This document shows positions 1-64,000 of a stretch of 64,000 nt of DNA, piece by piece. The stretch's first letter is position 1. Every line of letters starts with the position of its first letter. The position numbers were made by a program, and so were the translations under genes. Origin of the DNA: Paramacrobiotus metropolitanus (Eukaryota > Tardigrada > Eutardigrada > Parachela > Macrobiotidae); NCBI RefSeq assembly GCF_019649055.1, contig NW_026570324.1, positions 682,001 through 746,000 of the forward strand. The letters run 5' to 3'. Under the pieces are notes generated by a model that was not told the DNA's origin, ran no database searches, and worked only from the letters and a program-made list of their open reading frames with translations.

Positions 1-813
1 TATGAAAAATCGTAATCGATTACGAAAGCATCGATTCAATTTAAATGCTTGCTTTTAGTCGGTATATTCTGCGCAAAATGCACGCGTTCTGCTTCGAAAA
101 ATGACTAGAAATAATAAAGGTTTTATTTTAAAAGCACTGGACGTGGAATTTTTTAAGCGCTTAACAAAAACAACATTTTACAACATTATAACTTCATAAT
201 GGAAACCGGTGTCATAAATGTCGAGTACTGTAACCTTTAAAATGCCTAATTTTGTTTGCCAGGTGACACAAAACCGAAATTTTATGCCAAATATACGGGA
301 ATTTGTGATCGAATAGGCAGATATTCCATATTGCTAGCATCCCTACAGCTCATAGACGTCCTTCTCTTTCTGAAACACATACAGGCTACAGGTTAGGTTA
401 GGCACGCGACCTTGCTTGGAAGGTTCCGAACCTTTCAAGCAAGGTTCCGGTTTTAGCATACTTGTTGGAAAGTATGCTGAAATTGTGCAGCTTAGTCAAT
501 GTATGTAGTGCCTATTAGTTCTGTTTTACCGAATTTCGGCAATCCAGTACGTCGTCTTATGCTAAAAACAAATACTTTACAAGAATTCGTAACCGCGAAT
601 AGGCAGGTATTTCACGATGACATTCCTACAGTTCTTCGGCATCTCCCATACCCACCAATACAATTTTACCGTTTTTTCGTACGCTATCCACATTCCACGC
701 TTTTGGGACATTTATCCTTCTGTTGCCTGGGTATTGATAACGCCGCCTTACAGAACATAAAATTTTGCGTTTCCCATCACAGTTAAGAAGTTGTAACTTA
801 ATGAGGCCGCAAA
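1..813. other. Intergenic, no gene recognised
   Basis: AT-rich sequence without a recognisable protein or RNA gene. A 95-codon plus-strand reading frame at 499-786 has no family features and is treated as chance. The stretch contains the palindrome listed separately at 410-444. Confidence 0.5.
410..444. repeat. 35-bp near-perfect palindrome
   Basis: The left arm CCTTGCTTGGAAGGTTC is matched by the right arm GAACCTTTCAAGCAAGG with only a G/T mismatch in the arms and one unpaired centre base. It follows a GGTTAGGTTAGG run. It could be a foldback or a dimeric protein-binding site; nothing around it decides. Confidence 0.6.
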
Positions 814-905
814 CTAACGCCAGTCGTGCACCATGACGGCACCGTCGGGGTGGTAACCGGCGGTGGGGACACTCTGTGATGTCCGGGACGGTGGCGATGC
901 AGGAT
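814..905 (-). CDS. Possible terminal coding exon, unknown protein
   Basis: A GC-rich island in AT-rich surroundings. On the minus strand a pyrimidine-rich acceptor (TCTGTTCTTATAG) precedes about 30 codons ending in ...MVHDWR and a TAG stop. The base composition and the acceptor look like a real last exon, but no upstream partner exon is visible, because the LINE lies directly upstream on that strand. I recognise no family; a remnant cut off by the LINE insertion is possible. Confidence 0.25.
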
Positions 906-1228
906 CTATAAGAACAGATTTGTTGCTACGCTGCCTAAATGTCAGTTACACAACTTACACTTACACTGCCTCACAATCCGTATAAGTAGGTGCTTACGTT
1001 TACTTTCTGTAGTGCAGGACTACCTTAGTGTGCGTACGCCCATAGGTGGCTCGGAAAGCTTAGGGTTACTGAATTCGTAATTGCTAACAGGTATATTATT
1101 ATTATTATTATTATTCATCGTGGAGCAGGTAGCCCATTTCCGGCTAGGGTGACATTCTAGCTGGGATTTTAAACCTGGCCAAATAGCAAAATCGAAAAGT
1201 ACGAGTGCAGATAGACAGAAAAGACGTC

Positions 1229-1959
1229 CTAAACAAAATTGACACGGTTCAAAGCTTGCTTAAAGGCACCAACTGTATGAATATGGAACAGATCAGAAAA
1301 ATTAGAATCAACAAAAAATGTCCACAATTTATTAAGTTTCCAAGCAAAGGTCGTCTCGCCAACTTTCTTCTTCGCTACCGCCTTGATCAGGATGCGGTTT
1401 CTACTCCGAAGGTTGTACGGCTTTATACGGTCATCAAATTCCACCATCTCAGAGATGTACTGCGGCACATGGAATTTTTCCGGATGTTTGATCTTGTATA
1501 ACCATATCGCTTCCTTTTGTTTCCATCTCGTGAAGAGCGGTAAGATCCCATGTTGGTTCATGAACGATTCCGTGGGTATCTTTGCGTAGTTTGCAGCCGC
1601 TCGGACACCGTTACGATGCATCGCGGCCAATTTATCACGCAAGCGCACAGATGCCCCGCTCCACACTGTAGAGCAGTAGTCCAGATGCGACTGAACAAAG
1701 GCATAGAAAAGCGCAATGCGTTGGGATGTTGGCAGGCCGACTTTAACACGATTTAACAGTGATATACCGTACCGAACATTCTTCTGGACCTTTTAACATG
1801 GTCAGCCCAACTGAGATGTTCATCCAGTATCACTCCAAGATGTTTCACTGACTTTTCTGGAAGTAATTTATGACCGTTCAGCATTACGCTTACGTTGGTT
1901 TCGCGATTATGCGCTGAACTTATTAGTAACAAATTCGATTTTTTCTCGTTGACGAACAA
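1229..1959 (-). pseudogene. LINE C-terminal region in two further frames
   Basis: Two overlapping segments continue the LINE polyprotein: 1753-1959 (NLLLISSAHN, then KHLGVILDEHLSWADHVK, typical of the region after the RT palm) and about 1229-1790 (SHLDYCSTVWSG, then YNLRSR, typical LINE C-terminus). Each is displaced by a frame from its predecessor. The stop near 1229 is followed by a 3' UTR of about 110 bases shared with the fragment at 44784-45016. Confidence 0.8.
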
Positions 1960-2003
1960 CCGGTTGGAATTAAGCCACTCACAGACTGCCGGTAGTGCTT
2001 CAG

Positions 2004-3929
2004 TTAGATCTTTGCTGCGTCCGCTTTCGTGTTAGCAACAGCATAGCAGATGGTGTCGTCAGCAAAGCTTTCTAAATGCACGTTTGGTAGCCTCAGTTTC
2101 AGTAGGGCATTAATGTAAATTGTAAATAAAATGGGACCAAGTATAGACCCTTGCGGAACGCCTGCCCAAACATGTTCCCACGAAGAGAACTTCATGCCAT
2201 GACGTACACGTTGCGAGCGGCCGGTCAGATACGAGTAAAACCATTTTAACGCTGAAGACTTTACTCCTATATCACGGAGTGTCTCCAACAGAGTCAAATG
2301 GCACACTGACGGAAAAGCTCTTTTCAAATCAAGAAAAACAACTGCAACACACTTCTTGCTATCGACAGCCTTTTTCCATGTCTCCGTCACTTTTAACAAT
2401 AACGTTTCACATGAATGGCCGTTACGGAAACCGGATTGGTTAGGTGCAAGAATGCCTTCTTTTTTCAAAAATTTGTTCAGCTGCAGTTGGGCGCATTTTT
2501 CAAACAATTTTGACAAATTACACAAAAGTGAAATAGGACGAAATTCATCCGGTGTTGTTGGATGAACAGTTTTTGGTAAAGCGATTACTTCCGCCAATTT
2601 GAAAATTGACGGGAAGACATTTTTTTTGAAACACTGGTTTATGAGATGGGTTATGGGCTCGACCAGTATAGGGGAAATTTCCAGCAAGAGTTTATGTGGT
2701 ATACCTTTCGGTCCCGCACATTTTCTCTTACTTAAGATTTTCCCAAACATTTCAGCAACCACGTCTGGAGTAAGCTGATCAAATTCAAATGTCGCCGTAT
2801 CAGCCTCCTTCGGGATGACAGCCACGGGGTGCCGTTTACCGTGCTCCCCCATTGTAGCGAAATGTTTGTTTAAATTATTTAAATCGAAGTCCAGATTACC
2901 ATTTTCGTTGTTCTTTCCTCGCAAACGGTTAATTTCGCGCCACATTATTTTTGAATTTTGTACATTTTGTTCGAAATAGATTCGCTTAGCGTTCTTAATC
3001 TCCGTAAATAATTCTCGCTTCAAGTTCTTAAATTGTTGACAATTGCCTTGATACTCAGAGGCACTTTTCGACAACTTCTTCCGCTTGTATGCGAGATTTT
3101 TATTTTTTATCAGACGTTTAATGCGACCGTTAATCCAAGGTGCACTGCTATTCGAGGCTCTTTTCGATCGTAACGGATAGCACCTGTTAATTATTTCAGC
3201 TAAACCACCAACAAATTTTGAAACTTCATCATCGACGTCCGGATAATCAACGTAATTAACGTAATTCTTTGTAAAATCAAAAACTTGACTTTTGAAAGAC
3301 TGAAAATTAGTCGCTTTCCAATCACGAAAGTAAATCACTCTGTGCTCCGGTTGTTTGCACTGAAAAGCGGAGACCGTTTTGCACAGCATATGATCTGAAC
3401 AACTTACATCTGACGGTTGGCACGACACGTATGAATTCTTAGGACTGCACAATATTACGTCAATCTTAGTGGATGTAGTGCTTAAGGTATTATCAGATTG
3501 TCTCAAGCGATGTGCTACCCGAGTGTGTCCGATTACCTTATCTTCGAAGGAAAATTCATCTACAAAATCACTGTACAATTTGACATAGGGGCTTGAGGAA
3601 CCAGGGGAGGAATCGATGTTCAGATCCCCCATGATTATATGATCGCTGCCCGGATATTTTAACAGTACTTCCCGCAAATGATTGAACAACGCTTTGGTTT
3701 CGACAGAATTCGAATCAGGCTGACGATACACGGTCCCAATAATAATTTTGCGATGAGAAACAGTGAGTCGTAACCACAGACATTCAAATCCCTTAGAACG
3801 AAACTTCAGCTCGACACGCTCAGCCGTTATATGTTGAGGTACGTAGCATAGAATCCCACCACCGCGTGTTTTACCATGAATATCAGGTCGATCGCTACGA
3901 AATAAACAGTATCCGGGAATGGAAAACAA
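2004..3929 (-). pseudogene. LINE endonuclease-reverse transcriptase, main open segment
   Basis: The longest undisturbed segment of the LINE polyprotein, 641 codons. The first 220 or so residues are the endonuclease C-terminal half (GDLNIDSS, then CSDHM). Residues from about 400 to the end cover reverse-transcriptase blocks, with catalytic FADD close to the end. The frame stops at 2004 just after ADAAKI, while the same protein clearly continues in the next frame (LTEALPAVCEWLNSNRLF, then KHLGVILDEHLSW). Its N-terminal endonuclease part lies in another frame at 3950-4102. Treated as a broken gene. Confidence 0.88.
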
Positions 3930-4107
3930 CTGATCAGAATCCGAAGGACGGAGATGAGTTTCAGTGACAGCGAAAAACTTCGAAACATTGTCATCAATGC
4001 AAAGATAATTTGACAGTAAATCAAGCTTATGATAATTATCATAGGGCAGCCCTGGATGTTGAGATGGTGAAACTCCATAGGAGAGTTTTTTGCCGACGGC
4101 ATGTTAA

Positions 4108-5084
4108 AGGCTCAACACAGCGTTTAATGTCATATATCAGAAGAACAAGCAAAAAATTTTACGTATTCTAGTGCCAAAATGGAGCAAGAAATATGAAAAG
4201 TGAAAGCTTAAAGTAAGATTAATAAGCACTGGCTGGTCGGATCTAAATTAATCCGCCAGCCAGCCAGCCAGCAAAAATGGACAAATGTAATGCGCCGTTA
4301 CAGCGCTCCCGCTTTATATACAACCCGGCAAGGGAAGCGGGCGCTGGTCAGACAGTGTGGGAGTAACCGTCCCTCTTCGACCAATAATAGATAGATTCCC
4401 CGGGAATCTATTCTATTATTGTGGTCAAGGTACTGCGCAACAAATTCGGAGTTTATTCAGGGCAAATCGTACCAAACAATTCGTATACGTTACATTACAA
4501 AGTAACATGTGCCGTAATTACAAGCGATTGCAAAAATAGTGCAATTGCGATAATTATTACCTCAGAGGTAGGCTAACAAAATCTTAAAGGTTACCAGAAC
4601 CTAAGATTAACAAATCCTTATCGACTTCGGAATCCCCTGAACGGGGTTAAACAGATGATGCATGCAGTCTTTCGATGTTGGCCTTTTTCGCGGCTATTAA
4701 ACGCAGCACAAATGCGCGGAATAACTTTTTTTTCTCGTTGTGCTATAATATCATATTGTTTGCTTGTGTGTGGCCAGCAAGACACCGGAGTGAGGCATGC
4801 AGTCTAACGCGGAAAACCACTACTGCAGCTGCAGTCATCAGCGACGCAGATCTTAGCCGTAAGGCGCAGCTTAAAAAAATTAAATTATCCTTGCACATTA
4901 GTTCTGTTTTAAACGTTTATAATTTATAATTTCGTTTTTCAGAACTAAAATATAGTTATCTATCCGAACATTAATTAAATAATAATACTACGAAATAATA
5001 CGTGATAACAAATTCAGCTAAGATAAATATGTGGTCGACCTCATAGAAACTAAAAAAGTCTGTTCGAGACTAAAAGTTTTGCAG
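4108..5084. other. Spacer with foldback sequences and a TATA-like motif
   Basis: No protein gene seen. It contains a short CAGC repeat at about 4249-4272, a TTTATATA motif at 4313-4320 flanked by an imperfect inverted repeat (AGCGC...CCGCTT at about 4301-4313 against AAGCGGGCGCT at about 4335-4345), the long palindrome at 4379-4426, and a smaller inverted repeat at about 4581-4611 (AATCTTAAAGGTT / AACCTAAGATT). The LINE 5' end may reach into the left part. Confidence 0.5.
4379..4426. repeat. 48-bp palindrome (foldback)
   Basis: GACCAATAATAGATAGATTC is mirrored by a right arm ending TCTATTATTGTGGTC around a CCCGGG centre, with only small interruptions. It lies 60 bases downstream of a TATA-like box. 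Short foldback elements and cruciform-forming promoter sequences look like this. Confidence 0.65.
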
Positions 5085-5596
5085 CTTGTGCTTCTACAAA
5101 CCACAGAATTTCAACGTGAATTACGCAAATAGAAAACGAAATATTTTAGTGGATGATATCATCCAGCAGTCTGTGGGTACCCGCGAAGATGACAGAATCA
5201 TACTGAAATTTCCTGAAAAATATCAGAGATCTGCCAGCAAGAGTTCTGCAACGGAAGAGCATGTTTATCGACCAAGAATTGGCTCAAATCTAATTCTAAC
5301 TTGCGAAGCGTCCACAGGCAGTGCAAAGGACATCTCTTGGACCCATCAAAGCATATCCATATTCGATAAAGGCCGACGCCTCGTGGATGACGGAACCAAT
5401 AATCAGTTTTATAACGCCACCCACTGGGGCCGAGTGGCGATTTTAGGTACAGATAAGTACTTATTATTTTTGTTATATTGATGCATATTTACTGTACACA
5501 TATCCTGTATCATACTGATATTTTTTTCTAGGTATTCTAAACATATCTCTACCATCAGGCGGCGAAGTCATCTGTGTGCCACGTTTCCGCTTGTGA
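5085..5596 (+). CDS. Ig-domain protein, two exons (partial)
   Basis: Exon 5085-5446 follows an acceptor TTTTGCAG and ends at a donor TTTTAG|GTACAG; exon 5532-5596 follows TTTTTTTCTAG. Joined in phase 1 they give an immunoglobulin fold: B-strand LILTCEAS, C-strand ISWTH, and E/F strands LNISLPSGGEVICV with the second cysteine. The spacing Cys-Trp-Cys fits an Ig set. The second exon either ends at the TGA at 5594 or splices on at the donor-like TT|GTGAGG at 5592. Upstream exons with a signal peptide were not found. Likely a secreted or surface adhesion/receptor protein; family not identifiable. Confidence 0.6.
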
Positions 5597-5936
5597 GGAT
5601 TTTTTCTGGCTTGCTCATGTGCCGCAGGTGGTGGTATTTGTTACTCATAAAATGTTATCAGTGTACTTAATGCTGCAATTAACACCGCAAGAAATACGCC
5701 GTAGGTGCTTAATGCTTATACCTTTAAGGGGTCACACTATAAGCAGTTACAAAGCCAGATAATCTTACATCACGTGGTGACCTTTTACGGATCACATTAT
5801 AACCATTAAGGCCCGGATAACCGTTGATTAGCCATGAGCGTTTAGGCCTTGATGACCATTCTGAAGGCACCGTTGTAAATATAATTAAAACGGAGGCTTC
5901 GTTGACCGTTAACTGCGGCGATCTCTCGTCACTCAC

Positions 5937-6212
5937 AGGTGCGCTTGTAGTCGGAATTGTTGTAATTGTTTGTCCACCGCTGAAAGCGGCCCATGCTGAC
6001 TTCGCAGTATTTGCTGGCACAGGCAAGCGGTAATACTGCTACCCACGCTTCTGTTGGGTAGCTGGCTGTACAAGCAGTCGTAATTCAAGCCGGCGACGTT
6101 CAGGTCGTCATCGTGCTCGTACCAACAGGTCGAGCACATGGACCACGTGGACGCGTTGTTGACGTCGAAGGGATCCGACACCGTTACCGGAAGGGATGCA
6201 GTGTATTTATTT
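5937..6212 (-). CDS. Ly6/uPAR-like cysteine-rich exon with an apparent frame break
   Basis: Minus-strand exon between an acceptor (AATTACAG, ending at 6213) and a strong donor ACCT|GTGAGT at 5937. The first part reads WSMCSTCWYEHDDDLNVAG, the second, in the +1 frame from about 6050, LACASKYCEVSMGRFQRW and ends DYKRTC. Together the cysteine spacing (CxxC...C...C....C...C) and the KYC/RTC pieces resemble the small three-finger Ly6 fold of secreted or GPI-anchored surface proteins. One extra base near 6050 would explain the break: either a sequence error or a decaying gene. Signal-peptide and C-terminal exons were not found. Confidence 0.45.
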
Positions 6213-7327
6213 CTGTAATTGTATGACTCGTCGCATTATTCCAGATATTATGCTTGAAATTTTCCAATTAATCCCACTATCACTGTTAAAAAATTAAAAC
6301 AAATTAAAATGCAAATAAATTCAAAAATTCTTTTTACAAAACAGTCAAGATATTTGACATTTGTGTGCCGGCAACATGCCCGGTCTGCCCCTGTCCGACC
6401 ACAGATGTGTTGAAATTTTTGGAATTTTGAAATTATGTCTGGCGCGTGCGAGGAATCTTCAGTAACACAGTACAGACTTAGTTCAGTAAGACAGTACAGA
6501 CTCTGTATACTAACTTATGACACTGCTTTACGCAAGAGAAATTTCAAATCTATCGTACCAATTTTAACCGAATGAAACTGGTGTTACCGTACAAGAGGTA
6601 CAGCTACTGTGTTTAAAAACAAAAACAACGTTACTACCTCTGCCCTCACTGGTCGTTGACAACGAGTAAAAACCAGTGACAGAAACTGGTCTAACTGGTT
6701 GCCATTTCCCAGTGATTTACGGCATCGATGTTTTTCAAATTGTTTTTATGTAACCTTTTGTACATGTACTGCTGGACGCTGGATATTGTACTAAGAAGTG
6801 CGTAGGTATCCCCACGTTTGTACGGAAAAGAAGAATAAGACGGAAGCCGGTCCACCACTGATTTTAAACGGGCAAGATTTGCCAATCCATCAGCATGCGA
6901 AATATTTCGGCGTCGAAGTGGATCAGCTTTTGAAGTGAGTTAATGGTTTTCGTATGTCAAACACAACATCCATTTTGCCATACAGGAACGACAAACTTAA
7001 AAGCGATGAGGCTCAAAACTTGGTTTGATAAAATTACCGATGGCGGTACAAAGAACAAGCACTTAAGGAATATTATGTCTTCGATTGAGGTACCTACTCT
7101 GTACTGAGAAAAATTACCGGTCATTGCTTACAGCTATCGAATATTGTGCAACGTTTACGTAAGAATATTGTGCAACGTTCCTCAGTGTTTTGAAACGCCA
7201 TAATCTTTTGTATATTTCCCTAAGGTTTATGTTTACATACATACGAACCCGACTTGCGAGTGCCTCAAGCGTTTGTCTGTTCCGAAAATAAACTAAACAG
7301 AAAAAAGTTAAGCTAAAGGTCAACCGC
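6213..7327. other. Spacer; one weak minus-strand ORF
   Basis: Mostly AT-rich without recognised genes. A minus-strand frame at 6691-6885, open further upstream to about 6930, reads HADGLANLARLKSVVDRLP. Its beginning recalls the ADxLANLA segment at the end of some retroelement RNase H domains, but it is too short to assign. Confidence 0.35.
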
Positions 7328-7676
7328 TTAATGCGTCTTGCGCGTCGGCGGAGGCGCCGGCGTGGCAGCCGCCGCGGGATCCGCTGGCGGAGGTTGTGCT
7401 GATGATGCAGCGGGGGGAGGTGCAGCGCCGGTTGCCGGGTAACTGTACGCCGCATAACCGTACGTCGGATAGGTCACGGTGGCCGGCTGGCCGACGGGGT
7501 AGGTGGGCGCTCCCGACGTCACCGCGCCCTGCACCGTGCCGTGGTATTTGCGCCGGTAGCAGACGATAGCCAGGATAATCAGCGGGATGAATATGAAAAT
7601 TGCCAGCACGATGATGAGGGTGATCCATCCGGCCACCAACATCCCGCCCCCCTCGTCCATCGATCGTCCTACAGAT
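7328..7676 (-). CDS. Single-pass membrane protein, Pro/Tyr-rich tail (last exon)
   Basis: GC-rich minus-strand exon. A hydrophobic segment (MLVAGWITLIIVLAIFIFIP and following) forms one transmembrane helix; it is followed at once by CYRRKYHG and a cytoplasmic tail rich in Pro, Tyr, Ala (PTYP, YPTYGYAAYSYP, APPPTRKTH) and a TAA stop. An acceptor GTACAG at 7677 and a second, CTGTAG, at 7669 indicate an upstream exon, expected to encode the extracellular part. The layout is that of Shisa, CYYR1 or VOPP1/WBP1-like adaptors, which use tail tyrosine/proline motifs to bind WW-domain proteins. Starting at the internal Met (7660) would give a tail-only form. No upstream exon was identified. Confidence 0.55.
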
Positions 7677-7757
7677 CTGTACAATGCAGATACAAATAAG
7701 TACTAGTAAAGAAAATAATTATTATCAATAGATTCATGTATCCTTACGTCCTAATTT

Positions 7758-8070
7758 TTTGGAAATTATCTCCTAAATCAAGAATCATTTTTTCAATAAG
7801 TTGAGAATTTTATAAAATAGAGCATCGCACAAAGGTTCCTACCTTTATCATTAAAAAAATCTGAAGTTTTGGAGGAGATCTAAAAATTTTTTTAGAAGTT
7901 GTAGTACTTAAAGATAGCTAGTACTTAAAGGTTGTTAGGTTTGGAAATTATCTCCTAAATCAACATTGAGTTTTCCGCTAAGGTGTTTATTTTATAAAAG
8001 AAAGCATCTTCCAAAGCTTCCTACCTGCAGCTTGGGAAAAAATTTTGGTTTCCGGAACGTTTTCAAAAAC
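7758..8070. repeat. Diverged direct repeat, about 188-bp period
   Basis: Both copies start with GGAAATTATCTCCTAAATCA (about 7759 and 7947) and continue with matching blocks: TTTTATAAAA, AGCATC.....CAAAG, TTCCTACCT. A smaller duplication, AGTACTTAAAG, lies between them. Confidence 0.6.
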
Positions 8071-8360
8071 CCCTTCAAACTTTCTGTACTTGCGTTTAAA
8101 GTTCATAGAAATTTCCAGTAAATTCTGGAAACGTCTCGAATGAGCAAATACAAGTTTCGCAACTTAGCAACCTCAACAATAGTTACTCGTACTTAAAATT
8201 GTCAATTACAGTAAGTACATCAAACCTACTGATTTATTTTTTTAAATTCTGGAAACCTTAAGTTGTTTAAATCCGTTCGGATACCTCCGAATAACTAGAA
8301 ATTTTTCCAAATTTGGCTCCAAAGCTTTCACATTTCCAGAATTTCTAAATATTTCAACTC

Positions 8361-8379
8361 GGCCCCGCTGCGCGGGGCC
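8361..8379. repeat. GC-only hairpin in AT-rich DNA
   Basis: GGCCCCGC-TGC-GCGGGGCC, a perfect 8-bp stem. It is followed 7 bases later by CTGA, which would satisfy a Helitron 3' end (hairpin then CTRR), but no 5' end or helicase was found. Confidence 0.5.
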
Positions 8380-8560
8380 GTTACCTCTGATTTTTCGAGC
8401 CTCCAAAGTTTCGAAATTACGTACAAAAATATCTAGAAATCTGTGTACCTTATTATCTCACAGTCTAAAGTGTCTATTGTATATCAACTTATAAAATATG
8501 TAAAAGCCGGCCTGCGGCCCGCTTACCGTATTCACTCACGTAGCAAAGTTCTGTTATATA

Positions 8561-8696
8561 GTTGGTAGCTTGGGCTTTCAGTTCTTCACTAACCTACTCT
8601 GTACGTTCCTCTGTAATACTGGTGTGAGCTTGGGTTTTCATTAACCTACGTTGCTCTGTAATACTTGTGGTAGCTGCATGGGGATTCACTAACCTC
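8561..8696. repeat. Three-unit degenerate tandem repeat
   Basis: Blocks (G)TAGCTTGGG..TTTCA, CACTAACCTAC and CTCTGTAATACT recur three times with losses. No coding sense in any frame. Confidence 0.55.
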
Positions 8697-9224
8697 TAAA
8701 TCTAATTAATATGTATTCATATCAATTTATTAAAAACTGAAGGGTGAAGGGCTCACTGAATGGCAGAAAATCTACAATTATTTGCTAAAGATGCAGCCTG
8801 CGAGGTCACCTCGAACAGCTGTTAATTAAATTTTTCGCACAATTGTTTCCATTAATTCTGTGCATATCAGCTGAATGGTTTTTATGGGCATCGTGTAAAT
8901 GATCCCATTCCATCCATTTTATCACCGTTTAAATGTTACTTTTCGTACAAAACAAAACAAGTTTTGAGTGGGCTAGATCGGCAGTATAAAGTTCATTAAA
9001 AACGTGAAAAAGACAAACAAAAAGAAAAATTACGGAGGTTTTCACTGTTTTTATAAAACTGGTCGAATTTAACCGGAAAGCTTGAAGCTGTCCGCATTTC
9101 TACATGTTTAAAATCATTTCGCAGCTGGCCTCGCTGGGGTTTTACGTTTGAAATATTTCTTAAATTCTATTTTATTGCTGTACGAATTATATTTTGTAAT
9201 TTCTTCCATACCTCGAACACAACT

Positions 9225-9244
9225 GGTCGCGCGCTAGCGCGACC
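9225..9244. repeat. GC palindrome
   Basis: GGTCGCGC-GCTA-GCGCGACC, a perfect 8-bp stem with a 4-base loop, the second such island in this AT-rich spacer. Confidence 0.5.
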
Positions 9245-10243
9245 GACACTTGTAAATTATTAACAGTATGTTTATTTTGAATGGCATAGAAATTGGGTAA
9301 GTACTTTATTAGCAATTTTCTCATTACTGTTACAGTAGTATTATTAATATTAATACAGTACAGTTAGATTAATGCAGTGGGATAATTCTGAGGTTTGTTT
9401 TATTTTATGAACTGAATTTATTTATTGAATTTATTTATTGTGTAAGCCGAGGCACCGTTTACAAATTACAACTGCAAGCAGCAGCTGCATCAAAATCGAT
9501 TAACATACGTCAAGAAAAGTGCATAAGAAACTCAGATGCTGTTAGTTAAAAGTATTAACACGCATCCATGGAATGAGATTTGTAATGGCAGGATTAATAT
9601 GTATTATGTACGTATAGTACTTACTGTATTTTTATTTATTTTGTAGTTAGATTTGTGTTAGGAGAGCGTGCGAAAACATAGCTGATGCCTGATGGAACAA
9701 AATTATTACTATTTTTCCAATAAAGCATTTGCTATTGCAACTGCAAAAATCTTCTTTATGCGGAGCAACCTTGCAGTTTTCATGCAAAAATAAAAAAGAA
9801 TAGGGGAGTGCAACGAACCCTGGACTGGATCACCGGAGGGCTAATGTGGCAAACAAAAAATCTGGATCAGGCGGAAATGGTCTAAAAGCAGCAGACGTGC
9901 GATGAAAACAGCTATCACCCTTGTTGTCAATGCTGCACACCCATCTTCTCCATTCTTTCAATGCAATAACTCAGTACATAATCTAAAAATTAATCTGGAG
10001 TACAACAAAAAATTTGTGTAGCTGTTAAATATATTGCTATTACAATTATACAGTATAACCAGTCAGACGGGAATATTACGCAACATTCTACGGGTTCTTC
10101 GTCAATAATATCTTGAAAATCATTATGTATGAAAAATATTGCTGAAGTCAACAACACTTGCTTAATTAATGATGATTCGAATTTACAGCTTCACTGCACG
10201 GATTGCTGTTCACAGCGTGCAGCGAGGTATAGGGCGTAGCGAT

Positions 10244-10304
10244 CACGTGACGTCACGTACGGGTAACACAGATGCGCAATGACGTTCGCGGTAGCTAAAG
10301 GTCA
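10244..10304 (+). promoter_or_regulatory. E-box/CRE composite and nuclear-receptor half-site
   Basis: CACGTG at 10244-10249 overlaps a perfect CRE, TGACGTCA, at 10248-10255. TAAAGGTCA at 10296-10304 is an extended nuclear-receptor half-site. Three more half-sites in reverse (TGACCTT) occur at about 10743, 10831 and 10896. All lie upstream of the GPCR start. The motifs are seen; regulation is inferred. Confidence 0.35.
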
Positions 10305-10969
10305 CCGCTCAAGTGGCCGCACTTCAGCGCGCGGTATATGCGCCGCGGGAGTAATTAGACGGAATGCCAGACGGAGCTCTGATGTACCAGGGCAGCGATC
10401 CATGGGATGTAAACACTCTACGATCCATGTCGTACATATTGCAAATTAGGCCAGTCTCGTCCGTTGATTAACATCCGGTGGAAGAGCGAAACACGGGCCA
10501 GTGCTAATATGGAGAAATCAGGCTTATATCGGCACCTGCGCGTGCTTCCGGTAAACATCTTTCACTACCGAAAACCACCGGGAATCTGTTGAAAATTTAA
10601 ACAGAAATATTCGGTATAAAAGTTGAAAACAGACATCAGTTTAACAGGAGCTATTTGTGCGACCTTATGCACATATCGCGCGTTAACCTGGAAGGTTTTT
10701 ACATTCGATGGAATATTATTATGAGTTGGCTGTTTAAATTAGTGACCTTTAATGTTTAATCAGTAGTTTTTGTTTTAACGGTTCATTTTTAAAATTAACT
10801 GCGCTCAACGTGTAGGCTTATATCAGAAGTGACCTTTAATGGTATTTACCTTTAGCAGTATATTTTTTTCATAAAATTATGGTTTATGTAAGGAGTGACC
10901 TTAACTGGGATTTGCTTTTAACGGGTATATTTTAAAAACTGGTTCAATATTTTTTAAAATAACAGTAGT

Positions 10970-12551
10970 ATGTCGAATATTTCGAAGACCGGCAACCTCT
11001 CCTCCGACATCCCAGTGGCATCGTTCCCCTTCTTATACTCATGGATCACCGCCACTGCCCTCATTAGCACAATCGGCGCTCTCACCGGCATCGTCCTCAT
11101 TGTCGTCATCCTTACCCAATCCACGGAGAAGCTACGCAGCAGTTTACTCATCTGCCAGCTGTTATTCCTGGACCTGCTGAACGTGGCTATTTTCTCCCCG
11201 CTGGACAACACCGCCATCTTGACCACGCAACTAGGCTCCGTGGGGGTCATTAACTGCCGTTTATTGGGTTACTTCCGGACGGCCAATATCAGCGCGGCGT
11301 ACTGGACGGCGGCGATGCTGGCGTGGAACCGCTTTACCGCCAGTTATTTCCCCTTCCGGTATAAGGACGTCTTCCGGCTGAGGAATACCGTCATCACTAT
11401 GACCTTTAGGTAAGATTAGCCTGGTTGGCCGTTTAATCAGGTCTCTCTGTGGCGATTAAAATTAATTGATGATTCAAGTGGATGCATATGCGCGATATAC
11501 AGATAGTTATATGCGCTATATGCGTCATATAGTTAGGGAAAACCGTCGGCAAACAGAATATCGATTGAAACACTACTCTAGTGATCTAGCGTGCCGCGTT
11601 TTTGTTAGCAGGCAAGATAATGTTAATTTATAGTTTGCGTCCGACACGTCCCGTGGCGTATGAATGGCCATCTTGATCGACAGACCGTAGTACCAAAATG
11701 CAACATGTGGAGCCTTAATCAATAATCAAAACATTTTACGATTATACATCGATTAATTAATTTTAAAACTATTTAAAACAGACCAAAGAAATTAACTGAA
11801 ATAATTATACAATACCGTATACAACTAAAAACTGAAAAAATAGAACAACTGAAATACTCAAAACACTGTTTTATAACACTATATGCTATACCTTAACTGC
11901 GTTTGAAAAAAAACTGAAAACATACCGAAAAATGAACAAAATCTGAAAATATCAGTTTATTTTTTGAAAATATGATTATTTAAATTGCATCTGATGAATA
12001 CTTGTTGAAGTAAAGGATGCCTTTAAAAATATCATGACAGAAAATGAGGGAAAAACTTTTGTGTTTCCGGCTACAGCCTGCTCTTTCCGGCGATCCTGAA
12101 CAGTCTGATCGTGGCGAAAATTGCCGGCCGCTTCTGGCCGCTGTCACCCTCCGGGCACTGCACCGTCACCCCGGTGAAGGCGATGAGTTCCCTGTACGAC
12201 TTCATCAGCATCATGTCCGGCCCGTTCCCGTTGGCGCTGCAGGGCGTCGGCTACGTGCTGGTGGCGGCGCATCTGTGGAAGAAAGGTCATGTGCACAGTG
12301 ACCACCACGAGACCAACGAGAAACGCAAACGGCAGGTGACCTTGGCGCGGCTGCTCATCGTGGCCTACGTGTGGAATCTGGCGTGCTTTATGCCGGTGCC
12401 GGTATTTCATACGGCGTTTCCGCTGTTCTGGAACGGTCACGAGATTATACTGTTGTGCTTGCGGACGCTGGAGTTGTGCGGATCGGCCGGGACACCGGTA
12501 ACCGATGAACTAGGAATAAGTTGTACAAAAACAGATTTAGTTTTTACTTAA
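10970..12551 (+). CDS. Rhodopsin-family GPCR (orphan), incomplete model
   Basis: Exon 10970-11409 encodes an N-glycosylation-type N-terminus (MSNISKTGNLSS), TM1 (ISTIGALTGIVLIVVIL), TM2, the conserved Cys before TM3 (GVINCRLLGYF), TM3 and its cytoplasmic end AWNRFTASYFPFRY, where NRF stands in for the usual DRY; it ends at AG|GTAAGA. A second exon from about 12050 encodes an ECL2-type Cys, TM5 (LLFPAILNSLIVAKIAG), a basic loop (NEKRKRQVTLARLL), TM6 (LLIVAYVWNLACFMPVPV) and part of TM7 (LCGSAGTPV). TM4 was not found in the 600-base gap. The coding end is uncertain: either the in-frame stop at 12551 or a donor at CCG|GTAACC near 12500 leading to an unseen exon. Ligand unknown. Confidence 0.6.
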
Positions 12552-12843
12552 TAATACGCCTAAACAGAAAAACGATTACAGACTCCGATATAATAATCAA
12601 TAAAATCAAATGCATATATCCATTTTTCTCCGTTTCCGTATAAGAAACAAATTTTTTCCTCATTGGAAACAGGTTTTTAATTGTGCACGTTTCATACGGA
12701 ACTGAAAAAATTCGCCTTTTTTTAACAATCTGTTTTACTTGTTTTATAATTTATGTGGTTTAATGGAAAGTTTATCGAAATCAAATATAAGCATCAAGCG
12801 AATGCAGTTTGATTTACTTAACATATATTTAACTTCTTTATAT

Positions 12844-13028
12844 TTAATGGAAGAGGTAATCTTTTGATTTTACGATGTCCTGATTCTGTTGGACGGCGAT
12901 TCTGCACAACTGCCATTTGACGGCATCACGGAATTCTCGGCACGCTTTGATATCACTAAACATGGATTTTTGCAGGTGATTTTCTTGTTGCTCGGGACCG
13001 AGTACCAAACCGGCTTCAAGGCAATTTT
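12844..13028 (-). CDS. Candidate terminal exon, unknown protein
   Basis: Minus-strand frame after a possible acceptor (TTTCGAG) reads GLVLGPEQQENHLQKSMFSD, then CREFRDAVKWQLCRIAVQ, and ends KDYLFH and TAA. The amphipathic, well-balanced composition looks coding, in contrast to the surroundings. I do not recognise the family. It is convergent with the plus-strand GPCR. Confidence 0.35.
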
Positions 13029-13321
13029 CTCGAAATTACACTAAAAACAATAATCACCAAAATGTATGATACATGCGATCTCATTTTGATTTTCCTGAGC
13101 AACGATTTCCATTTTAATTTCTAGTCCGACGCTAGAATTTACTCAATTCAGAAATGCTTCAGGTTGCCAGAGGGTTAATAGACTCGCAATGTTACGTATC
13201 ATGTTCTGGAATATGTCATCTTTTTCTTGCTTGTACTTCTCCGTTTGCCCCTACTTCATAATTTACAATAAAGCAAGTTCTGGAAAAAATTAAAACTAAA
13301 AGTACTAAAAAGTCACATACG

Positions 13322-13565
13322 CCATCAAATTCAGTTCTTCAACCAAAAAAATAATACTCAAGAAAGACGTCGTGGTCATTAATACGGCTCATATAACTGA
13401 GGATCACGGAGAGGATATTCACAGCCACCGCACTACGACTATCACCAATTTTATTTCTAAACAGAAACTGTAAACCCGAAATTTCTTGCAAGTACCCTGT
13501 ATCTGCTCTGTGCATTTTGCCAACAATACAGAAACTACTTCGCATTTCCCGATCCGTACGGTCAG
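13322..13565 (-). CDS. Candidate internal exon, unknown protein
   Basis: Minus-strand stretch after a good acceptor (AAATTCTTGCAG at 13566) with an open frame DRTDREMRSSFCIVGKMH, later SAVAVNILSVILSYMSRIND, closed at 13339. A GTATGT donor lies at 13320. Joining it to the exon at 12844-13028 in a consistent frame failed, so the gene model is unresolved and chance is possible. Confidence 0.22.
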
Positions 13566-14144
13566 CTGCAAGAATTTAATGAAATCTCCAAAAACACACA
13601 ACATGTGTCAATTACCAGCATCTAATTACAAACAGTCCGCAACAATCCCGCTCCCACAAAAGAAACCTGCAAACTCAATTTAAATAATCCGGATAAAAAC
13701 TTAAAACTGAACGGAGAAAAAAAATACTAGCCAAAATTGTGTGTGTGTGATAAACGAAGACAAAACTATACAGAATACTAGCGCAACCGCCCCACGCCGT
13801 CATGCTAATCTCACAAGAGAAACAAAAGGTAACAACGCCACGTATAAATACATCGTGAACACCCACCGAAAAATATAATTATAGAAAATATTTTCCCCGA
13901 AAATTCCACTGAGACTCTAATAATTGTTTTAGAAACAACAAAACAACCAACAATCGTACAGTAATAATTAACGCAGAAACTCAAATTACATCTTCGCAAA
14001 TAATTCCGCCAGTAATTACCGCTATGAAATTTAATTCCGAATTAATGGCAATTTAATTTCGAAATTAACTACAGCGATAATTCAAAAATGGGGAATTAAT
14101 TTGGCAGTTACATGTACAAAATTCCGTCAAGGCTGTCGTCCGCC
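13566..14144. other. AT-rich spacer, 3' flank of FoxO
   Basis: No gene seen. It probably contains the FoxO 3' UTR; no clear poly(A) signal could be singled out. Confidence 0.4.
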
Positions 14145-17100
14145 CTAGGATGACGACCACATATTCTGGTTGCCGTAGCGCAGCGGGACGTTCTTGTTAT
14201 CCGGGCCGGTGCCGTTGAAGTACGAGCCCAGCTGGTCGTAGCTGAAGTCCAGATTGCCTTCCATGTTCAGCGTCTGTTTCAGCACCTCCTCCACGTCCAC
14301 GTCGAAGCCGACGGCCGGCCCGGTGGTGTCCATGACGGTGTCCAGGTCGGCCGGGAGGACGGCGGCCAGGTTGTGGGGGAGGGCGCGGGGAGCCCCGCCC
14401 GGGGGGCCCGGTGGGGGTGGCGGCATCAGCAGGGGACGGATGCTGCGGGACAGCGGCGGGGCCGGCATGGGTGGGGCGGCCGGCGGGGCGTCCTGCAGGC
14501 TGACAAAGGTCCCGCCTACCACGCAAGGAAACCGTCAACGTTTTTGAAACCGCTATATGTAGCAGAATGTTTCCGCTCAATATTCCCTTAATTTTTTTCG
14601 GATGAAAATATTCACCCTATTTATTTGAATTTTGTTGGACGGAGACAACTGAGAGCTTTTCATAAAATCAAAAGCCGGCGATGTTTGCGAGCAAAATTAC
14701 TAAGAAATTAATCACTACAGTAGTAGGTTGAGAAAGTGGACCTTTTGAAAGGGCAGATTTCGGATTTTGCCTACAGACACATAGCTGTAACGCAAAACTC
14801 GCGTACTAACTTGAATTACCGTAGAAATCATTAACATTCGTAATTTTTTTATTCGAGGGATAGCTAACACGACTGATTTGTCGAGGCTTCGTTACTTCTA
14901 AAGAAACTACAGAAAAATTCACGGAAAGCATCAATATTCCTAACGAGTATATGAGAAAAAAAAATCAGGACGTTACACGTGACTATTTAAATTATTCGTA
15001 GGTTTTGGACACTACTGTATGCCGGCACAAGAGTGACGTGACGCCGATATCACATAGCCACTACACTGCAGTACCTTCTACTGCATATGGCGTCTGCACG
15101 CGCATAAAATGATAACATTAACGAATTGTACCTTATGACACTTGCCAATCGGCAACAGTCTACAGACAATTCATATTACAATAATCCAACGCTGATAAAA
15201 ACTAATTAAAATCGTTTAACACAGCTTGTCTTGTTACAGCGACTTCACCGCTGTAACAAGACTGCAGCACTGCATGCTTTTCTAATCTGCCGGCTTTCAT
15301 AACGTCCGGATACAGGAAGCAATCGCCAACAATTCCAAAAATAATTCCCCAGATTTCAAATCTCCTGTCAGTTATTAGAAAATTTTCTTACTATTTTATT
15401 CCATATAAAATTTTCCTGTAATTCGAATATTCACGTACAGCATTTAACTCTAATATTCTTGTATACTCTGTACTTCTACAATAATATCCTACATTAATTT
15501 CACACTGATTTACAAATATCCGCTAAGAAATCCCGCGCCCAAACGCCCACCCACCTGAGAAGATCCCGGTATGGATGGCCGACATGGCATATCCGTTGGC
15601 GTTGACGGGCTGCTTCCCGTCCGCCCCATTGGGTTTCCCCTCCGGCATGTTATTGCTGTTCCACGAGGAATAGTAGGTGTTTAACCCGCGCGAGGTCAGC
15701 GCCGCGCCGGACCCGGAGGCCGAGCGGGAGAGCTGCGGGGAGCCGCCGTAGCTCTGGTCCTGCAGACGCAGCGAGTTGGCCAGATTGTCCAGTTCCGCCA
15801 GCTCCCCGGATTTCGGATCCGTCGGCAGCCGGGGATGTTCATAATCGGCCAGCCACGGGTGCGGGGAGTAGGTTGGCGTGTGGTTGTTGTGCTCGTCGAA
15901 GGGCGAGATGCGCCCGAAACTGCTGGCGTTCGAGCCGGTACGCGAACGGAACCCTGGGAAAAGCAGGGATTTAATTCAACAGCTTCACAAAACTCTTACC
16001 ACACGTTCTAACTTGCAGCGGCACTCACAAAAAAATCGGAATTAATAGGAAAAACGCCTACTCAACTGATAGTGTTGACTACAACTACACTCTTTAGCAA
16101 CCAGGGCAGTCAAAACCGATTTTAAGATTTTCCACATTTTTCAAACCGTAGCTTAACTATAAGAGGCTACTTCCGCTGCTTGTTACAGTTAAGGTTAATA
16201 ATTCTGTTAAGAAATGCATGAAATCTTGGTTTTGCTTTTTATATATCTTCATTCTAAAAAAATGCGTATACAGTGCGCCGTGCGGACTATACAAGCCGTC
16301 ACAAAAATCCAAATATAGTTCATTGTAGGATATGTAGTGCAGTGGCACAAAACACGGTCACGTGAGGCTGCAGTAAAATTGTTAAAATTAATGGTGAAAA
16401 CCAGAGCTTAATAATAACGACAAAAAATTAATTTGGCATTTATTTTTTTTTTCAATATGATTTCATATAAAAATTTTATATAAGCAATTTTCGCAGACAT
16501 TTGACAATGCACTACAAAATCTTCATAATCTGCGCAAACTTTATTAGGTGGGATCTCGAGGCTGAACGGCGGCTGTCCATAAAGAAGAAAAATTCACAAT
16601 TTTAGAATAAAACAATTAAATTTAGATTCAATCGTTTTTCATTTTAATTTGACAATTAATTTTCGGTTAACCCAATTTCCGTGCTCATTTGCCACTGCAC
16701 TACAAAATGTTCATGTGCACACTCTTTACTGTGATCCTGATAGTCGAAACGTCCTCCATAATTCATCATCATAACGGAATTCATTTTTTAAATAAAATTA
16801 AACAACATACAACTAAAAAATAAAACTAAAGATCTGACACTAAGAACAACAACTAAGAACAACAACTAAGAGCATTCAGATTTACAATCTAAAAACGTTC
16901 TCTTATATATTTATAATTAAACCTAAAACTTTTTAACTTGTTTAATTTCTCTCTAAAAAATCAGCCAAATTTGGTAGTGTTCCTTCGTCACCACGGGCGA
17001 CACTGCTCGGTACGCACCTTCGGGTAAGGCATGGAGGGTGTGCATGGGGGAGGGGGCCAGGGTATGCCCCGCGTCCTGGGCCTGTTGCGCGTAGAGGCAC

Positions 17101-18750
17101 TCGGTGCTCTCGCTGATGGGCGACGAGGGACTGCGCATCAACCCCATGGACCCGCCCAAGGAGGCCCCGTCGGCCAGCATGCGCTTCTCCTCCAGCGACT
17201 TCTTGACGCGGCCGCGCCGCTTCTCGTACTGCTTCGTCTCCATGCTGGCCGCGCGGCGGCGCGTCGCCTTCCCCGGCTTGGCGTCCATGTTGATCATCCA
17301 CCAGGAGCTCTTCCCGGTGCCCTCGTTCTGCACCCGCACAAACCGGTTGTGCAGCGACAGATTGTGGCGGACGGAGTTCTACACACACGTGAGAGCATAA
17401 CCTTAGAATGCCGGAATTACAAAAACAAGTTTTCTTAATAATAATGAAATTGTTCAGCGTTTTCCACGGCAATATTCAAACTGATATAACTGCATAATTC
17501 TAAATTTATAATAAACGCAGGACTGACTTAATGTAAAATTTTAATCAAAATTAACACAAATTTGCAGAATATATTTTGCAACCCACAGCATAATCAGTTT
17601 AAAAATACCAAAAATAACCCGAATGATTAACTACTAATTTCCTGGGCCGCACGAAAGACGTCATGTTGAATGTAACGGCGCAGTGAAGTTTGACATCACG
17701 ACGTTCAACCACTACACTACGGTAGATTCGCAATGTACCGAATACCGATACTGCAGCGAATAACGGGTGGATATACAACTTGAACATGCTGGCACAGAAT
17801 CCGTACAGTGAATATTAATTGAATAATGCTAATAATTAATAAACATTTCATCTCCTACTGAAAACGATAAAAAGATTAAAGGAAAAACGATAGCAAAGCA
17901 TACTTAATGAGTTTAGGAAAAAGGATTATACAACAATCACTTAAACCACACGAAAGATGCTGCAGAGACGATTTAAACCCGGCTAGCAGCCACTTTACTA
18001 CAGCAGATTCACAATGTTTAAGAAGAATGCAAAAATACAGATACTCTTGATAATTCTGTGTTCTGTACTAAAAAGTAAAATGCAAAAGCACTGCCGGAAA
18101 TTTTTATCGTTAATAATCAACATCTCTAAACATAGATTAAAAATTCAGACAAAAGGAGCAAGCTTAACAACCGTACGAAAGAAACTATGCATGACAAAGG
18201 AAAATTGAAATGCAAAAAAATGCCGGAAAATTACCAAAAAAATCAGAACCATGGACCAACTTACCTTCCATCCGGCGGAACTGTTATTATCCCCTTTATC
18301 CTTGAAGTAGGGCACATGCTGCACGAACCACTCGTAGATCTGCGCCAGTGTCAGCCGTTTCTCCGGCGAACTGTTGATGGCCTGCTGGATCAGGTCCGCG
18401 TACGAATTATTCCCCCAGGCGTTACGTCGCGCCGAGGTCTTCTTCACCGCGCCCCCGCCGCCCCCCGGCGGCGTCCCGGCGCCCACCGCGGCAGTGTCCG
18501 GAGCGGGCGCCTTATCACTGCCGGTGCTGCGCGTGCCGTCGGCGCTGCTGCGCAGATGCAGATGCGCATCCAACTCCGCCGCGTCCGCCTCGTCGTCCGG
18601 TTTGCCGGCGGCGGCGGCATCCTCGAAACGGTTCAACGGCCAGGTGTTGGCGCGCAGACGGGCGAACGGCGACAGGCTGTCGCTGGAGCTGGGCGTGGTC
18701 AGGGACGAGAGGAGATCGGCGTCCTGGTTGTCGATGTCCAAGTCGTCCAT
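14145..18750 (-). CDS. foxo: Forkhead box O transcription factor (FoxO)
   Basis: Four exons, 18265-18750, 17018-17378, 15555-15953 and 14145-14515, join in phase to 538 codons plus stop. FoxO binds TTGTTTAC-type sites and, in insulin signalling, is excluded from the nucleus by AKT. The forkhead domain (residues about 108-205, [14 protein letters not shown] through the recognition helix [13 protein letters not shown] and SSWWMINMD) is complete; the first intron splits it right before that helix. All three AKT sites are present: RLRANTW (T36), RRRAASM (S207) and RSRTGS (S290). The C-terminal activation motif [20 protein letters not shown] is at the end. The start is the first ATG of an acidic [10 protein letters not shown] leader. 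The second intron has a GTGCGT donor. Introns are about 900-1060 bases and contain tRNA-like repeats. Confidence 0.95.
17648..17735 (-). repeat. tRNA-like SINE copy in FoxO intron 1
   Basis: Read on the minus strand it starts CATTGCGAATCTACCGTAGT, continues with an A-box-like GTGTAGTGGTTGAA and ends GACGTCTTTCGTGCGG. It shares both ends with the copies at 17946-18015 and 19943-20036. Confidence 0.45.
17946..18015 (-). repeat. tRNA-like SINE copy in FoxO intron 1
   Basis: The minus strand reads ATTGTGAATCTGCTGTAGTA, then AAGTGGCTGCTAGCCGGGTT, then TAAATCG (B-box-like), and ends CATCTTTCGTGTGG. Same family as 17648-17735. Confidence 0.45.
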
Positions 18751-21700
18751 TTTAATAATAATATATAAGGCAAGATAAATCGCGTTGCGAATCAATCAAA
18801 AAATCAATCCCAAAACAAAATCTGCAACGAGAAAATCTTCCCTGTAAAAATCAATTTTTAATCTAAATTAATTTATCGCCATTTCGCGCAACAAATAATT
18901 TTCAGTGAATTTTCAAAGATACAGCGGAGCAGGCTTACCATTTCAATGACGTAAAAATGAGGTAAAAATCAATTTTCAAAACCAAAGACGCGAAATTTGC
19001 AAATGAAACTCCACTCCCGTTTTAAATTTTTAAACCCCTTCCACGTCAATGCATTCAGATATTATTCAACTGTTTACTCGCCAATATATCACCGATGCAC
19101 ACGCCCAAACGCTGCCGTAACGCTCACAATCAGGCAGCCACATCCAACGATATAATTGTCTAATTGCAGGGAAATCCCGTAAAATAATAGAACAATTCCG
19201 TCTATTTCCACAACCACAGCGTCTCCGAGGCCGGTCCCATTAATCAGGCCGGCCAGCGACGACGCTCCCCTCGTTTAGCCAGCCTAATCGCGGCACGGTA
19301 AGGAAAACTCCGCTATTACATCACGATGAGAGGGGACGCGGTGACAAGTGTTTACCGGATGTGCCATAATATTTCCAATACGCTCTGCCCTTTCAGCAAC
19401 GCCTCCCCGCTAATTACGTTTGACCCCATTGACACCAGCTTGCCAGATCCGTTTAGACGGTGCACACCGAAATGGATACACACACGCGCAAGGGGCCCCG
19501 GCCAGCGTCACCCTAATCAGCCACTCTATCATCGCATGTCTAATTCGCTTTAAAAAGAATTAGTCCATCGTCAGATCTCTTTTATTCCCTTCCGAGTTTT
19601 ATTCGCAAAGTATGTACTGCCTAATCACGCAGCCGAAATCAAATAACAAATTCAAATAGGTACGAGAACATATTCTTGTTCATCTCACATTTTGTTCATT
19701 TTGTTTTTTTCACATTTTACCTATCCGTTTTGCCTTTAAGAAATTATTAATGCATTTTCCTTCTCCATTTTAATACTAGCAGTTATCAAGCAAAATCCAT
19801 ATTTTATAATTTTATAAAAAATTAAACTTTATCGTACTTGTATAAAAAATCTCGAAAAACATAAAATTTTTTTCTATTTTACAGTACACAAAATTAAAAA
19901 TGCTTGTAATAACCATGATACAAAAATTCATTTCAAATTTTACCACATGAAAGACGTAAGACAGCGTGCCAATTAAAGCATGCGCCAATTTACAGCAGTC
20001 CTGCTATTAGCCACTGCACTACGCTACATTCACAATTTTACACGCACCCCCTGACAGTACTAATTGTAAGCTAAAACTGGGTTTTTTGACTTTTTTCCCG
20101 TCATTTTTGATATTCAGTTTTTCATGTACGTAAGCCGAAAACAGAACTAACTATCTTCCAACGTATTCCCCAAAAATGAGAAACCAGCACAGTTCAGCAT
20201 TTTAAAAATTGCGCAACCACATTCCGCGGCCATCATTCACAGGTTAAAGCATTCTCCGTTAATTTTCGCTTTATCGATCATTTTCCGCAAAAAAACTCAG
20301 GTAAAACCACCAACCAGTCAGCGTTTTCTCTGTGGCCTGGCCGCCTGGGAAGCCGCCCGTGCTATTACTAATCGTTCGGACATTCGGCCAGCCTCAGCAC
20401 TTTACACAATTATTATTGCTCACGCCGTTCCGACTAAACAAACTAACAACGCTGTTCTAAACAAGGAAATCAACGCATAAAATCCACTGTTTACTTTAAA
20501 ACCGCTCTCGACCGGCTGAATTTCCTATTACGCGGCAATTTTTCTCCGGAAAGCCGGCGAAAAAATAACGTGCCGCTTGAAAGGCCGACGCACTACGAGA
20601 AGCATCACTATTCGCTAATTATCTATCTTCCAACATAGCATAAAAAATTTAAAATAATTAAAAAATAAATTCACTATTGTCAAATAAAAATACAAGCTTC
20701 TGCAGCCAATTTATTCGTACGCAAAAAAGGATCCAAAACAGGCATTTGCAGTTACAGTACAGTATGATGCGTATGAAAAATCGCGAGAAAAAATCGAAAG
20801 CTGATAAAAAAAGAGATAAACATTTAAAAAAATTAAAAATAATAATTTCTGCTCATCGTCGGACCAAAATTAAACACTCTCGTGTTCAATTAAAAATTCC
20901 GCAAAAAAATTTCCAAGTCTCCACGTTGACACTCGTTAGCGCGTCTGAGCGTGGCCTGATCTTGGGCAACACTGGTTATTTTTGTTTACCGACACTTGGG
21001 CGCCCGCGGGCCGTGTAAATGCGTTTCTGAATGAGCTCTCTCTGCACTCGAACAATGGGACCCTTTCCGCCTGCAGCCAGGTCTCCGTGCACGTACAGCG
21101 CCAACGTTAAACGCTACCGGACCGTGCACGGAACGGCGAAGTTGTCCAAATTAAACACTAATTAGTCTGAGCAGGCGACACTCGGCAAAAAAACCCCGAC
21201 AAACAACAGAAATTAATTTTTATTATTTATAAAATTACCAAAAACGGCAAATAAAAAATGTGGATTGTAAAGAGGTATGTATTTTAATCGTTAGATCAAT
21301 AAAAACGGCAATAAACCCTCATGATTCTTCGTTGGGTTTTTTAAACTTCAATTAAACTGTCTCTGTTTGTACAGAAATTGCCGGTAGCGAAAAAGCGATA
21401 AAAACCCTTGCTTCCGTTTCACCCTGGAAGCCAATATCGCGCATTCTGGAAATCTTGACAGTCAAAATTACTCAAAAATGATGATGAATTGGGCACCAAT
21501 AACAATTTCCATCACAAGTTACTTACAACAAAAAATGCGCTGACTACTAGCAGCTATCCAACAAGGCCAGGAAAGAAAGGAATTCGATAGAATATTTTAT
21601 TAATATATGATTATCATTTTTGCAGCCCTTATTGTAATATTGTGGGATGCAAATCTCCCGCAAAGACCCTTCAGAATAAAGATAATTAATAAAACGACTA

Positions 21701-24339
21701 TCCCCACACTGCAAATTATAGCCAAACAATCCAAAAAGCTTTCTTCTGCAGTGTGTCACGTGTGTATTCAAATTTATAAAAATTTTTAAAGCTATGAATT
21801 TACAAAGTTATACATTAAATTCTGCATTTTCATAATTCTTTTACGCCTTTATTTCTACATTTTCCAGTAATATCTCTAATCTACGAAAACGAGGGCTGCG
21901 ATAATCAGAGCTCAAACTTCACAAAAATTTAGCTTCAATATTTATATCATATTTGATATTTCCATAATTTTATTTTTATTTACCTTCACGTTGTGTTTTA
22001 CCTTTTATTAATTTTTTTAAACAACGAAAACGAAGACTGCAAATTCTCCCCACTCACCATTCAACAACGGTTAATCACATGATGAAGAAAAAATCCCGAA
22101 ACAAATGCCCACTGGATGGTTGCATACGCAGCCAAATAATCCAGCATGATCAAAGGCACATCGAGGAACCCTCGCAGAAGAATCGCACATTCCCCATCCC
22201 CATCCACATCCCCTCCATCCAGCTGATCCTGCCCTCAATCCCCCACGCACTCTCCCACCGCCTCCGTCCAATTAGGGCCAGGGAGGTTGTGCAGCATCCG
22301 CACAAGACGGATTGGAGGTCAGAGGAGCCAGGGTGCAGGGAACAGCAGCCAAGAATTCACACTTGACATTGGCATTGGAATCATCAGGCATAGACGGCTC
22401 TATGCTTCAGCGTGCAACATCAATATTAGGACAAAATAATGCCAGAACAATGCTGTGTTGACAAGCAACGTTATGGTGACTGGTGCAATCCGATTTCTAA
22501 ACACAGGCCAGGGGTTTTCACCACACTTTTATCGACTGTGTGTGTACGCTGGAAATGATTCTGGAGCAACTTTTGACCTTGTGCGCTGCTGCACAGCTTA
22601 TCATGTTGCGTACGATACGATACGCGAGACGCACTGAGTGGAAAATTATGGTCAGAATGTGATATCACACTGCATTCCATTCCGCTGTCTACCAGTGCCA
22701 ATGGCGCCCGCTTCCATTTAGCGATTCTCGCCAAATCATTTGCACAATCCGCTTAGAAATTATTGATGACATTTTGACATGAAAATATAAATTTAAAAAA
22801 TTTGTAATTATAATATTACGAATTTTTGCGTGCAGATTGTGATTTGGCTGATTTTCTTCCACCGCGCTGGACAGCACGGCGCACTACCAATGAAATTGGA
22901 AGTGGGACGACAATTCCATTTCTTGGCTAGTGCAGTAAAAGGCGTGGTCTGTTCAGCTGGAATCGGAAAGAAACGGAAGTCACGTGCTTGGCAGGCAGGC
23001 AGCGACGGTAAAGCCGCTGCCGCTGTGTGTGCCGCTGTTCAAACTTCACGGTCACAAAGAAATCGATTTCGCGGGATGCAGACTACGCTCTTCATTCAGA
23101 ATTTGCAGGAGAATTACGCCGGTGCGTTTGATACGTGTTCGTAATGAGATCAGAGATTTAGAATGAAGTTCGTGTTGTCATCTGCTTCGCCGCAAATTCC
23201 ATTCATTAAAACGAGTATTCGTTTCAAATAAATTCCTACGAAACTGAACGACAAAATCGAATAATTTTGGATTTATTATTTCTGCCGTAATTCTTACCCG
23301 TAGATTATTAAGCACAATTTTTATCGATATTGAAAAATTGCAACAAATCGTGCTAACACTTACAGACAGGAAGTTAATTTCGAAGCAGCGCACGGACATT
23401 AAAATATTCTTTTTAAATTGAAATAAAAAATAAATTTAATTTAAAAGTATGGTCTACATTCTACAAGCTATGGCCTATGGGAAATTGTTATCGTAAAGTT
23501 TTCTTATAAATTGTTAGAATATCCTCAAACTACAGATTATTAGCTTTTTAAATAAAAATTGGTATGACCTACAGGCTACAATAAACGTTCGAGATATTGG
23601 TTTGCTGAGCTTTGCCCCGAAAATTTTCCTCCTTCAAATAATCACGCAAAGTCGCATTAACCTTGCCAGGTTAACCTAATTATATTTCCTTGAATTCCCA
23701 GGAAAATCAGGAAATTAAATGACGTACACGGCTGTATTACGGAATTAAAATCGGTAATCACCCGAATAATCACGCTCATTCTATACGTCTTTATACGCGT
23801 ATATATTGCGTCAGTAAGAGACTTTAAGAGTGCCTGGCATTTGAGCGTCGTTTAAGTTTTCCATGATATCCTCATCTCCGCAGGCAAATTTCATACAAAC
23901 TCGTAATCGATTTCATGTAAAAGAAAAAATCAATGGGAAATGGGAGATGATCCCCCGGCCTGAATGGTGGCGGAAGTGAAGAGCGGATGCAGCGCGGATT
24001 TCTGCCGACGTCAAGGTCACACTGACCGGACTATCCACATAATCGGGAATTAACTGATATTATTTTCGCTGATTTGTACAGCAGCGACCTTTCGTCACGG
24101 ACACACTGCCACATCCGCCAGCCAACAGGTACGCACCGCACTTTCCTCTCATTCCGTGCCAGCCAGTGACTTCTCTCAAAGAACCATTTTCGGCTGAATC
24201 AGCCTGATTGGCGCGAAAAGTAAGTAATTTATTCGAGACGCTCTTGTTCGTTGGCGTTGTCGAGTCGTTCACTGGCTGTGTAACGGGGGGCAGTGTAGAG
24301 CCGCACTGCGCAGCAGTTACTTGATCGGTGGAGGAATGC
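18751..24339. other. FoxO upstream region
   Basis: About 5.6 kb of mostly AT-rich DNA without recognised coding exons; open frames at 20677-21018, 22079-22366 and 22830-23144 have no family features. It contains the SINE-like copy at 19943-20036. A FoxO 5' UTR exon may lie in the GC-richer stretch at about 23950-24340, but no splice signals prove it. Confidence 0.4.
19943..20036 (-). repeat. tRNA-like SINE copy
   Basis: The minus strand reads ATTGTGAATGTAGCGTAGTG, CAGTGGCTAATAGCAGG, and ends ACGTCTTTCATGTGG. It shares 5' and 3' ends with the two FoxO-intron copies. Confidence 0.45.
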
Positions 24340-24376
24340 GTCACGGGCCAATCAGCGCAGCCGGCCCCGCCCGCCC
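24340..24376. promoter_or_regulatory. CCAAT and GC-box promoter, possibly bidirectional
   Basis: A CCAAT box at about 24349 is followed within 20 bases by CCCCGCCCGCCC and preceded by a TGCGCA core. It sits between the divergent FoxO and PAS genes, about 530 bases before the 5' UTR donor at 24883. Direction of use is inferred. Confidence 0.45.
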
Positions 24377-24429
24377 GCTAACCACAATGCAGCCGGGTCT
24401 AAGCTCGTTGACCCAGTTTCAAGTCAATA

Positions 24430-24882
24430 GTTGTGCATGTGTACTAGTATGTGTGTGTGATGTGTGAGTTGTGTATGGGCAACTTGTTCCAACTTGTTCT
24501 CGGCATGTCTCTCGCCGTTCTCGACCACGCGATGTTATGGTTTTCTCGCTTTTATCCAAGCTGCTGTTTTTTTCTCACCGACCTGCCTTTCGTCAAACGT
24601 TCTGACGTTTTTGCATCAGCATCTTCCGCCAATTCTGCAAAAATCGAATTGTCAACCGCTATCGAATTGATTGGATTAACTTTTTTAAAATACACCGGGA
24701 TCAGCTGGACAGTTCCCTGTAGTGCCTGCGTGTAATTTATCAACAGTGAACTGGGAAGTGGGCGGTTCAGTGTGGATTACGCGTCATTTTAACGTTGCTG
24801 CATTCTTTGCGACTTCTTCGCTGGAATTCGCTTGCACATCTTCTGCATGTGGAATAATCTTGTGGAGTAGATAATTTGGGAG
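24430..24882 (+). other. Probable 5' UTR exon of the PAS gene
   Basis: Plus-strand sequence downstream of the CCAAT/GC promoter, ending at a consensus donor GGGAG|GTAAGTGCG. The next acceptor, TTTTCTAG at 26011, precedes the start codon at 26044. The transcription start is not determined. Confidence 0.45.
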
Positions 24883-26043
24883 GTAAGTGCGTGGGTTGTT
24901 TGTGTGTGACGAGTGAAAGTTGTTCGTGGCGCGGACGCGATAGCGACCGCAAGGTCCGTTGACTTGTTACCTGATCTGAACGGCGGAGAGTGTGCAGCAG
25001 AATGCGGGTGTATGGGTAGCGCTGGCTGGCTAATCGCTGCACAACGTTACAGGCGGCAGTAAAATGAGTAAATTAAGAAAAACAACCGATCTTTGTCGCT
25101 TGTTTTTCCGTTGGAATATTTTTTGCGCTTGCATCACACTGGATATGGCTAATCGGTTACGCAGGCAGCCGTGAAAAAATTGGTGTTCATTTAAGTGGTA
25201 ATTAACAATGAAAATTCCCGCGATAAATATCGGCTGATTTACTGAGAAAATCGGTTACGAAATTTTTACGGTGTTGCGCTGCTTGAGATATTTAATTAAT
25301 TCAGCTAAGAAATATTTTCTCAGATTGAAGTATTTTTTTGAGGTTGTGTAGCGCGTACATAGTACATATAAGTGATATAACGTACATCATGCTAATAAAT
25401 GCGGTTCCGTCGCTTTAGCTGGTACGCGAAGATTTTAAATCAGTAAAAATTGTTATTTTATAAAATGGGCTAAAATTAATTACGAGTAACATGAACATCA
25501 ATTTTCAGAATGTATATTTCTGTAAATTTTTAATTTGTTTTGGGTTTAAAAAGACTTGTTTCAGCGGCGATTAAGTTGAATTAATAAAATAATAACAAAT
25601 TGTTGTATTTTAGTCTGCTTGTAAAATGACAAAAACTGTAAATCCACAATAATTTAAATTATTTTAACGTGTTAAAAGTTAAACCCCGAAAATATGAACT
25701 GCTCAGCTGTCGGATGTATAAAAATTGGTTAATTCGGAATTTTTTTGTAATTTTTCGAGATGGAGGAAGACTATTTTAAATAAAAATAATCTGCATTCTT
25801 TAAAAAAACTATGCTATGATATCTCCGATCTGATTGCTGTTATTAAGTGGAATTTAATGTATTATGTGTCTATTTATTTTTTTGAGTTATAATTATCTGA
25901 AGCCGGCACTGAATCTTGACTCCGATAAATCGATGGCGACGCGGGTGTGCAAATTAGCGATTAAAAGTGAGAAGTCTCTTCAACGCGGCTGCACGTTGGT
26001 GTGTTTTCTAGGTTATGTGAATTCACTGTCGGCACACAGCGGT

Positions 26044-29000
26044 ATGGATGAAGGAGGTCAATCGACCAGTAAGGTAAACGTCTGCTCCGTTTGTTCACTT
26101 TGTTCTTTCCAGCCAGTATAAAGTGAGACGCTGTTTAATTTGCCTAAAGTGTGTTCTTTTGCACACCGTTTGTATTTGGCAAATTTTAACGTTTTCAAAA
26201 TTGGCCGCATAACTTCGAAAAGCATGTCGTACTTACAAGCTGATATTTCTTGTAAATTTTCTAGAAAAAGACTGAAAGTTTGAGAACTGAAAGATTAATA
26301 TTAATTTTATTTAATGCTGTTGTATTTCTGTGGAATTAATTTGCACAAAAAATGGCAAGAACGGCGACAGATTTAACATAACACAGGTTTTTAAAAAAAT
26401 GCCGATATTGCCGAACCCGTTTATTTTCTGTTGTATTCGTACTGATCTTCTGTTTCTGACGAAAACCAACCGTTCAGAAAAATGTCAATATTAATTTTTT
26501 CCAGGTGGATGGATTTTTATTGATAATCGATGAGTGTGGAAAAATCATTTACGTCTCCGAATCCGTCGTTACGCATTTGGGCTTCAGCTACGTACGTGGA
26601 TAATGTCGCGAAGAATGTAGTGTAAAGGGTGTCATCACTCATCAGTCAGATCTGCGAGTTATCCTCTCGACTGCACCTACTTAAATTCTGTACATACGAA
26701 ATTACGAAATACTAGAATTTTTTAAAAAAATTCTCTAGGTCTTTTATACGAGGAACGATATCTTTAAAATGGCTGTCATTTGACTCTGAAGTAAATACGG
26801 AACGGGGTGGTAAATTTTAAAAATGCAGCGATTGGTGCGTCCTGAAATTTTTGTGCCGATTTTGGTATAATGATTATTTTTTATTTTATAGCACGATTAT
26901 TTCTTTATTGTGATATTTGGATTTAGTTTTGATGTGTACCGATACCGATTTGTTTTACCGGTTTGGTCAAGAACTTATCTTCCGCTTTTTCGCCCAAATC
27001 CCCAACTGATTAACAATTTTGTTCCATCTTTGGCTTTTTTAATTTACTACATTTTTCGAGAAGCGTTGTTGGCAATTAAAAATACGTTTAAAACCCGGCA
27101 AACAGGAATCAGAAGAGGATAGCCGTGCGCACGTTCTGTTTTTGTATCGTGTACTGTACCATACATGTGAAAGCGAGGATGCATTGCAGTTGGAGTTGAG
27201 CGGGTATTCGTGGTTCGCGCTCGTCCATCCGGACGATCAAGTGCACTCGCGGACGCACTTTAAAGAGGCCGTGGCCAAATGCGCACAGGCGCAGCACTCC
27301 GTCAGCAGTGCCAGTGCCGGCAGTCCCGCCGCCAGCAACGCCGCGTCCGCCTCCTCCCCTGCCGGCAACGCGCCCTCCTCCTCCACCGTCAACGCTCACG
27401 ATCTCACCGACCCCTCCGCCACCGATGCCCAGGGTAAGGCAAAGTCGCAGAAACATTTTCGGCAGTGAGAAAAATTATTCTTCAACACGAATCTTAAAGT
27501 AACATAGTCAGTTTAGATTTATGCTTGAATTGACTTGTGTATGACCACGAATCCGGGCAGGACTTAGCCATCGTACTACACTTTGTTTTGTAATATAGCG
27601 TGTAACGACAACCCGACAACATGCCCAGCCGAACATTTAAAGTATATCGACATTTATACTTATTCAAATATACATTTATTTTAATTTATTTACATTATCT
27701 ACACCTACATAATTTATCTACATTGATGTACATTATATTTATTAAAATATATTCATCGATACATACTGATATGATATAAAATTATGATTCAAGAAAAACA
27801 CTAATGCATTGCTAACCATTGATGGCTACTTATTAGAACCAAGTCAGATTCTGTGCAGCCTCTTATGAGGAAAACTGGAAATCTGTAGTTTTCCTCTTGA
27901 TCCAGGATGTTCAAAAACCGGATAAAGGTTTTTGTATTGTGGTCGATCAGTAACTAACTTCTCTATCTGGAACAAGATAAATTTGTTTGTTGCCGAAATG
28001 GCTTTAAGGAGCGGGACTAAACATATGATATTAATATGTAAAGTAATCCAAATGGATTTCACACCAGTGTAGTGAAAGTTGATTGTTATGCAGTTGATTA
28101 GACTGTCGTAGTGCGCTGGCATATGGGTATAGCCATTCATCGGTCCAAGGAATTATTTTGATACCACAAAAGCAAAAAAATTCAAACCTGACTATCAAAA
28201 TGTGCACTTTAATTACGCCCAATCTTTTTTTACGGACAGAATTAACTGCACTCCAGATTCGTGATCGAGGTTCCATTATATCGTTCTTATACCGTGGAAA
28301 AGTTAAATTAAGTCGAAAAGATTATGCGGTGCATGTGATTAGCTCGGTCACTTAAGCCGGTAGACCAATGCTCAAAATTCAATGAGCATCCCATTAAAAT
28401 AAATTATCTGAAAACTCCATAATATTCAGCGTGCAAAGATTGAAAAAACCAATATACTGGATGGTTGTTAATTTGCAGGTGGCACGCGGCGTGACCTGCG
28501 ATCTCCCGTCAGCCAGCCCTCGCCGCCGGCCTCCAGCCGCTCCCAGTGCACCTCCCTGAGTGTCCGGCTCCTGCAGGGCCTCAACCGGGCGCCCAGCATG
28601 GCCAGTTCGTCGCCGCACCTCACCGGCCGGCGTTCCTGCACGCCGACGATCAACCGCAGTATCAGCGCCCCCGCCGACATGCCGCACCGGTTGTCCAACG
28701 GGCATCCTACCATTCCGCACACCTACCGCCACTTCCACTTCTCCGGCATCGTCCGGCCCCTGAAAACCGACAAAGATCCCAACCAGCCCGGTGGTACGTC
28801 AAATTTCCTATTTATTCAGCGCTGATATTTGTACATACATGATACAATACATCGGTTATCCTTAAATTTTTTCCTGTCTAATGTTTGGAAAATGATGATG
28901 GTTTTTTATACTTCCTATTCTTTTCTGGATTTTCCTATAGCTACATCAACTGCATGGCATAGTGTAGGATTAGCATTTTATTTACACTATAAAAACAAAC

Positions 29001-32000
29001 AACTGTTTTGGATTCTTTTGAGTTTAGAATGGCGTCTATAACGCTTTTGAACTTTTTCTTATCAGTTTTACCGTATCATGCCGCGCATAGATTTGGATGA
29101 TTTTCGTAGTTAACTGGCTGATGTCTTTTAGCCAAAACTGTACTTGTGAAATTCTAAAAACCTTTAAAAAAAATTTGAAAAATACAGGTTTTACTTTTTG
29201 TTGGAGGACCAGTCAGTGTCTGCTGTACTCGTAGTATTTTCTGTTTCATAAAAAGCAAGTAGAATTTGTCTTGTGCAGCGTGGTATCTCATTAATTTTTT
29301 CTTTTATTGATAAGCACAAAAGATGAGGTATAGGCTGAGTTTCGAATAGCGGACCTATTAATGTTTTGATGTAATTTTATTTATTGTACTGTGCCGATGT
29401 TTAATCAGGCAGTACGTAGTTCACTGCGGATTTGGTAGTTAAATGGCTTCTGGCGTAAGGTACGGTGTGCAGGCGCCTAGCTTTAAGCACTGATCTTGTC
29501 ATGAATATTCGTTTAGTTTACGAAATTTTTTATTGCAAAAAGTATGACGATTTCTTAATTACCGTGTAGCATTTGTTTCATAAACCAGTATAGTTTATCT
29601 TGTGCAGCGCGGCAGAACATCGTCTGGGTGGCGGTGGCGCGTCCGGTGGTGCCGCTGTCCAACGGGCACGGTCAGCCGGCAGCGGAAACGGTCAGCAGCG
29701 CATCGGCCATGCACTTCGTCATCCGGCATGATACCAACGGGTACATCACGTCCGCCGACGAACGGTATGAATCGCATCAGTTTCTGATAAGCACAGAATA
29801 TCTTTCTAGTTTTAACACGAATTTTCCCCATAGATGCCGGCAGTTTATCGGGCACGCACCGGACCAACTCGTCGGCTCCTGCCTGTACGATCATCTGCCC
29901 AGCGAGGATATCCCGCTCCTGCGATACCAGTATGATCAATGTAGGTACTGGGCGCTGTTTGTGTTGTGTAGAGACTTGGGATTGTGAAGTGTAGATATTC
30001 GTAGTCAAGTGGCTTTCACAGGACGTTATTGTGTAGTGCGTACATCTGCCAGGCTGTAAGGAAAATTGATTAGGCTGCGTTTACTGTTTTCAGTTTATCA
30101 GAATCTTTTTTAATTAAGGAAAAGAACCAAAATGAAATCAGTGTGCAGGATTCTTTTGCGTACCATACATCCAGGTTTTTTCGCATGAATAACGAGAGAT
30201 GCCGGCGCTGAGCAGATTAGCCCGGTGTGCGCATAGGGAAATCGCTAAATAAAGGGATAATAAAAATCCGCTTAAACAATTTCCGCTTTCCGCTGGCAAA
30301 ACAATTTGCCAGTTTATGCAGAGATAAAATTGTAGGAAATAGTAGCTTATTGGAAAAGTTGAAACATTTTATTTTATAACGGTATCGACGAAATTTCTGG
30401 CCCGTTCGTTCGGCGCCCGGTTCCGTTACACTACGATGCGCTACAAGATCCGCAGTCACGATGCGGAAGCTGTTTTTGTTATGAAAATAAAAAAAATAGA
30501 TTAATAAGCTGTTAGTAAATTAAAAAAATGTTGTGAAAATTAAAACGTTCGGTTGGAAAATAGCGCTGTTGTAAATCTTACTTTAAGTTATTATTTCTGT
30601 CGCATTTTTCTCTGATGTGTTTTAACAACATGCACACTATTCTTGCAGTGTCTTCCCACAAGAGCGAATCCATCGCCGTCATCTGCCGCTTCCGGCACCC
30701 GGACGCCGCCGCGCCCCCGCCTCCCGACGCCACCACCCCGCCGGACGCCGCCCCGGCCTTCACCTACCTCAACTGCCGCGCCTACCTGGCCCTGAACCCC
30801 GCCAGCAACCGGCTGGACGAGGTGGTCACCCTGGCGGCCCCCCTGCGCCCCGCCGAGGGGGAGGCCGCCTTCGCCCGCCAGCAGCGCGCCCCGCCCAAGT
30901 CCACCTTGGAGGGGGTCCGGGGCGGATCCCCGCTGCAGCACAGCCCCGACAGCAGCCGGCCGCGCAGTTCCCCCTGGACGGCCACGCCCCGCGAGATCGA
31001 GGTGGGCGTGGACGTGATTGACAGCCAGTGCAGTCCGTCGAAATTGTCGGAGATGGATGGGCAGGGGGGCTCGGCGGGCGGGGTCAATGTGTCGCCACGG
31101 AGCTGCCAGACCAATGTCTCGGGAACGTCGCCCCAGGGGGTGGAGAGCGGGGAAGGGGGGCCGGTGACGTCACCTCAAGGACAAGGTACGCGCGGAAGAA
31201 CTTCATTATACAGTACTGCATATTTTCAAATTAAATGATATTTATTTCGATTTAAAATTGGATTGGAATCTGTTAAATGATGGTTTAGCAGTCTGAAATT
31301 AACAAATTCATAAATCCAGAGATTACGAAAAATAAGTACAATACTTAGGTAGCTTCACCTATTATATTTTTTAAAAATTACATAAGACGAAGCTCGATTA
31401 AATTAAAATAATGCTGAAGTTGGATTTCAATTTAGAAACCGGTAGCGCATGCTTTTCATTTTTTTTGTGAAGATTGTCAAGCTTTTTCGAACAGAATTTG
31501 CGATGGGAGCAGGGAATGAAGAGAAGCGCGGCAGTGTGCCGCTGCAGACGGAGAAAGGTCACGGAACGGATGTCGTCTATGAGGGCCAGAAGGAGGGCAG
31601 CGGTGCCGGCACGCCGCGTCCCAACCAGGTTAATTCCACATCGTGATGCTAAGAACGAAATTCATCTACTTATACTTAATTAACAATTTATTATTATTCT
31701 AATTAAGTTATTTTAATTAGCATTATGTTTACGTTAGAAGTGTGTGAATGTGTTGATCTGGGTAGAATGGTGGAGAGGAGCGCGCGGAGGAGCGGGGCAT
31801 GGTGCGCAGTGTCTTCCACGAACAGTTACGCGACAAGCACCGCTTCCTGGAGCGCAGCATCGCCTCGCAGCAGCAGCACCTCCAGCAGCTGCAGATGCGC
31901 TTAATGGCGCTGGTCAACGAGGGCGCCGCCAGCATCTCCGCCTGCCCGCAGTCGCCGCTGCCCGTGCCCTTACCGCTGCAACGCCCACTACATAAAGTCA

Positions 32001-33840
32001 TGCAGTTACAGGTACACACAGCGAAAATTCCCTTTCTGATAAACGGTAAATGAAATTAAAACTTTGGATGATTAATTAACAAAACAAATCAATATCCTGA
32101 TTTATTCTTAATAAAGAAATCCATAAGGAAGTCGGATAATTACAAAATGAATTAATAAAAATTCCCGTAATTAATCATCCACAAATTATGCCGGCGCTGC
32201 TGTGCAGATGCGGCTGATGAATCCGAATGTATCATTCACTTTCATTTCATGGGATGCAAACGTAGTCTATGGGCAGTAGTGGAAACGTTATAGCGAAACG
32301 TTGTGACACTGCAGATGCTACGAGTACTTCAAAAATACTTTCTTTGCAAATAAATAGTAAAAGAATATGTGAGAAATTTTTTGACAGAGTGATTCAGTGG
32401 CTTTTTTGGTGTGATCAGGCGCGGCTGATGTCGCACAAGGAGCAGACGCACGTGCAGCGCGCCCGCATGGAGGAGGTGCAGATGCGCCTGCAGAATGATC
32501 CGCAGTTCCACGCCGGCTTGAAGAAGGACGCCGCGGGCCACGGCAGCCCGACCATGCTGAACCACACCGTCTCCGCGCCCAATCTGTCGTCTCTGGATTA
32601 CAACGGCCGCGCCACACCGCGCTCCGGAGGCGGTCACTCACCCAGGACGCTGCATAACGGTACGTGCACGCAGCATGTATACTTCAGTTAATTTAATTTA
32701 ATAATTTAAGTTAACTTAATTTAATTTGATTTGTAGAATCAGAACACGTAGCTAGATGGCTCATCGAAAAATCTGGAAAATAAAAACTTTTATTTCATGA
32801 TTCTTACCGGCAGATTGTTATTTCACTGCAACCGATGGAAATGTAGTCAATGGGCATTGCTTATACCCAGCCATGGTAAATTAAGTCTGGGCTTTCAATT
32901 GTATCTCTGTAATTCCTTCTGTTATCAACCAAATTGAATCAGCACTAATTTTTTTAACTTGTTCTGCATAACTTCATTGCCGTATTGCAGCAGAACGCGG
33001 TTAATGTGATTCCCGTTGAAAAGGACTTTAACTGTTTTTTCCTGTAATCTTGTGCTGTAATTTTTGCGACTATTTCATTTATTCCGCTTTTTTGACCGGT
33101 TGTTTTAGTACAGTATACTTCTTTTCTTCTAATGGCTATTTAATTAGGTTTTCATTAAATCAGTTAATTTTATTTCCTTACGGCGTCCTTTGAATTTATT
33201 TATTCATTCTGTTAATTGTAGATTTTGGTAAGTTGATTTAATTTTCCCCGCGTTTTGTTTTGCATTGTTGCTGATTCCTGTCCGCTACTTCGAGATATTT
33301 GATTAAAATATAATTATAATCAAATAAAATTCGTCTGCGGATTTATTCGTATTTTTCTAAAGTATTTGTTGTACCGCTTCTACTAACGAAAACGTAGTCA
33401 AAGGGCGTATGGTCTCTACGTTCATCCCACTAGGACGCGATGCGATTAGAAAATTAACAGGAAAAAAATATGTTGAAGCTTTTTTGCATAAAAAATAAAA
33501 TAAAAGACAGGCTTTTTTCTTGCACTGTTTTGCTGATCCTTGACCGTTATTATTTGCGTGAGCAGCCAGCGGCGCGGAGGATCCGCAGCGCGCCAGCGGC
33601 GCCGTCTCGCCGCCCTTCGTCGACATGAGCTCCAAGCCGGCCGCCGCGGGCGGTGACGGCGGCCCACCGCCCCCGTCCGGCGGGGACCTGCTGGGCGGCG
33701 ACCTGCAGCTGGACACCGCCGGCAGCGCCACCTTCAGCCAGTCCGCCCTGGACTTCGAGGAGGGCCTGCTGGAGCTGGAGAATCTGCTCAAATTCGACTT
33801 TGACTTCCCGCGCACGCTCCACCCCGCCGGCACCGAATGA
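26044..33840 (+). CDS. PAS-domain regulator, CLOCK-like, no visible bHLH
   Basis: Eleven coding exons join in phase to 790 codons: 26044-26073, 26505-26591, 27190-27433, 28479-28793, 29608-29764, 29834-29940, 30649-31185, 31495-31628, 31766-32011, 32419-32659 and 33566-33840. PAS-A begins GFLLIIDECGKIIYVSES, HLGFSYLELSGYSWFALVHP, and ends HFHFSGIVRPL after a low-complexity insert. PAS-B covers FVIRHDTNGYITSADER, GHAPDQLVGSCLYDHLPSED and ALNPASNRLDEVV. Residues 551-585 form a Gln-rich coiled coil (LRDKHRFLERSIASQQQHLQ), the arrangement found in CLOCK/NPAS2. The acidic C-terminus has an LENLL motif. CLOCK and its relatives bind E-boxes through an N-terminal bHLH; here the first coding exon (MDEGGQSTSK) splices straight to PAS-A and no bHLH exon is visible. 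ARNT-, NCOA- or PER-type origin cannot be excluded. Confidence 0.75.
27545..27600 (-). repeat. tRNA-like repeat in a PAS-gene intron
   Basis: The minus strand reads GTGTAGTACGATGGCTAAGT followed by CCCGGATTCGTGG, resembling tRNA A and B boxes and the SINE copies near FoxO. Confidence 0.3.
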
Positions 33841-34059
33841 AGTCTGCCTTGGAGACCGGCAAAAAAGAATTTCTATTAATTATGGCGAAATGGAAAAGGA
33901 ATATTATGCAGTGTATATGGATGTCGCTTTCAACTGGAACTGTTCTGCCTTAAACAGGAAAATGTGTATTATATTCCCGTGAAGTTTTTCTGCGAATTTC
34001 CGGTGAATTTTTATACAGTAGTACGGTATCTTCTACATAGACTTTAATATATATTTGTT

Positions 34060-34088
34060 AATAAAGATATTTCAGTTTACGTGAATAA
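34060..34088 (+). terminator. Poly(A) signals of the PAS gene
   Basis: AATAAA at 34060-34065 and a second at 34083-34088, about 220-250 bases after the stop codon. Confidence 0.5.
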
Positions 34089-35013
34089 ATTAATAAGTTG
34101 TACGAGTGAATTTTGGCCGATTTTGGAGCAAATAAATCCAGGAAAAAATCAATCCAGGAATTAAAAAAAAATCAGGAATAAAATCAATACATGCCTACAT
34201 GGACGAACATTTCACGGAGGTGTTCGGAAATTTTTTCTTTAGTTTGTTGAACGCCTCGTTGGAAAATTAGTGGATTTTTTTATGGAATAATTTAATTTAT
34301 TAGGTATTTTATTGATTTATGTTTTATAACAGCGGATTTTATATTTTAGTGGACCGATTTGATTGTTGATTTCGTGTAAATTCTATTAAAACCTACGAAT
34401 TTCCATTACCGAGAGCGAGCACACGCGAGAATAACGAAATTTTCGGTGAACTTTATAATGTACAATAATAGACCATTCAAATCAAAATCAATAATAAAAC
34501 CGTAAAAAAAAAACAACCAGAGCAGCAAAACCAAAAACTCTTCCGTCCCCCCAACACATCGAGCACAGCGTGAATCTCCCGCCAAATCGTTAAACGTGTC
34601 GCATTAATTTTCATCAACAGACGCGTGCAGGCTAAAAGCAAATCTCCAAGCGCAGCATTCGGTAAACAGGGAAATTCCAAATTAACGCATTTTTTTAAAT
34701 AATATAACTACGTACAATTTTACGAGCGAAAGAGCCAAAATAGAGACACAGTCCAGAGAGAGACACGCAGAAAGAGAGAGACAAACAGAAACCGTATAAT
34801 ACAAACTTTGCCGCTCCCCCCCCACACACCACGCTCGCCTCACCACCTGCCGCCCCCTCCACGAATAAATGCTCCAGTACAAAAAGAAACCACGCCGCCC
34901 CCGGCGGGCGGCGGCCCCCTGTCGCGCCAAAACCCCAACAAAAATAAACAAAAAAAAGAGAGAAAACGGCATCCAATAAAATCAACATCTCCTCGTCGCG
35001 CTGCGCCCCATCA
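34089..35013. other. Convergent 3' region between the PAS gene and CBP
   Basis: No coding exon. It should hold the CBP 3' UTR (minus); minus-strand AATAAA occurs at 34296-34301 and 34308-34313. 34740-34870 is a purine/pyrimidine-biased stretch (GAGAGA and C-runs). Confidence 0.45.
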
Positions 35014-38000
35014 TCAGAGCCCCTCGACGAATTTATTCAGCTGATCCTGCGGGGAGATATTCGTGGGGTGGTGGTGGTAGCCGCCCGGCATCCCGCCCAG
35101 ATGATGCCCGGGGTGTCCGGCGTGGGAAAACTCCAAATGTTGATTCCCGGGGCCCCCGCCCCCGGGGGGCATCCCGCCGCCCTGATTCCCGTGGAACCCG
35201 CCACCGCTGCCCCCGCCTTGTCCGTTCATCTGCTGGTACAGGAGGTCGCCGCCGGCCATCTCGTAGCCGCTCGGGTGGAGGTTGACGGCCAGGGGGCGGG
35301 GCGAGGGGGAGGCCGATAAGGGGCGGGGCGTGGATTGGGGCCGGCCGCCGGCCGTCTGCGGCGACGGGGCCTGGGGAGATCGCACGGGGGCGTTGGCCGC
35401 GGCGGCGGCGGCGGCCGCGGGAGATCGGATACTGACGCCGGCCATCGGTCCGCCGGGGGGCCCGCCCCGCTGTCCACCCCCTCCGCCGCCCCCGTACTCA
35501 CCGGGGCCGGGGGGATGGGAGAGCGGGGCTTGCTGCTGCAGCTGTTGTTGTTGTTGGAGGCCGCTGGGGAGGGCGTTGGCGTAGGAGGTGGCCGGCGGGC
35601 CCATGGACTGCATGCCGAAGGGCGGCTGCCCGCCCCCGCCGCCCGGGGGGCCGCCAGGGGCCGCGCCCGACGGGCCGAAGCGCTGCCGCATCATCGGGCC
35701 GCCCTGCGGCGCCACCATGCCGCCCACCGCGGAGGGATTGAAGTTCATGCCAGAATTCACTGCAACAAATAATCAACGCATGTATTACAAAATGACGGAC
35801 GTCCACTGTAAAAAACCACGCAAAAATCACACTGATTTAATGTTCTTTTTCAAAATAATACAGTAAATGCAATTGAAAACTTTGAAAAAATTTAAATTTT
35901 GAAAACCAAACAATTTCTAAAAAATGGCAAACAAACGGAAAGAAATGTAAAGAATTCAATATTAAAATTAAATCAGTTCACTGAAAGGCAACTAAGTTAG
36001 TCACAGCAGAGAACGAGCGGCAGATGACCTTTACTTTTTAAATGCAATTTCATAAACTGCCGACCTTTTTTTCTGATTATCAAACAAAAACCACCGAAAC
36101 CACCGAAATAGATTATCAAACCACCGAAACAGATAAATAGACAAATTTTAAATGAATTATTAGTATTACTAATGTACCAGTAATGATTAATCGTGATACA
36201 GTGATTATCAGAAATAAATCAACAATTTCATCACACGAGAGTAATTCCAGAATTAACTGCGAAATACTTACCGTTCTGGTTGGGATGATAGGTTTGTGCC
36301 ATGCGGGGCTGCGGCGGCTGCTGTTGCTGCTGCATCTGCCCGGGGAACTGTCCCTGGCCCGGCTGTCCCTGTCCATACATCTGCATCCGCTGCTGCATCC
36401 CGGGCGGTTGCTGTTGTTGTTGCTGCATATTGGGCATACTCTGGCTCTGCTGCGGCATCACCGGCCGGTAGCCGCCCTGCGCTTGCTGTTGCTGCTGCTG
36501 CATCTGCTGCTGCAGCAGCCCGGCCATGTTGGGCCGCACCTCGCCGCCGCGGTTCTCCGTGCGGGCCATCTTGAGGAAGCCGGTGATGAGCTCGGGGTTG
36601 CCCTGCATGAGACTGCGCACCCGCTGCTGCTGCTCCTGACTGGGCGGGCACTGCAGCGCCTCCACCAGCTGCTGGTACGCCGTCGTCGACTGCGCCCCGC
36701 CGCCGGCCATGCGCGGCCCCGGGGGCACGCCGCCGGGGGGCACGGCGCCCCCGGGGGCCTGTGGGGGCAGTTGGACGTTGGGCGGCGGACCGGGCATGCG
36801 CTGCTGGGTCCAGTTGGGGCTCATCTGCGGCAGACGCGTCGGTTTGCCGCCCATGGTGGGCTTCCCGCCCAACGCTTTTCCTTGCGACACCTAATAAGAG
36901 TTACACTTTATTTCATCTGCCTTCAGCGTGGTGGTACAGTGTCTGAATGTCCTGGGTTCCATTCCCAGATGGATGACTTCCATCTCAAGAAATCAGATCA
37001 AAAAGTAAAAAAATTCCAAATTTACCTAAAATATTTTCTAAAGAGATCTGCGTTTACGAAAACAGAATTTCAAACGCTTCTCATTCCCAAATTCAAATGA
37101 AATTATTTCAAATCCAACCGGGCTTCCCGTATCTGATACGGTTTGACATGAAGCATTCAATTTTCTGTTATCATTTAAAATAATTTTAGGAGGAGGAACT
37201 GATAAGAGTTTAATTAAATCCATTTACTTAAAATACACTCACATAAGTTAAACTGAAAACAACGGTCTATCAGCTAAGTTTTAATAATTCATAATTAATT
37301 TCTTTGGTAATAACGAAAACATATTCGACAAATAAGCTTTAAAAAACGCACTTTTAAAATTTCAAATTTTATTTCATATCGCTTTCGTTTCACATAACCC
37401 CAAAAATTCCAAATAATTCCGAATACTAATAAAGGAAAATAATAATAAATGTTATTATGGTATTATATACTAACCTGGAATTGAGCGTGGGCTTGTACAT
37501 TCTTCAGCGTCTCCTGCAGCGCATTACTCGCTCCCCCCATCGGCGGGCCCTGCCCACCCTTCCCCAGACTGACCGTCGGCTGCGGACTGGGCACACTGAC
37601 GACATTGGCCACGCCCTGCGTCGCCCCGATGGTCCCCGGCATGATGCGCTGCATGATGGCCGCGCGGCGCCGATTAAACTGCTGCCGCTGAATATCCTGC
37701 TGCTGGCGCTGCAGTTTCCATTTGGCGCGGATCTGCGGGCAGAAGGGCACGAGACACTTGCTCTCGTTGCACTGCTTGGCGTGGTAGCAGCACAGCGCGA
37801 TCAGCTGCTTGCAGATGGGGCATTGGCCGTTGGATTTGCGCTTGCAGGTCTTGGTGTGCGAGAGGACGCGCTTCATCTTCTGACAGCTGGACAGCCGGCA
37901 GTTGGCGTCGCGGCACTGGCTGGCGTGCATCAGGGATTGGATGCAGCGCTGGATGGAGAGCAGACGGGCTTCCTGCGGGTTGTTGGTCTGTTTGGCGTCT

Positions 38001-41000
38001 TTGGAGGAGGCGTCGTCGTCCAGCCCGAAGCCCAGACGGTCCATTTTGTGCGGGTGGCCGTCTTTCTCGTAACACTGCACGCACAGGTCGTAGTCCTACA
38101 TCAGAAAACACCAGGCTAGCCAAAGGTCAAGAGAACTGGTCTTCTTTATAAAACACAGAAAAATGGAATAAAAAATCTACCCGTGTTCGATTATCGGGCC
38201 ATAATTACAGAAACTAAAAGATACATTTTTTTAAAAAATTCTACAAAATTTCCGGTAAGCAAGTCCAACTACCAATCGATCCGTAGAACAAATTATCGAA
38301 GTATTCACCTGGATTTGTGGGTACGCGTTCGTGTGTACATATACTGAGCAATAAAAGTTACAAAGACTTCAACTGAAAATTTGAAATCAACGTACGCTAC
38401 AACGCTGTATCGTACGTTCATAAGTACAGTAAGAAACCAGGAAATAAAATTCTACAATATATTTTTATTACAATCCATGGGTAATCAAAAAATTAGGGAT
38501 TAAAATTAAAAAATAATTTACTGAAAATCCGTATCTGAAAAGCTGTAAATAACGACGACAGCAAAAAATACATTGAAATACAGGACGTACATCGCAGACG
38601 GAGCAGTGCCAGCGCGTCTCGACGTGGTTCTTGCAGGAGTTGCAGGTGTAGACGAAGCGGTCCTGGCCCTGGTTGTGCAGCTCGAAGAGCATGGCCATGG
38701 AAGAGAATTTGGCACGGCGCAGCGAGGAGAACTCGTAGTGTTTGTCGCGCGCGATGGTCAGGAAGGCGTCGCGGCCGTCCATCAGCTCACAGCTGATCAG
38801 CGGATCGGGATCCACCACCTGCGGCAGCTGGGCCAGCCGGTTCACCGGATGCAAACGAATCACAAAAAACACCTACAAACACCCGACCAAACACCGGCTA
38901 AGTCATATAATCTCCACGCCAAATAATAAGCAGCAAAACGTACGAAAAAATCTATCAGTTACCCTGCGATTAATCGCACAAATCATAACTGTAATCGCAT
39001 CTTGTAAATTAATAGCAACGTAGTACAAGGGCAATATAGTTCACGATTTAACCAATGGCTGAATAAATGCCACATGGTAGTCATGATAGTACATACTCAG
39101 CAATAAAACTGCTACAAATGACCATAAACGTTTTCACTTTTTTTAAGACAATCCCAGCTAAATTCATCTTTAACAATTACCGAAATTCACGTACGGGAAA
39201 CGCAAACATTACGTTACAAATATCGAAAATTTACAAATTAATCAGTTATTTACATTTACTTATTTCAGAAACCGAAAATCACTGGCGAGCAGTATTAATT
39301 TGGCAACTGATTAGGAACCCGATTAATTCTCGAAATGAGAAACAGATTAGGAATTTTCTGGTGGTTGAGTATTGGCCATAAAATACACTTACATCTTTGT
39401 GCTTATCCATGGTCTGGAAGATCTTCTGCGTCAGCGTACTGCTGTTGATCCCAATCCCCGCCAACACCTTCTTGGTGCTCTTGCGGGAATTCTGCTTACT
39501 ACTGCGCTGCTTCTTATGGCTCTGGCTCTTCTTCGTCCGCTTCTTCCCTTTCCCCGGCTCACTACTGGTATCATCGCTGTCCTCACTGTCCTCCACACTC
39601 TGCCGCTCCTCCTTCTCCTTCAGCTCCAACTGCTCCACCTCCTTGATGCACTCCTCCAGCACGTTGGGCCAGAAGTCGCCCTCGAAGTACGGCAGCTCCG
39701 TGGCGCTGCCCACGGCGTCCTCCACCGAATGCCGGTAGATGTCCTTGTACTCCAGGATGATCTTGTCGTTCATGCCCTTGTCCAGCATCTTCTTGTACCA
39801 TTCCTGCAGGCGTTTGGGCTTGGGGATCTTCTGCTCGGGCGGATGACAGTGGAACACGTAGTCGTCGCCTTCGCTGGGCGGGCACGCCCAGATGTGCGCC
39901 ATCGAGTACCTGTCAACACATACTCTTCGTCAAAATCCACATCATTTTATCCGTTAGCGGTTGAAACGTGGGGTGTGTTCGGCCCAGATTTAAGCGAACT
40001 GTGGCATTTTATGGGTCGAAAAATTCCTCAACTGACTGGAGAAGCGCGTTCTACTGTTTTCTCCAGCAGCATTTTGGTTTGGCTGCTATTAAAGGAAATG
40101 CTACAGCGGTGTTAATTCGGTTACCTTTTAACTCAAGGGAGGACGATAGAGATTTTGGTTGGTTAATCAATGTTTAAAATTTAACTATAAAGCAGTGTTT
40201 CGGTGTTTCCGCGTCTGCGCTTTATGTCGGTTTGTCAAATAGATTTCAAGATGCCTCCTATTTCGCTGCTTTCTTCCAGTATACACCCATGCGACATATC
40301 TACCAATAACCGGTCAAATTACAATCCTTAGTACTGGCACAAATAACGTAGAGCACTGGCATTACCAACCAATTACATCACTCGGAAAAGTTGCTAAACG
40401 AGATTCCCATAGTAATAAAATCTTAAATATAGAGAACTGATTTCTTATTAATTTTTATTTGTTGTATTAAGCAAACGATTTTACATAAAATCAGGGAACG
40501 GCAGATACTTTCTTCAGTTCTACATTTATCACAGGAAACTCCCAGTAATTATAATTCAGTGATCAGTAGTTCCTCGATTCAAAATACCTTTGGGTAAAAT
40601 GCAGTTTATTTTTAAAGAAATTATTTCTGTATTCCAAGCGGTTGCCAACGCTCCATTCGGTATTAAAATGATTTCAGTATGAAATGTGAATCATTCGAAA
40701 CCTTTCCCTCACGTTTCAAGAATTCAAGCCGAAACCCCCAAAGCTGTGATTACGAAAGACGGAAACCGAATTTTCTAAAATTCTTCCCGGTATACATGTA
40801 CAATCCATCAACAGCGCATTTAGCTGACGCACTCTTCACTATCAGTGTTACCGCGATTATCACACACGTTCCTTAATGATTAAAAAACATGTGTATTAAA
40901 ATGCGTTTTCTCGTGCGTTCCACCCGTCTTCTCACTGTCTGCTCCGTGGCTTACCCGAGATTTTTGCAGTAGTTAATGTAGCTGAGGAGGATCTCATGGT

Positions 41001-44000
41001 ACACCGCGGTGCGCACGTGTTTGGGCCGGAAGAAGTGCACCGAGTCCAGGTAGGCGATGTAGATGCGGCGGGCGTTGGGCGCGGGACAGTCGGAGCCGTA
41101 CTCCTGCACGTGCATGCCGAAGAAGCACACATCCGTCCCGTCGATCTCCTCGAAGGCGAAGATGGCCTTGGTCTTGTAGGGGAAGCTCTCGGCGAACTCG
41201 TTGGTGTCGGCGAACTTGTGCTTCATGCCGGGTTTCACCTCCACCACCTTGTCGCTGCTGGACAGCACCCGGATGGTCACTTCGCCGGCGTCCGTGATGT
41301 TCTTGGTCTGCAGATAGCTGTTGATGTGCGCTTCGATGTACTGGCCCAGTTTGGTCTGCGGCAGCTCTGCACAAACGACAAAAATGCTGATAAGTCATGC
41401 TCATGTCATACCATCCCTGTGCACCTAATACACACGTCTGTTGCAGCTACAGAGAATATTGCAAATGCGCCGAATTTAAGACTAACTAACAGGAATCGCC
41501 GCTTTGATAAAATATAAATATAGCTTAAAAATGCTTACTTTTGGCGGAGAAGCGATTGTCGCGCCTCTTCTTTCCCAGGGCTTTGAGACATCCTTCACAA
41601 GTATAACTACAACACCGAGCATGGAATAAAAAAATTAAACACACTGATTATGTGATTCCTTCTGCTTACCCTTCCGGCCAAATGGGATCGAGATGCAGCG
41701 CACAGATCTGGTGATTTTTCCGTCCGCACGCTTTACAGACAATATATCTGCAATGGCCAAACATTTTTATAATTATTTTCCGTGAGTTTGTCTATTTTTT
41801 ATCCTGCTGTTGATAACAAATTGGGACGGTTATTATTCATGAGATATCTGTCAATCAAATCTAACTGAAACACAAGTAAGGCGGTAAAAACTGAACGGTC
41901 GCACGCAAGCTGCTACGTGCGCATTACAATCGTAGAACATTGTAGTGGAATGGCTGAAGCACCCGGATCTGACAGCTCTTAAAATAATAAAAAATGAGAG
42001 AAATAACAACACGTTTTCATTAACCGCTCTGCAAGCGATAAATTACATACCACATTTTTTTTGATACATCACATCTTACTATATTTTGATACACTTTTTA
42101 ACACATTCTTGAAAGTTTCTGTGTGATACCGGACGGATAATTCTAAATTATTCCACGGATTAATTGTCACTTCTGATTGATCGACTTATTAAACTATCGT
42201 TAAAAATCTTAATGAAATATCCAGCTGCTATAGTAAGAAAGAAAAACGTACGGTTCATAGTCGACGGTGTCGTTCTTCTTCTCGGCGAAGCACTCCTTGC
42301 GGATGACGGTGTTGGGCTGGGAGGGGTCGTCGCCCAGCGTCACCGTCTCGCCGGGCATGTCGGCGAAGCAGCGCTGGCAGTAGGTGTAGCGGTCCTGGTA
42401 GCTCATGTAGCAGGTGTCGCGCGGAATGGTGCACAGCTGCTTCCCGTAGCAGCACAGCACCTGCGGCTGGAAGACGTACCGATGGCCGCAGCAGTAGCCC
42501 AGCGTCTGCATCACCGGGTCAATCTCCACTTCGAACACTTCCGCCAACTGCAACACAACATTCGTCATTTCCTGCTCATTGATAATACACTTGATTTCCC
42601 TAATAAAAACATTTCACTTCCGATACAACAAAATGTAAGAAAATCCGTGATATAAACAGCAGCTATTAACGTTAACTGTATTACTGAGTGAAGCACATTA
42701 ACACACGGCCAACGCTTATCGAGGAGGAGGCTGTCGTACTTCGTACTTCGCATCAAAATCACTAAACATCACCACAAAACGTAGAACATTGGCAGAACCG
42801 TCTGTCAGGGCTGCAAGGAGTTTAATGCCATATCTCAGAAAATGCAGTATAAGAAAATCGCTTATTTTTTACACTCGTTACTCTATTACTCGAAAAACTG
42901 ACAGTAACTACTTACAGGATAAAATGAAAAATCTCTTCAGAAGCACGTACCTTGCTGCAGTGCTTGTACACTCTGGTGCCCTTGCGATTGTAGATCCACG
43001 CGTTATTAAACATGAGATACATATCGTCGATAAACTGCCACGGGTCTTCATAGTCACCCGCCTCCAGCTTCTTCTGCATCGTCGACAGATCCATGGGGTT
43101 CTTGATAATGTCAAAATAATCCTGTAAAAAATACACAAAAATTAATCACAATTGAATACACAAAAAAAATCAAAAATACCAACTGACCGGAATATTCAGT
43201 TCTTGCGGATTAACCGGCACCCGGAAGGCCATGCCCTCCTCCATATTGTACAGCCGTGTGACAATGGGCGACAGCGCCGTCAGGAGCTCCTCCTTGGGAT
43301 GCACCTTCTTCCCGACCGGTCCGCGCGGTCCGGTGGGTTCGCGACTGGGGGACGCCGTCGACCCGATGGAGCTCAGGGACGCCGTGGACCCCTGACTGCT
43401 GCCCCCGCCGCCCTCGGCGTTCTCCTCCTGTTTCACCGTCTCATTCTCCGGGATGGACGAGTGCACACTGTTGGGCTGGACCGCCGGCGACCCGCCCTGC
43501 TGCTGCACCGCGGGAGCGGCATTCTCCCCGGCATCCTCTCCAGACAGCGGCTCCGTTTTGATGTGCTGCTCCGGAGGTTCCTGGGGCGGATACCCGCCGT
43601 CCTGGTACTCCGGTGGACCCATCTCGTGCTGCTCCATCATCCCGGGCTGGTACTCGTTCTCCAACTTCATCTCTTGGTAGGGCGGCTGCTGCATCCCGGG
43701 GAACTGGCCCATGGGCATGTTCTGGTAGCCGGGGCCCTGCATGCGCTGCCGCAGGAGCCCGGCGTCGCCCATCCCGCCCATCAGGGGACTCATCACCCCG
43801 CCGCCCATGCCGTCCGCCCCCGGGGGCCGCATCCGCAGCGGACCGCCGTTCCCGGGGAAGGGGACGCCGTTGTGGAGGGGCGGCTGGCCGGGGAGGACGC
43901 GGCGCAGTTCCTGGCGATTGCGGCGCTTCTCCTCTAGCTCCTTCTGGATTTTGTAGATCTTCTCGGCCAGCAGCTGGTAGTACTCTTCGCGGGTGTTGGC

Positions 44001-47000
44001 CTGCTCGTACATCTCGGCCTCCACTTTGCGCGCGTAGGAGATGAGGTTGGTCATGCGTTTGTCCTGCACGGCTGACTGGTCCTTGTACGGGAAGATGGCT
44101 TGTACACTGCAATAACAGCAAAGGCATTTAAAATTTTCTTTTAAAAATCGCTTTATTTGTGCGAGAAAAATCCAAGATAACTTAAAAACCGAGAAAAACA
44201 TTGGTACTTTTTTTCTTCTTCGGATGCTGAGTACTTACATCGTGTCTAAATGCATATATCTACAACAAATACACACTTGGCAGACACAGGACGTAAGTGT
44301 TTAATTTACGATGAATTAGTGTCAGTGATTGCATTCTGCTGGAGAAATATGCTATCAGTAAGAACAGCGGCATGATTACGTACAGTTTGTGGATGAGATG
44401 GTTGCGCAGGGAGTCGGTGCTGGAGCGGCCGTCGGCGCCGACCACCTGCAGATGCCACTCCTTGACGGCCACCTGCTGCGGCCCGAACTGCGGATTGTTG
44501 GCCAGCGGGGAGTTGGCGGAGGGCGGCGACATGAGACTGATCAACGTGTTGGCCGGCGACACCACCGACGTCCCGGGCAGGGAGCCCTGCGGCGGCGGCG
44601 GACTCATCACGCCGCCGTCCTGGTTGGAGTTGGACAGGTTCGACAAGGGCGTCGCCACCTGGGCGCCGCCGCCGTACATCTGGTTCCCGGGCATGGAGAG
44701 GCCTTGCCCCACGCCTAAGCCGTCCGCGTCGCCTGTAGAAATCCGAACATGAAATAACACAGTCAAAAAGTTGTCCCTTTACGCAATTGATTCTAATTCT
44801 TCTGATTTGTTCGAAATTCGTACTATTGGAGCTTTTAAGCAAGCTTTGAACCGTGTCAGTTTTGCTTAAGGAATCTTTTCTGTCTATCTGCACTCGTGCT
44901 TTTCGATTTTACTATTTGGCCAGGTTTTAAAATCCCAGCTAGAATGTCACCCTAGCCGGAAATGGGCTACCTGCTCCACGATGAATAATAATAATAATAA
45001 TAAATAATAATAAAAAAGGCACGGTATTTCGCATCAAATTATACGTATTCTTTATCGCTATTTCGGAATTCTTTCATCATATTCGTTGCCCCATGAAAGC
45101 TTCCTAGCCCGTTAACATGTTCCTGCGCCAACTATCAAGAAATTCGTACCGTTTGCTCAACTATGTTGCGAGAAGCGGAATCAGCTTACTTCGTAATCGT
45201 TCACTTAACACCCGCAACAATGCACGTTCGATTCACGAAGTATTGTACATCGAAATTTTCTAAGCGTCGTGGAGACAGATCGATCGTCAGTCTGCCGGCA
45301 AACGGCTTACTGACAACTTTCTTGTTAATGGTTCCTTGTTCATCATCCTTAATTTTCTCATTCGAGATAGAGAAGAGAAAGTCACTTTTTTCGTGTAGTG
45401 AAAATCAAAAGGGAAACTTTCAGGAGGATATTCACATTTACGCTGATCGAACGTGCGTTAGAAACTGCATCACCCGCCGGAAGTCTGTGCATTTCCTTCA
45501 TGTGAAATTGTCAGTTTCGAGATTTTCGTGAAACATTAATCATGATAGAGAGAAAAGTGATTTCCACGAGGATACAAGTTACTCCGAAGGAGATCGCATG
45601 TGCGCGTTAGGTGCTATATGTCTTGAAGCGACTCTATCCGCCCATCACGCTAGTGTTAATACAACTGTCGCGTTTATTCAGAAAGAAATTATTACCGAAT
45701 ACACTAACACGTACCCATCATTCTGGCTTGTTGTGCGCCGGTCTGCGGCACCACCTGCGGATTGACCATCATGTTGCGGGCGCCGGGACCGCCGGGAAGC
45801 GGTTTCCCGCCTCCGGCCGCGCCCATCTGCAGGGCATTGGACACCGGGGCGGCCACGTTGCCTTGATTCGGCACTTGAAAATCTACGAGATAAAACAACC
45901 GCATCGTCAAATACCATTCACACCGTCGTCCTTATTTCGCTTATGAATATACCGAAGCTGCCAGCAGGTTTGTTGCGATCAGAGGCCTGTTTCAGAGGCA
46001 GACACACCGGGCAGTCGCCGCGGGTGCAGGTCTTCCAGTGCTGGATAATCTGTCTGGATGAGGCACAATGCGGAACTAAAAAAGAACACGTTAATATCAA
46101 AAATAACAAAAAATACTTATTAATAAAGTTTTATAATTTTTCCTGTTTAATTTTAAAAAAATTGTATACGGAATACTCACTAGGACACTGTTTGCCGGCG
46201 ACACACTGCGTCATGTGCGTGAGGACGTTCTTCATGGTGCGACAGTGCGGCAGCTTGCACTCCTGCTTGGGTTGTTGCGCGGGTTCCCCGCCCGTCTGCA
46301 TCTCCCGCCGCTGGCACTTGTGCGCGTGCAGCAGCAGCACCAACTGCTGCTGGATGATCTTGCGCTTCTCGGGATGATCGACACTGGGCGGACTCAGCTG
46401 GTTAGCCACCGCCACGTTGGGACCTCCTCCGGGACCTTGAGGGGTACCCACCCCGGGTCCCTGCGGCGGCGGTGGCTGCAAGTTCACCGCGTTCTGCACA
46501 TTGACGTTCATGGGCGACATGGGGTTCATGTTTATCTGGGAGACGGGTGGCTGGAAGTTCTGTATCATGGGACGACCGTTGGGCGGCATCTGACCGCCGC
46601 CCATCATCCCCGGACCCGGGTTCATCTGCAAAATTAGGAAAAACAGTGAATTTTTGTTGCAAAAATGCCAATTAAACACCTCCTACCTTGACCATGCCGG
46701 GTCGCGGGCCCATCGTGGCGGGCCGGAGTCCCTGCGGCGGCATGCCCGGACGCTGCGGCATCCCCGGCCGCATCTGGTTGACGGACTGCGGGCCGTTCTG
46801 CTGCACCGGATACGGCATATTCGGCTGCGGCATGGGACCGTTCATGTACTGCGGTTGAGCCTGCTGCGGCGGCGGGCCTCCAGGACCGCCCGGGAATCCC
46901 TGGAAGCCGTTGGTGGTCAGGCCCAGATTGCCGCCGTGCATCCCGCCCCCGGGGGTGTTGGTGCGCTGGGTGGGAAGGTGCGGGGACTGGCGCATTGGTT

Positions 47001-48677
47001 GTTGTTGCTGCGGCGGCGGCGCTTGTTGGTGGTTGATGGGGCTCTGGCGCGCCGCGGGATCATTGGGCGCCATCCCGGTGGGCATGGGCTGGGAATGCGG
47101 GGTCTTGGCCAGGAGCTGGCTGAGCTGCTGGTGCGGGTGCTGGCGCTGCGGTGAGGGGGCCGGCTGCAGCGGGCCATCGCTGGACTGGTTGCTGGGGGGG
47201 TGGGGGTCGTAGGGGGGCGCGTCCAGGAGGCCGTTGAGCGTCAGCGTCTCGGGGGGTTTGGGGGGTAGGCCCTCCGCCGGCTGGGAGGTGGGCCGGGCGT
47301 TGGAGGAGCCGGAGCTGTTCAGCTCCTGGTGGAGGAGACCCTCCAGAGCCATCAGGCTCTGGAACTGGTTGTTGTACACGTCGGATTCTGCAATGCCAGA
47401 CACACTCTGTCAACGAAACAGCTCCACAACCACGAATCACTTCATTATTCACAAGTTGTTTTTAAGTTTTATCATCCAATGCCTTTCACGAGCAAATCAT
47501 TTACCACTGAACCATCGTGTAAACTGGTCCTGCATAGCAAAAACAGAAGAATACTGATAGTCCCATCAAGATTATTGGCAAAATAAATGATAACGAACTG
47601 CTGTCTACTGCAACCAGAAACCTCACAAGCTAAACATGCAAGCTACGATCTCCTACATCAGCAAAATTTTTATCCCCATCATTGTACCATTCCCAATATT
47701 TATGAACGCTTTCCCAACAAACAAACGCTAAGAAAGTTACATAAACAACTGTACGGAGACCTAAAAGGATCAAAAAATTGCTAATATGTTCAGAAAACTT
47801 CATAAGTTCTTCAAATAACACGAAAACATCTGAGTAACTCAAATATCTCGCATCTTTTGCTCACAAATGTATCAACGGCAAATTAATCAAATTTTCAAGC
47901 ATGATTACCTGGATTTAAAAGATGCAAGAGCATAGAATATGAAGAATTCAGAGAGTCCTTGCGTTTAATAGTATCAAAGCACAGCCAACTTCTCTCACTT
48001 CCTCTTCGAACAACCAAATGAGCCAACGATCTCTTGCGCGCTCAACTGACAACACTGGCATCCACTTTCACAGATTTTGCAATGCTGCATACGAAATATT
48101 AAGAAAAAATAATCACACATACAAAACTTAGAAAAACAAATTTGCGTAAGCAGATATAGCAATATAAACACTGCCAATAATTCAAAATGCAACATTCACT
48201 TTCAGGCACAATCTCTGCTGTCTGATAACTGTTGGTAATCGTGAGCATTTCCTGCGCAGTTTTTTTCTCAGAGATCGCAGCAACATCTGGATAAAATTAT
48301 TTCAATTTTTCATTTAATTTATGTCTGCATTTGAGGGAAATTCTGACTAATAAACGTATTATTTAATTACACGTTTCAAAATTTTACACTATATTTACAA
48401 TTTTACAGTGAATGAATGTGTGAACACCCGACGACCTCCTTTTTTTCAATCTTTTCTTTTCCCTGCCTCGTGCGAACTCCGACAAAATCGCTAATTTTAC
48501 GCAGATTTTTTAACGGTTTTTTCCTGATAATTTTTAACGTAATACAACACCAAAAAATAGCGAAAAAAGCGAGAAAACACTGCAAAAAAAACGCCGTGTA
48601 AGCAAACCTGAAGAATCCTGTGCATTGATACGCGCTTTTTTGGCCACGGGACCATCACCGACATTATGATCGTTCAT
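35014..48677 (-). CDS. CBP: CBP/p300 histone acetyltransferase and coactivator
   Basis: Seventeen exons join in phase to 2194 codons plus stop: 48608-48677, 46687-47387, 46181-46625, 45953-46075, 45715-45882, 44384-44732, 43188-44106, 42951-43121, 42252-42547, 41670-41747, 41539-41606, 40955-41366, 39393-39909, 38591-38872, 37475-38095, 36272-36890 and 35014-35759. Order: TAZ1, KIX, bromodomain, RING/PHD, HAT, ZZ, TAZ2, NCBD, close to the 2442 residues of human CBP. It acetylates histones and many factors and bridges DNA-bound activators to the transcription machinery. The N-terminus [16 protein letters not shown] matches the family start with its KRAK-like signal. HAT residues equivalent to p300 D1399, R1410, W1436 and Y1467 are kept ([32 protein letters not shown]). 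Linkers are Gln/Pro/Gly-rich. The intron before the KIX exon contains a LINE fragment. Confidence 0.96.
36550..36680 (-). other. CBP NCBD (IBiD) motif
   Basis: [20 protein letters not shown] then [16 protein letters not shown], the helical segment that binds nuclear-receptor coactivators, p53 and IRF3 in the family, followed by Gln-rich tracts. Confidence 0.85.
36921..36975 (+). repeat. tRNA-like repeat in CBP intron
   Basis: GCGTGGTGGTACAGTG (A-box-like), then CCTGGGTTCCATTCCCAG, resembling a tRNA T-arm. Too short for a functional tRNA. Confidence 0.35.
37700..37970 (-). other. CBP TAZ2 zinc-finger domain
   Basis: [53 protein letters not shown] and CLVPFC in one exon, followed by the basic [17 protein letters not shown]. 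This is the parental segment of the paralog's TAZ2. Confidence 0.93.
38030..38650 (-). other. CBP ZZ zinc finger
   Basis: [23 protein letters not shown], then after an intron [20 protein letters not shown]. The Cys/His ligands of a ZZ finger are in place. Confidence 0.9.
39580..41366 (-). other. CBP acetyltransferase (HAT) domain
   Basis: Starts [20 protein letters not shown]; includes [31 protein letters not shown], then in the next exon [20 protein letters not shown] and [20 protein letters not shown]. Catalytic-site residues known from p300 are unchanged. A 1045-base intron separates the two HAT exons. Confidence 0.93.
41560..42440 (-). other. CBP RING/PHD module
   Basis: [31 protein letters not shown], then [20 protein letters not shown] and [15 protein letters not shown] over three small exons. 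It regulates the adjacent acetyltransferase domain in the family. Confidence 0.88.
41926..41985 (+). repeat. tRNA-like repeat in CBP intron
   Basis: CGTAGAACATTGTAGTGGAA, TGGCTGAAGCACCCGGATC, similar in layout to the SINE-like copies in FoxO introns. A shorter relative (CGTAGAACATTGGCAG) is at about 42780. Confidence 0.3.
42500..43300 (-). other. CBP bromodomain
   Basis: [58 protein letters not shown] and [12 protein letters not shown] over three exons. The acetyl-lysine-binding Asn of the BC loop is in YNRK. Confidence 0.92.
43930..44470 (-). other. CBP KIX domain
   Basis: [29 protein letters not shown], then after a phase-2 intron [20 protein letters not shown] and [20 protein letters not shown]. 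The three-helix bundle binds phospho-CREB, Myb and similar activators. The same intron position is kept in the paralog at 51297-53202. Confidence 0.93.
44784..45016 (+). mobile_element. 5'-truncated LINE fragment in CBP intron
   Basis: The last coding residues, 3' UTR and TAA tail of the same family as the element at 1094-4107, inserted antisense to CBP. Shared blocks include AAGCAAGCTTTGAACCGTGT, TCTTTTCTGTCTATCTGCAC and CTAGCCGGAAATGGGCTACC. The microsatellite tail is at 44983-45016. It lies about 50 bases upstream of the KIX-exon acceptor. Confidence 0.88.
45965..46380 (-). other. CBP TAZ1 zinc-finger domain
   Basis: [20 protein letters not shown] through [19 protein letters not shown] and [15 protein letters not shown] to CPVCLPL, residues about 345-440, across one intron. 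All His/Cys ligand positions are visible. It binds activation domains such as that of HIF. Confidence 0.92.
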
Positions 48678-51296
48678 TTCCACGCCGATAGACACTCTGT
48701 CCGGGGAAAATAAATAATCTCAACGGAAAACAACATCAAGATCAACGCGGAGCAATGGCCAACATGGGACGACACGGAAATCCACGCCGATCACAACGGA
48801 CACACGGATCCGACCAACGGCCGTACACCACTGACAATTCTTCACGGATCAACGAAAATCTCCCGTTTCCACGGGATTGCGGAGCGGCGGAGGGGAGTGC
48901 GGAGGAGGAAGACGCCGTCTCCACAGACGGATAACAGGGCTCCACACGCAGCTGACAAAACTGACGATTTCTTTGCGCGTTCCCCACGGAAACACGAAAA
49001 AACATCAAATTCACTTGGAATAAATATCCAGGCAGGGGATGATCAAGGGGAGATACGGGGAAGAGCGTCCACCGCGGGACTCTGGCCGTCGAAACATGGG
49101 CATGCAATAACGATTACAGATACGAACGATACACACTACACAGTCAGAACGTGTGTTGCTGCCACTGCAGCAGCACCCACGAACTCGGACGGATACTGTC
49201 CGTCACATTCTGCTCGGCGCTGGCGGCCAACCACTGCCCGAGGAAGAGCAAACATTCAGGATGAAAATTCGCCCCGTAACGAGGATACGCTGGGGTGTCG
49301 TGATGAGGAGAATCTGGATGAGGAGAAAATGGCTCGCGGATTCTTCTCACAGCAATCAAAGCGTTTGTTCAACTTTAAAACAATTCTCGCCACAAGCTGG
49401 CAGTGAGCGGTTGCCAGCGGTGCATTGACTGCGGACGTGTACGGGGCGGCACGTGTCTGCGCCGGGTTTATTCACAACGGTGATTAAGGTGTAGAGTTAA
49501 ATCGTGCACTGACGATAGATCTCCGTCAAAAATTCTCATGCACTCTAAATCGCACGGGGAGTGTGCGGGTGTGCGCCGGGTTACTTTTCTCAATGAATGA
49601 ACGGCGCGGTGGGCGCTGTCGCGGCCGCTCATTGGTGGGCGGGATTCAGCGTGAAAGGCGATTAGTCCTCGGTGGCACGCCGACCAATGGGCATTCTTAC
49701 AGAGTTTTGACGGTGTTGTACGAGTGGCACGTGTTGGCGTGCGAACACGGAAGGCAACAACTGTATCGTGTATCGATAGCCCGTTACGTACAGATCGTGA
49801 AAACGTAAAAATTCGACAATGAGCGTACACGTGCAGAGTGGTATAACAGCGCCATCTTAACTTTTTCTGTTTGCATTTAAAAGAAATCATCCACTCATTG
49901 CGGACGGCGCAATGAATAATGCCGCCAGTGTTGTGTGCCGGACAGTTGCCGCAATATGTGTGTGGCCATGATACTTGATTGCCGAACGCCGGTTAAATGT
50001 ACTGTTGCAGTGGGCAACATGAATACGTTGATATTATTAAAATTTAATATGGACATTCTTATTGCCTTCGTATCTGCTTAAATGATACTAGGGACTAGGG
50101 AGTATACGTACATAGTGGTTATATACGCTGCAGCTGACCGTTACTGACGCGGATGTTCCTTGTTCGAGCACAGGAAACGCCGTCATATATAGTTTGGCAG
50201 TCACACCGCGTTTTCTTCCGTACAAATATATGGGAAATTCGAAATATAAGGAACAATTCTGCGACTTGACGGAATATGGTGTACAATACGGTAGCAGCGT
50301 AGTTAGTAGTACATACGTTTAGTATCTGTACTCGTACTTTACGGCTATTATTATGTGTACTTTCTAGATCTTTCTCTTTTATTTTAGTGATACGTTGTTT
50401 TTCTAACCGGATGCGCCGTGTCCGTGTGTGGCAGTACTGTACTTTGGCATCATCAGTTCTCGCATTCTGGCAGTTCGAACTGAGTTATTAATTAAATTAT
50501 CGTCGGAGGTGCAGTTCTCGCTTCGCGTAGCTTCGTAGCCTTACTTTGTTAGCTATGCCACATTGAGATTATCAGCTCATACTCTGTCGTTGAGTAGGGC
50601 GGTAGGATTACTAGAGTAGGACATACAAATTATTACGGTAATTTATTTCTATCGTACTGATCTCTCCGTCAGACTAATGTGCATAATCCATATGCCTAAA
50701 CAGTTTATATTTAGTTTTATACTACAGTTAGTAACCTTAAGGAAACAGCAAAAAACAGCAGCAAACTTCTTAAGGAAACAGCCAGCAAAACAATTTCAAC
50801 CAAATCCAAATTAGTGCAATTAAGACCCGGTTAATAAGTCTTCACTGTATAAAACGTATTAAATAACCACAATATTCGCACATTTGTTGCGTCGGCTAAA
50901 CTAAAAATTCATGATCTCCAGAAAATTGATAAAGGCAAAATGCTTGTTAGGAAATGACCGCTTCCGCTGTACCGGTGAGCACGACATAATTCCAAATTTC
51001 CATGCGCTAGTAGCGCTACGTCACTGCTATAGTTTTGTACGCTGTGCTGTAATTATTACCTTAGCAGCTAAAATGAGACCATTATTAAATACTTTGGCAT
51101 CCTAGTTGAACCGATCCACTAGTCCTCGGTATGGGAAATGCGGGTTACGTTGGATAATAATGATGACAGCACGGACACCGGCAATTCCCAGTAAAGGATA
51201 TAATGTCGGGACGTGGCACCAGTACGGGAACTATAACGACACATGACAACGCTGAAAACATAAGTAAACATCAGTAATAATAAGAAAACATTACGC
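48678..51296. other. CBP upstream region / spacer to the CBP paralog
   Basis: About 2.6 kb. 48678-49500 is GC-richer and likely holds the CBP 5' UTR; open frames there (48742-49107, 48897-49406) show no family features. 49700-51290 is AT-rich with no gene seen; AAGGAAACAGC occurs twice at about 50739 and 50773. Confidence 0.45.
49631..49687 (-). promoter_or_regulatory. CCAAT/GC-box promoter of CBP
   Basis: Inverted CCAAT (ATTGG) at 49631-49635, GGGCGGG at 49637-49643 and CCAAT at 49683-49687 in a GC-rich stretch about 1 kb upstream of the CBP start codon. Function inferred from motif density and position. Confidence 0.4.
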
Positions 51297-53202
51297 TTAT
51301 CGAGGCTGCACAGCGTCCTGCGCCGGCTGTCCTTCCCTCCCGTCGCCGGGGTCCTCCATCCGGGCCTTCTTCCCCCCGCTAAACATCAGTACAGGAATGT
51401 CCTGCAAAAAATCGCGGAGGCGGACCAGCAGCTCCATACTGGCCGGGGAATAAACGGAAGGCAGGACGCCGCCGCCCATTCCGCCCGCCCCCGCGAGACG
51501 CAGCCGGGCCTCCTCCCGCCGCTTCCGGCGTTTCTCCTCCAGCTCCTGCTGGATTTTGTAGATCTTTGCGGCCAGCAGCTGGTAGTATTCTTCGAGGGTG
51601 TTAGCCTCTTCGTACATTTCCGCCTCCAGTTTGCGGGTGTAGCCGATGAGGTTGGCCATGCGCCGGTCGGTCAAGGCCGACGGGTCTTTGTGCGGGAAGA
51701 TGGCTTGTACACTAATAATCACAAAAAAATTGAGAAAAATCTATACAAATAAAAGAAAACAAAAAACGTTGGTACTTTTCTGTTCTTCGGATGCTGCGTA
51801 TGTACTTAGTACTTGCATGATTACAAAGATATTATATGGGTACTTAACATATTTTGTTATGTAGTATAATTACATATTAACCACAAAAGACACAAATTTA
51901 AGGGTCACAGAGGCATATGAAAATGAAATAGCCGAATTCTATAAGTAAATACTAAATACAGTACAGTACTTGGTTTCTGCTCATGTGAACCCTAATGGCC
52001 AAGATTTTATCCACTTGTGGTTCTGCCTTTAATAACGTCGCACTTAATACGTACAGTTTTTCGATCATATGCCTCCGTAATGAATCAGCACGGGCCCGCC
52101 CGTCGGGGCCGAACACCTGCACATGCCACTCTTTGACGGCCACCGGCTGCGGCACGAACTGCGGATGATTGTCCAGCGGAGAGGTAGTCGATAGCGACGA
52201 TATGAGGCTGCTGAGGATGTCGGCCGGCGACGCCACCGATGTCCCGGGGAGGGAGCCCTGAACGCCGCCATCCTTCGCCGGCAGGGTGCTGGTACTGGAC
52301 GGAGCCTTTAACTCCAACGCCGTCACGGACTGACCGTCCATCCGCGGTCCCGAGGGCGCCGGCATACCTTCCAACGGCGGCGGAAGAGATTGGACGAGCA
52401 AACTGTTGCGCTGCTGTTCCGGCTGCGGAATGGGCACCCTGACGACATACGCCACGCCCTGCGTCGCGTCGATGGTCCCCGGCATGATACGCTGCATGAT
52501 GGCCGCGCGGCGCCGATTAAACTGCTGCCGCTGGATCTCCTGCTGCTGGCGTTGCAGTTCCCACTTGGCGCGGATCACTTGGCAGAAGGGCACGAGACAT
52601 TGAGGCTCGTGGCACTGCTTAGCGTGATAGCAGCACACCGCGATCAGCGGCCAGCAGAGCGAACATTGCAATTCGGGTTTATGTGGGCAGGTCTTGGTGT
52701 GGCAGAGGAGGATCTTCATCTTGTCACAGCCGGGCTGGCTGCAAACGGTCTCCCGGCAGTATCCAACGTGCAGCAACGCCTGCAGGCAGTGGTCAACGGT
52801 GGCCCAATCCACTGTCGGTGCATCCGGCGACGTCGTCGGCTGCGGGTTCTTCATGGTGCGCTTGTTCCCTTTGCCGGGCTCGGTGTCGTCGGCATCCTCC
52901 AAGTCAAGCTGCTGCATCCCCTCAATAAAGGCGTCCAGCGCGCTATTCCACAGGTCGCCACCGCAGGGCGGCAGTTCCGTCGCACCGCCCTGCATCCGGT
53001 CGTCCTGTTCGACCGGAAGCGATACGTTCGGCGCTGGTATACGGCCGTCTATGGAAGTGTCACCCGGGGGCGGCGGAGCGTCGTGCACACTAGCGGGAGA
53101 GCGGGCGGCGGTCAGGCCGGAATTCTCATCTGGAAGCGTGCTGGGAACACCCGGCTCCGCATTCTGGCTGGCGATCGGTGAATGTGGGAAGGAAAAACTC
53201 AT
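51297..53202 (-). CDS. Mini-CBP: permuted TAZ2-KIX paralog without HAT
   Basis: Two exons, 52055-53202 and 51297-51711, join in phase 2 to 520 codons plus stop. Residues 73-120 copy the end of the CBP HAT exon (ATEL..., [12 protein letters not shown]). Residues 136-215 are TAZ2 with every zinc ligand kept: H145-C149-C154-C159, H168-C172-C180-C183, H193-C197-C202-C207. Residues about 315-445 are the CBP linker and KIX ([53 protein letters not shown]). CBP has KIX before TAZ2; here the order is reversed. TAZ1, bromodomain, catalytic HAT, ZZ and NCBD are absent. The KIX intron has the same position and phase, and recognisably the same sequence, as in CBP, so this is a DNA duplication and not a retrocopy. 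A new basic tail ([10 protein letters not shown]) ends it. Probably binds activators without acetylating; expression unproven. Confidence 0.85.
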
Positions 53203-54809
53203 ATCCTGATGGGTGGAATACGCCTCACAACTCTCCAGCTAAGATGGAATGGGTACTGGGATCCTACCCAAGAATTAATACTAAGAATTAATATTAGAAA
53301 TAAAGTAATATAAAAAATGAACAGTGTAAATAGTAATAGTTATAAGTAGTAATGTGATTTAACAAATTTAACATCAAGTTTAATGGCTCGGTGCCCAGTG
53401 GTACGTTCCGCGCAGCCCCCTATGGGGCACGGCGACCGAAGAGGATGCTTCGGAAAACTGAAACATTAAATGATTAGTTTCTGAGCTAAGCGACTGAGAA
53501 GCATGCCACCGTGAGATCGGAAAAATGGCGCTCTTAATGCGAATGCGATGTGTGCTTATAACACATAAATGACAAGCCAATCTCATTCATATTTTATGCT
53601 CAAAGAGTCAAAAGCGAAAAGTGTCATAACAGCTCACAAAAATATTATAGAGATGATGTACGAAGTACGAGATATGTTCGGACTATCACAGTCTCCAGTT
53701 CTACTCTCACCGTTAACAAACTGCAGAAATCCGAAAGCGAAACTTATAAAAGCAGCGAAAATCCAAGAACCCTAATGGTAAAACCCAAATGTCTTACTAC
53801 ATAGCTCTTACACTCTTAGTAACAACTACTGTACAGTAAGCCTGCATTAAATGGATGAAATAATACGATTCACGAATATCACTTACCGTTTACTCACGAT
53901 CAGCCTTAACAACTAATTTACTTCAGTCATGTAACAGGCAAGCGCGAGGAGATCACGAGTGTGCTTTATTGACAAATAAAGGGAACAATGCTGCGTAATA
54001 GCAGGGAAAGCAAAACAAAGCACTGATGGCTAACAAGCAAGTGAATGCTAGAAGAGCTCTTGAGCGTTCGTCAAGGCGTGAAAGAAGCAACTGGCGGCAA
54101 GCACGTGCTGTGTGCCATCAGCTGTGTGATGATGCGCAGACTGGACTCAATCCAACGCGAGCGTACGCTGAGTCATACAGCGAGAGAGGGACGAGAGAGC
54201 AAGTATGCTCAGTGTGTGCGCCGCATATATCCGCTTCAGCGGGTATGAGTGCAGTGCAGCAGCACACGTACGTACAGCGAGAGAGGCGGTATGGCAAGCA
54301 TGAGTGCAGTACGTCCATGGTGGGCCGTATGCACCAGGCGCAGTCATGTGCCTCTGACATGCCTCTGGGCGGGAATCCGAGCTCCTGCGAAGGATGCTCC
54401 GACTCGGTACCGCACCAGTACCGCACAACTCTCCAGTCGGACCCAATGTGGGGTCGCTGGTACGCGTCCTCTGGCAGTGGGAGTCCGGTGTCTGGTCGAC
54501 CGTCCCTTCTTCACTTCCGAACCCATGAGTGGAAGCCACTCACGGCCGAAAAATCCGGAAGCCGCTCGGGCGTTTCGTTGGACCGGTGTTGCTTCTGTTG
54601 GCTGGCTTCTTGCTTCTGTTGGCAACGGAGAACAATGTGAAAGAAAAGTGTAATGAAAGTTGTATACAGCGCGAAAGAAAGTATGAAATAAAGTTTAATC
54701 ACAATTCCAGTGAGCAAAAGGGGTTACAAAACAGATCTGTCAAAGAGATCGAACTAGAAAAATACAATTCCGTTTGTTAGGAAAAATGCTAATAATGAAA
54801 AAAATTGCA
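53203..54809. other. Spacer upstream of the mini-CBP gene
   Basis: 53203-54000 is AT-rich with no gene seen; it should contain the mini-CBP promoter. 54030-54650 is GC-rich with short internal duplications (ACAGCGAGAGAGG at about 54177 and 54276; ATGAGTGCAGT at about 54245 and 54300). Open frames on both strands there have no recognisable domain. A hairpin TTGC-TTCTGTTG-GCAA is at 54610-54625. Confidence 0.4.
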
Positions 54810-55607
54810 AAAATCTGTCCGGGGGTCCTATTCCGACTAGGATGACGTCCACGGGGCAGTTGAGTCTCCACGGGGTCTCCTGTCCACTTTCATCCGGTAA
54901 GTTGGGTCCGGGGCATCGGTTCCCGGGTTACCCGTCGTAACCGGTTAAATTCACCGAGGTCGGATAAGCACGGTTAAACACTTACTTCCGACTCGTATCC
55001 GTCCGTTCGGGATAGAGAGGCACTGTTGCGGTTGCAAATGCCGAGGCATCCTCTCTGAATGGGGAATAGAACCGAGGTCGGTTTGACCAAGGTCGGCCTA
55101 CCGGTAAGTCGACCGGCGGCTAAGGGAATTCGGCTATGTTCCGAATTGCTAAAGTCCAGGTCGGAAAAAGCTGTAAGTGAGTCATGCGGCCTGTGTGGTC
55201 GTCATGTACAGCAGTTCCGTTCAAAAGTGGTCGGTTACAACCGTTCAATCTGCTACCACGAGCCTGGTTTGTAGTAATCCGAGTCGAACTGGCTCGAAGG
55301 TCCGGTCGGAATTCATGAGTTTCATCGATGGAAGTGTCCAGTCGACTTCCATCCAATCTGTTCCGTTGTTATCCGACCTTCTGTCGAGGTCGGTTATCCT
55401 ATCCGTCAGTGGTCGACTAGGGTTAACCTGCAATAACATGCCCATGTGGGGCTAAACAAGTTCCTTCAAGTCGAATTCGTCCACCGCAGATATCTGTCGT
55501 TCTTCTTCCGTCATGTTGACTGAGTTGCCGACTTCCGACATGTGGTCGGTTATAGTCGACTTCGGAAGGTCGGATGAACTATGTTTCCATCCGTCCGAAG
55601 GTCGGAT

Positions 55608-55885
55608 TTTTCCGTTAGGAGGTCGGTTCTCGACTTCTGAATGTCTTTGCCGACTTGTTGTCGTACCCTTCCAACTTCTGTGCGGTCACTTCCGACTTCA
55701 GCTTGAGGTCGGATATCCATGTCCAAGTTCGGAGGTTGGCTATTTTCCGACTTCCTCAAGTCGGAAAAACTCTGTGTTTTATCCGACGAAAGGCTAAATT
55801 CTTCCACTAGGAGGTCGATTTCATACTTCTGGTTGATTTTCCGACTTGTTGTCGCTTACTTCCGACCTCCGTCTGATGGTTGTCG
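55608..55885. repeat. Degenerate direct repeat, about 190-bp period
   Basis: Two copies start TTAGGAGGTCGG / CTAGGAGGTCGA (about 55616 and 55806), continue with ...ACTTCTG...., and share CCGACTTGTTGTCG (about 55649 and 55840) and CTTCCGAC. No coding sense. Confidence 0.55.
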
Positions 55886-56711
55886 ACTTCATTTTAGGAG
55901 TTCTGTGCGTTCGGCTACAGTTGGCCGGGTCCGTAGTGTCAGGACATCCTTCGGTCAGTTCGGACTGGCAGAGGGATGTTCGGCAGCACAACTCCGTTCC
56001 TTCTGTGATCTCTGACGTGAACTCCAGGTCGGATCCGAGCTACTGTTGAGGTCGGTCAATCCGAATTGCTTGCTTCTGGGTCGCCCAGTCCTGCGAGGTA
56101 AGGTTTTCCTCCGGCATCTGTTGGCCGATTGACTGGCGTTTCATCATGCACTGCGCTCGCTCACAACGCTAAGGGTCTTTGTGGCCCGATTGCCGAGCCG
56201 AGCTCTTTGGTTTAAACTTCATGCACATGCAAGTCCCTGAGGTCGTCAGATCCGATTTTCCATTCTGTTTTGTCGCGAACCTGTGACGCCTAGCCGCTTC
56301 TGTTGGGGGTAGACGACTCATGTCCACGGGGAAATTTTCTTTGCCGCTGACGAAGGCCATGCTGCCACTTTTGTTGCGGCCGCATGATCCTTGTCAGCGG
56401 GGTTCATTAAGAGGGTGCAGATCGCGTATTCTAACACGGTCTGCCTAGGATGTTCCATTGGAGACATGGGGAAGCAGGTCGCGGCGGAGTCGTTGGTACA
56501 CCAGTATCCAAATCACCGTCGCTGTTCCTCTTCAGGGAATGGCAGCACGTTCGAAGACGCGCGTAGTCGTGGTCACCGGTGAATCGGCTGGTTTACCCGA
56601 TGTCGTCCGGGGGAGACTGCGGTTGATCTCCAGGTACAGAGCCTGTAGGTCTGGATTCAAACGGAGAATCCGGTTAAGTTACCACGTTGCTACTGCCAGC
56701 TTCCATCCATG

Positions 56712-56940
56712 GTCGACTTCTTGTTGGTCGGCTACCATATGCTCAGTCGATCTGTGTGATCGTTTGAAGGTAGCGAGTCGTGGTTTTAACGATCTGCATC
56801 GTTACAGGTCGAACAGTTTGGGTCTCCAAAACCGATCTTTGTGATCGGCTTGCACAACCGACCTTTGTGGTCGACTTGCGCAGCAGTATCCGTTATGTCT
56901 CCAAGTTATGGGCAAAGTACGAAGTCGACCTTTGTGGTCG
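56712..56940. repeat. Cluster of short hairpins with constant loops
   Basis: Five hairpins: 56712-56732 (GTCGAC, loop TTCTTGTTG, GTCGGC), 56748-56762 (CGATC-TGTGT-GATCG), 56832-56848 (CCGATC-TTTGT-GATCGG), 56859-56873 (CGACC-TTTGT-GGTCG) and 56926-56940 (CGACC-TTTGT-GGTCG). Stem changes compensate each other while the loop stays TTTGT or TGTGT. Confidence 0.6.
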
Positions 56941-57222
56941 GCTCCCGTACCTAGTCAAATCCGAGTCTTCCTGCACTGTTGGCGGCTCGGCCGAGGGATT
57001 TCCGCTGTTTACAATGGTGAAGGCTGCTCGGCTACCCGGTTCCGAAGGTGGCCACGGGTGCTTGGCAAACATGGCGTGAAACGCGCGCAGTCACGTGTTT
57101 CGCGCCATGTTAGCGTAATCCTCTCGGTTTCTTCTCCGGAGTCGGTTGGCCGGAGTATCGATCTCCATGTAACGCGGATTGGGGCTTCTGTTGGCTCCGA
57201 TGGTCGCAGAACGTGGTTGACG

Positions 57223-57562
57223 ATCTGCTCTGTTAGCAGATGTGGTTACGATCTGTTTTTGCCAAGCTGGGGAACTGGGTCGATTGCCCAGTTCGTTCCA
57301 GGGGATTCTTTGGGGGACGTACCGGTACGGTGAAAGAGCCGAAATACCCGGGTCTAACCACGCGTTTCCGGGTCCGACCAAAGAATCCGGCCGACTTGTG
57401 CAGTCGGCTTTTCTGGCAAAATCGTCGTTGACGTCCGCCGCGTACATGGTTGGTCATTTTCCAAAAAAAAGAACTAAAGAGAAGTGTCCATTCCGAAGTC
57501 GGTTCTCGACGGCGCTGTTTCTCAGCTAGACTGTTTCTCAGTCGGAAGGTCGGTCCTCGACC
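57223..57562. repeat. Further hairpins near the ORF end
   Basis: 57223-57241 (ATCTGCT-CTGTT-AGCAGAT), 57391-57407 (CCGACT-TGTGC-AGTCGG), 57498-57510 (GTCG-GTTCT-CGAC) and 57548-57562 (GGTCG-GTCCT-CGACC). All have five-base loops, like the 56.8-kb cluster. Confidence 0.55.
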
Positions 57563-59819
57563 GTGCCGTTTCTCGGCAATGCCTCCTTAAAGTTATTCCA
57601 ATGGGGATCGAGTTCCAGTGTGGGAACTCGATCTTAACTGAGTGGAACTTCGACGGGTTTATCGCCGCCGAAGTAATCTTCTTCTTCATCATCGTCCGGG
57701 CCAGGTCGGTTATGTGGCCGTATGTTCGGGTCCCTAGGTTTACAAGTCGCCGGGCCGCTCCGTTGAGACATCTCGTCGGTCTCATCTGTTTCTGGCCTGG
57801 GCGCTCCGCTCTGCTCTTCCTCGATTCCTTGGCCGCTTGTTTGCGGAGCCGCAGCGCGAACGGTCGTGCGCCGGGTGCTATGTCATCCGACATCCAAGGT
57901 TCGTAGGGCGACGAGTTGAATCCGCTAGGCAAAGTTTTCTTTTCGCGGTACCAGCTGATGAATCGGGTTGCATCGTCGCTGGGATCTACGTGATCCTCAC
58001 GAAAGGCATACTTTGTCGCATACCGTTCGTGGGTGTACAGCAAGTCACGCATCCAGACAGCTAGGATAACACTTCTCATTGGTGTGCCGAGTTGGGCTAC
58101 GAGGGTTTCCACAGCTGCTGGTATCGCTTCATTGTGGTACAGTCCGTACAGGGTGTAATGGCAAAAGTAATTGCCGAGTCGAGCTGCGAAGATGAATCGC
58201 AGGAATGCCGTGGCTCCGTCCTGGGCCATGTCGACTTCTCCTTCCGGAAGGTACTGGGTTAAATCCAGTGCTGCCCGAGCCGCGGTGATTACAAAGGCTG
58301 GGTGTGCGTCCGTGATGACGAACTGGGCAACACTCTCCAACTCGTCATGGGAGTATTCCCGAGCTCCTAGTTGGCTCGCACGTGTTCCGTCCGGGCTGTA
58401 CAATGGTACATTCAGCAAGACCGGGTCGGTCATCGACGGCAACGCATTCGATCTAGTGTACGGGTGTTCAACATTCGGCGCTGTGTGCGCGTTCATGTTG
58501 AAGTCGGACCGCCACTGATGTTGTTCGAACAGCGCCTGGTATCCGGATCGGACGAGGAATTGACGAAGGTTTTCTACCATCCGCCAGATTTGTGGTCGGT
58601 ACCGTTCCTCGTAATTCATGACGTTCATAATGTGGTTCGTCCTTTCGGTAGGGTGTGGCATGACGACCTCGATTCCTTGTTGTCGAGCTCGGTCATAGCG
58701 AGGGTCTTCTCGGATCGGCACTTCCACTGGTGGCAGTTGTGCCATCTGGTCGGCTACGTCGACGTCCATCTGCTCCTGTTGAGCTGCCAGTTCAGCTTGG
58801 ACTTCGGCCGGTGGTTCCGCTTGTTGGGCTTCCGGCCGTTGTTCAGGTGGGATGACGTTACGTTTCGACTTATTTGTTAAGTCGACCGTAAGTCCGATCC
58901 CCGTTTCTCCAGATCCAGTACGTTTCCCTGGTGGAGCTCTGGTTGGCTCCTTTCCTGCTTCATGGATAACGGCTCGTTGCGCTTCGATTCTGTCTCGAAG
59001 GTCAACTGGGCCGATCCGGTGTCTAAGATCATGTCCCGCGAGGTTTTTGCTCGGTCGGCGCTGCTGTTGAGCGCGATTTGTGATTCCGGATTGAGGGATC
59101 TGCTGAGAAACAGTTGGACGGGCCTGTGTGACCACTGGCATTGCCCTGTGTGGGATTGCCATCAACTGTTCCTGAGTTGCCGGTGTGAAGGTGACTGGCT
59201 GTTGAGTTCCGTCCGGCATATTCATCATCATCGTTATAGATGCGCCGGCCATCGGTCGGTTCGAATCTCCGACGAAGACATCGCGTATTGTAGGAGTTAA
59301 TTCTCCGACTGTCGGGAGACCCTGTGTGGGTGTCTGTACCCGAATCTTTATTTCCGGTTCGAAATCGGTCGGTGGTGGATGGACTCGCATTGTGGCGATC
59401 TTCCTATCGACCTCCTTTATCTTCTTCTGGTCGTCAAGTTGACGTTGCAGGTCCAACATCTGACGGTACTCGAACAGCCTATTTGTTAGGACTGGTGGTC
59501 GAGTTTCTTCCCATCTCGGGTCGCGAGCTCGTTGTCGCTGAATTGTAGCCAGGTTGTCCTGTTCATATGACTCCAGTTGATTAATCAAGTATTCTCTGCC
59601 GGCCAGGTACCGGTATGCGCTCAAGTTGCCAGCGACAACGTTTATGTAAAGTGCCGCCGCCTGAGCACGGTGTTGCGCTCCGGTGCCGGAAATTCGTTCG
59701 TTCGTAAAGGATACGATGCACAGCGCGCAGGGCATTCTGTTGTTGTCCCTCGTCGCATTATCCATGCACTGTTGGCAGTCCACCGTAAAGGCTTCCGTTC
59801 GGGGCTCTTCCGTACGAGT
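57522..59819 (-). CDS. Unknown protein, 766-codon exon with CxxC pairs
   Basis: The open frame begins exactly at a strong acceptor (TTTTGTTTTAACAG, ending 59820), so it looks like a 3' exon; the first ATG is at 59766. The N-terminus has two CxxC pairs 14 residues apart (DCQQC, CALC), a possible zinc site. Next come a coiled stretch (MLDLQRQLDDQKKIKEVDRK), a low-complexity Gln/Pro middle and a well-formed globular part (residues about 430-640, with YSHDELESVAQFVITDAHPA, FLRFIFAARLGNYFCHYTLY and VILAVWMRDLLYTHERYA). The C-terminus is basic. I do not recognise a family. CxxC plus globular domain would suit a Gag-like or nucleic-acid-binding protein, but this is a guess. Confidence 0.55.
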   Translation of the reverse strand, partial: TRTEEPRTEAFTVDCQQCMDNATRDNNRMPCALCIVSFTNERISGTGAQHRAQAAALYINVVAGNLSAYRYLAGREYLINQLESYEQDNLATIQRQRARDPRWEETRPPVLTNRLFEYRQMLDLQRQLDDQKKIKEVDRKIATMRVHPPPTDFEPEIKIRVQTPTQGLPTVGELTPTIRDVFVGDSNRPMAGASITMMMNMPDGTQQPVTFTPATQEQLMAIPHRAMPVVTQARPTVSQQIPQSGITNRAQQQRRPSKNLAGHDLRHRIGPVDLRDRIEAQRAVIHEAGKEPTRAPPGKRTGSGETGIGLTVDLTNKSKRNVIPPEQRPEAQQAEPPAEVQAELAAQQEQMDVDVADQMAQLPPVEVPIREDPRYDRARQQGIEVVMPHPTERTNHIMNVMNYEERYRPQIWRMVENLRQFLVRSGYQALFEQHQWRSDFNMNAHTAPNVEHPYTRSNALPSMTDPVLLNVPLYSPDGTRASQLGAREYSHDELESVAQFVITDAHPAFVITAARAALDLTQYLPEGEVDMAQDGATAFLRFIFAARLGNYFCHYTLYGLYHNEAIPAAVETLVAQLGTPMRSVILAVWMRDLLYTHERYATKYAFREDHVDPSDDATRFISWYREKKTLPSGFNSSPYEPWMSDDIAPGARPFALRLRKQAAKESRKSRAERPGQKQMRPTRCLNGAARRLVNLGTRTYGHITDLARTMMKKKITSAAINPSKFHSVKIEFPHWNSIPIGITLRRHCRETARSRTDLPTEKQSS

Positions 59820-60024
59820 CTGTTAAAACAAAAGTCAGCAAACCGTTTCTCGGTTGCATCCTATAATTTACGTCCTATGATTACTACGGTCGGGCCAGGT
59901 CGGTTCTCGAACTGGTCCAGGACGCCTTTGTGGTCGTCCAATGAGGTAAATCGACTTCTGTTGGTCGATGACGCCGTACTGGGAGGAGGTCGGTTATGCC
60001 TCTCCCAACGCGTTCTGCGTTTCC
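59820..60024 (-). other. Possible intron with two hairpins
   Basis: Lies between the acceptor at 59820 and the preceding reading frame. It contains a perfect hairpin at 59951-59968 (TCGAC-TTCTGTTG-GTCGA) and a bulged one at about 59920-59939 around loop TTTGT. No convincing donor was found. Confidence 0.35.
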
Positions 60025-60339
60025 TCATTCCCGTGTAGGTGCTTCTGGCGACCCAAGCCGACTTGCTTGGTGCGAGTCGGCCAACTCGGTCGATTGTGCC
60101 GAGGTCGGTCGTTCCTTCGGTAAATGTCCATGTCGGTGATTTGATGGGTTTAAGGCGATAAACCGTTGACCGCCTTGGGTTTTATCGGTGTTAGTGGCGA
60201 ATCGTTGTTGGTAGAGTGCCTTCGATATGACGAATTCTAGTTCGTCGTCCAGGGAGTACTTTTCCGTCCGGCAATCGTGTCCGGTTTGGCCTTGTATTTG
60301 GGATCGACCAGCTGTGGTTCCGTTGATGTCCACTGGAAC
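60025..60339 (-). CDS. Continuation of the 60-61 kb ORF in the -1 frame
   Basis: Reads KYSLDDELEFVISKALYQQR, FATNTDKTQGGQRFIALNP, then a weaker tail and stop. It overlaps the preceding frame by 103 bases (60237-60339). The first half looks coding, so the protein before it probably continues here after a frame change near 60285. No intron consensus fits inside the overlap. Confidence 0.4.
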   Translation of the reverse strand, partial: VPVDINGTTAGRSQIQGQTGHDCRTEKYSLDDELEFVISKALYQQRFATNTDKTQGGQRFIALNPSNHRHGHLPKERPTSAQSTELADSHQASRLGSPEAPTRE

Positions 60340-61490
60340 TCAAACCGCGCTATAAGTTGGTGGAGTATTTCTCCGCGGGTAAGTCCGTCAGGGTGCCAGG
60401 ACATTTCCATGCACGCTTCAATAGCGTGTATCCATCCTTCATATGTTGAAGGAGCCGGGTCTTTCTTAGCCGGTGGGAACTCGTAATACATCCGCTTTCC
60501 GCTGGTGTATGTACGTATCAGCTTCCCAGCATGGTATCCGAGGTCGCAGTAATGTCGTACGTTGTTCTGACTAAGTTGTCGCCAATCGCCCGTTTCATCT
60601 ACCTTCCAGTGTTGGAGGAGTTTGAAGGCGATTCTTGGTGTGGCGAACTTTGGTCCACGTGTGGCCAAGGCCTTCAGAGCGGCGAATGTGTACATCCATC
60701 CGGCGTCATATTCCGAGACACTCGGCTTGGGTTTCGAAGCCGATTTAATGCCGGTATACTTCAACCTAACGTTGACCAGTGGGGGAATATCGTCTGGTAG
60801 GACTTCTATCATATCCTCATGAAAGTCCGAACGAAGTGGCTGGTGGTCGGAGTCGGGCGTCAGTGGTACTCGTTTACCGTACTGACGAGGAACGTATACT
60901 CCGCCATCGTCTTCGTTACTCTTGGAGTCGTCGGCCTTGTCGCCGCTATCCTTCTCTTCAGGTTGTTTAGCCGGTATCTCCGGTTCGGCCTGATGTTGAG
61001 GTGCTGAGCTCGACGGTGGTGGAGGTTTACCGTTTCCATCGTCGTCCTCGTCGTCGTCCTTCGGCGATCCATTTCCGGGTGTTCGGAAATCTTCGTCGTC
61101 GTCGTCATCGTCTTCGGTTTCTTCCTCGGATGACGAGATCAGCTCGGATGACTTCGGTTCCTTTTTCTTAGCCGGCTTAGTCGACTTCGTTTTAGTCGAC
61201 TTCGACTTTCCCTTCTGTTGGGTCGAGTCTTCTGGTTCCGGCGAAATTTCCATAGGCGAGGACGGTGGAAGTGACTGTACGTCCTTCGGTATAAACCGTC
61301 CCTTCGCACTCCTAGTTGGTTTGGCTATGCTTGCTCGTCCCGCCGGAGCGATGCCGTGCCGACATATGTTGTCGGTTCGTGCGGTGCTCGAGGTCGGGTT
61401 AAGGCTTGTACTCGTTTTTGTGACGACTGTGCGGCCGTACGAGCTATATGCAGCAAAATGGCTGCATCTTCCGACGGTTGTTCGTTGGAT
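60237..61490 (-). CDS. Unknown protein with acidic N-terminus
   Basis: First ATG at 61253 (MEISPEPEDSTQQKGKSKST), but the frame is open from 61490 and readable before it (RFIPKDVQSLPPSSP). Basic then strongly acidic tracts (SSSEEETEDDDDDDED, KDDDEDDDGNGKPPPP) are followed by a folded part: YDAGWMYTFAALKALATRGP, KLLQHWKVDETGDWRQLSQN, NVRHYCDLGYHAGKLIRTY. The latter could be a winged-helix-like fold, which I cannot verify. It overlaps the preceding ORF by 166 bases in the -1 frame. Confidence 0.5.
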   Translation of the reverse strand: MQRTTVGRCSHFAAYSSYGRTVVTKTSTSLNPTSSTARTDNICRHGIAPAGRASIAKPTRSAKGRFIPKDVQSLPPSSPMEISPEPEDSTQQKGKSKSTKTKSTKPAKKKEPKSSELISSSEEETEDDDDDDEDFRTPGNGSPKDDDEDDDGNGKPPPPSSSAPQHQAEPEIPAKQPEEKDSGDKADDSKSNEDDGGVYVPRQYGKRVPLTPDSDHQPLRSDFHEDMIEVLPDDIPPLVNVRLKYTGIKSASKPKPSVSEYDAGWMYTFAALKALATRGPKFATPRIAFKLLQHWKVDETGDWRQLSQNNVRHYCDLGYHAGKLIRTYTSGKRMYYEFPPAKKDPAPSTYEGWIHAIEACMEMSWHPDGLTRGEILHQLIARFEFQWTSTEPQLVDPKYKAKPDTIAGRKSTPWTTN

Positions 61491-63382
61491 TCACTGTATT
61501 CTTCGGTCGGTTCCGTGCCCGCCGGAGGCTTGTCTGTGTTGACGTAAGACATCCGGAGGTTAAATTCACGCCGATGTTGTTCCGGTATGAAGTTTGGCAC
61601 GGTATACCGAACTGGCACGTCGCGTTCTGCGTTAGTCGTCTGAAGAGTATGTTGCTCAACCAGGAGCGCGATTCGTTCGCCTATCCTATACGTGATAATT
61701 TCATCGATGTTCCCCTTCTTGTCCATGTACATCACGTTATATACACGGGCGATTTGGACCAGAGTCGATCCGCGGGGGTTTCGAATGTATCCGATACACC
61801 GTGCAATTCTAGTCGGTGTGTCATCCGCGTTCCTCGCTGCTGCACTTTTAAGTGACTTGATGAGGTCCGGTTGGATAAGTTCGGCCATCCGTCCCCATTG
61901 TCGGTGGACGGCGACTGCTAATCCATAGTCGAGGGTCCAGGCGACGATTTGCATCATGAGTTGATGCGTTAACCACGTTCCGGTTTCGCCTTCGACTTGT
62001 ATATTATTCGACAAGTCTTGTACCAGGGATTGGTAGATGTCCCTGCCATTTTCCTTGGCACTCCGAATACTACGGACGACTTCGACGTGCACGCGGACTG
62101 TGCGGATTAATGTTTCGACCGGGTCCTCCGGCTGTTCGTCCGGGAGACGCTCACGTATATCGTCTGGAGCTGGCCACTGGGATTCGTCGGTGTCCGCTCC
62201 ATGGTTAAACATTTCTTTCATGTCGCCTTTAAATCCTTCATAGGGATCCCCATCTCCGTGGTCGGAGATTGAATCCTTATCTTCCATGTCCGAGGCCTGA
62301 TCGGATTCTACATCGGACTGTTGCTTGGATGTTGAAGGCTGAGATTGTTCGGGCGGAGTCGGTGGTTTTGGTGGGTTTCGTAGCCGACCTCCTGAAGTCT
62401 TAGCCGGCTTTGTGCCGGTTCGTTCCATGACTTCTTTAAATTTCCGTTCGACCGCCTCCTTGTCGTGCGGTTCTTGAGCCTTCTCCTTCTGCTCGGTCCT
62501 TTGTGGGCCGGCATCCGAAATATCCAAGTCGTCAGATGACTTATGCCGCTTAGCCGGGTTGAGCTTCGGCGTCTTAACCGTGGAGTCCGACTTCGGTTTG
62601 GCCGGCTCCTTGGTTTCCGACTTGACTGGTTTCTTTTGGGTTTCCGTCGGCTGCGGCTTGGCAGACCGTTTTGCTGCTTCCTTCTTAGCCTTCCGTTTAT
62701 CCTTGTGGGATTTCGCAGAATTAGCCGAGTTGATGACCCTTGCGTCAAGATCATCGTCAATTTGGACAGAAGGTTGTCTAATCGGAGGGGGAACTTTCAT
62801 TTTGACGACGGGTGGTTGTACCGTCTTCTTAGTCGACTTGGGTTCCGAGGCGGTGGCTTTGCGCTGAGTCGACGTAGCCTCTTGTAGGGCTTTAGGTCGA
62901 CTCCTTTCCACTCGGTAGTGTTCTCCCATTCGTTTCATCACGTCGGCCATCTTCTCGGTAAGTCGGTCGTGGTCACGCCGAGCTTCCGTGGTGTTTCCGA
63001 CTATACTGGCACGTCGGATTCTCAGCGAATGCCAGAGTTCCCTATCCTCTGGGTACGCCATGTCGATGCAGACGTCCTGTTCCAACCTCGTCAAGTCCTT
63101 TACGTGTTGTAAAGCTAGGTCGTCATGAAATTCTCGCGACGAGTCTTGAGGTGGTTTCTCCTTGGCCGTACTCCGTTTGGTCGGTATGTTACCCGACTCG
63201 GTCGTCGACTCGTTCGTTCGAGACTCGTCTATTGTTAGACGTGGACCAGAGTGAACGGAGGTCGGTTCGTCCCTTGTGGTGACGTTTCGACCATAATTCC
63301 GACTCGCGCTTCCGAAGGGGATGTTGTATCCATCGCTTCTTCGGTTTTCTTTGGTTTCGTTGGGGTGTTCCGAGGTGAGAAC
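61325..63382 (-). CDS. Unknown protein, charged N-half and helical C-half
   Basis: Frame open from 63382; first ATG at 63058 or 63094 depending on how the alternative start is read. The first half is Lys/Pro/Ser/Thr-rich (KSHKDKRKAKKEAAKRSAKP, PPKPPTPPEQSQPSTSK) with acidic patches. The second half (from about 62100) is globular and helical: LMMQIVAWTLDYGLAVAVHR, QWGRMAELIQPDLIKSLKS, IARVYNVMYMDKKGNIDEII. No known domain recognised. It overlaps its upstream neighbour by 148 bases in the -1 frame. Confidence 0.5.
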   Translation of the reverse strand, partial: VLTSEHPNETKENRRSDGYNIPFGSASRNYGRNVTTRDEPTSVHSGPRLTIDESRTNESTTESGNIPTKRSTAKEKPPQDSSREFHDDLALQHVKDLTRLEQDVCIDMAYPEDRELWHSLRIRRASIVGNTTEARRDHDRLTEKMADVMKRMGEHYRVERSRPKALQEATSTQRKATASEPKSTKKTVQPPVVKMKVPPPIRQPSVQIDDDLDARVINSANSAKSHKDKRKAKKEAAKRSAKPQPTETQKKPVKSETKEPAKPKSDSTVKTPKLNPAKRHKSSDDLDISDAGPQRTEQKEKAQEPHDKEAVERKFKEVMERTGTKPAKTSGGRLRNPPKPPTPPEQSQPSTSKQQSDVESDQASDMEDKDSISDHGDGDPYEGFKGDMKEMFNHGADTDESQWPAPDDIRERLPDEQPEDPVETLIRTVRVHVEVVRSIRSAKENGRDIYQSLVQDLSNNIQVEGETGTWLTHQLMMQIVAWTLDYGLAVAVHRQWGRMAELIQPDLIKSLKSAAARNADDTPTRIARCIGYIRNPRGSTLVQIARVYNVMYMDKKGNIDEIITYRIGERIALLVEQHTLQTTNAERDVPVRYTVPNFIPEQHRREFNLRMSYVNTDKPPAGTEPTEEYSESNEQPSEDAAILLHIARTAAQSSQKRVQALTRPRAPHEPTTYVGTASLRRDEQA

Positions 63383-63732
63383 CTAGGTGGTTTCTCAGTC
63401 GTCGGTTGACTTGGCAGCTTAGTCGGCTGGGATGCTGATCGAGTCGGCGAAATCTGCTTTACCGGCGATCTACCTCGTTTCGGTATAGATCCCTTCGTAG
63501 GTGCCGCTGCCTTTTGGTGCATGGAGTCGTCGGAGTCGATGTTGTCCGCGTTCTCCTCATCTTCGCTGCTATCCGACATTGTTATCGGAATCTTCTCGGT
63601 AACCTCTTCTCCAGGCCGAGGTTGAATTTCCAATGTGTAGCGCCCGGGTTGATGCTCGGGTTGCGGAGCCGCTGAATCGTCTGGATCATGTTCGTATCCA
63701 GCGGAGTTGTCGTAACTCCTGCTTTCCGCATC
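63235..63732 (-). CDS. Unknown low-complexity protein segment
   Basis: Follows an in-frame TGA (63733-63735) and ends at 63235. It reads SAGYEHDPDDSAAPQPEHQP before the first ATG (63633), then an acidic SSEDEENADNIDSDDS and a basic SIPKRGRSPVKQISPTRSAS. Disordered, nuclear-protein-like composition. Probably part of the same polypeptide as its neighbours. Confidence 0.4.
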   Translation of the reverse strand, partial: DAESRSYDNSAGYEHDPDDSAAPQPEHQPGRYTLEIQPRPGEEVTEKIPITMSDSSEDEENADNIDSDDSMHQKAAAPTKGSIPKRGRSPVKQISPTRSASQPTKLPSQPTTEKPPRFSPRNTPTKPKKTEEAMDTTSPSEARVGIMVETSPQGTNRPPFTLVHV

Positions 63733-63735
63733 TCA

Positions 63736-64000
63736 GAGTAACCAACCTCTCAGGACTTTGTCTCTATCCTGGATGGTAGCATGGATCTTCTGGGCCATTT
63801 GAGTCTGTTGCTCTTCTGTCATGGTTCGATCTCGGATACCTCCTTGAAGTTGTGCTTCATAGAGTATCCGTTGAAGGTCCAGCGTTTTGGCTTGGCCGAC
63901 TAGCTTCTTATGGACGGCCGGAGTAAATAAGGCTTTGCTCCCATCACTTTCCGTGACGGGCTCGGCTTCGGCCGGTGGTAGGAAGACGGAGTCGCCTTCA
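63736..64000 (-). CDS. Upstream coding segment, cut by the window edge
   Basis: Open to the right edge in the same frame as the next segment: HKKLVGQAKTLDLQRILYEA, QLQGGIRDRTMTEEQQTQM, AQKIHATIQDRDKVLRGW, then TGA. A helical, charged segment of unknown family. Confidence 0.4.

Follow-up and report, generated by a model that had tools for sequence, protein, structure and literature searches.

Introduction

In the competition model, partners contend for the domains of the coactivator CBP, and this contest limits CBP. Small proteins of the CITED type bind CBP domains and affect the access to CBP interaction domains. The tardigrade gene described here, named mini1, also encodes a small protein and is a candidate for an effect on the access to CBP interactions, but while CITED-type proteins bind CBP domains, mini1 itself carries CBP-derived domains. 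Its nearest known kind is the pair cbp-2 and cbp-3 of C. elegans. According to passages of PMC10320766, these are short CBP paralogs without a HAT, likely partial duplications, and the three cbp genes lie within 160 kb; cbp-2 and cbp-3 were once called pseudogenes, yet RNAi against them has effects. In the same passages CBP-2 holds the first zinc finger and KIX, and CBP-3 the first zinc finger, which is at variance with a statement in PMC10743222 that CBP-3 holds only KIX. A role of cbp-3 in mitochondrial stress signalling is described in parts of PMC10743222 and PMC4946786. For p300, an autoinhibitory role of TAZ2 towards the HAT is described in passages of PMC10475075.

Like cbp-2 and cbp-3, mini1 arose by duplication of part of the CBP gene in its own genome and lies close to that gene, with other copies on other contigs. 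Unlike them, it keeps TAZ2 and not the first zinc finger (TAZ1), and retains a C-terminal set with KIX inside. CBP of the same genome is the source of its TAZ2, KIX, HAT-loop and NCBD sequences; in contrast to CBP/p300 (KAT3), its KIX stands after TAZ2 and before an NCBD remnant, and no HAT, bromodomain, TAZ1 or ZZ is matched. HAT-less CBP paralogs are already known from C. elegans, and what is new here is the placement of KIX after TAZ2, apparently within NCBD. Among the open-licence papers listed, neither a TAZ2-KIX protein nor a KIX inside NCBD was seen to be described, and a word search of the main text of the P. metropolitanus transcriptome paper (PMC11191345) gave 0 occurrences of CREB, CBP and acetyltransferase. 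A natural HAT-less family built from CBP domains would allow the competition model to be tested within one genome. In this family, one interaction domain seems to have entered another, accompanied by a change in the surface of a neighbouring domain.

Gene Structure and Domain Content

The window, which is the whole stretch of 64,000 nucleotides analysed here, corresponds to C104:682001-746000; the genome searched comprises 169.8 Mb in 533 contigs. mini1 is an intact two-exon gene on the minus strand (window 53202-51297). Splicing of 53202-52055 to 51711-51297 yields 520 codons and a stop, and the product is 100% identical to an annotated Paramacrobiotus metropolitanus protein (P0001). The gene is located upstream of the complete CBP gene on the same strand. 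Its domains follow the order HAT-loop remnant, TAZ2 and KIX, whereas KIX precedes TAZ2 in the 14-exon CBP. The two exons and both domain orders had been described in an earlier note on this DNA, and our analysis agrees with it. A candidate first exon of CBP is found near 48.7 kb. The features are collected in Table 1.

Table 1. Features of mini1, of the parental CBP and of related copies; positions refer to the window unless a contig is given
Feature	Position	Strand	Basis or remark
mini1 exon 1 (residues 1-382 + two bases)	52055..53202	-	open frame; spliced product = P0001
mini1 intron inside KIX	51712..52054	-	splice contexts; position and phase as in CBP intron 44107-44383
mini1 exon 2 incl. 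stop codon	51297..51711	-	spliced product = P0001
mini1 HAT-loop remnant (residues 72-119)	52846..52989	-	shuffle test and DNA match to CBP
mini1 TAZ2 core, 12 zinc ligands	52561..52800	-	Pfam, solved relatives, ligand pattern
mini1 TAZ2 C-terminal tail	52420..52560	-	unusually CBP-like (dS 0.15); absent in P0002, P0003
mini1 linker, possibly with degenerate first part of NCBD	52300..52419	-	weak match in mini1
mini1 KIX first part (residues 354-382)	52055..52143	-	DNA 78% to CBP 44377-44589; aligned to CBP
mini1 KIX second part (up to residue 448)	51516..51711	-	Pfam KIX; DNA 83% to CBP 43909-44115
mini1 tail from NCBD helices 2-3	51342..51446	-	DNA and protein shuffle tests
Upstream block, candidate promoter piece	53687..53775	-	common to 5' flanks of mini2 (83%) and mini3 (75%)
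Parental CBP, 14 exons (TAZ1, KIX, bromodomain, HAT, ZZ, TAZ2), no stop	37475..47387	-	exons read open
CBP exon with intact NCBD	36231..36890	-	PF09030 E=3.6e-7; PDB NCBD chains
CBP segment, KIX cassette source	43780..44640	-	alignments; limits approximate, set by eye
mini2 (P0002), TAZ2 + KIX	C180:160537-161600 and 163734-164136		KIX intron present
mini3 (P0003), TAZ2 + KIX	C180:1692-1040 and 749-302		KIX intron present
Copy 4, KIX-less	C180:5462-4551		frame 303 aa (297 from ATG)
Copy 5, KIX-less	C180:8357-7824		frame 177 aa (166 from ATG); HAT loop and uninterrupted NCBD
Stop-bearing copy	C76:7525-9081		TAG in HAT-loop part; no TAZ2 match; KIX with intron

The HAT-loop remnant aligns to CBP with a score of 114, which is reached by 0 of 5000 shuffles (best shuffle 51), and a DNA match connects 52845-52881 of mini1 with 39524-39560 in the HAT loop of CBP (E=0.003, 81% over 37 bases). 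Pfam finds KIX in P0001 with E=1.9e-28 (residues 374-442) and a single zf-TAZ stretch with E=9e-06. The nearest solved structures of the zinc domain are p300/CBP TAZ2 chains, which identifies it as TAZ2 and rules out TAZ1. A spacing pattern of 12 ligands, built from what we take to be the TAZ2 zinc ligands, is satisfied in P0001, P0002, P0003, CBP and the KIX-less copy 4, and the earlier observation that all 12 are kept in mini1 holds. The TAZ2 DNA of mini1 and CBP is 84% identical over 314 bases. No HAT (HAT_KAT11), bromodomain, ZZ or NCBD (PF09030) model matches P0001 at a maximum E of 10, a setting under which HMMER drops most matches above 0.1. With regard to membership in CBP/p300 (KAT3), KIX and the 12-ligand TAZ2 are present, while HAT_KAT11, bromodomain, TAZ1, ZZ, a continuous NCBD and the KIX-before-TAZ2 order are absent; the lack of bromodomain, catalytic HAT, ZZ and TAZ1 had been noted before. 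A predicted structure of mini1 (mean pLDDT 51.9, 7 sequences) was used for helix pattern and fold matches only. The helices of TAZ2 and KIX are visible in this low-confidence model, and a fold search with it recovers solved KIX and TAZ2 structures. Within the intron, 40 bases (51762-51800 of mini1 and 44194-44233 of CBP) are 87.5% identical.

The mini proteins have a common N-terminus (40 of 73 residues identical between mini1 and mini2), for which nothing is found in Pfam. Compared with the CBP core it has no clear source, since 25/200, 200/200 and 5/200 shuffles are as good for P0001, P0002 and P0003, respectively. A DNA match to the CBP locus scores 67.5 against 63.5 for the best shuffle (0/30 shuffles), and we distrust this match. 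A genome search with the upstream block returned its self-match only; the block is therefore not a near-identical repeat, with the limit that the same search missed the flanks of mini2 and mini3 and is thus insensitive. Further upstream of mini1, window 53930-54500 is a high-copy repeat with at least 40 scored matches (537 candidates) in the genome and identities up to 100%.

Related Copies in the Genome

Genome searches and fetched DNA revealed a family, whose copy counts are lower bounds. Three intact TAZ2-KIX copies are found, namely mini1, mini2 and mini3 (P0001, P0002 and P0003), of which mini3 is without the HAT loop. Copy 4 contains the family N-terminus, the HAT loop, TAZ2 and NCBD minus helix 1, and its TAZ2 runs into NCBD without KIX between them (2/5000 shuffles). 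The NCBD of copy 5 is matched in 0/5000 shuffles and by PF09030 with E=4.6e-7. At the DNA level this NCBD (C180:7853-7984) is 94.7% identical to that of CBP, above the other C180 and C76 pieces. A genome search with a single HAT exon of CBP (40957-41364) gave 1 match, so that this exon is single copy. A tree of TAZ2 sequences separates mini1, mini2 and mini3 from a group of copy 4, CBP and human p300 (support 100/100). The branching of the KIX tree is not resolved, and the KIX of each TAZ2-KIX copy is 66-78% identical to CBP vs 55-64% to the other copies; for these reasons the tree cannot tell whether KIX was gained once.

Protein searches for relatives in other species, with a ceiling of 8000 candidates, gave only P0001, P0002 and P0003 of P. 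metropolitanus among the matches listed. When KIX alone served as the query, 6 of 97 candidates came back, without P0002 and P0003 among them, so that absence in other species is weakly tested. The last 9964 bases of C104 and the first 18000 bases of C180 show no match. About 0.9 kb downstream of mini2, C180:164997-165277 is a further partial copy of CBP (window 45551-45791, 73-78%), which adjoins a 93.8% copy of the high-copy repeat mentioned above. At a contig end, C358:38117-38574 is a 96.5% copy of CBP 44209-44667, covering KIX exon 1 and part of the intron, with no match to KIX exon 2. It is either a recent partial copy or an assembly fragment.

NCBD Remnants and the Position of KIX

The earlier note had listed NCBD among the missing domains. 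This agrees with the lack of a PF09030 match but not with the tail after KIX, which comes from NCBD helices 2-3. The DNA of the mini1 tail matches NCBD with a score of 103.5 (0/300 shuffles, best 71). At the protein level the tails of P0001, P0002 and the C76 copy match NCBD helices 2-3 with 22/5000, 0/5000 and 12/5000 shuffles as good. The match begins at residue 82 of the CBP NCBD exon in mini1, 83 in mini2 and 79 in the C76 copy. Judged by solved NCBD chains, and with helix limits that we presume, these start points fall after helix 1 and before helix 2 of NCBD. Before KIX, the NCBD piece of mini1 is weak (protein 263/5000; DNA 2/30 against the whole CBP locus and 2/300 against the NCBD exon). 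The linker of P0002 matches NCBD helix 1 up to residue 83 (15/5000 and 18/5000 shuffles) and equally the CBP stretch after KIX (16/5000), which makes the front edge ambiguous. In a smaller test of 200 shuffles, this linker scores 66 with the CBP core, in the stretch after KIX (1/200), vs 62 with the NCBD exon (0/200), and the mini1 tail scores 59 vs 52; with 27 comparisons in this test, those of the N-terminus with the CBP core included, isolated low counts may be chance. In mini3 neither flank is recognisable as NCBD (2016/5000 and 457/5000 shuffles).

From the HAT loop through TAZ2 to NCBD, the mini gene has none of the introns of CBP, and it also lacks the ZZ exon. The ancestral CBP fragment was thus probably processed from RNA, whereas KIX, which kept its CBP intron, would have arrived as genomic DNA. 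KIX appears to have entered the NCBD of a HAT-loop-TAZ2-NCBD copy that had no introns itself, with a less certain front edge, and such an insertion would be the simplest account of the flanks. The proposed course has two steps. A partial CBP copy with HAT loop, TAZ2 and NCBD would have been formed, probably by way of RNA; a genomic piece of CBP with KIX would then have entered the NCBD of this copy close to the turn that joins its first two helices. The KIX-less copies 4 and 5 likely represent the state before insertion, but their lack of KIX could also be a secondary loss, and copy 4 is also without NCBD helix 1. Circular permutation via tandem duplication, our first reading, was set aside because NCBD follows KIX in mini1, mini2 and the C76 copy and because TAZ2 leads into NCBD in copy 4; for mini3 it is not fully set aside. 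We also rejected the reading that all of CBP was copied by way of RNA, since the KIX intron is kept with CBP-like intron sequence.

To be added is an observation on the TAZ2 tail of mini1 (52420-52560), whose dS to CBP is 0.15 vs 0.38-0.59 in the TAZ2 core, KIX and the linker before KIX. Windows with so few mismatches occur in 17-21 of 5000 permutations, and four-fold sites give P=0.063. Gene conversion of this tail by CBP is hinted at but not proved.

Selection

In five chosen regions with 379 codons in total, mini1 and mini2 differ with dS 0.45 and dN 0.22, giving an omega of 0.49 (0.36-0.66), and 0 of 2000 bootstraps reach 1. For the other five pairs among copies 1-4, omega is 0.51-0.61, and a value of 1 is attained in between 0 and 36 of the 2000 bootstraps. 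By domain, the mini1-mini2 omega is 0.47 (0.24-0.90) for KIX and 0.51 (0.26-0.93) for TAZ2; an omega near 1 in both domains, named by the earlier note as a sign of relaxation, was not found. The mini1-mini3 KIX gives 0.68 (0.39-1.32). Between mini1 and CBP, omega is 0.25 (0.13-0.48) for KIX and 0.58 (0.32-1.06) for the TAZ2 core. The KIX omega to CBP of the stop-bearing copy (0.29) is similar to that of the intact copies (0.24-0.38), so values against CBP largely reflect CBP itself and are given less weight. The TAZ2 of copy 4 and CBP gives 0.23, which is tighter than among the mini copies. In a neutral simulation starting from present mini1, 1 of 400 runs still lacked a stop after 0.1 changes per site and 0 of 400 after each of 0.2, 0.3, 0.45 and 0.6, with a mean of 9.4 stops at 0.2. 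mini1 and mini2 are under purifying selection. From omega and the neutral simulation, mini1 has been kept as coding sequence, under a looser constraint than TAZ2 of copy 4 versus CBP.

Binding Surfaces of TAZ2 and KIX

Human p300 and tardigrade CBP both have a net charge of +14 over the 82 residues of TAZ2, compared with +2, +1 and +8 in mini1, mini2 and mini3. In copy 4 the charge is retained without KIX (+12 vs +13 in CBP, 79 residues). Among positions common to human p300 and tardigrade CBP, 18 of 61 in TAZ2 but 1 of 57 in KIX are changed in all three TAZ2-KIX copies. The charge loss and these shared changes do not support a CBP-like TAZ2 bait. The TAZ2 of mini1 has probably been kept as a zinc fold that shed its basic surface, and would bind something else or act as a scaffold.

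The groove of KIX is better conserved. With residue lists, roles and mouse CBP numbering as we presume them, mini1 equals tardigrade CBP at 11 of 14 residues on the pKID side and 10 of 11 on the MLL side. The KIX of mini1 is close to that of CBP, and the earlier note had described the KIX core as kept, but mini1 lost E655 (E655A) and K662 (K662Q). Losses elsewhere include Y650 and I660 in mini2 and, among others, K662 and K667 in mini3. The losses in mini1 and mini2 may weaken known contacts.

Possible Function

mini1 is a derivative of CBP that lacks the HAT and belongs to a small family. We tentatively read it as a KIX-centred competitor or modulator of CBP (probability about 0.45, with the function deduced from domain content). 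The protein would bind KIX-type activation domains via its near-CBP KIX. It brings no acetyltransferase and so, for some of the KIX partners, would compete with the catalytic CBP or modulate it. Of the earlier proposal of a competitor for CBP targets, one part has stood: a CBP paralog without HAT, whose domain order is new, is maintained as coding sequence, and its anatomy would allow the occupation of partners. The TAZ2 as a CBP-like bait is not supported. On a wider and rather speculative view, one catalytic CBP may have shed free-standing adaptors (NCBD alone; TAZ2 with part of NCBD; TAZ2 with KIX within NCBD) as a built-in modular competitor system, in which KIX was gained alongside the retuning of TAZ2 to a new ligand.

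A helping instead of competing role is a possible though doubtful alternative, in which the protein would bind activators and recruit other machinery or CBP as a positive adaptor. Genetic data on C. elegans cbp-3 point that way, and the common N-terminus could recruit something, but Pfam is empty for it. A full coactivator decoy, with TAZ2 and KIX jointly competing with CBP for FoxO or CREB-like activators as the earlier note envisaged, would fit the two recognisable domains with their kept ligands and recovered folds. Against it speak the TAZ2 charges of +2, +1 and +8 vs +14, the 18 of 61 conserved positions changed in all three copies, and E655A and K662Q in the KIX of mini1; we consider the joint decoy improbable, and its TAZ2 part, with a charge falling from +14 to +2, unsupported. 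The HAT-loop remnant together with TAZ2 might instead damp the acetyltransferase of CBP in trans, as mini1 has both the pieces, TAZ2 and autoregulatory loop, that restrain the p300 HAT according to passages of PMC10475075. This seems quite improbable, as mini3 is without the loop and the basic TAZ2 surface is altered, and the words 'in trans' have 0 occurrences in the main text of that paper.

The family could also be relaxed or dying, of no important function and open by chance or through recent conversion by CBP. The C76 relative, in which a TAG interrupts the HAT-loop part and TAZ2 is not matched, fits such a decay, as does an omega between copies of about 0.5-0.6, a weaker constraint than in TAZ2 of copy 4 and CBP (0.23). 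It is nevertheless unlikely, given that no mini1-mini2 bootstrap (0/2000) reaches an omega of 1, that neutral runs hardly ever stay open (1/400 at 0.1, 0/400 at each of 0.2-0.6), and that three copies are intact. An assembly chimera of CBP exons, a possibility that the earlier note had named, is barely credible. Nothing direct favours it; the C358 end does carry the 96.5% copy of a segment from the KIX region of CBP. The DNA identity between the pieces of mini1 and CBP is 78-87.5%, and another contig, C180, contains relatives with the TAZ2-KIX architecture.

Other Content of the Window

Long minus-strand open frames (766, 417, 685 and 165 aa) occupy window 57522-63732, the three longest without a Pfam match at E 0.01. 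A reverse transcriptase frame lies at 2004-4103 (RVT_1, E=2e-26), with weak endonuclease matches. At 16953-18795, a Forkhead domain is found in two minus-strand frames, which perhaps belong to a FoxO gene.
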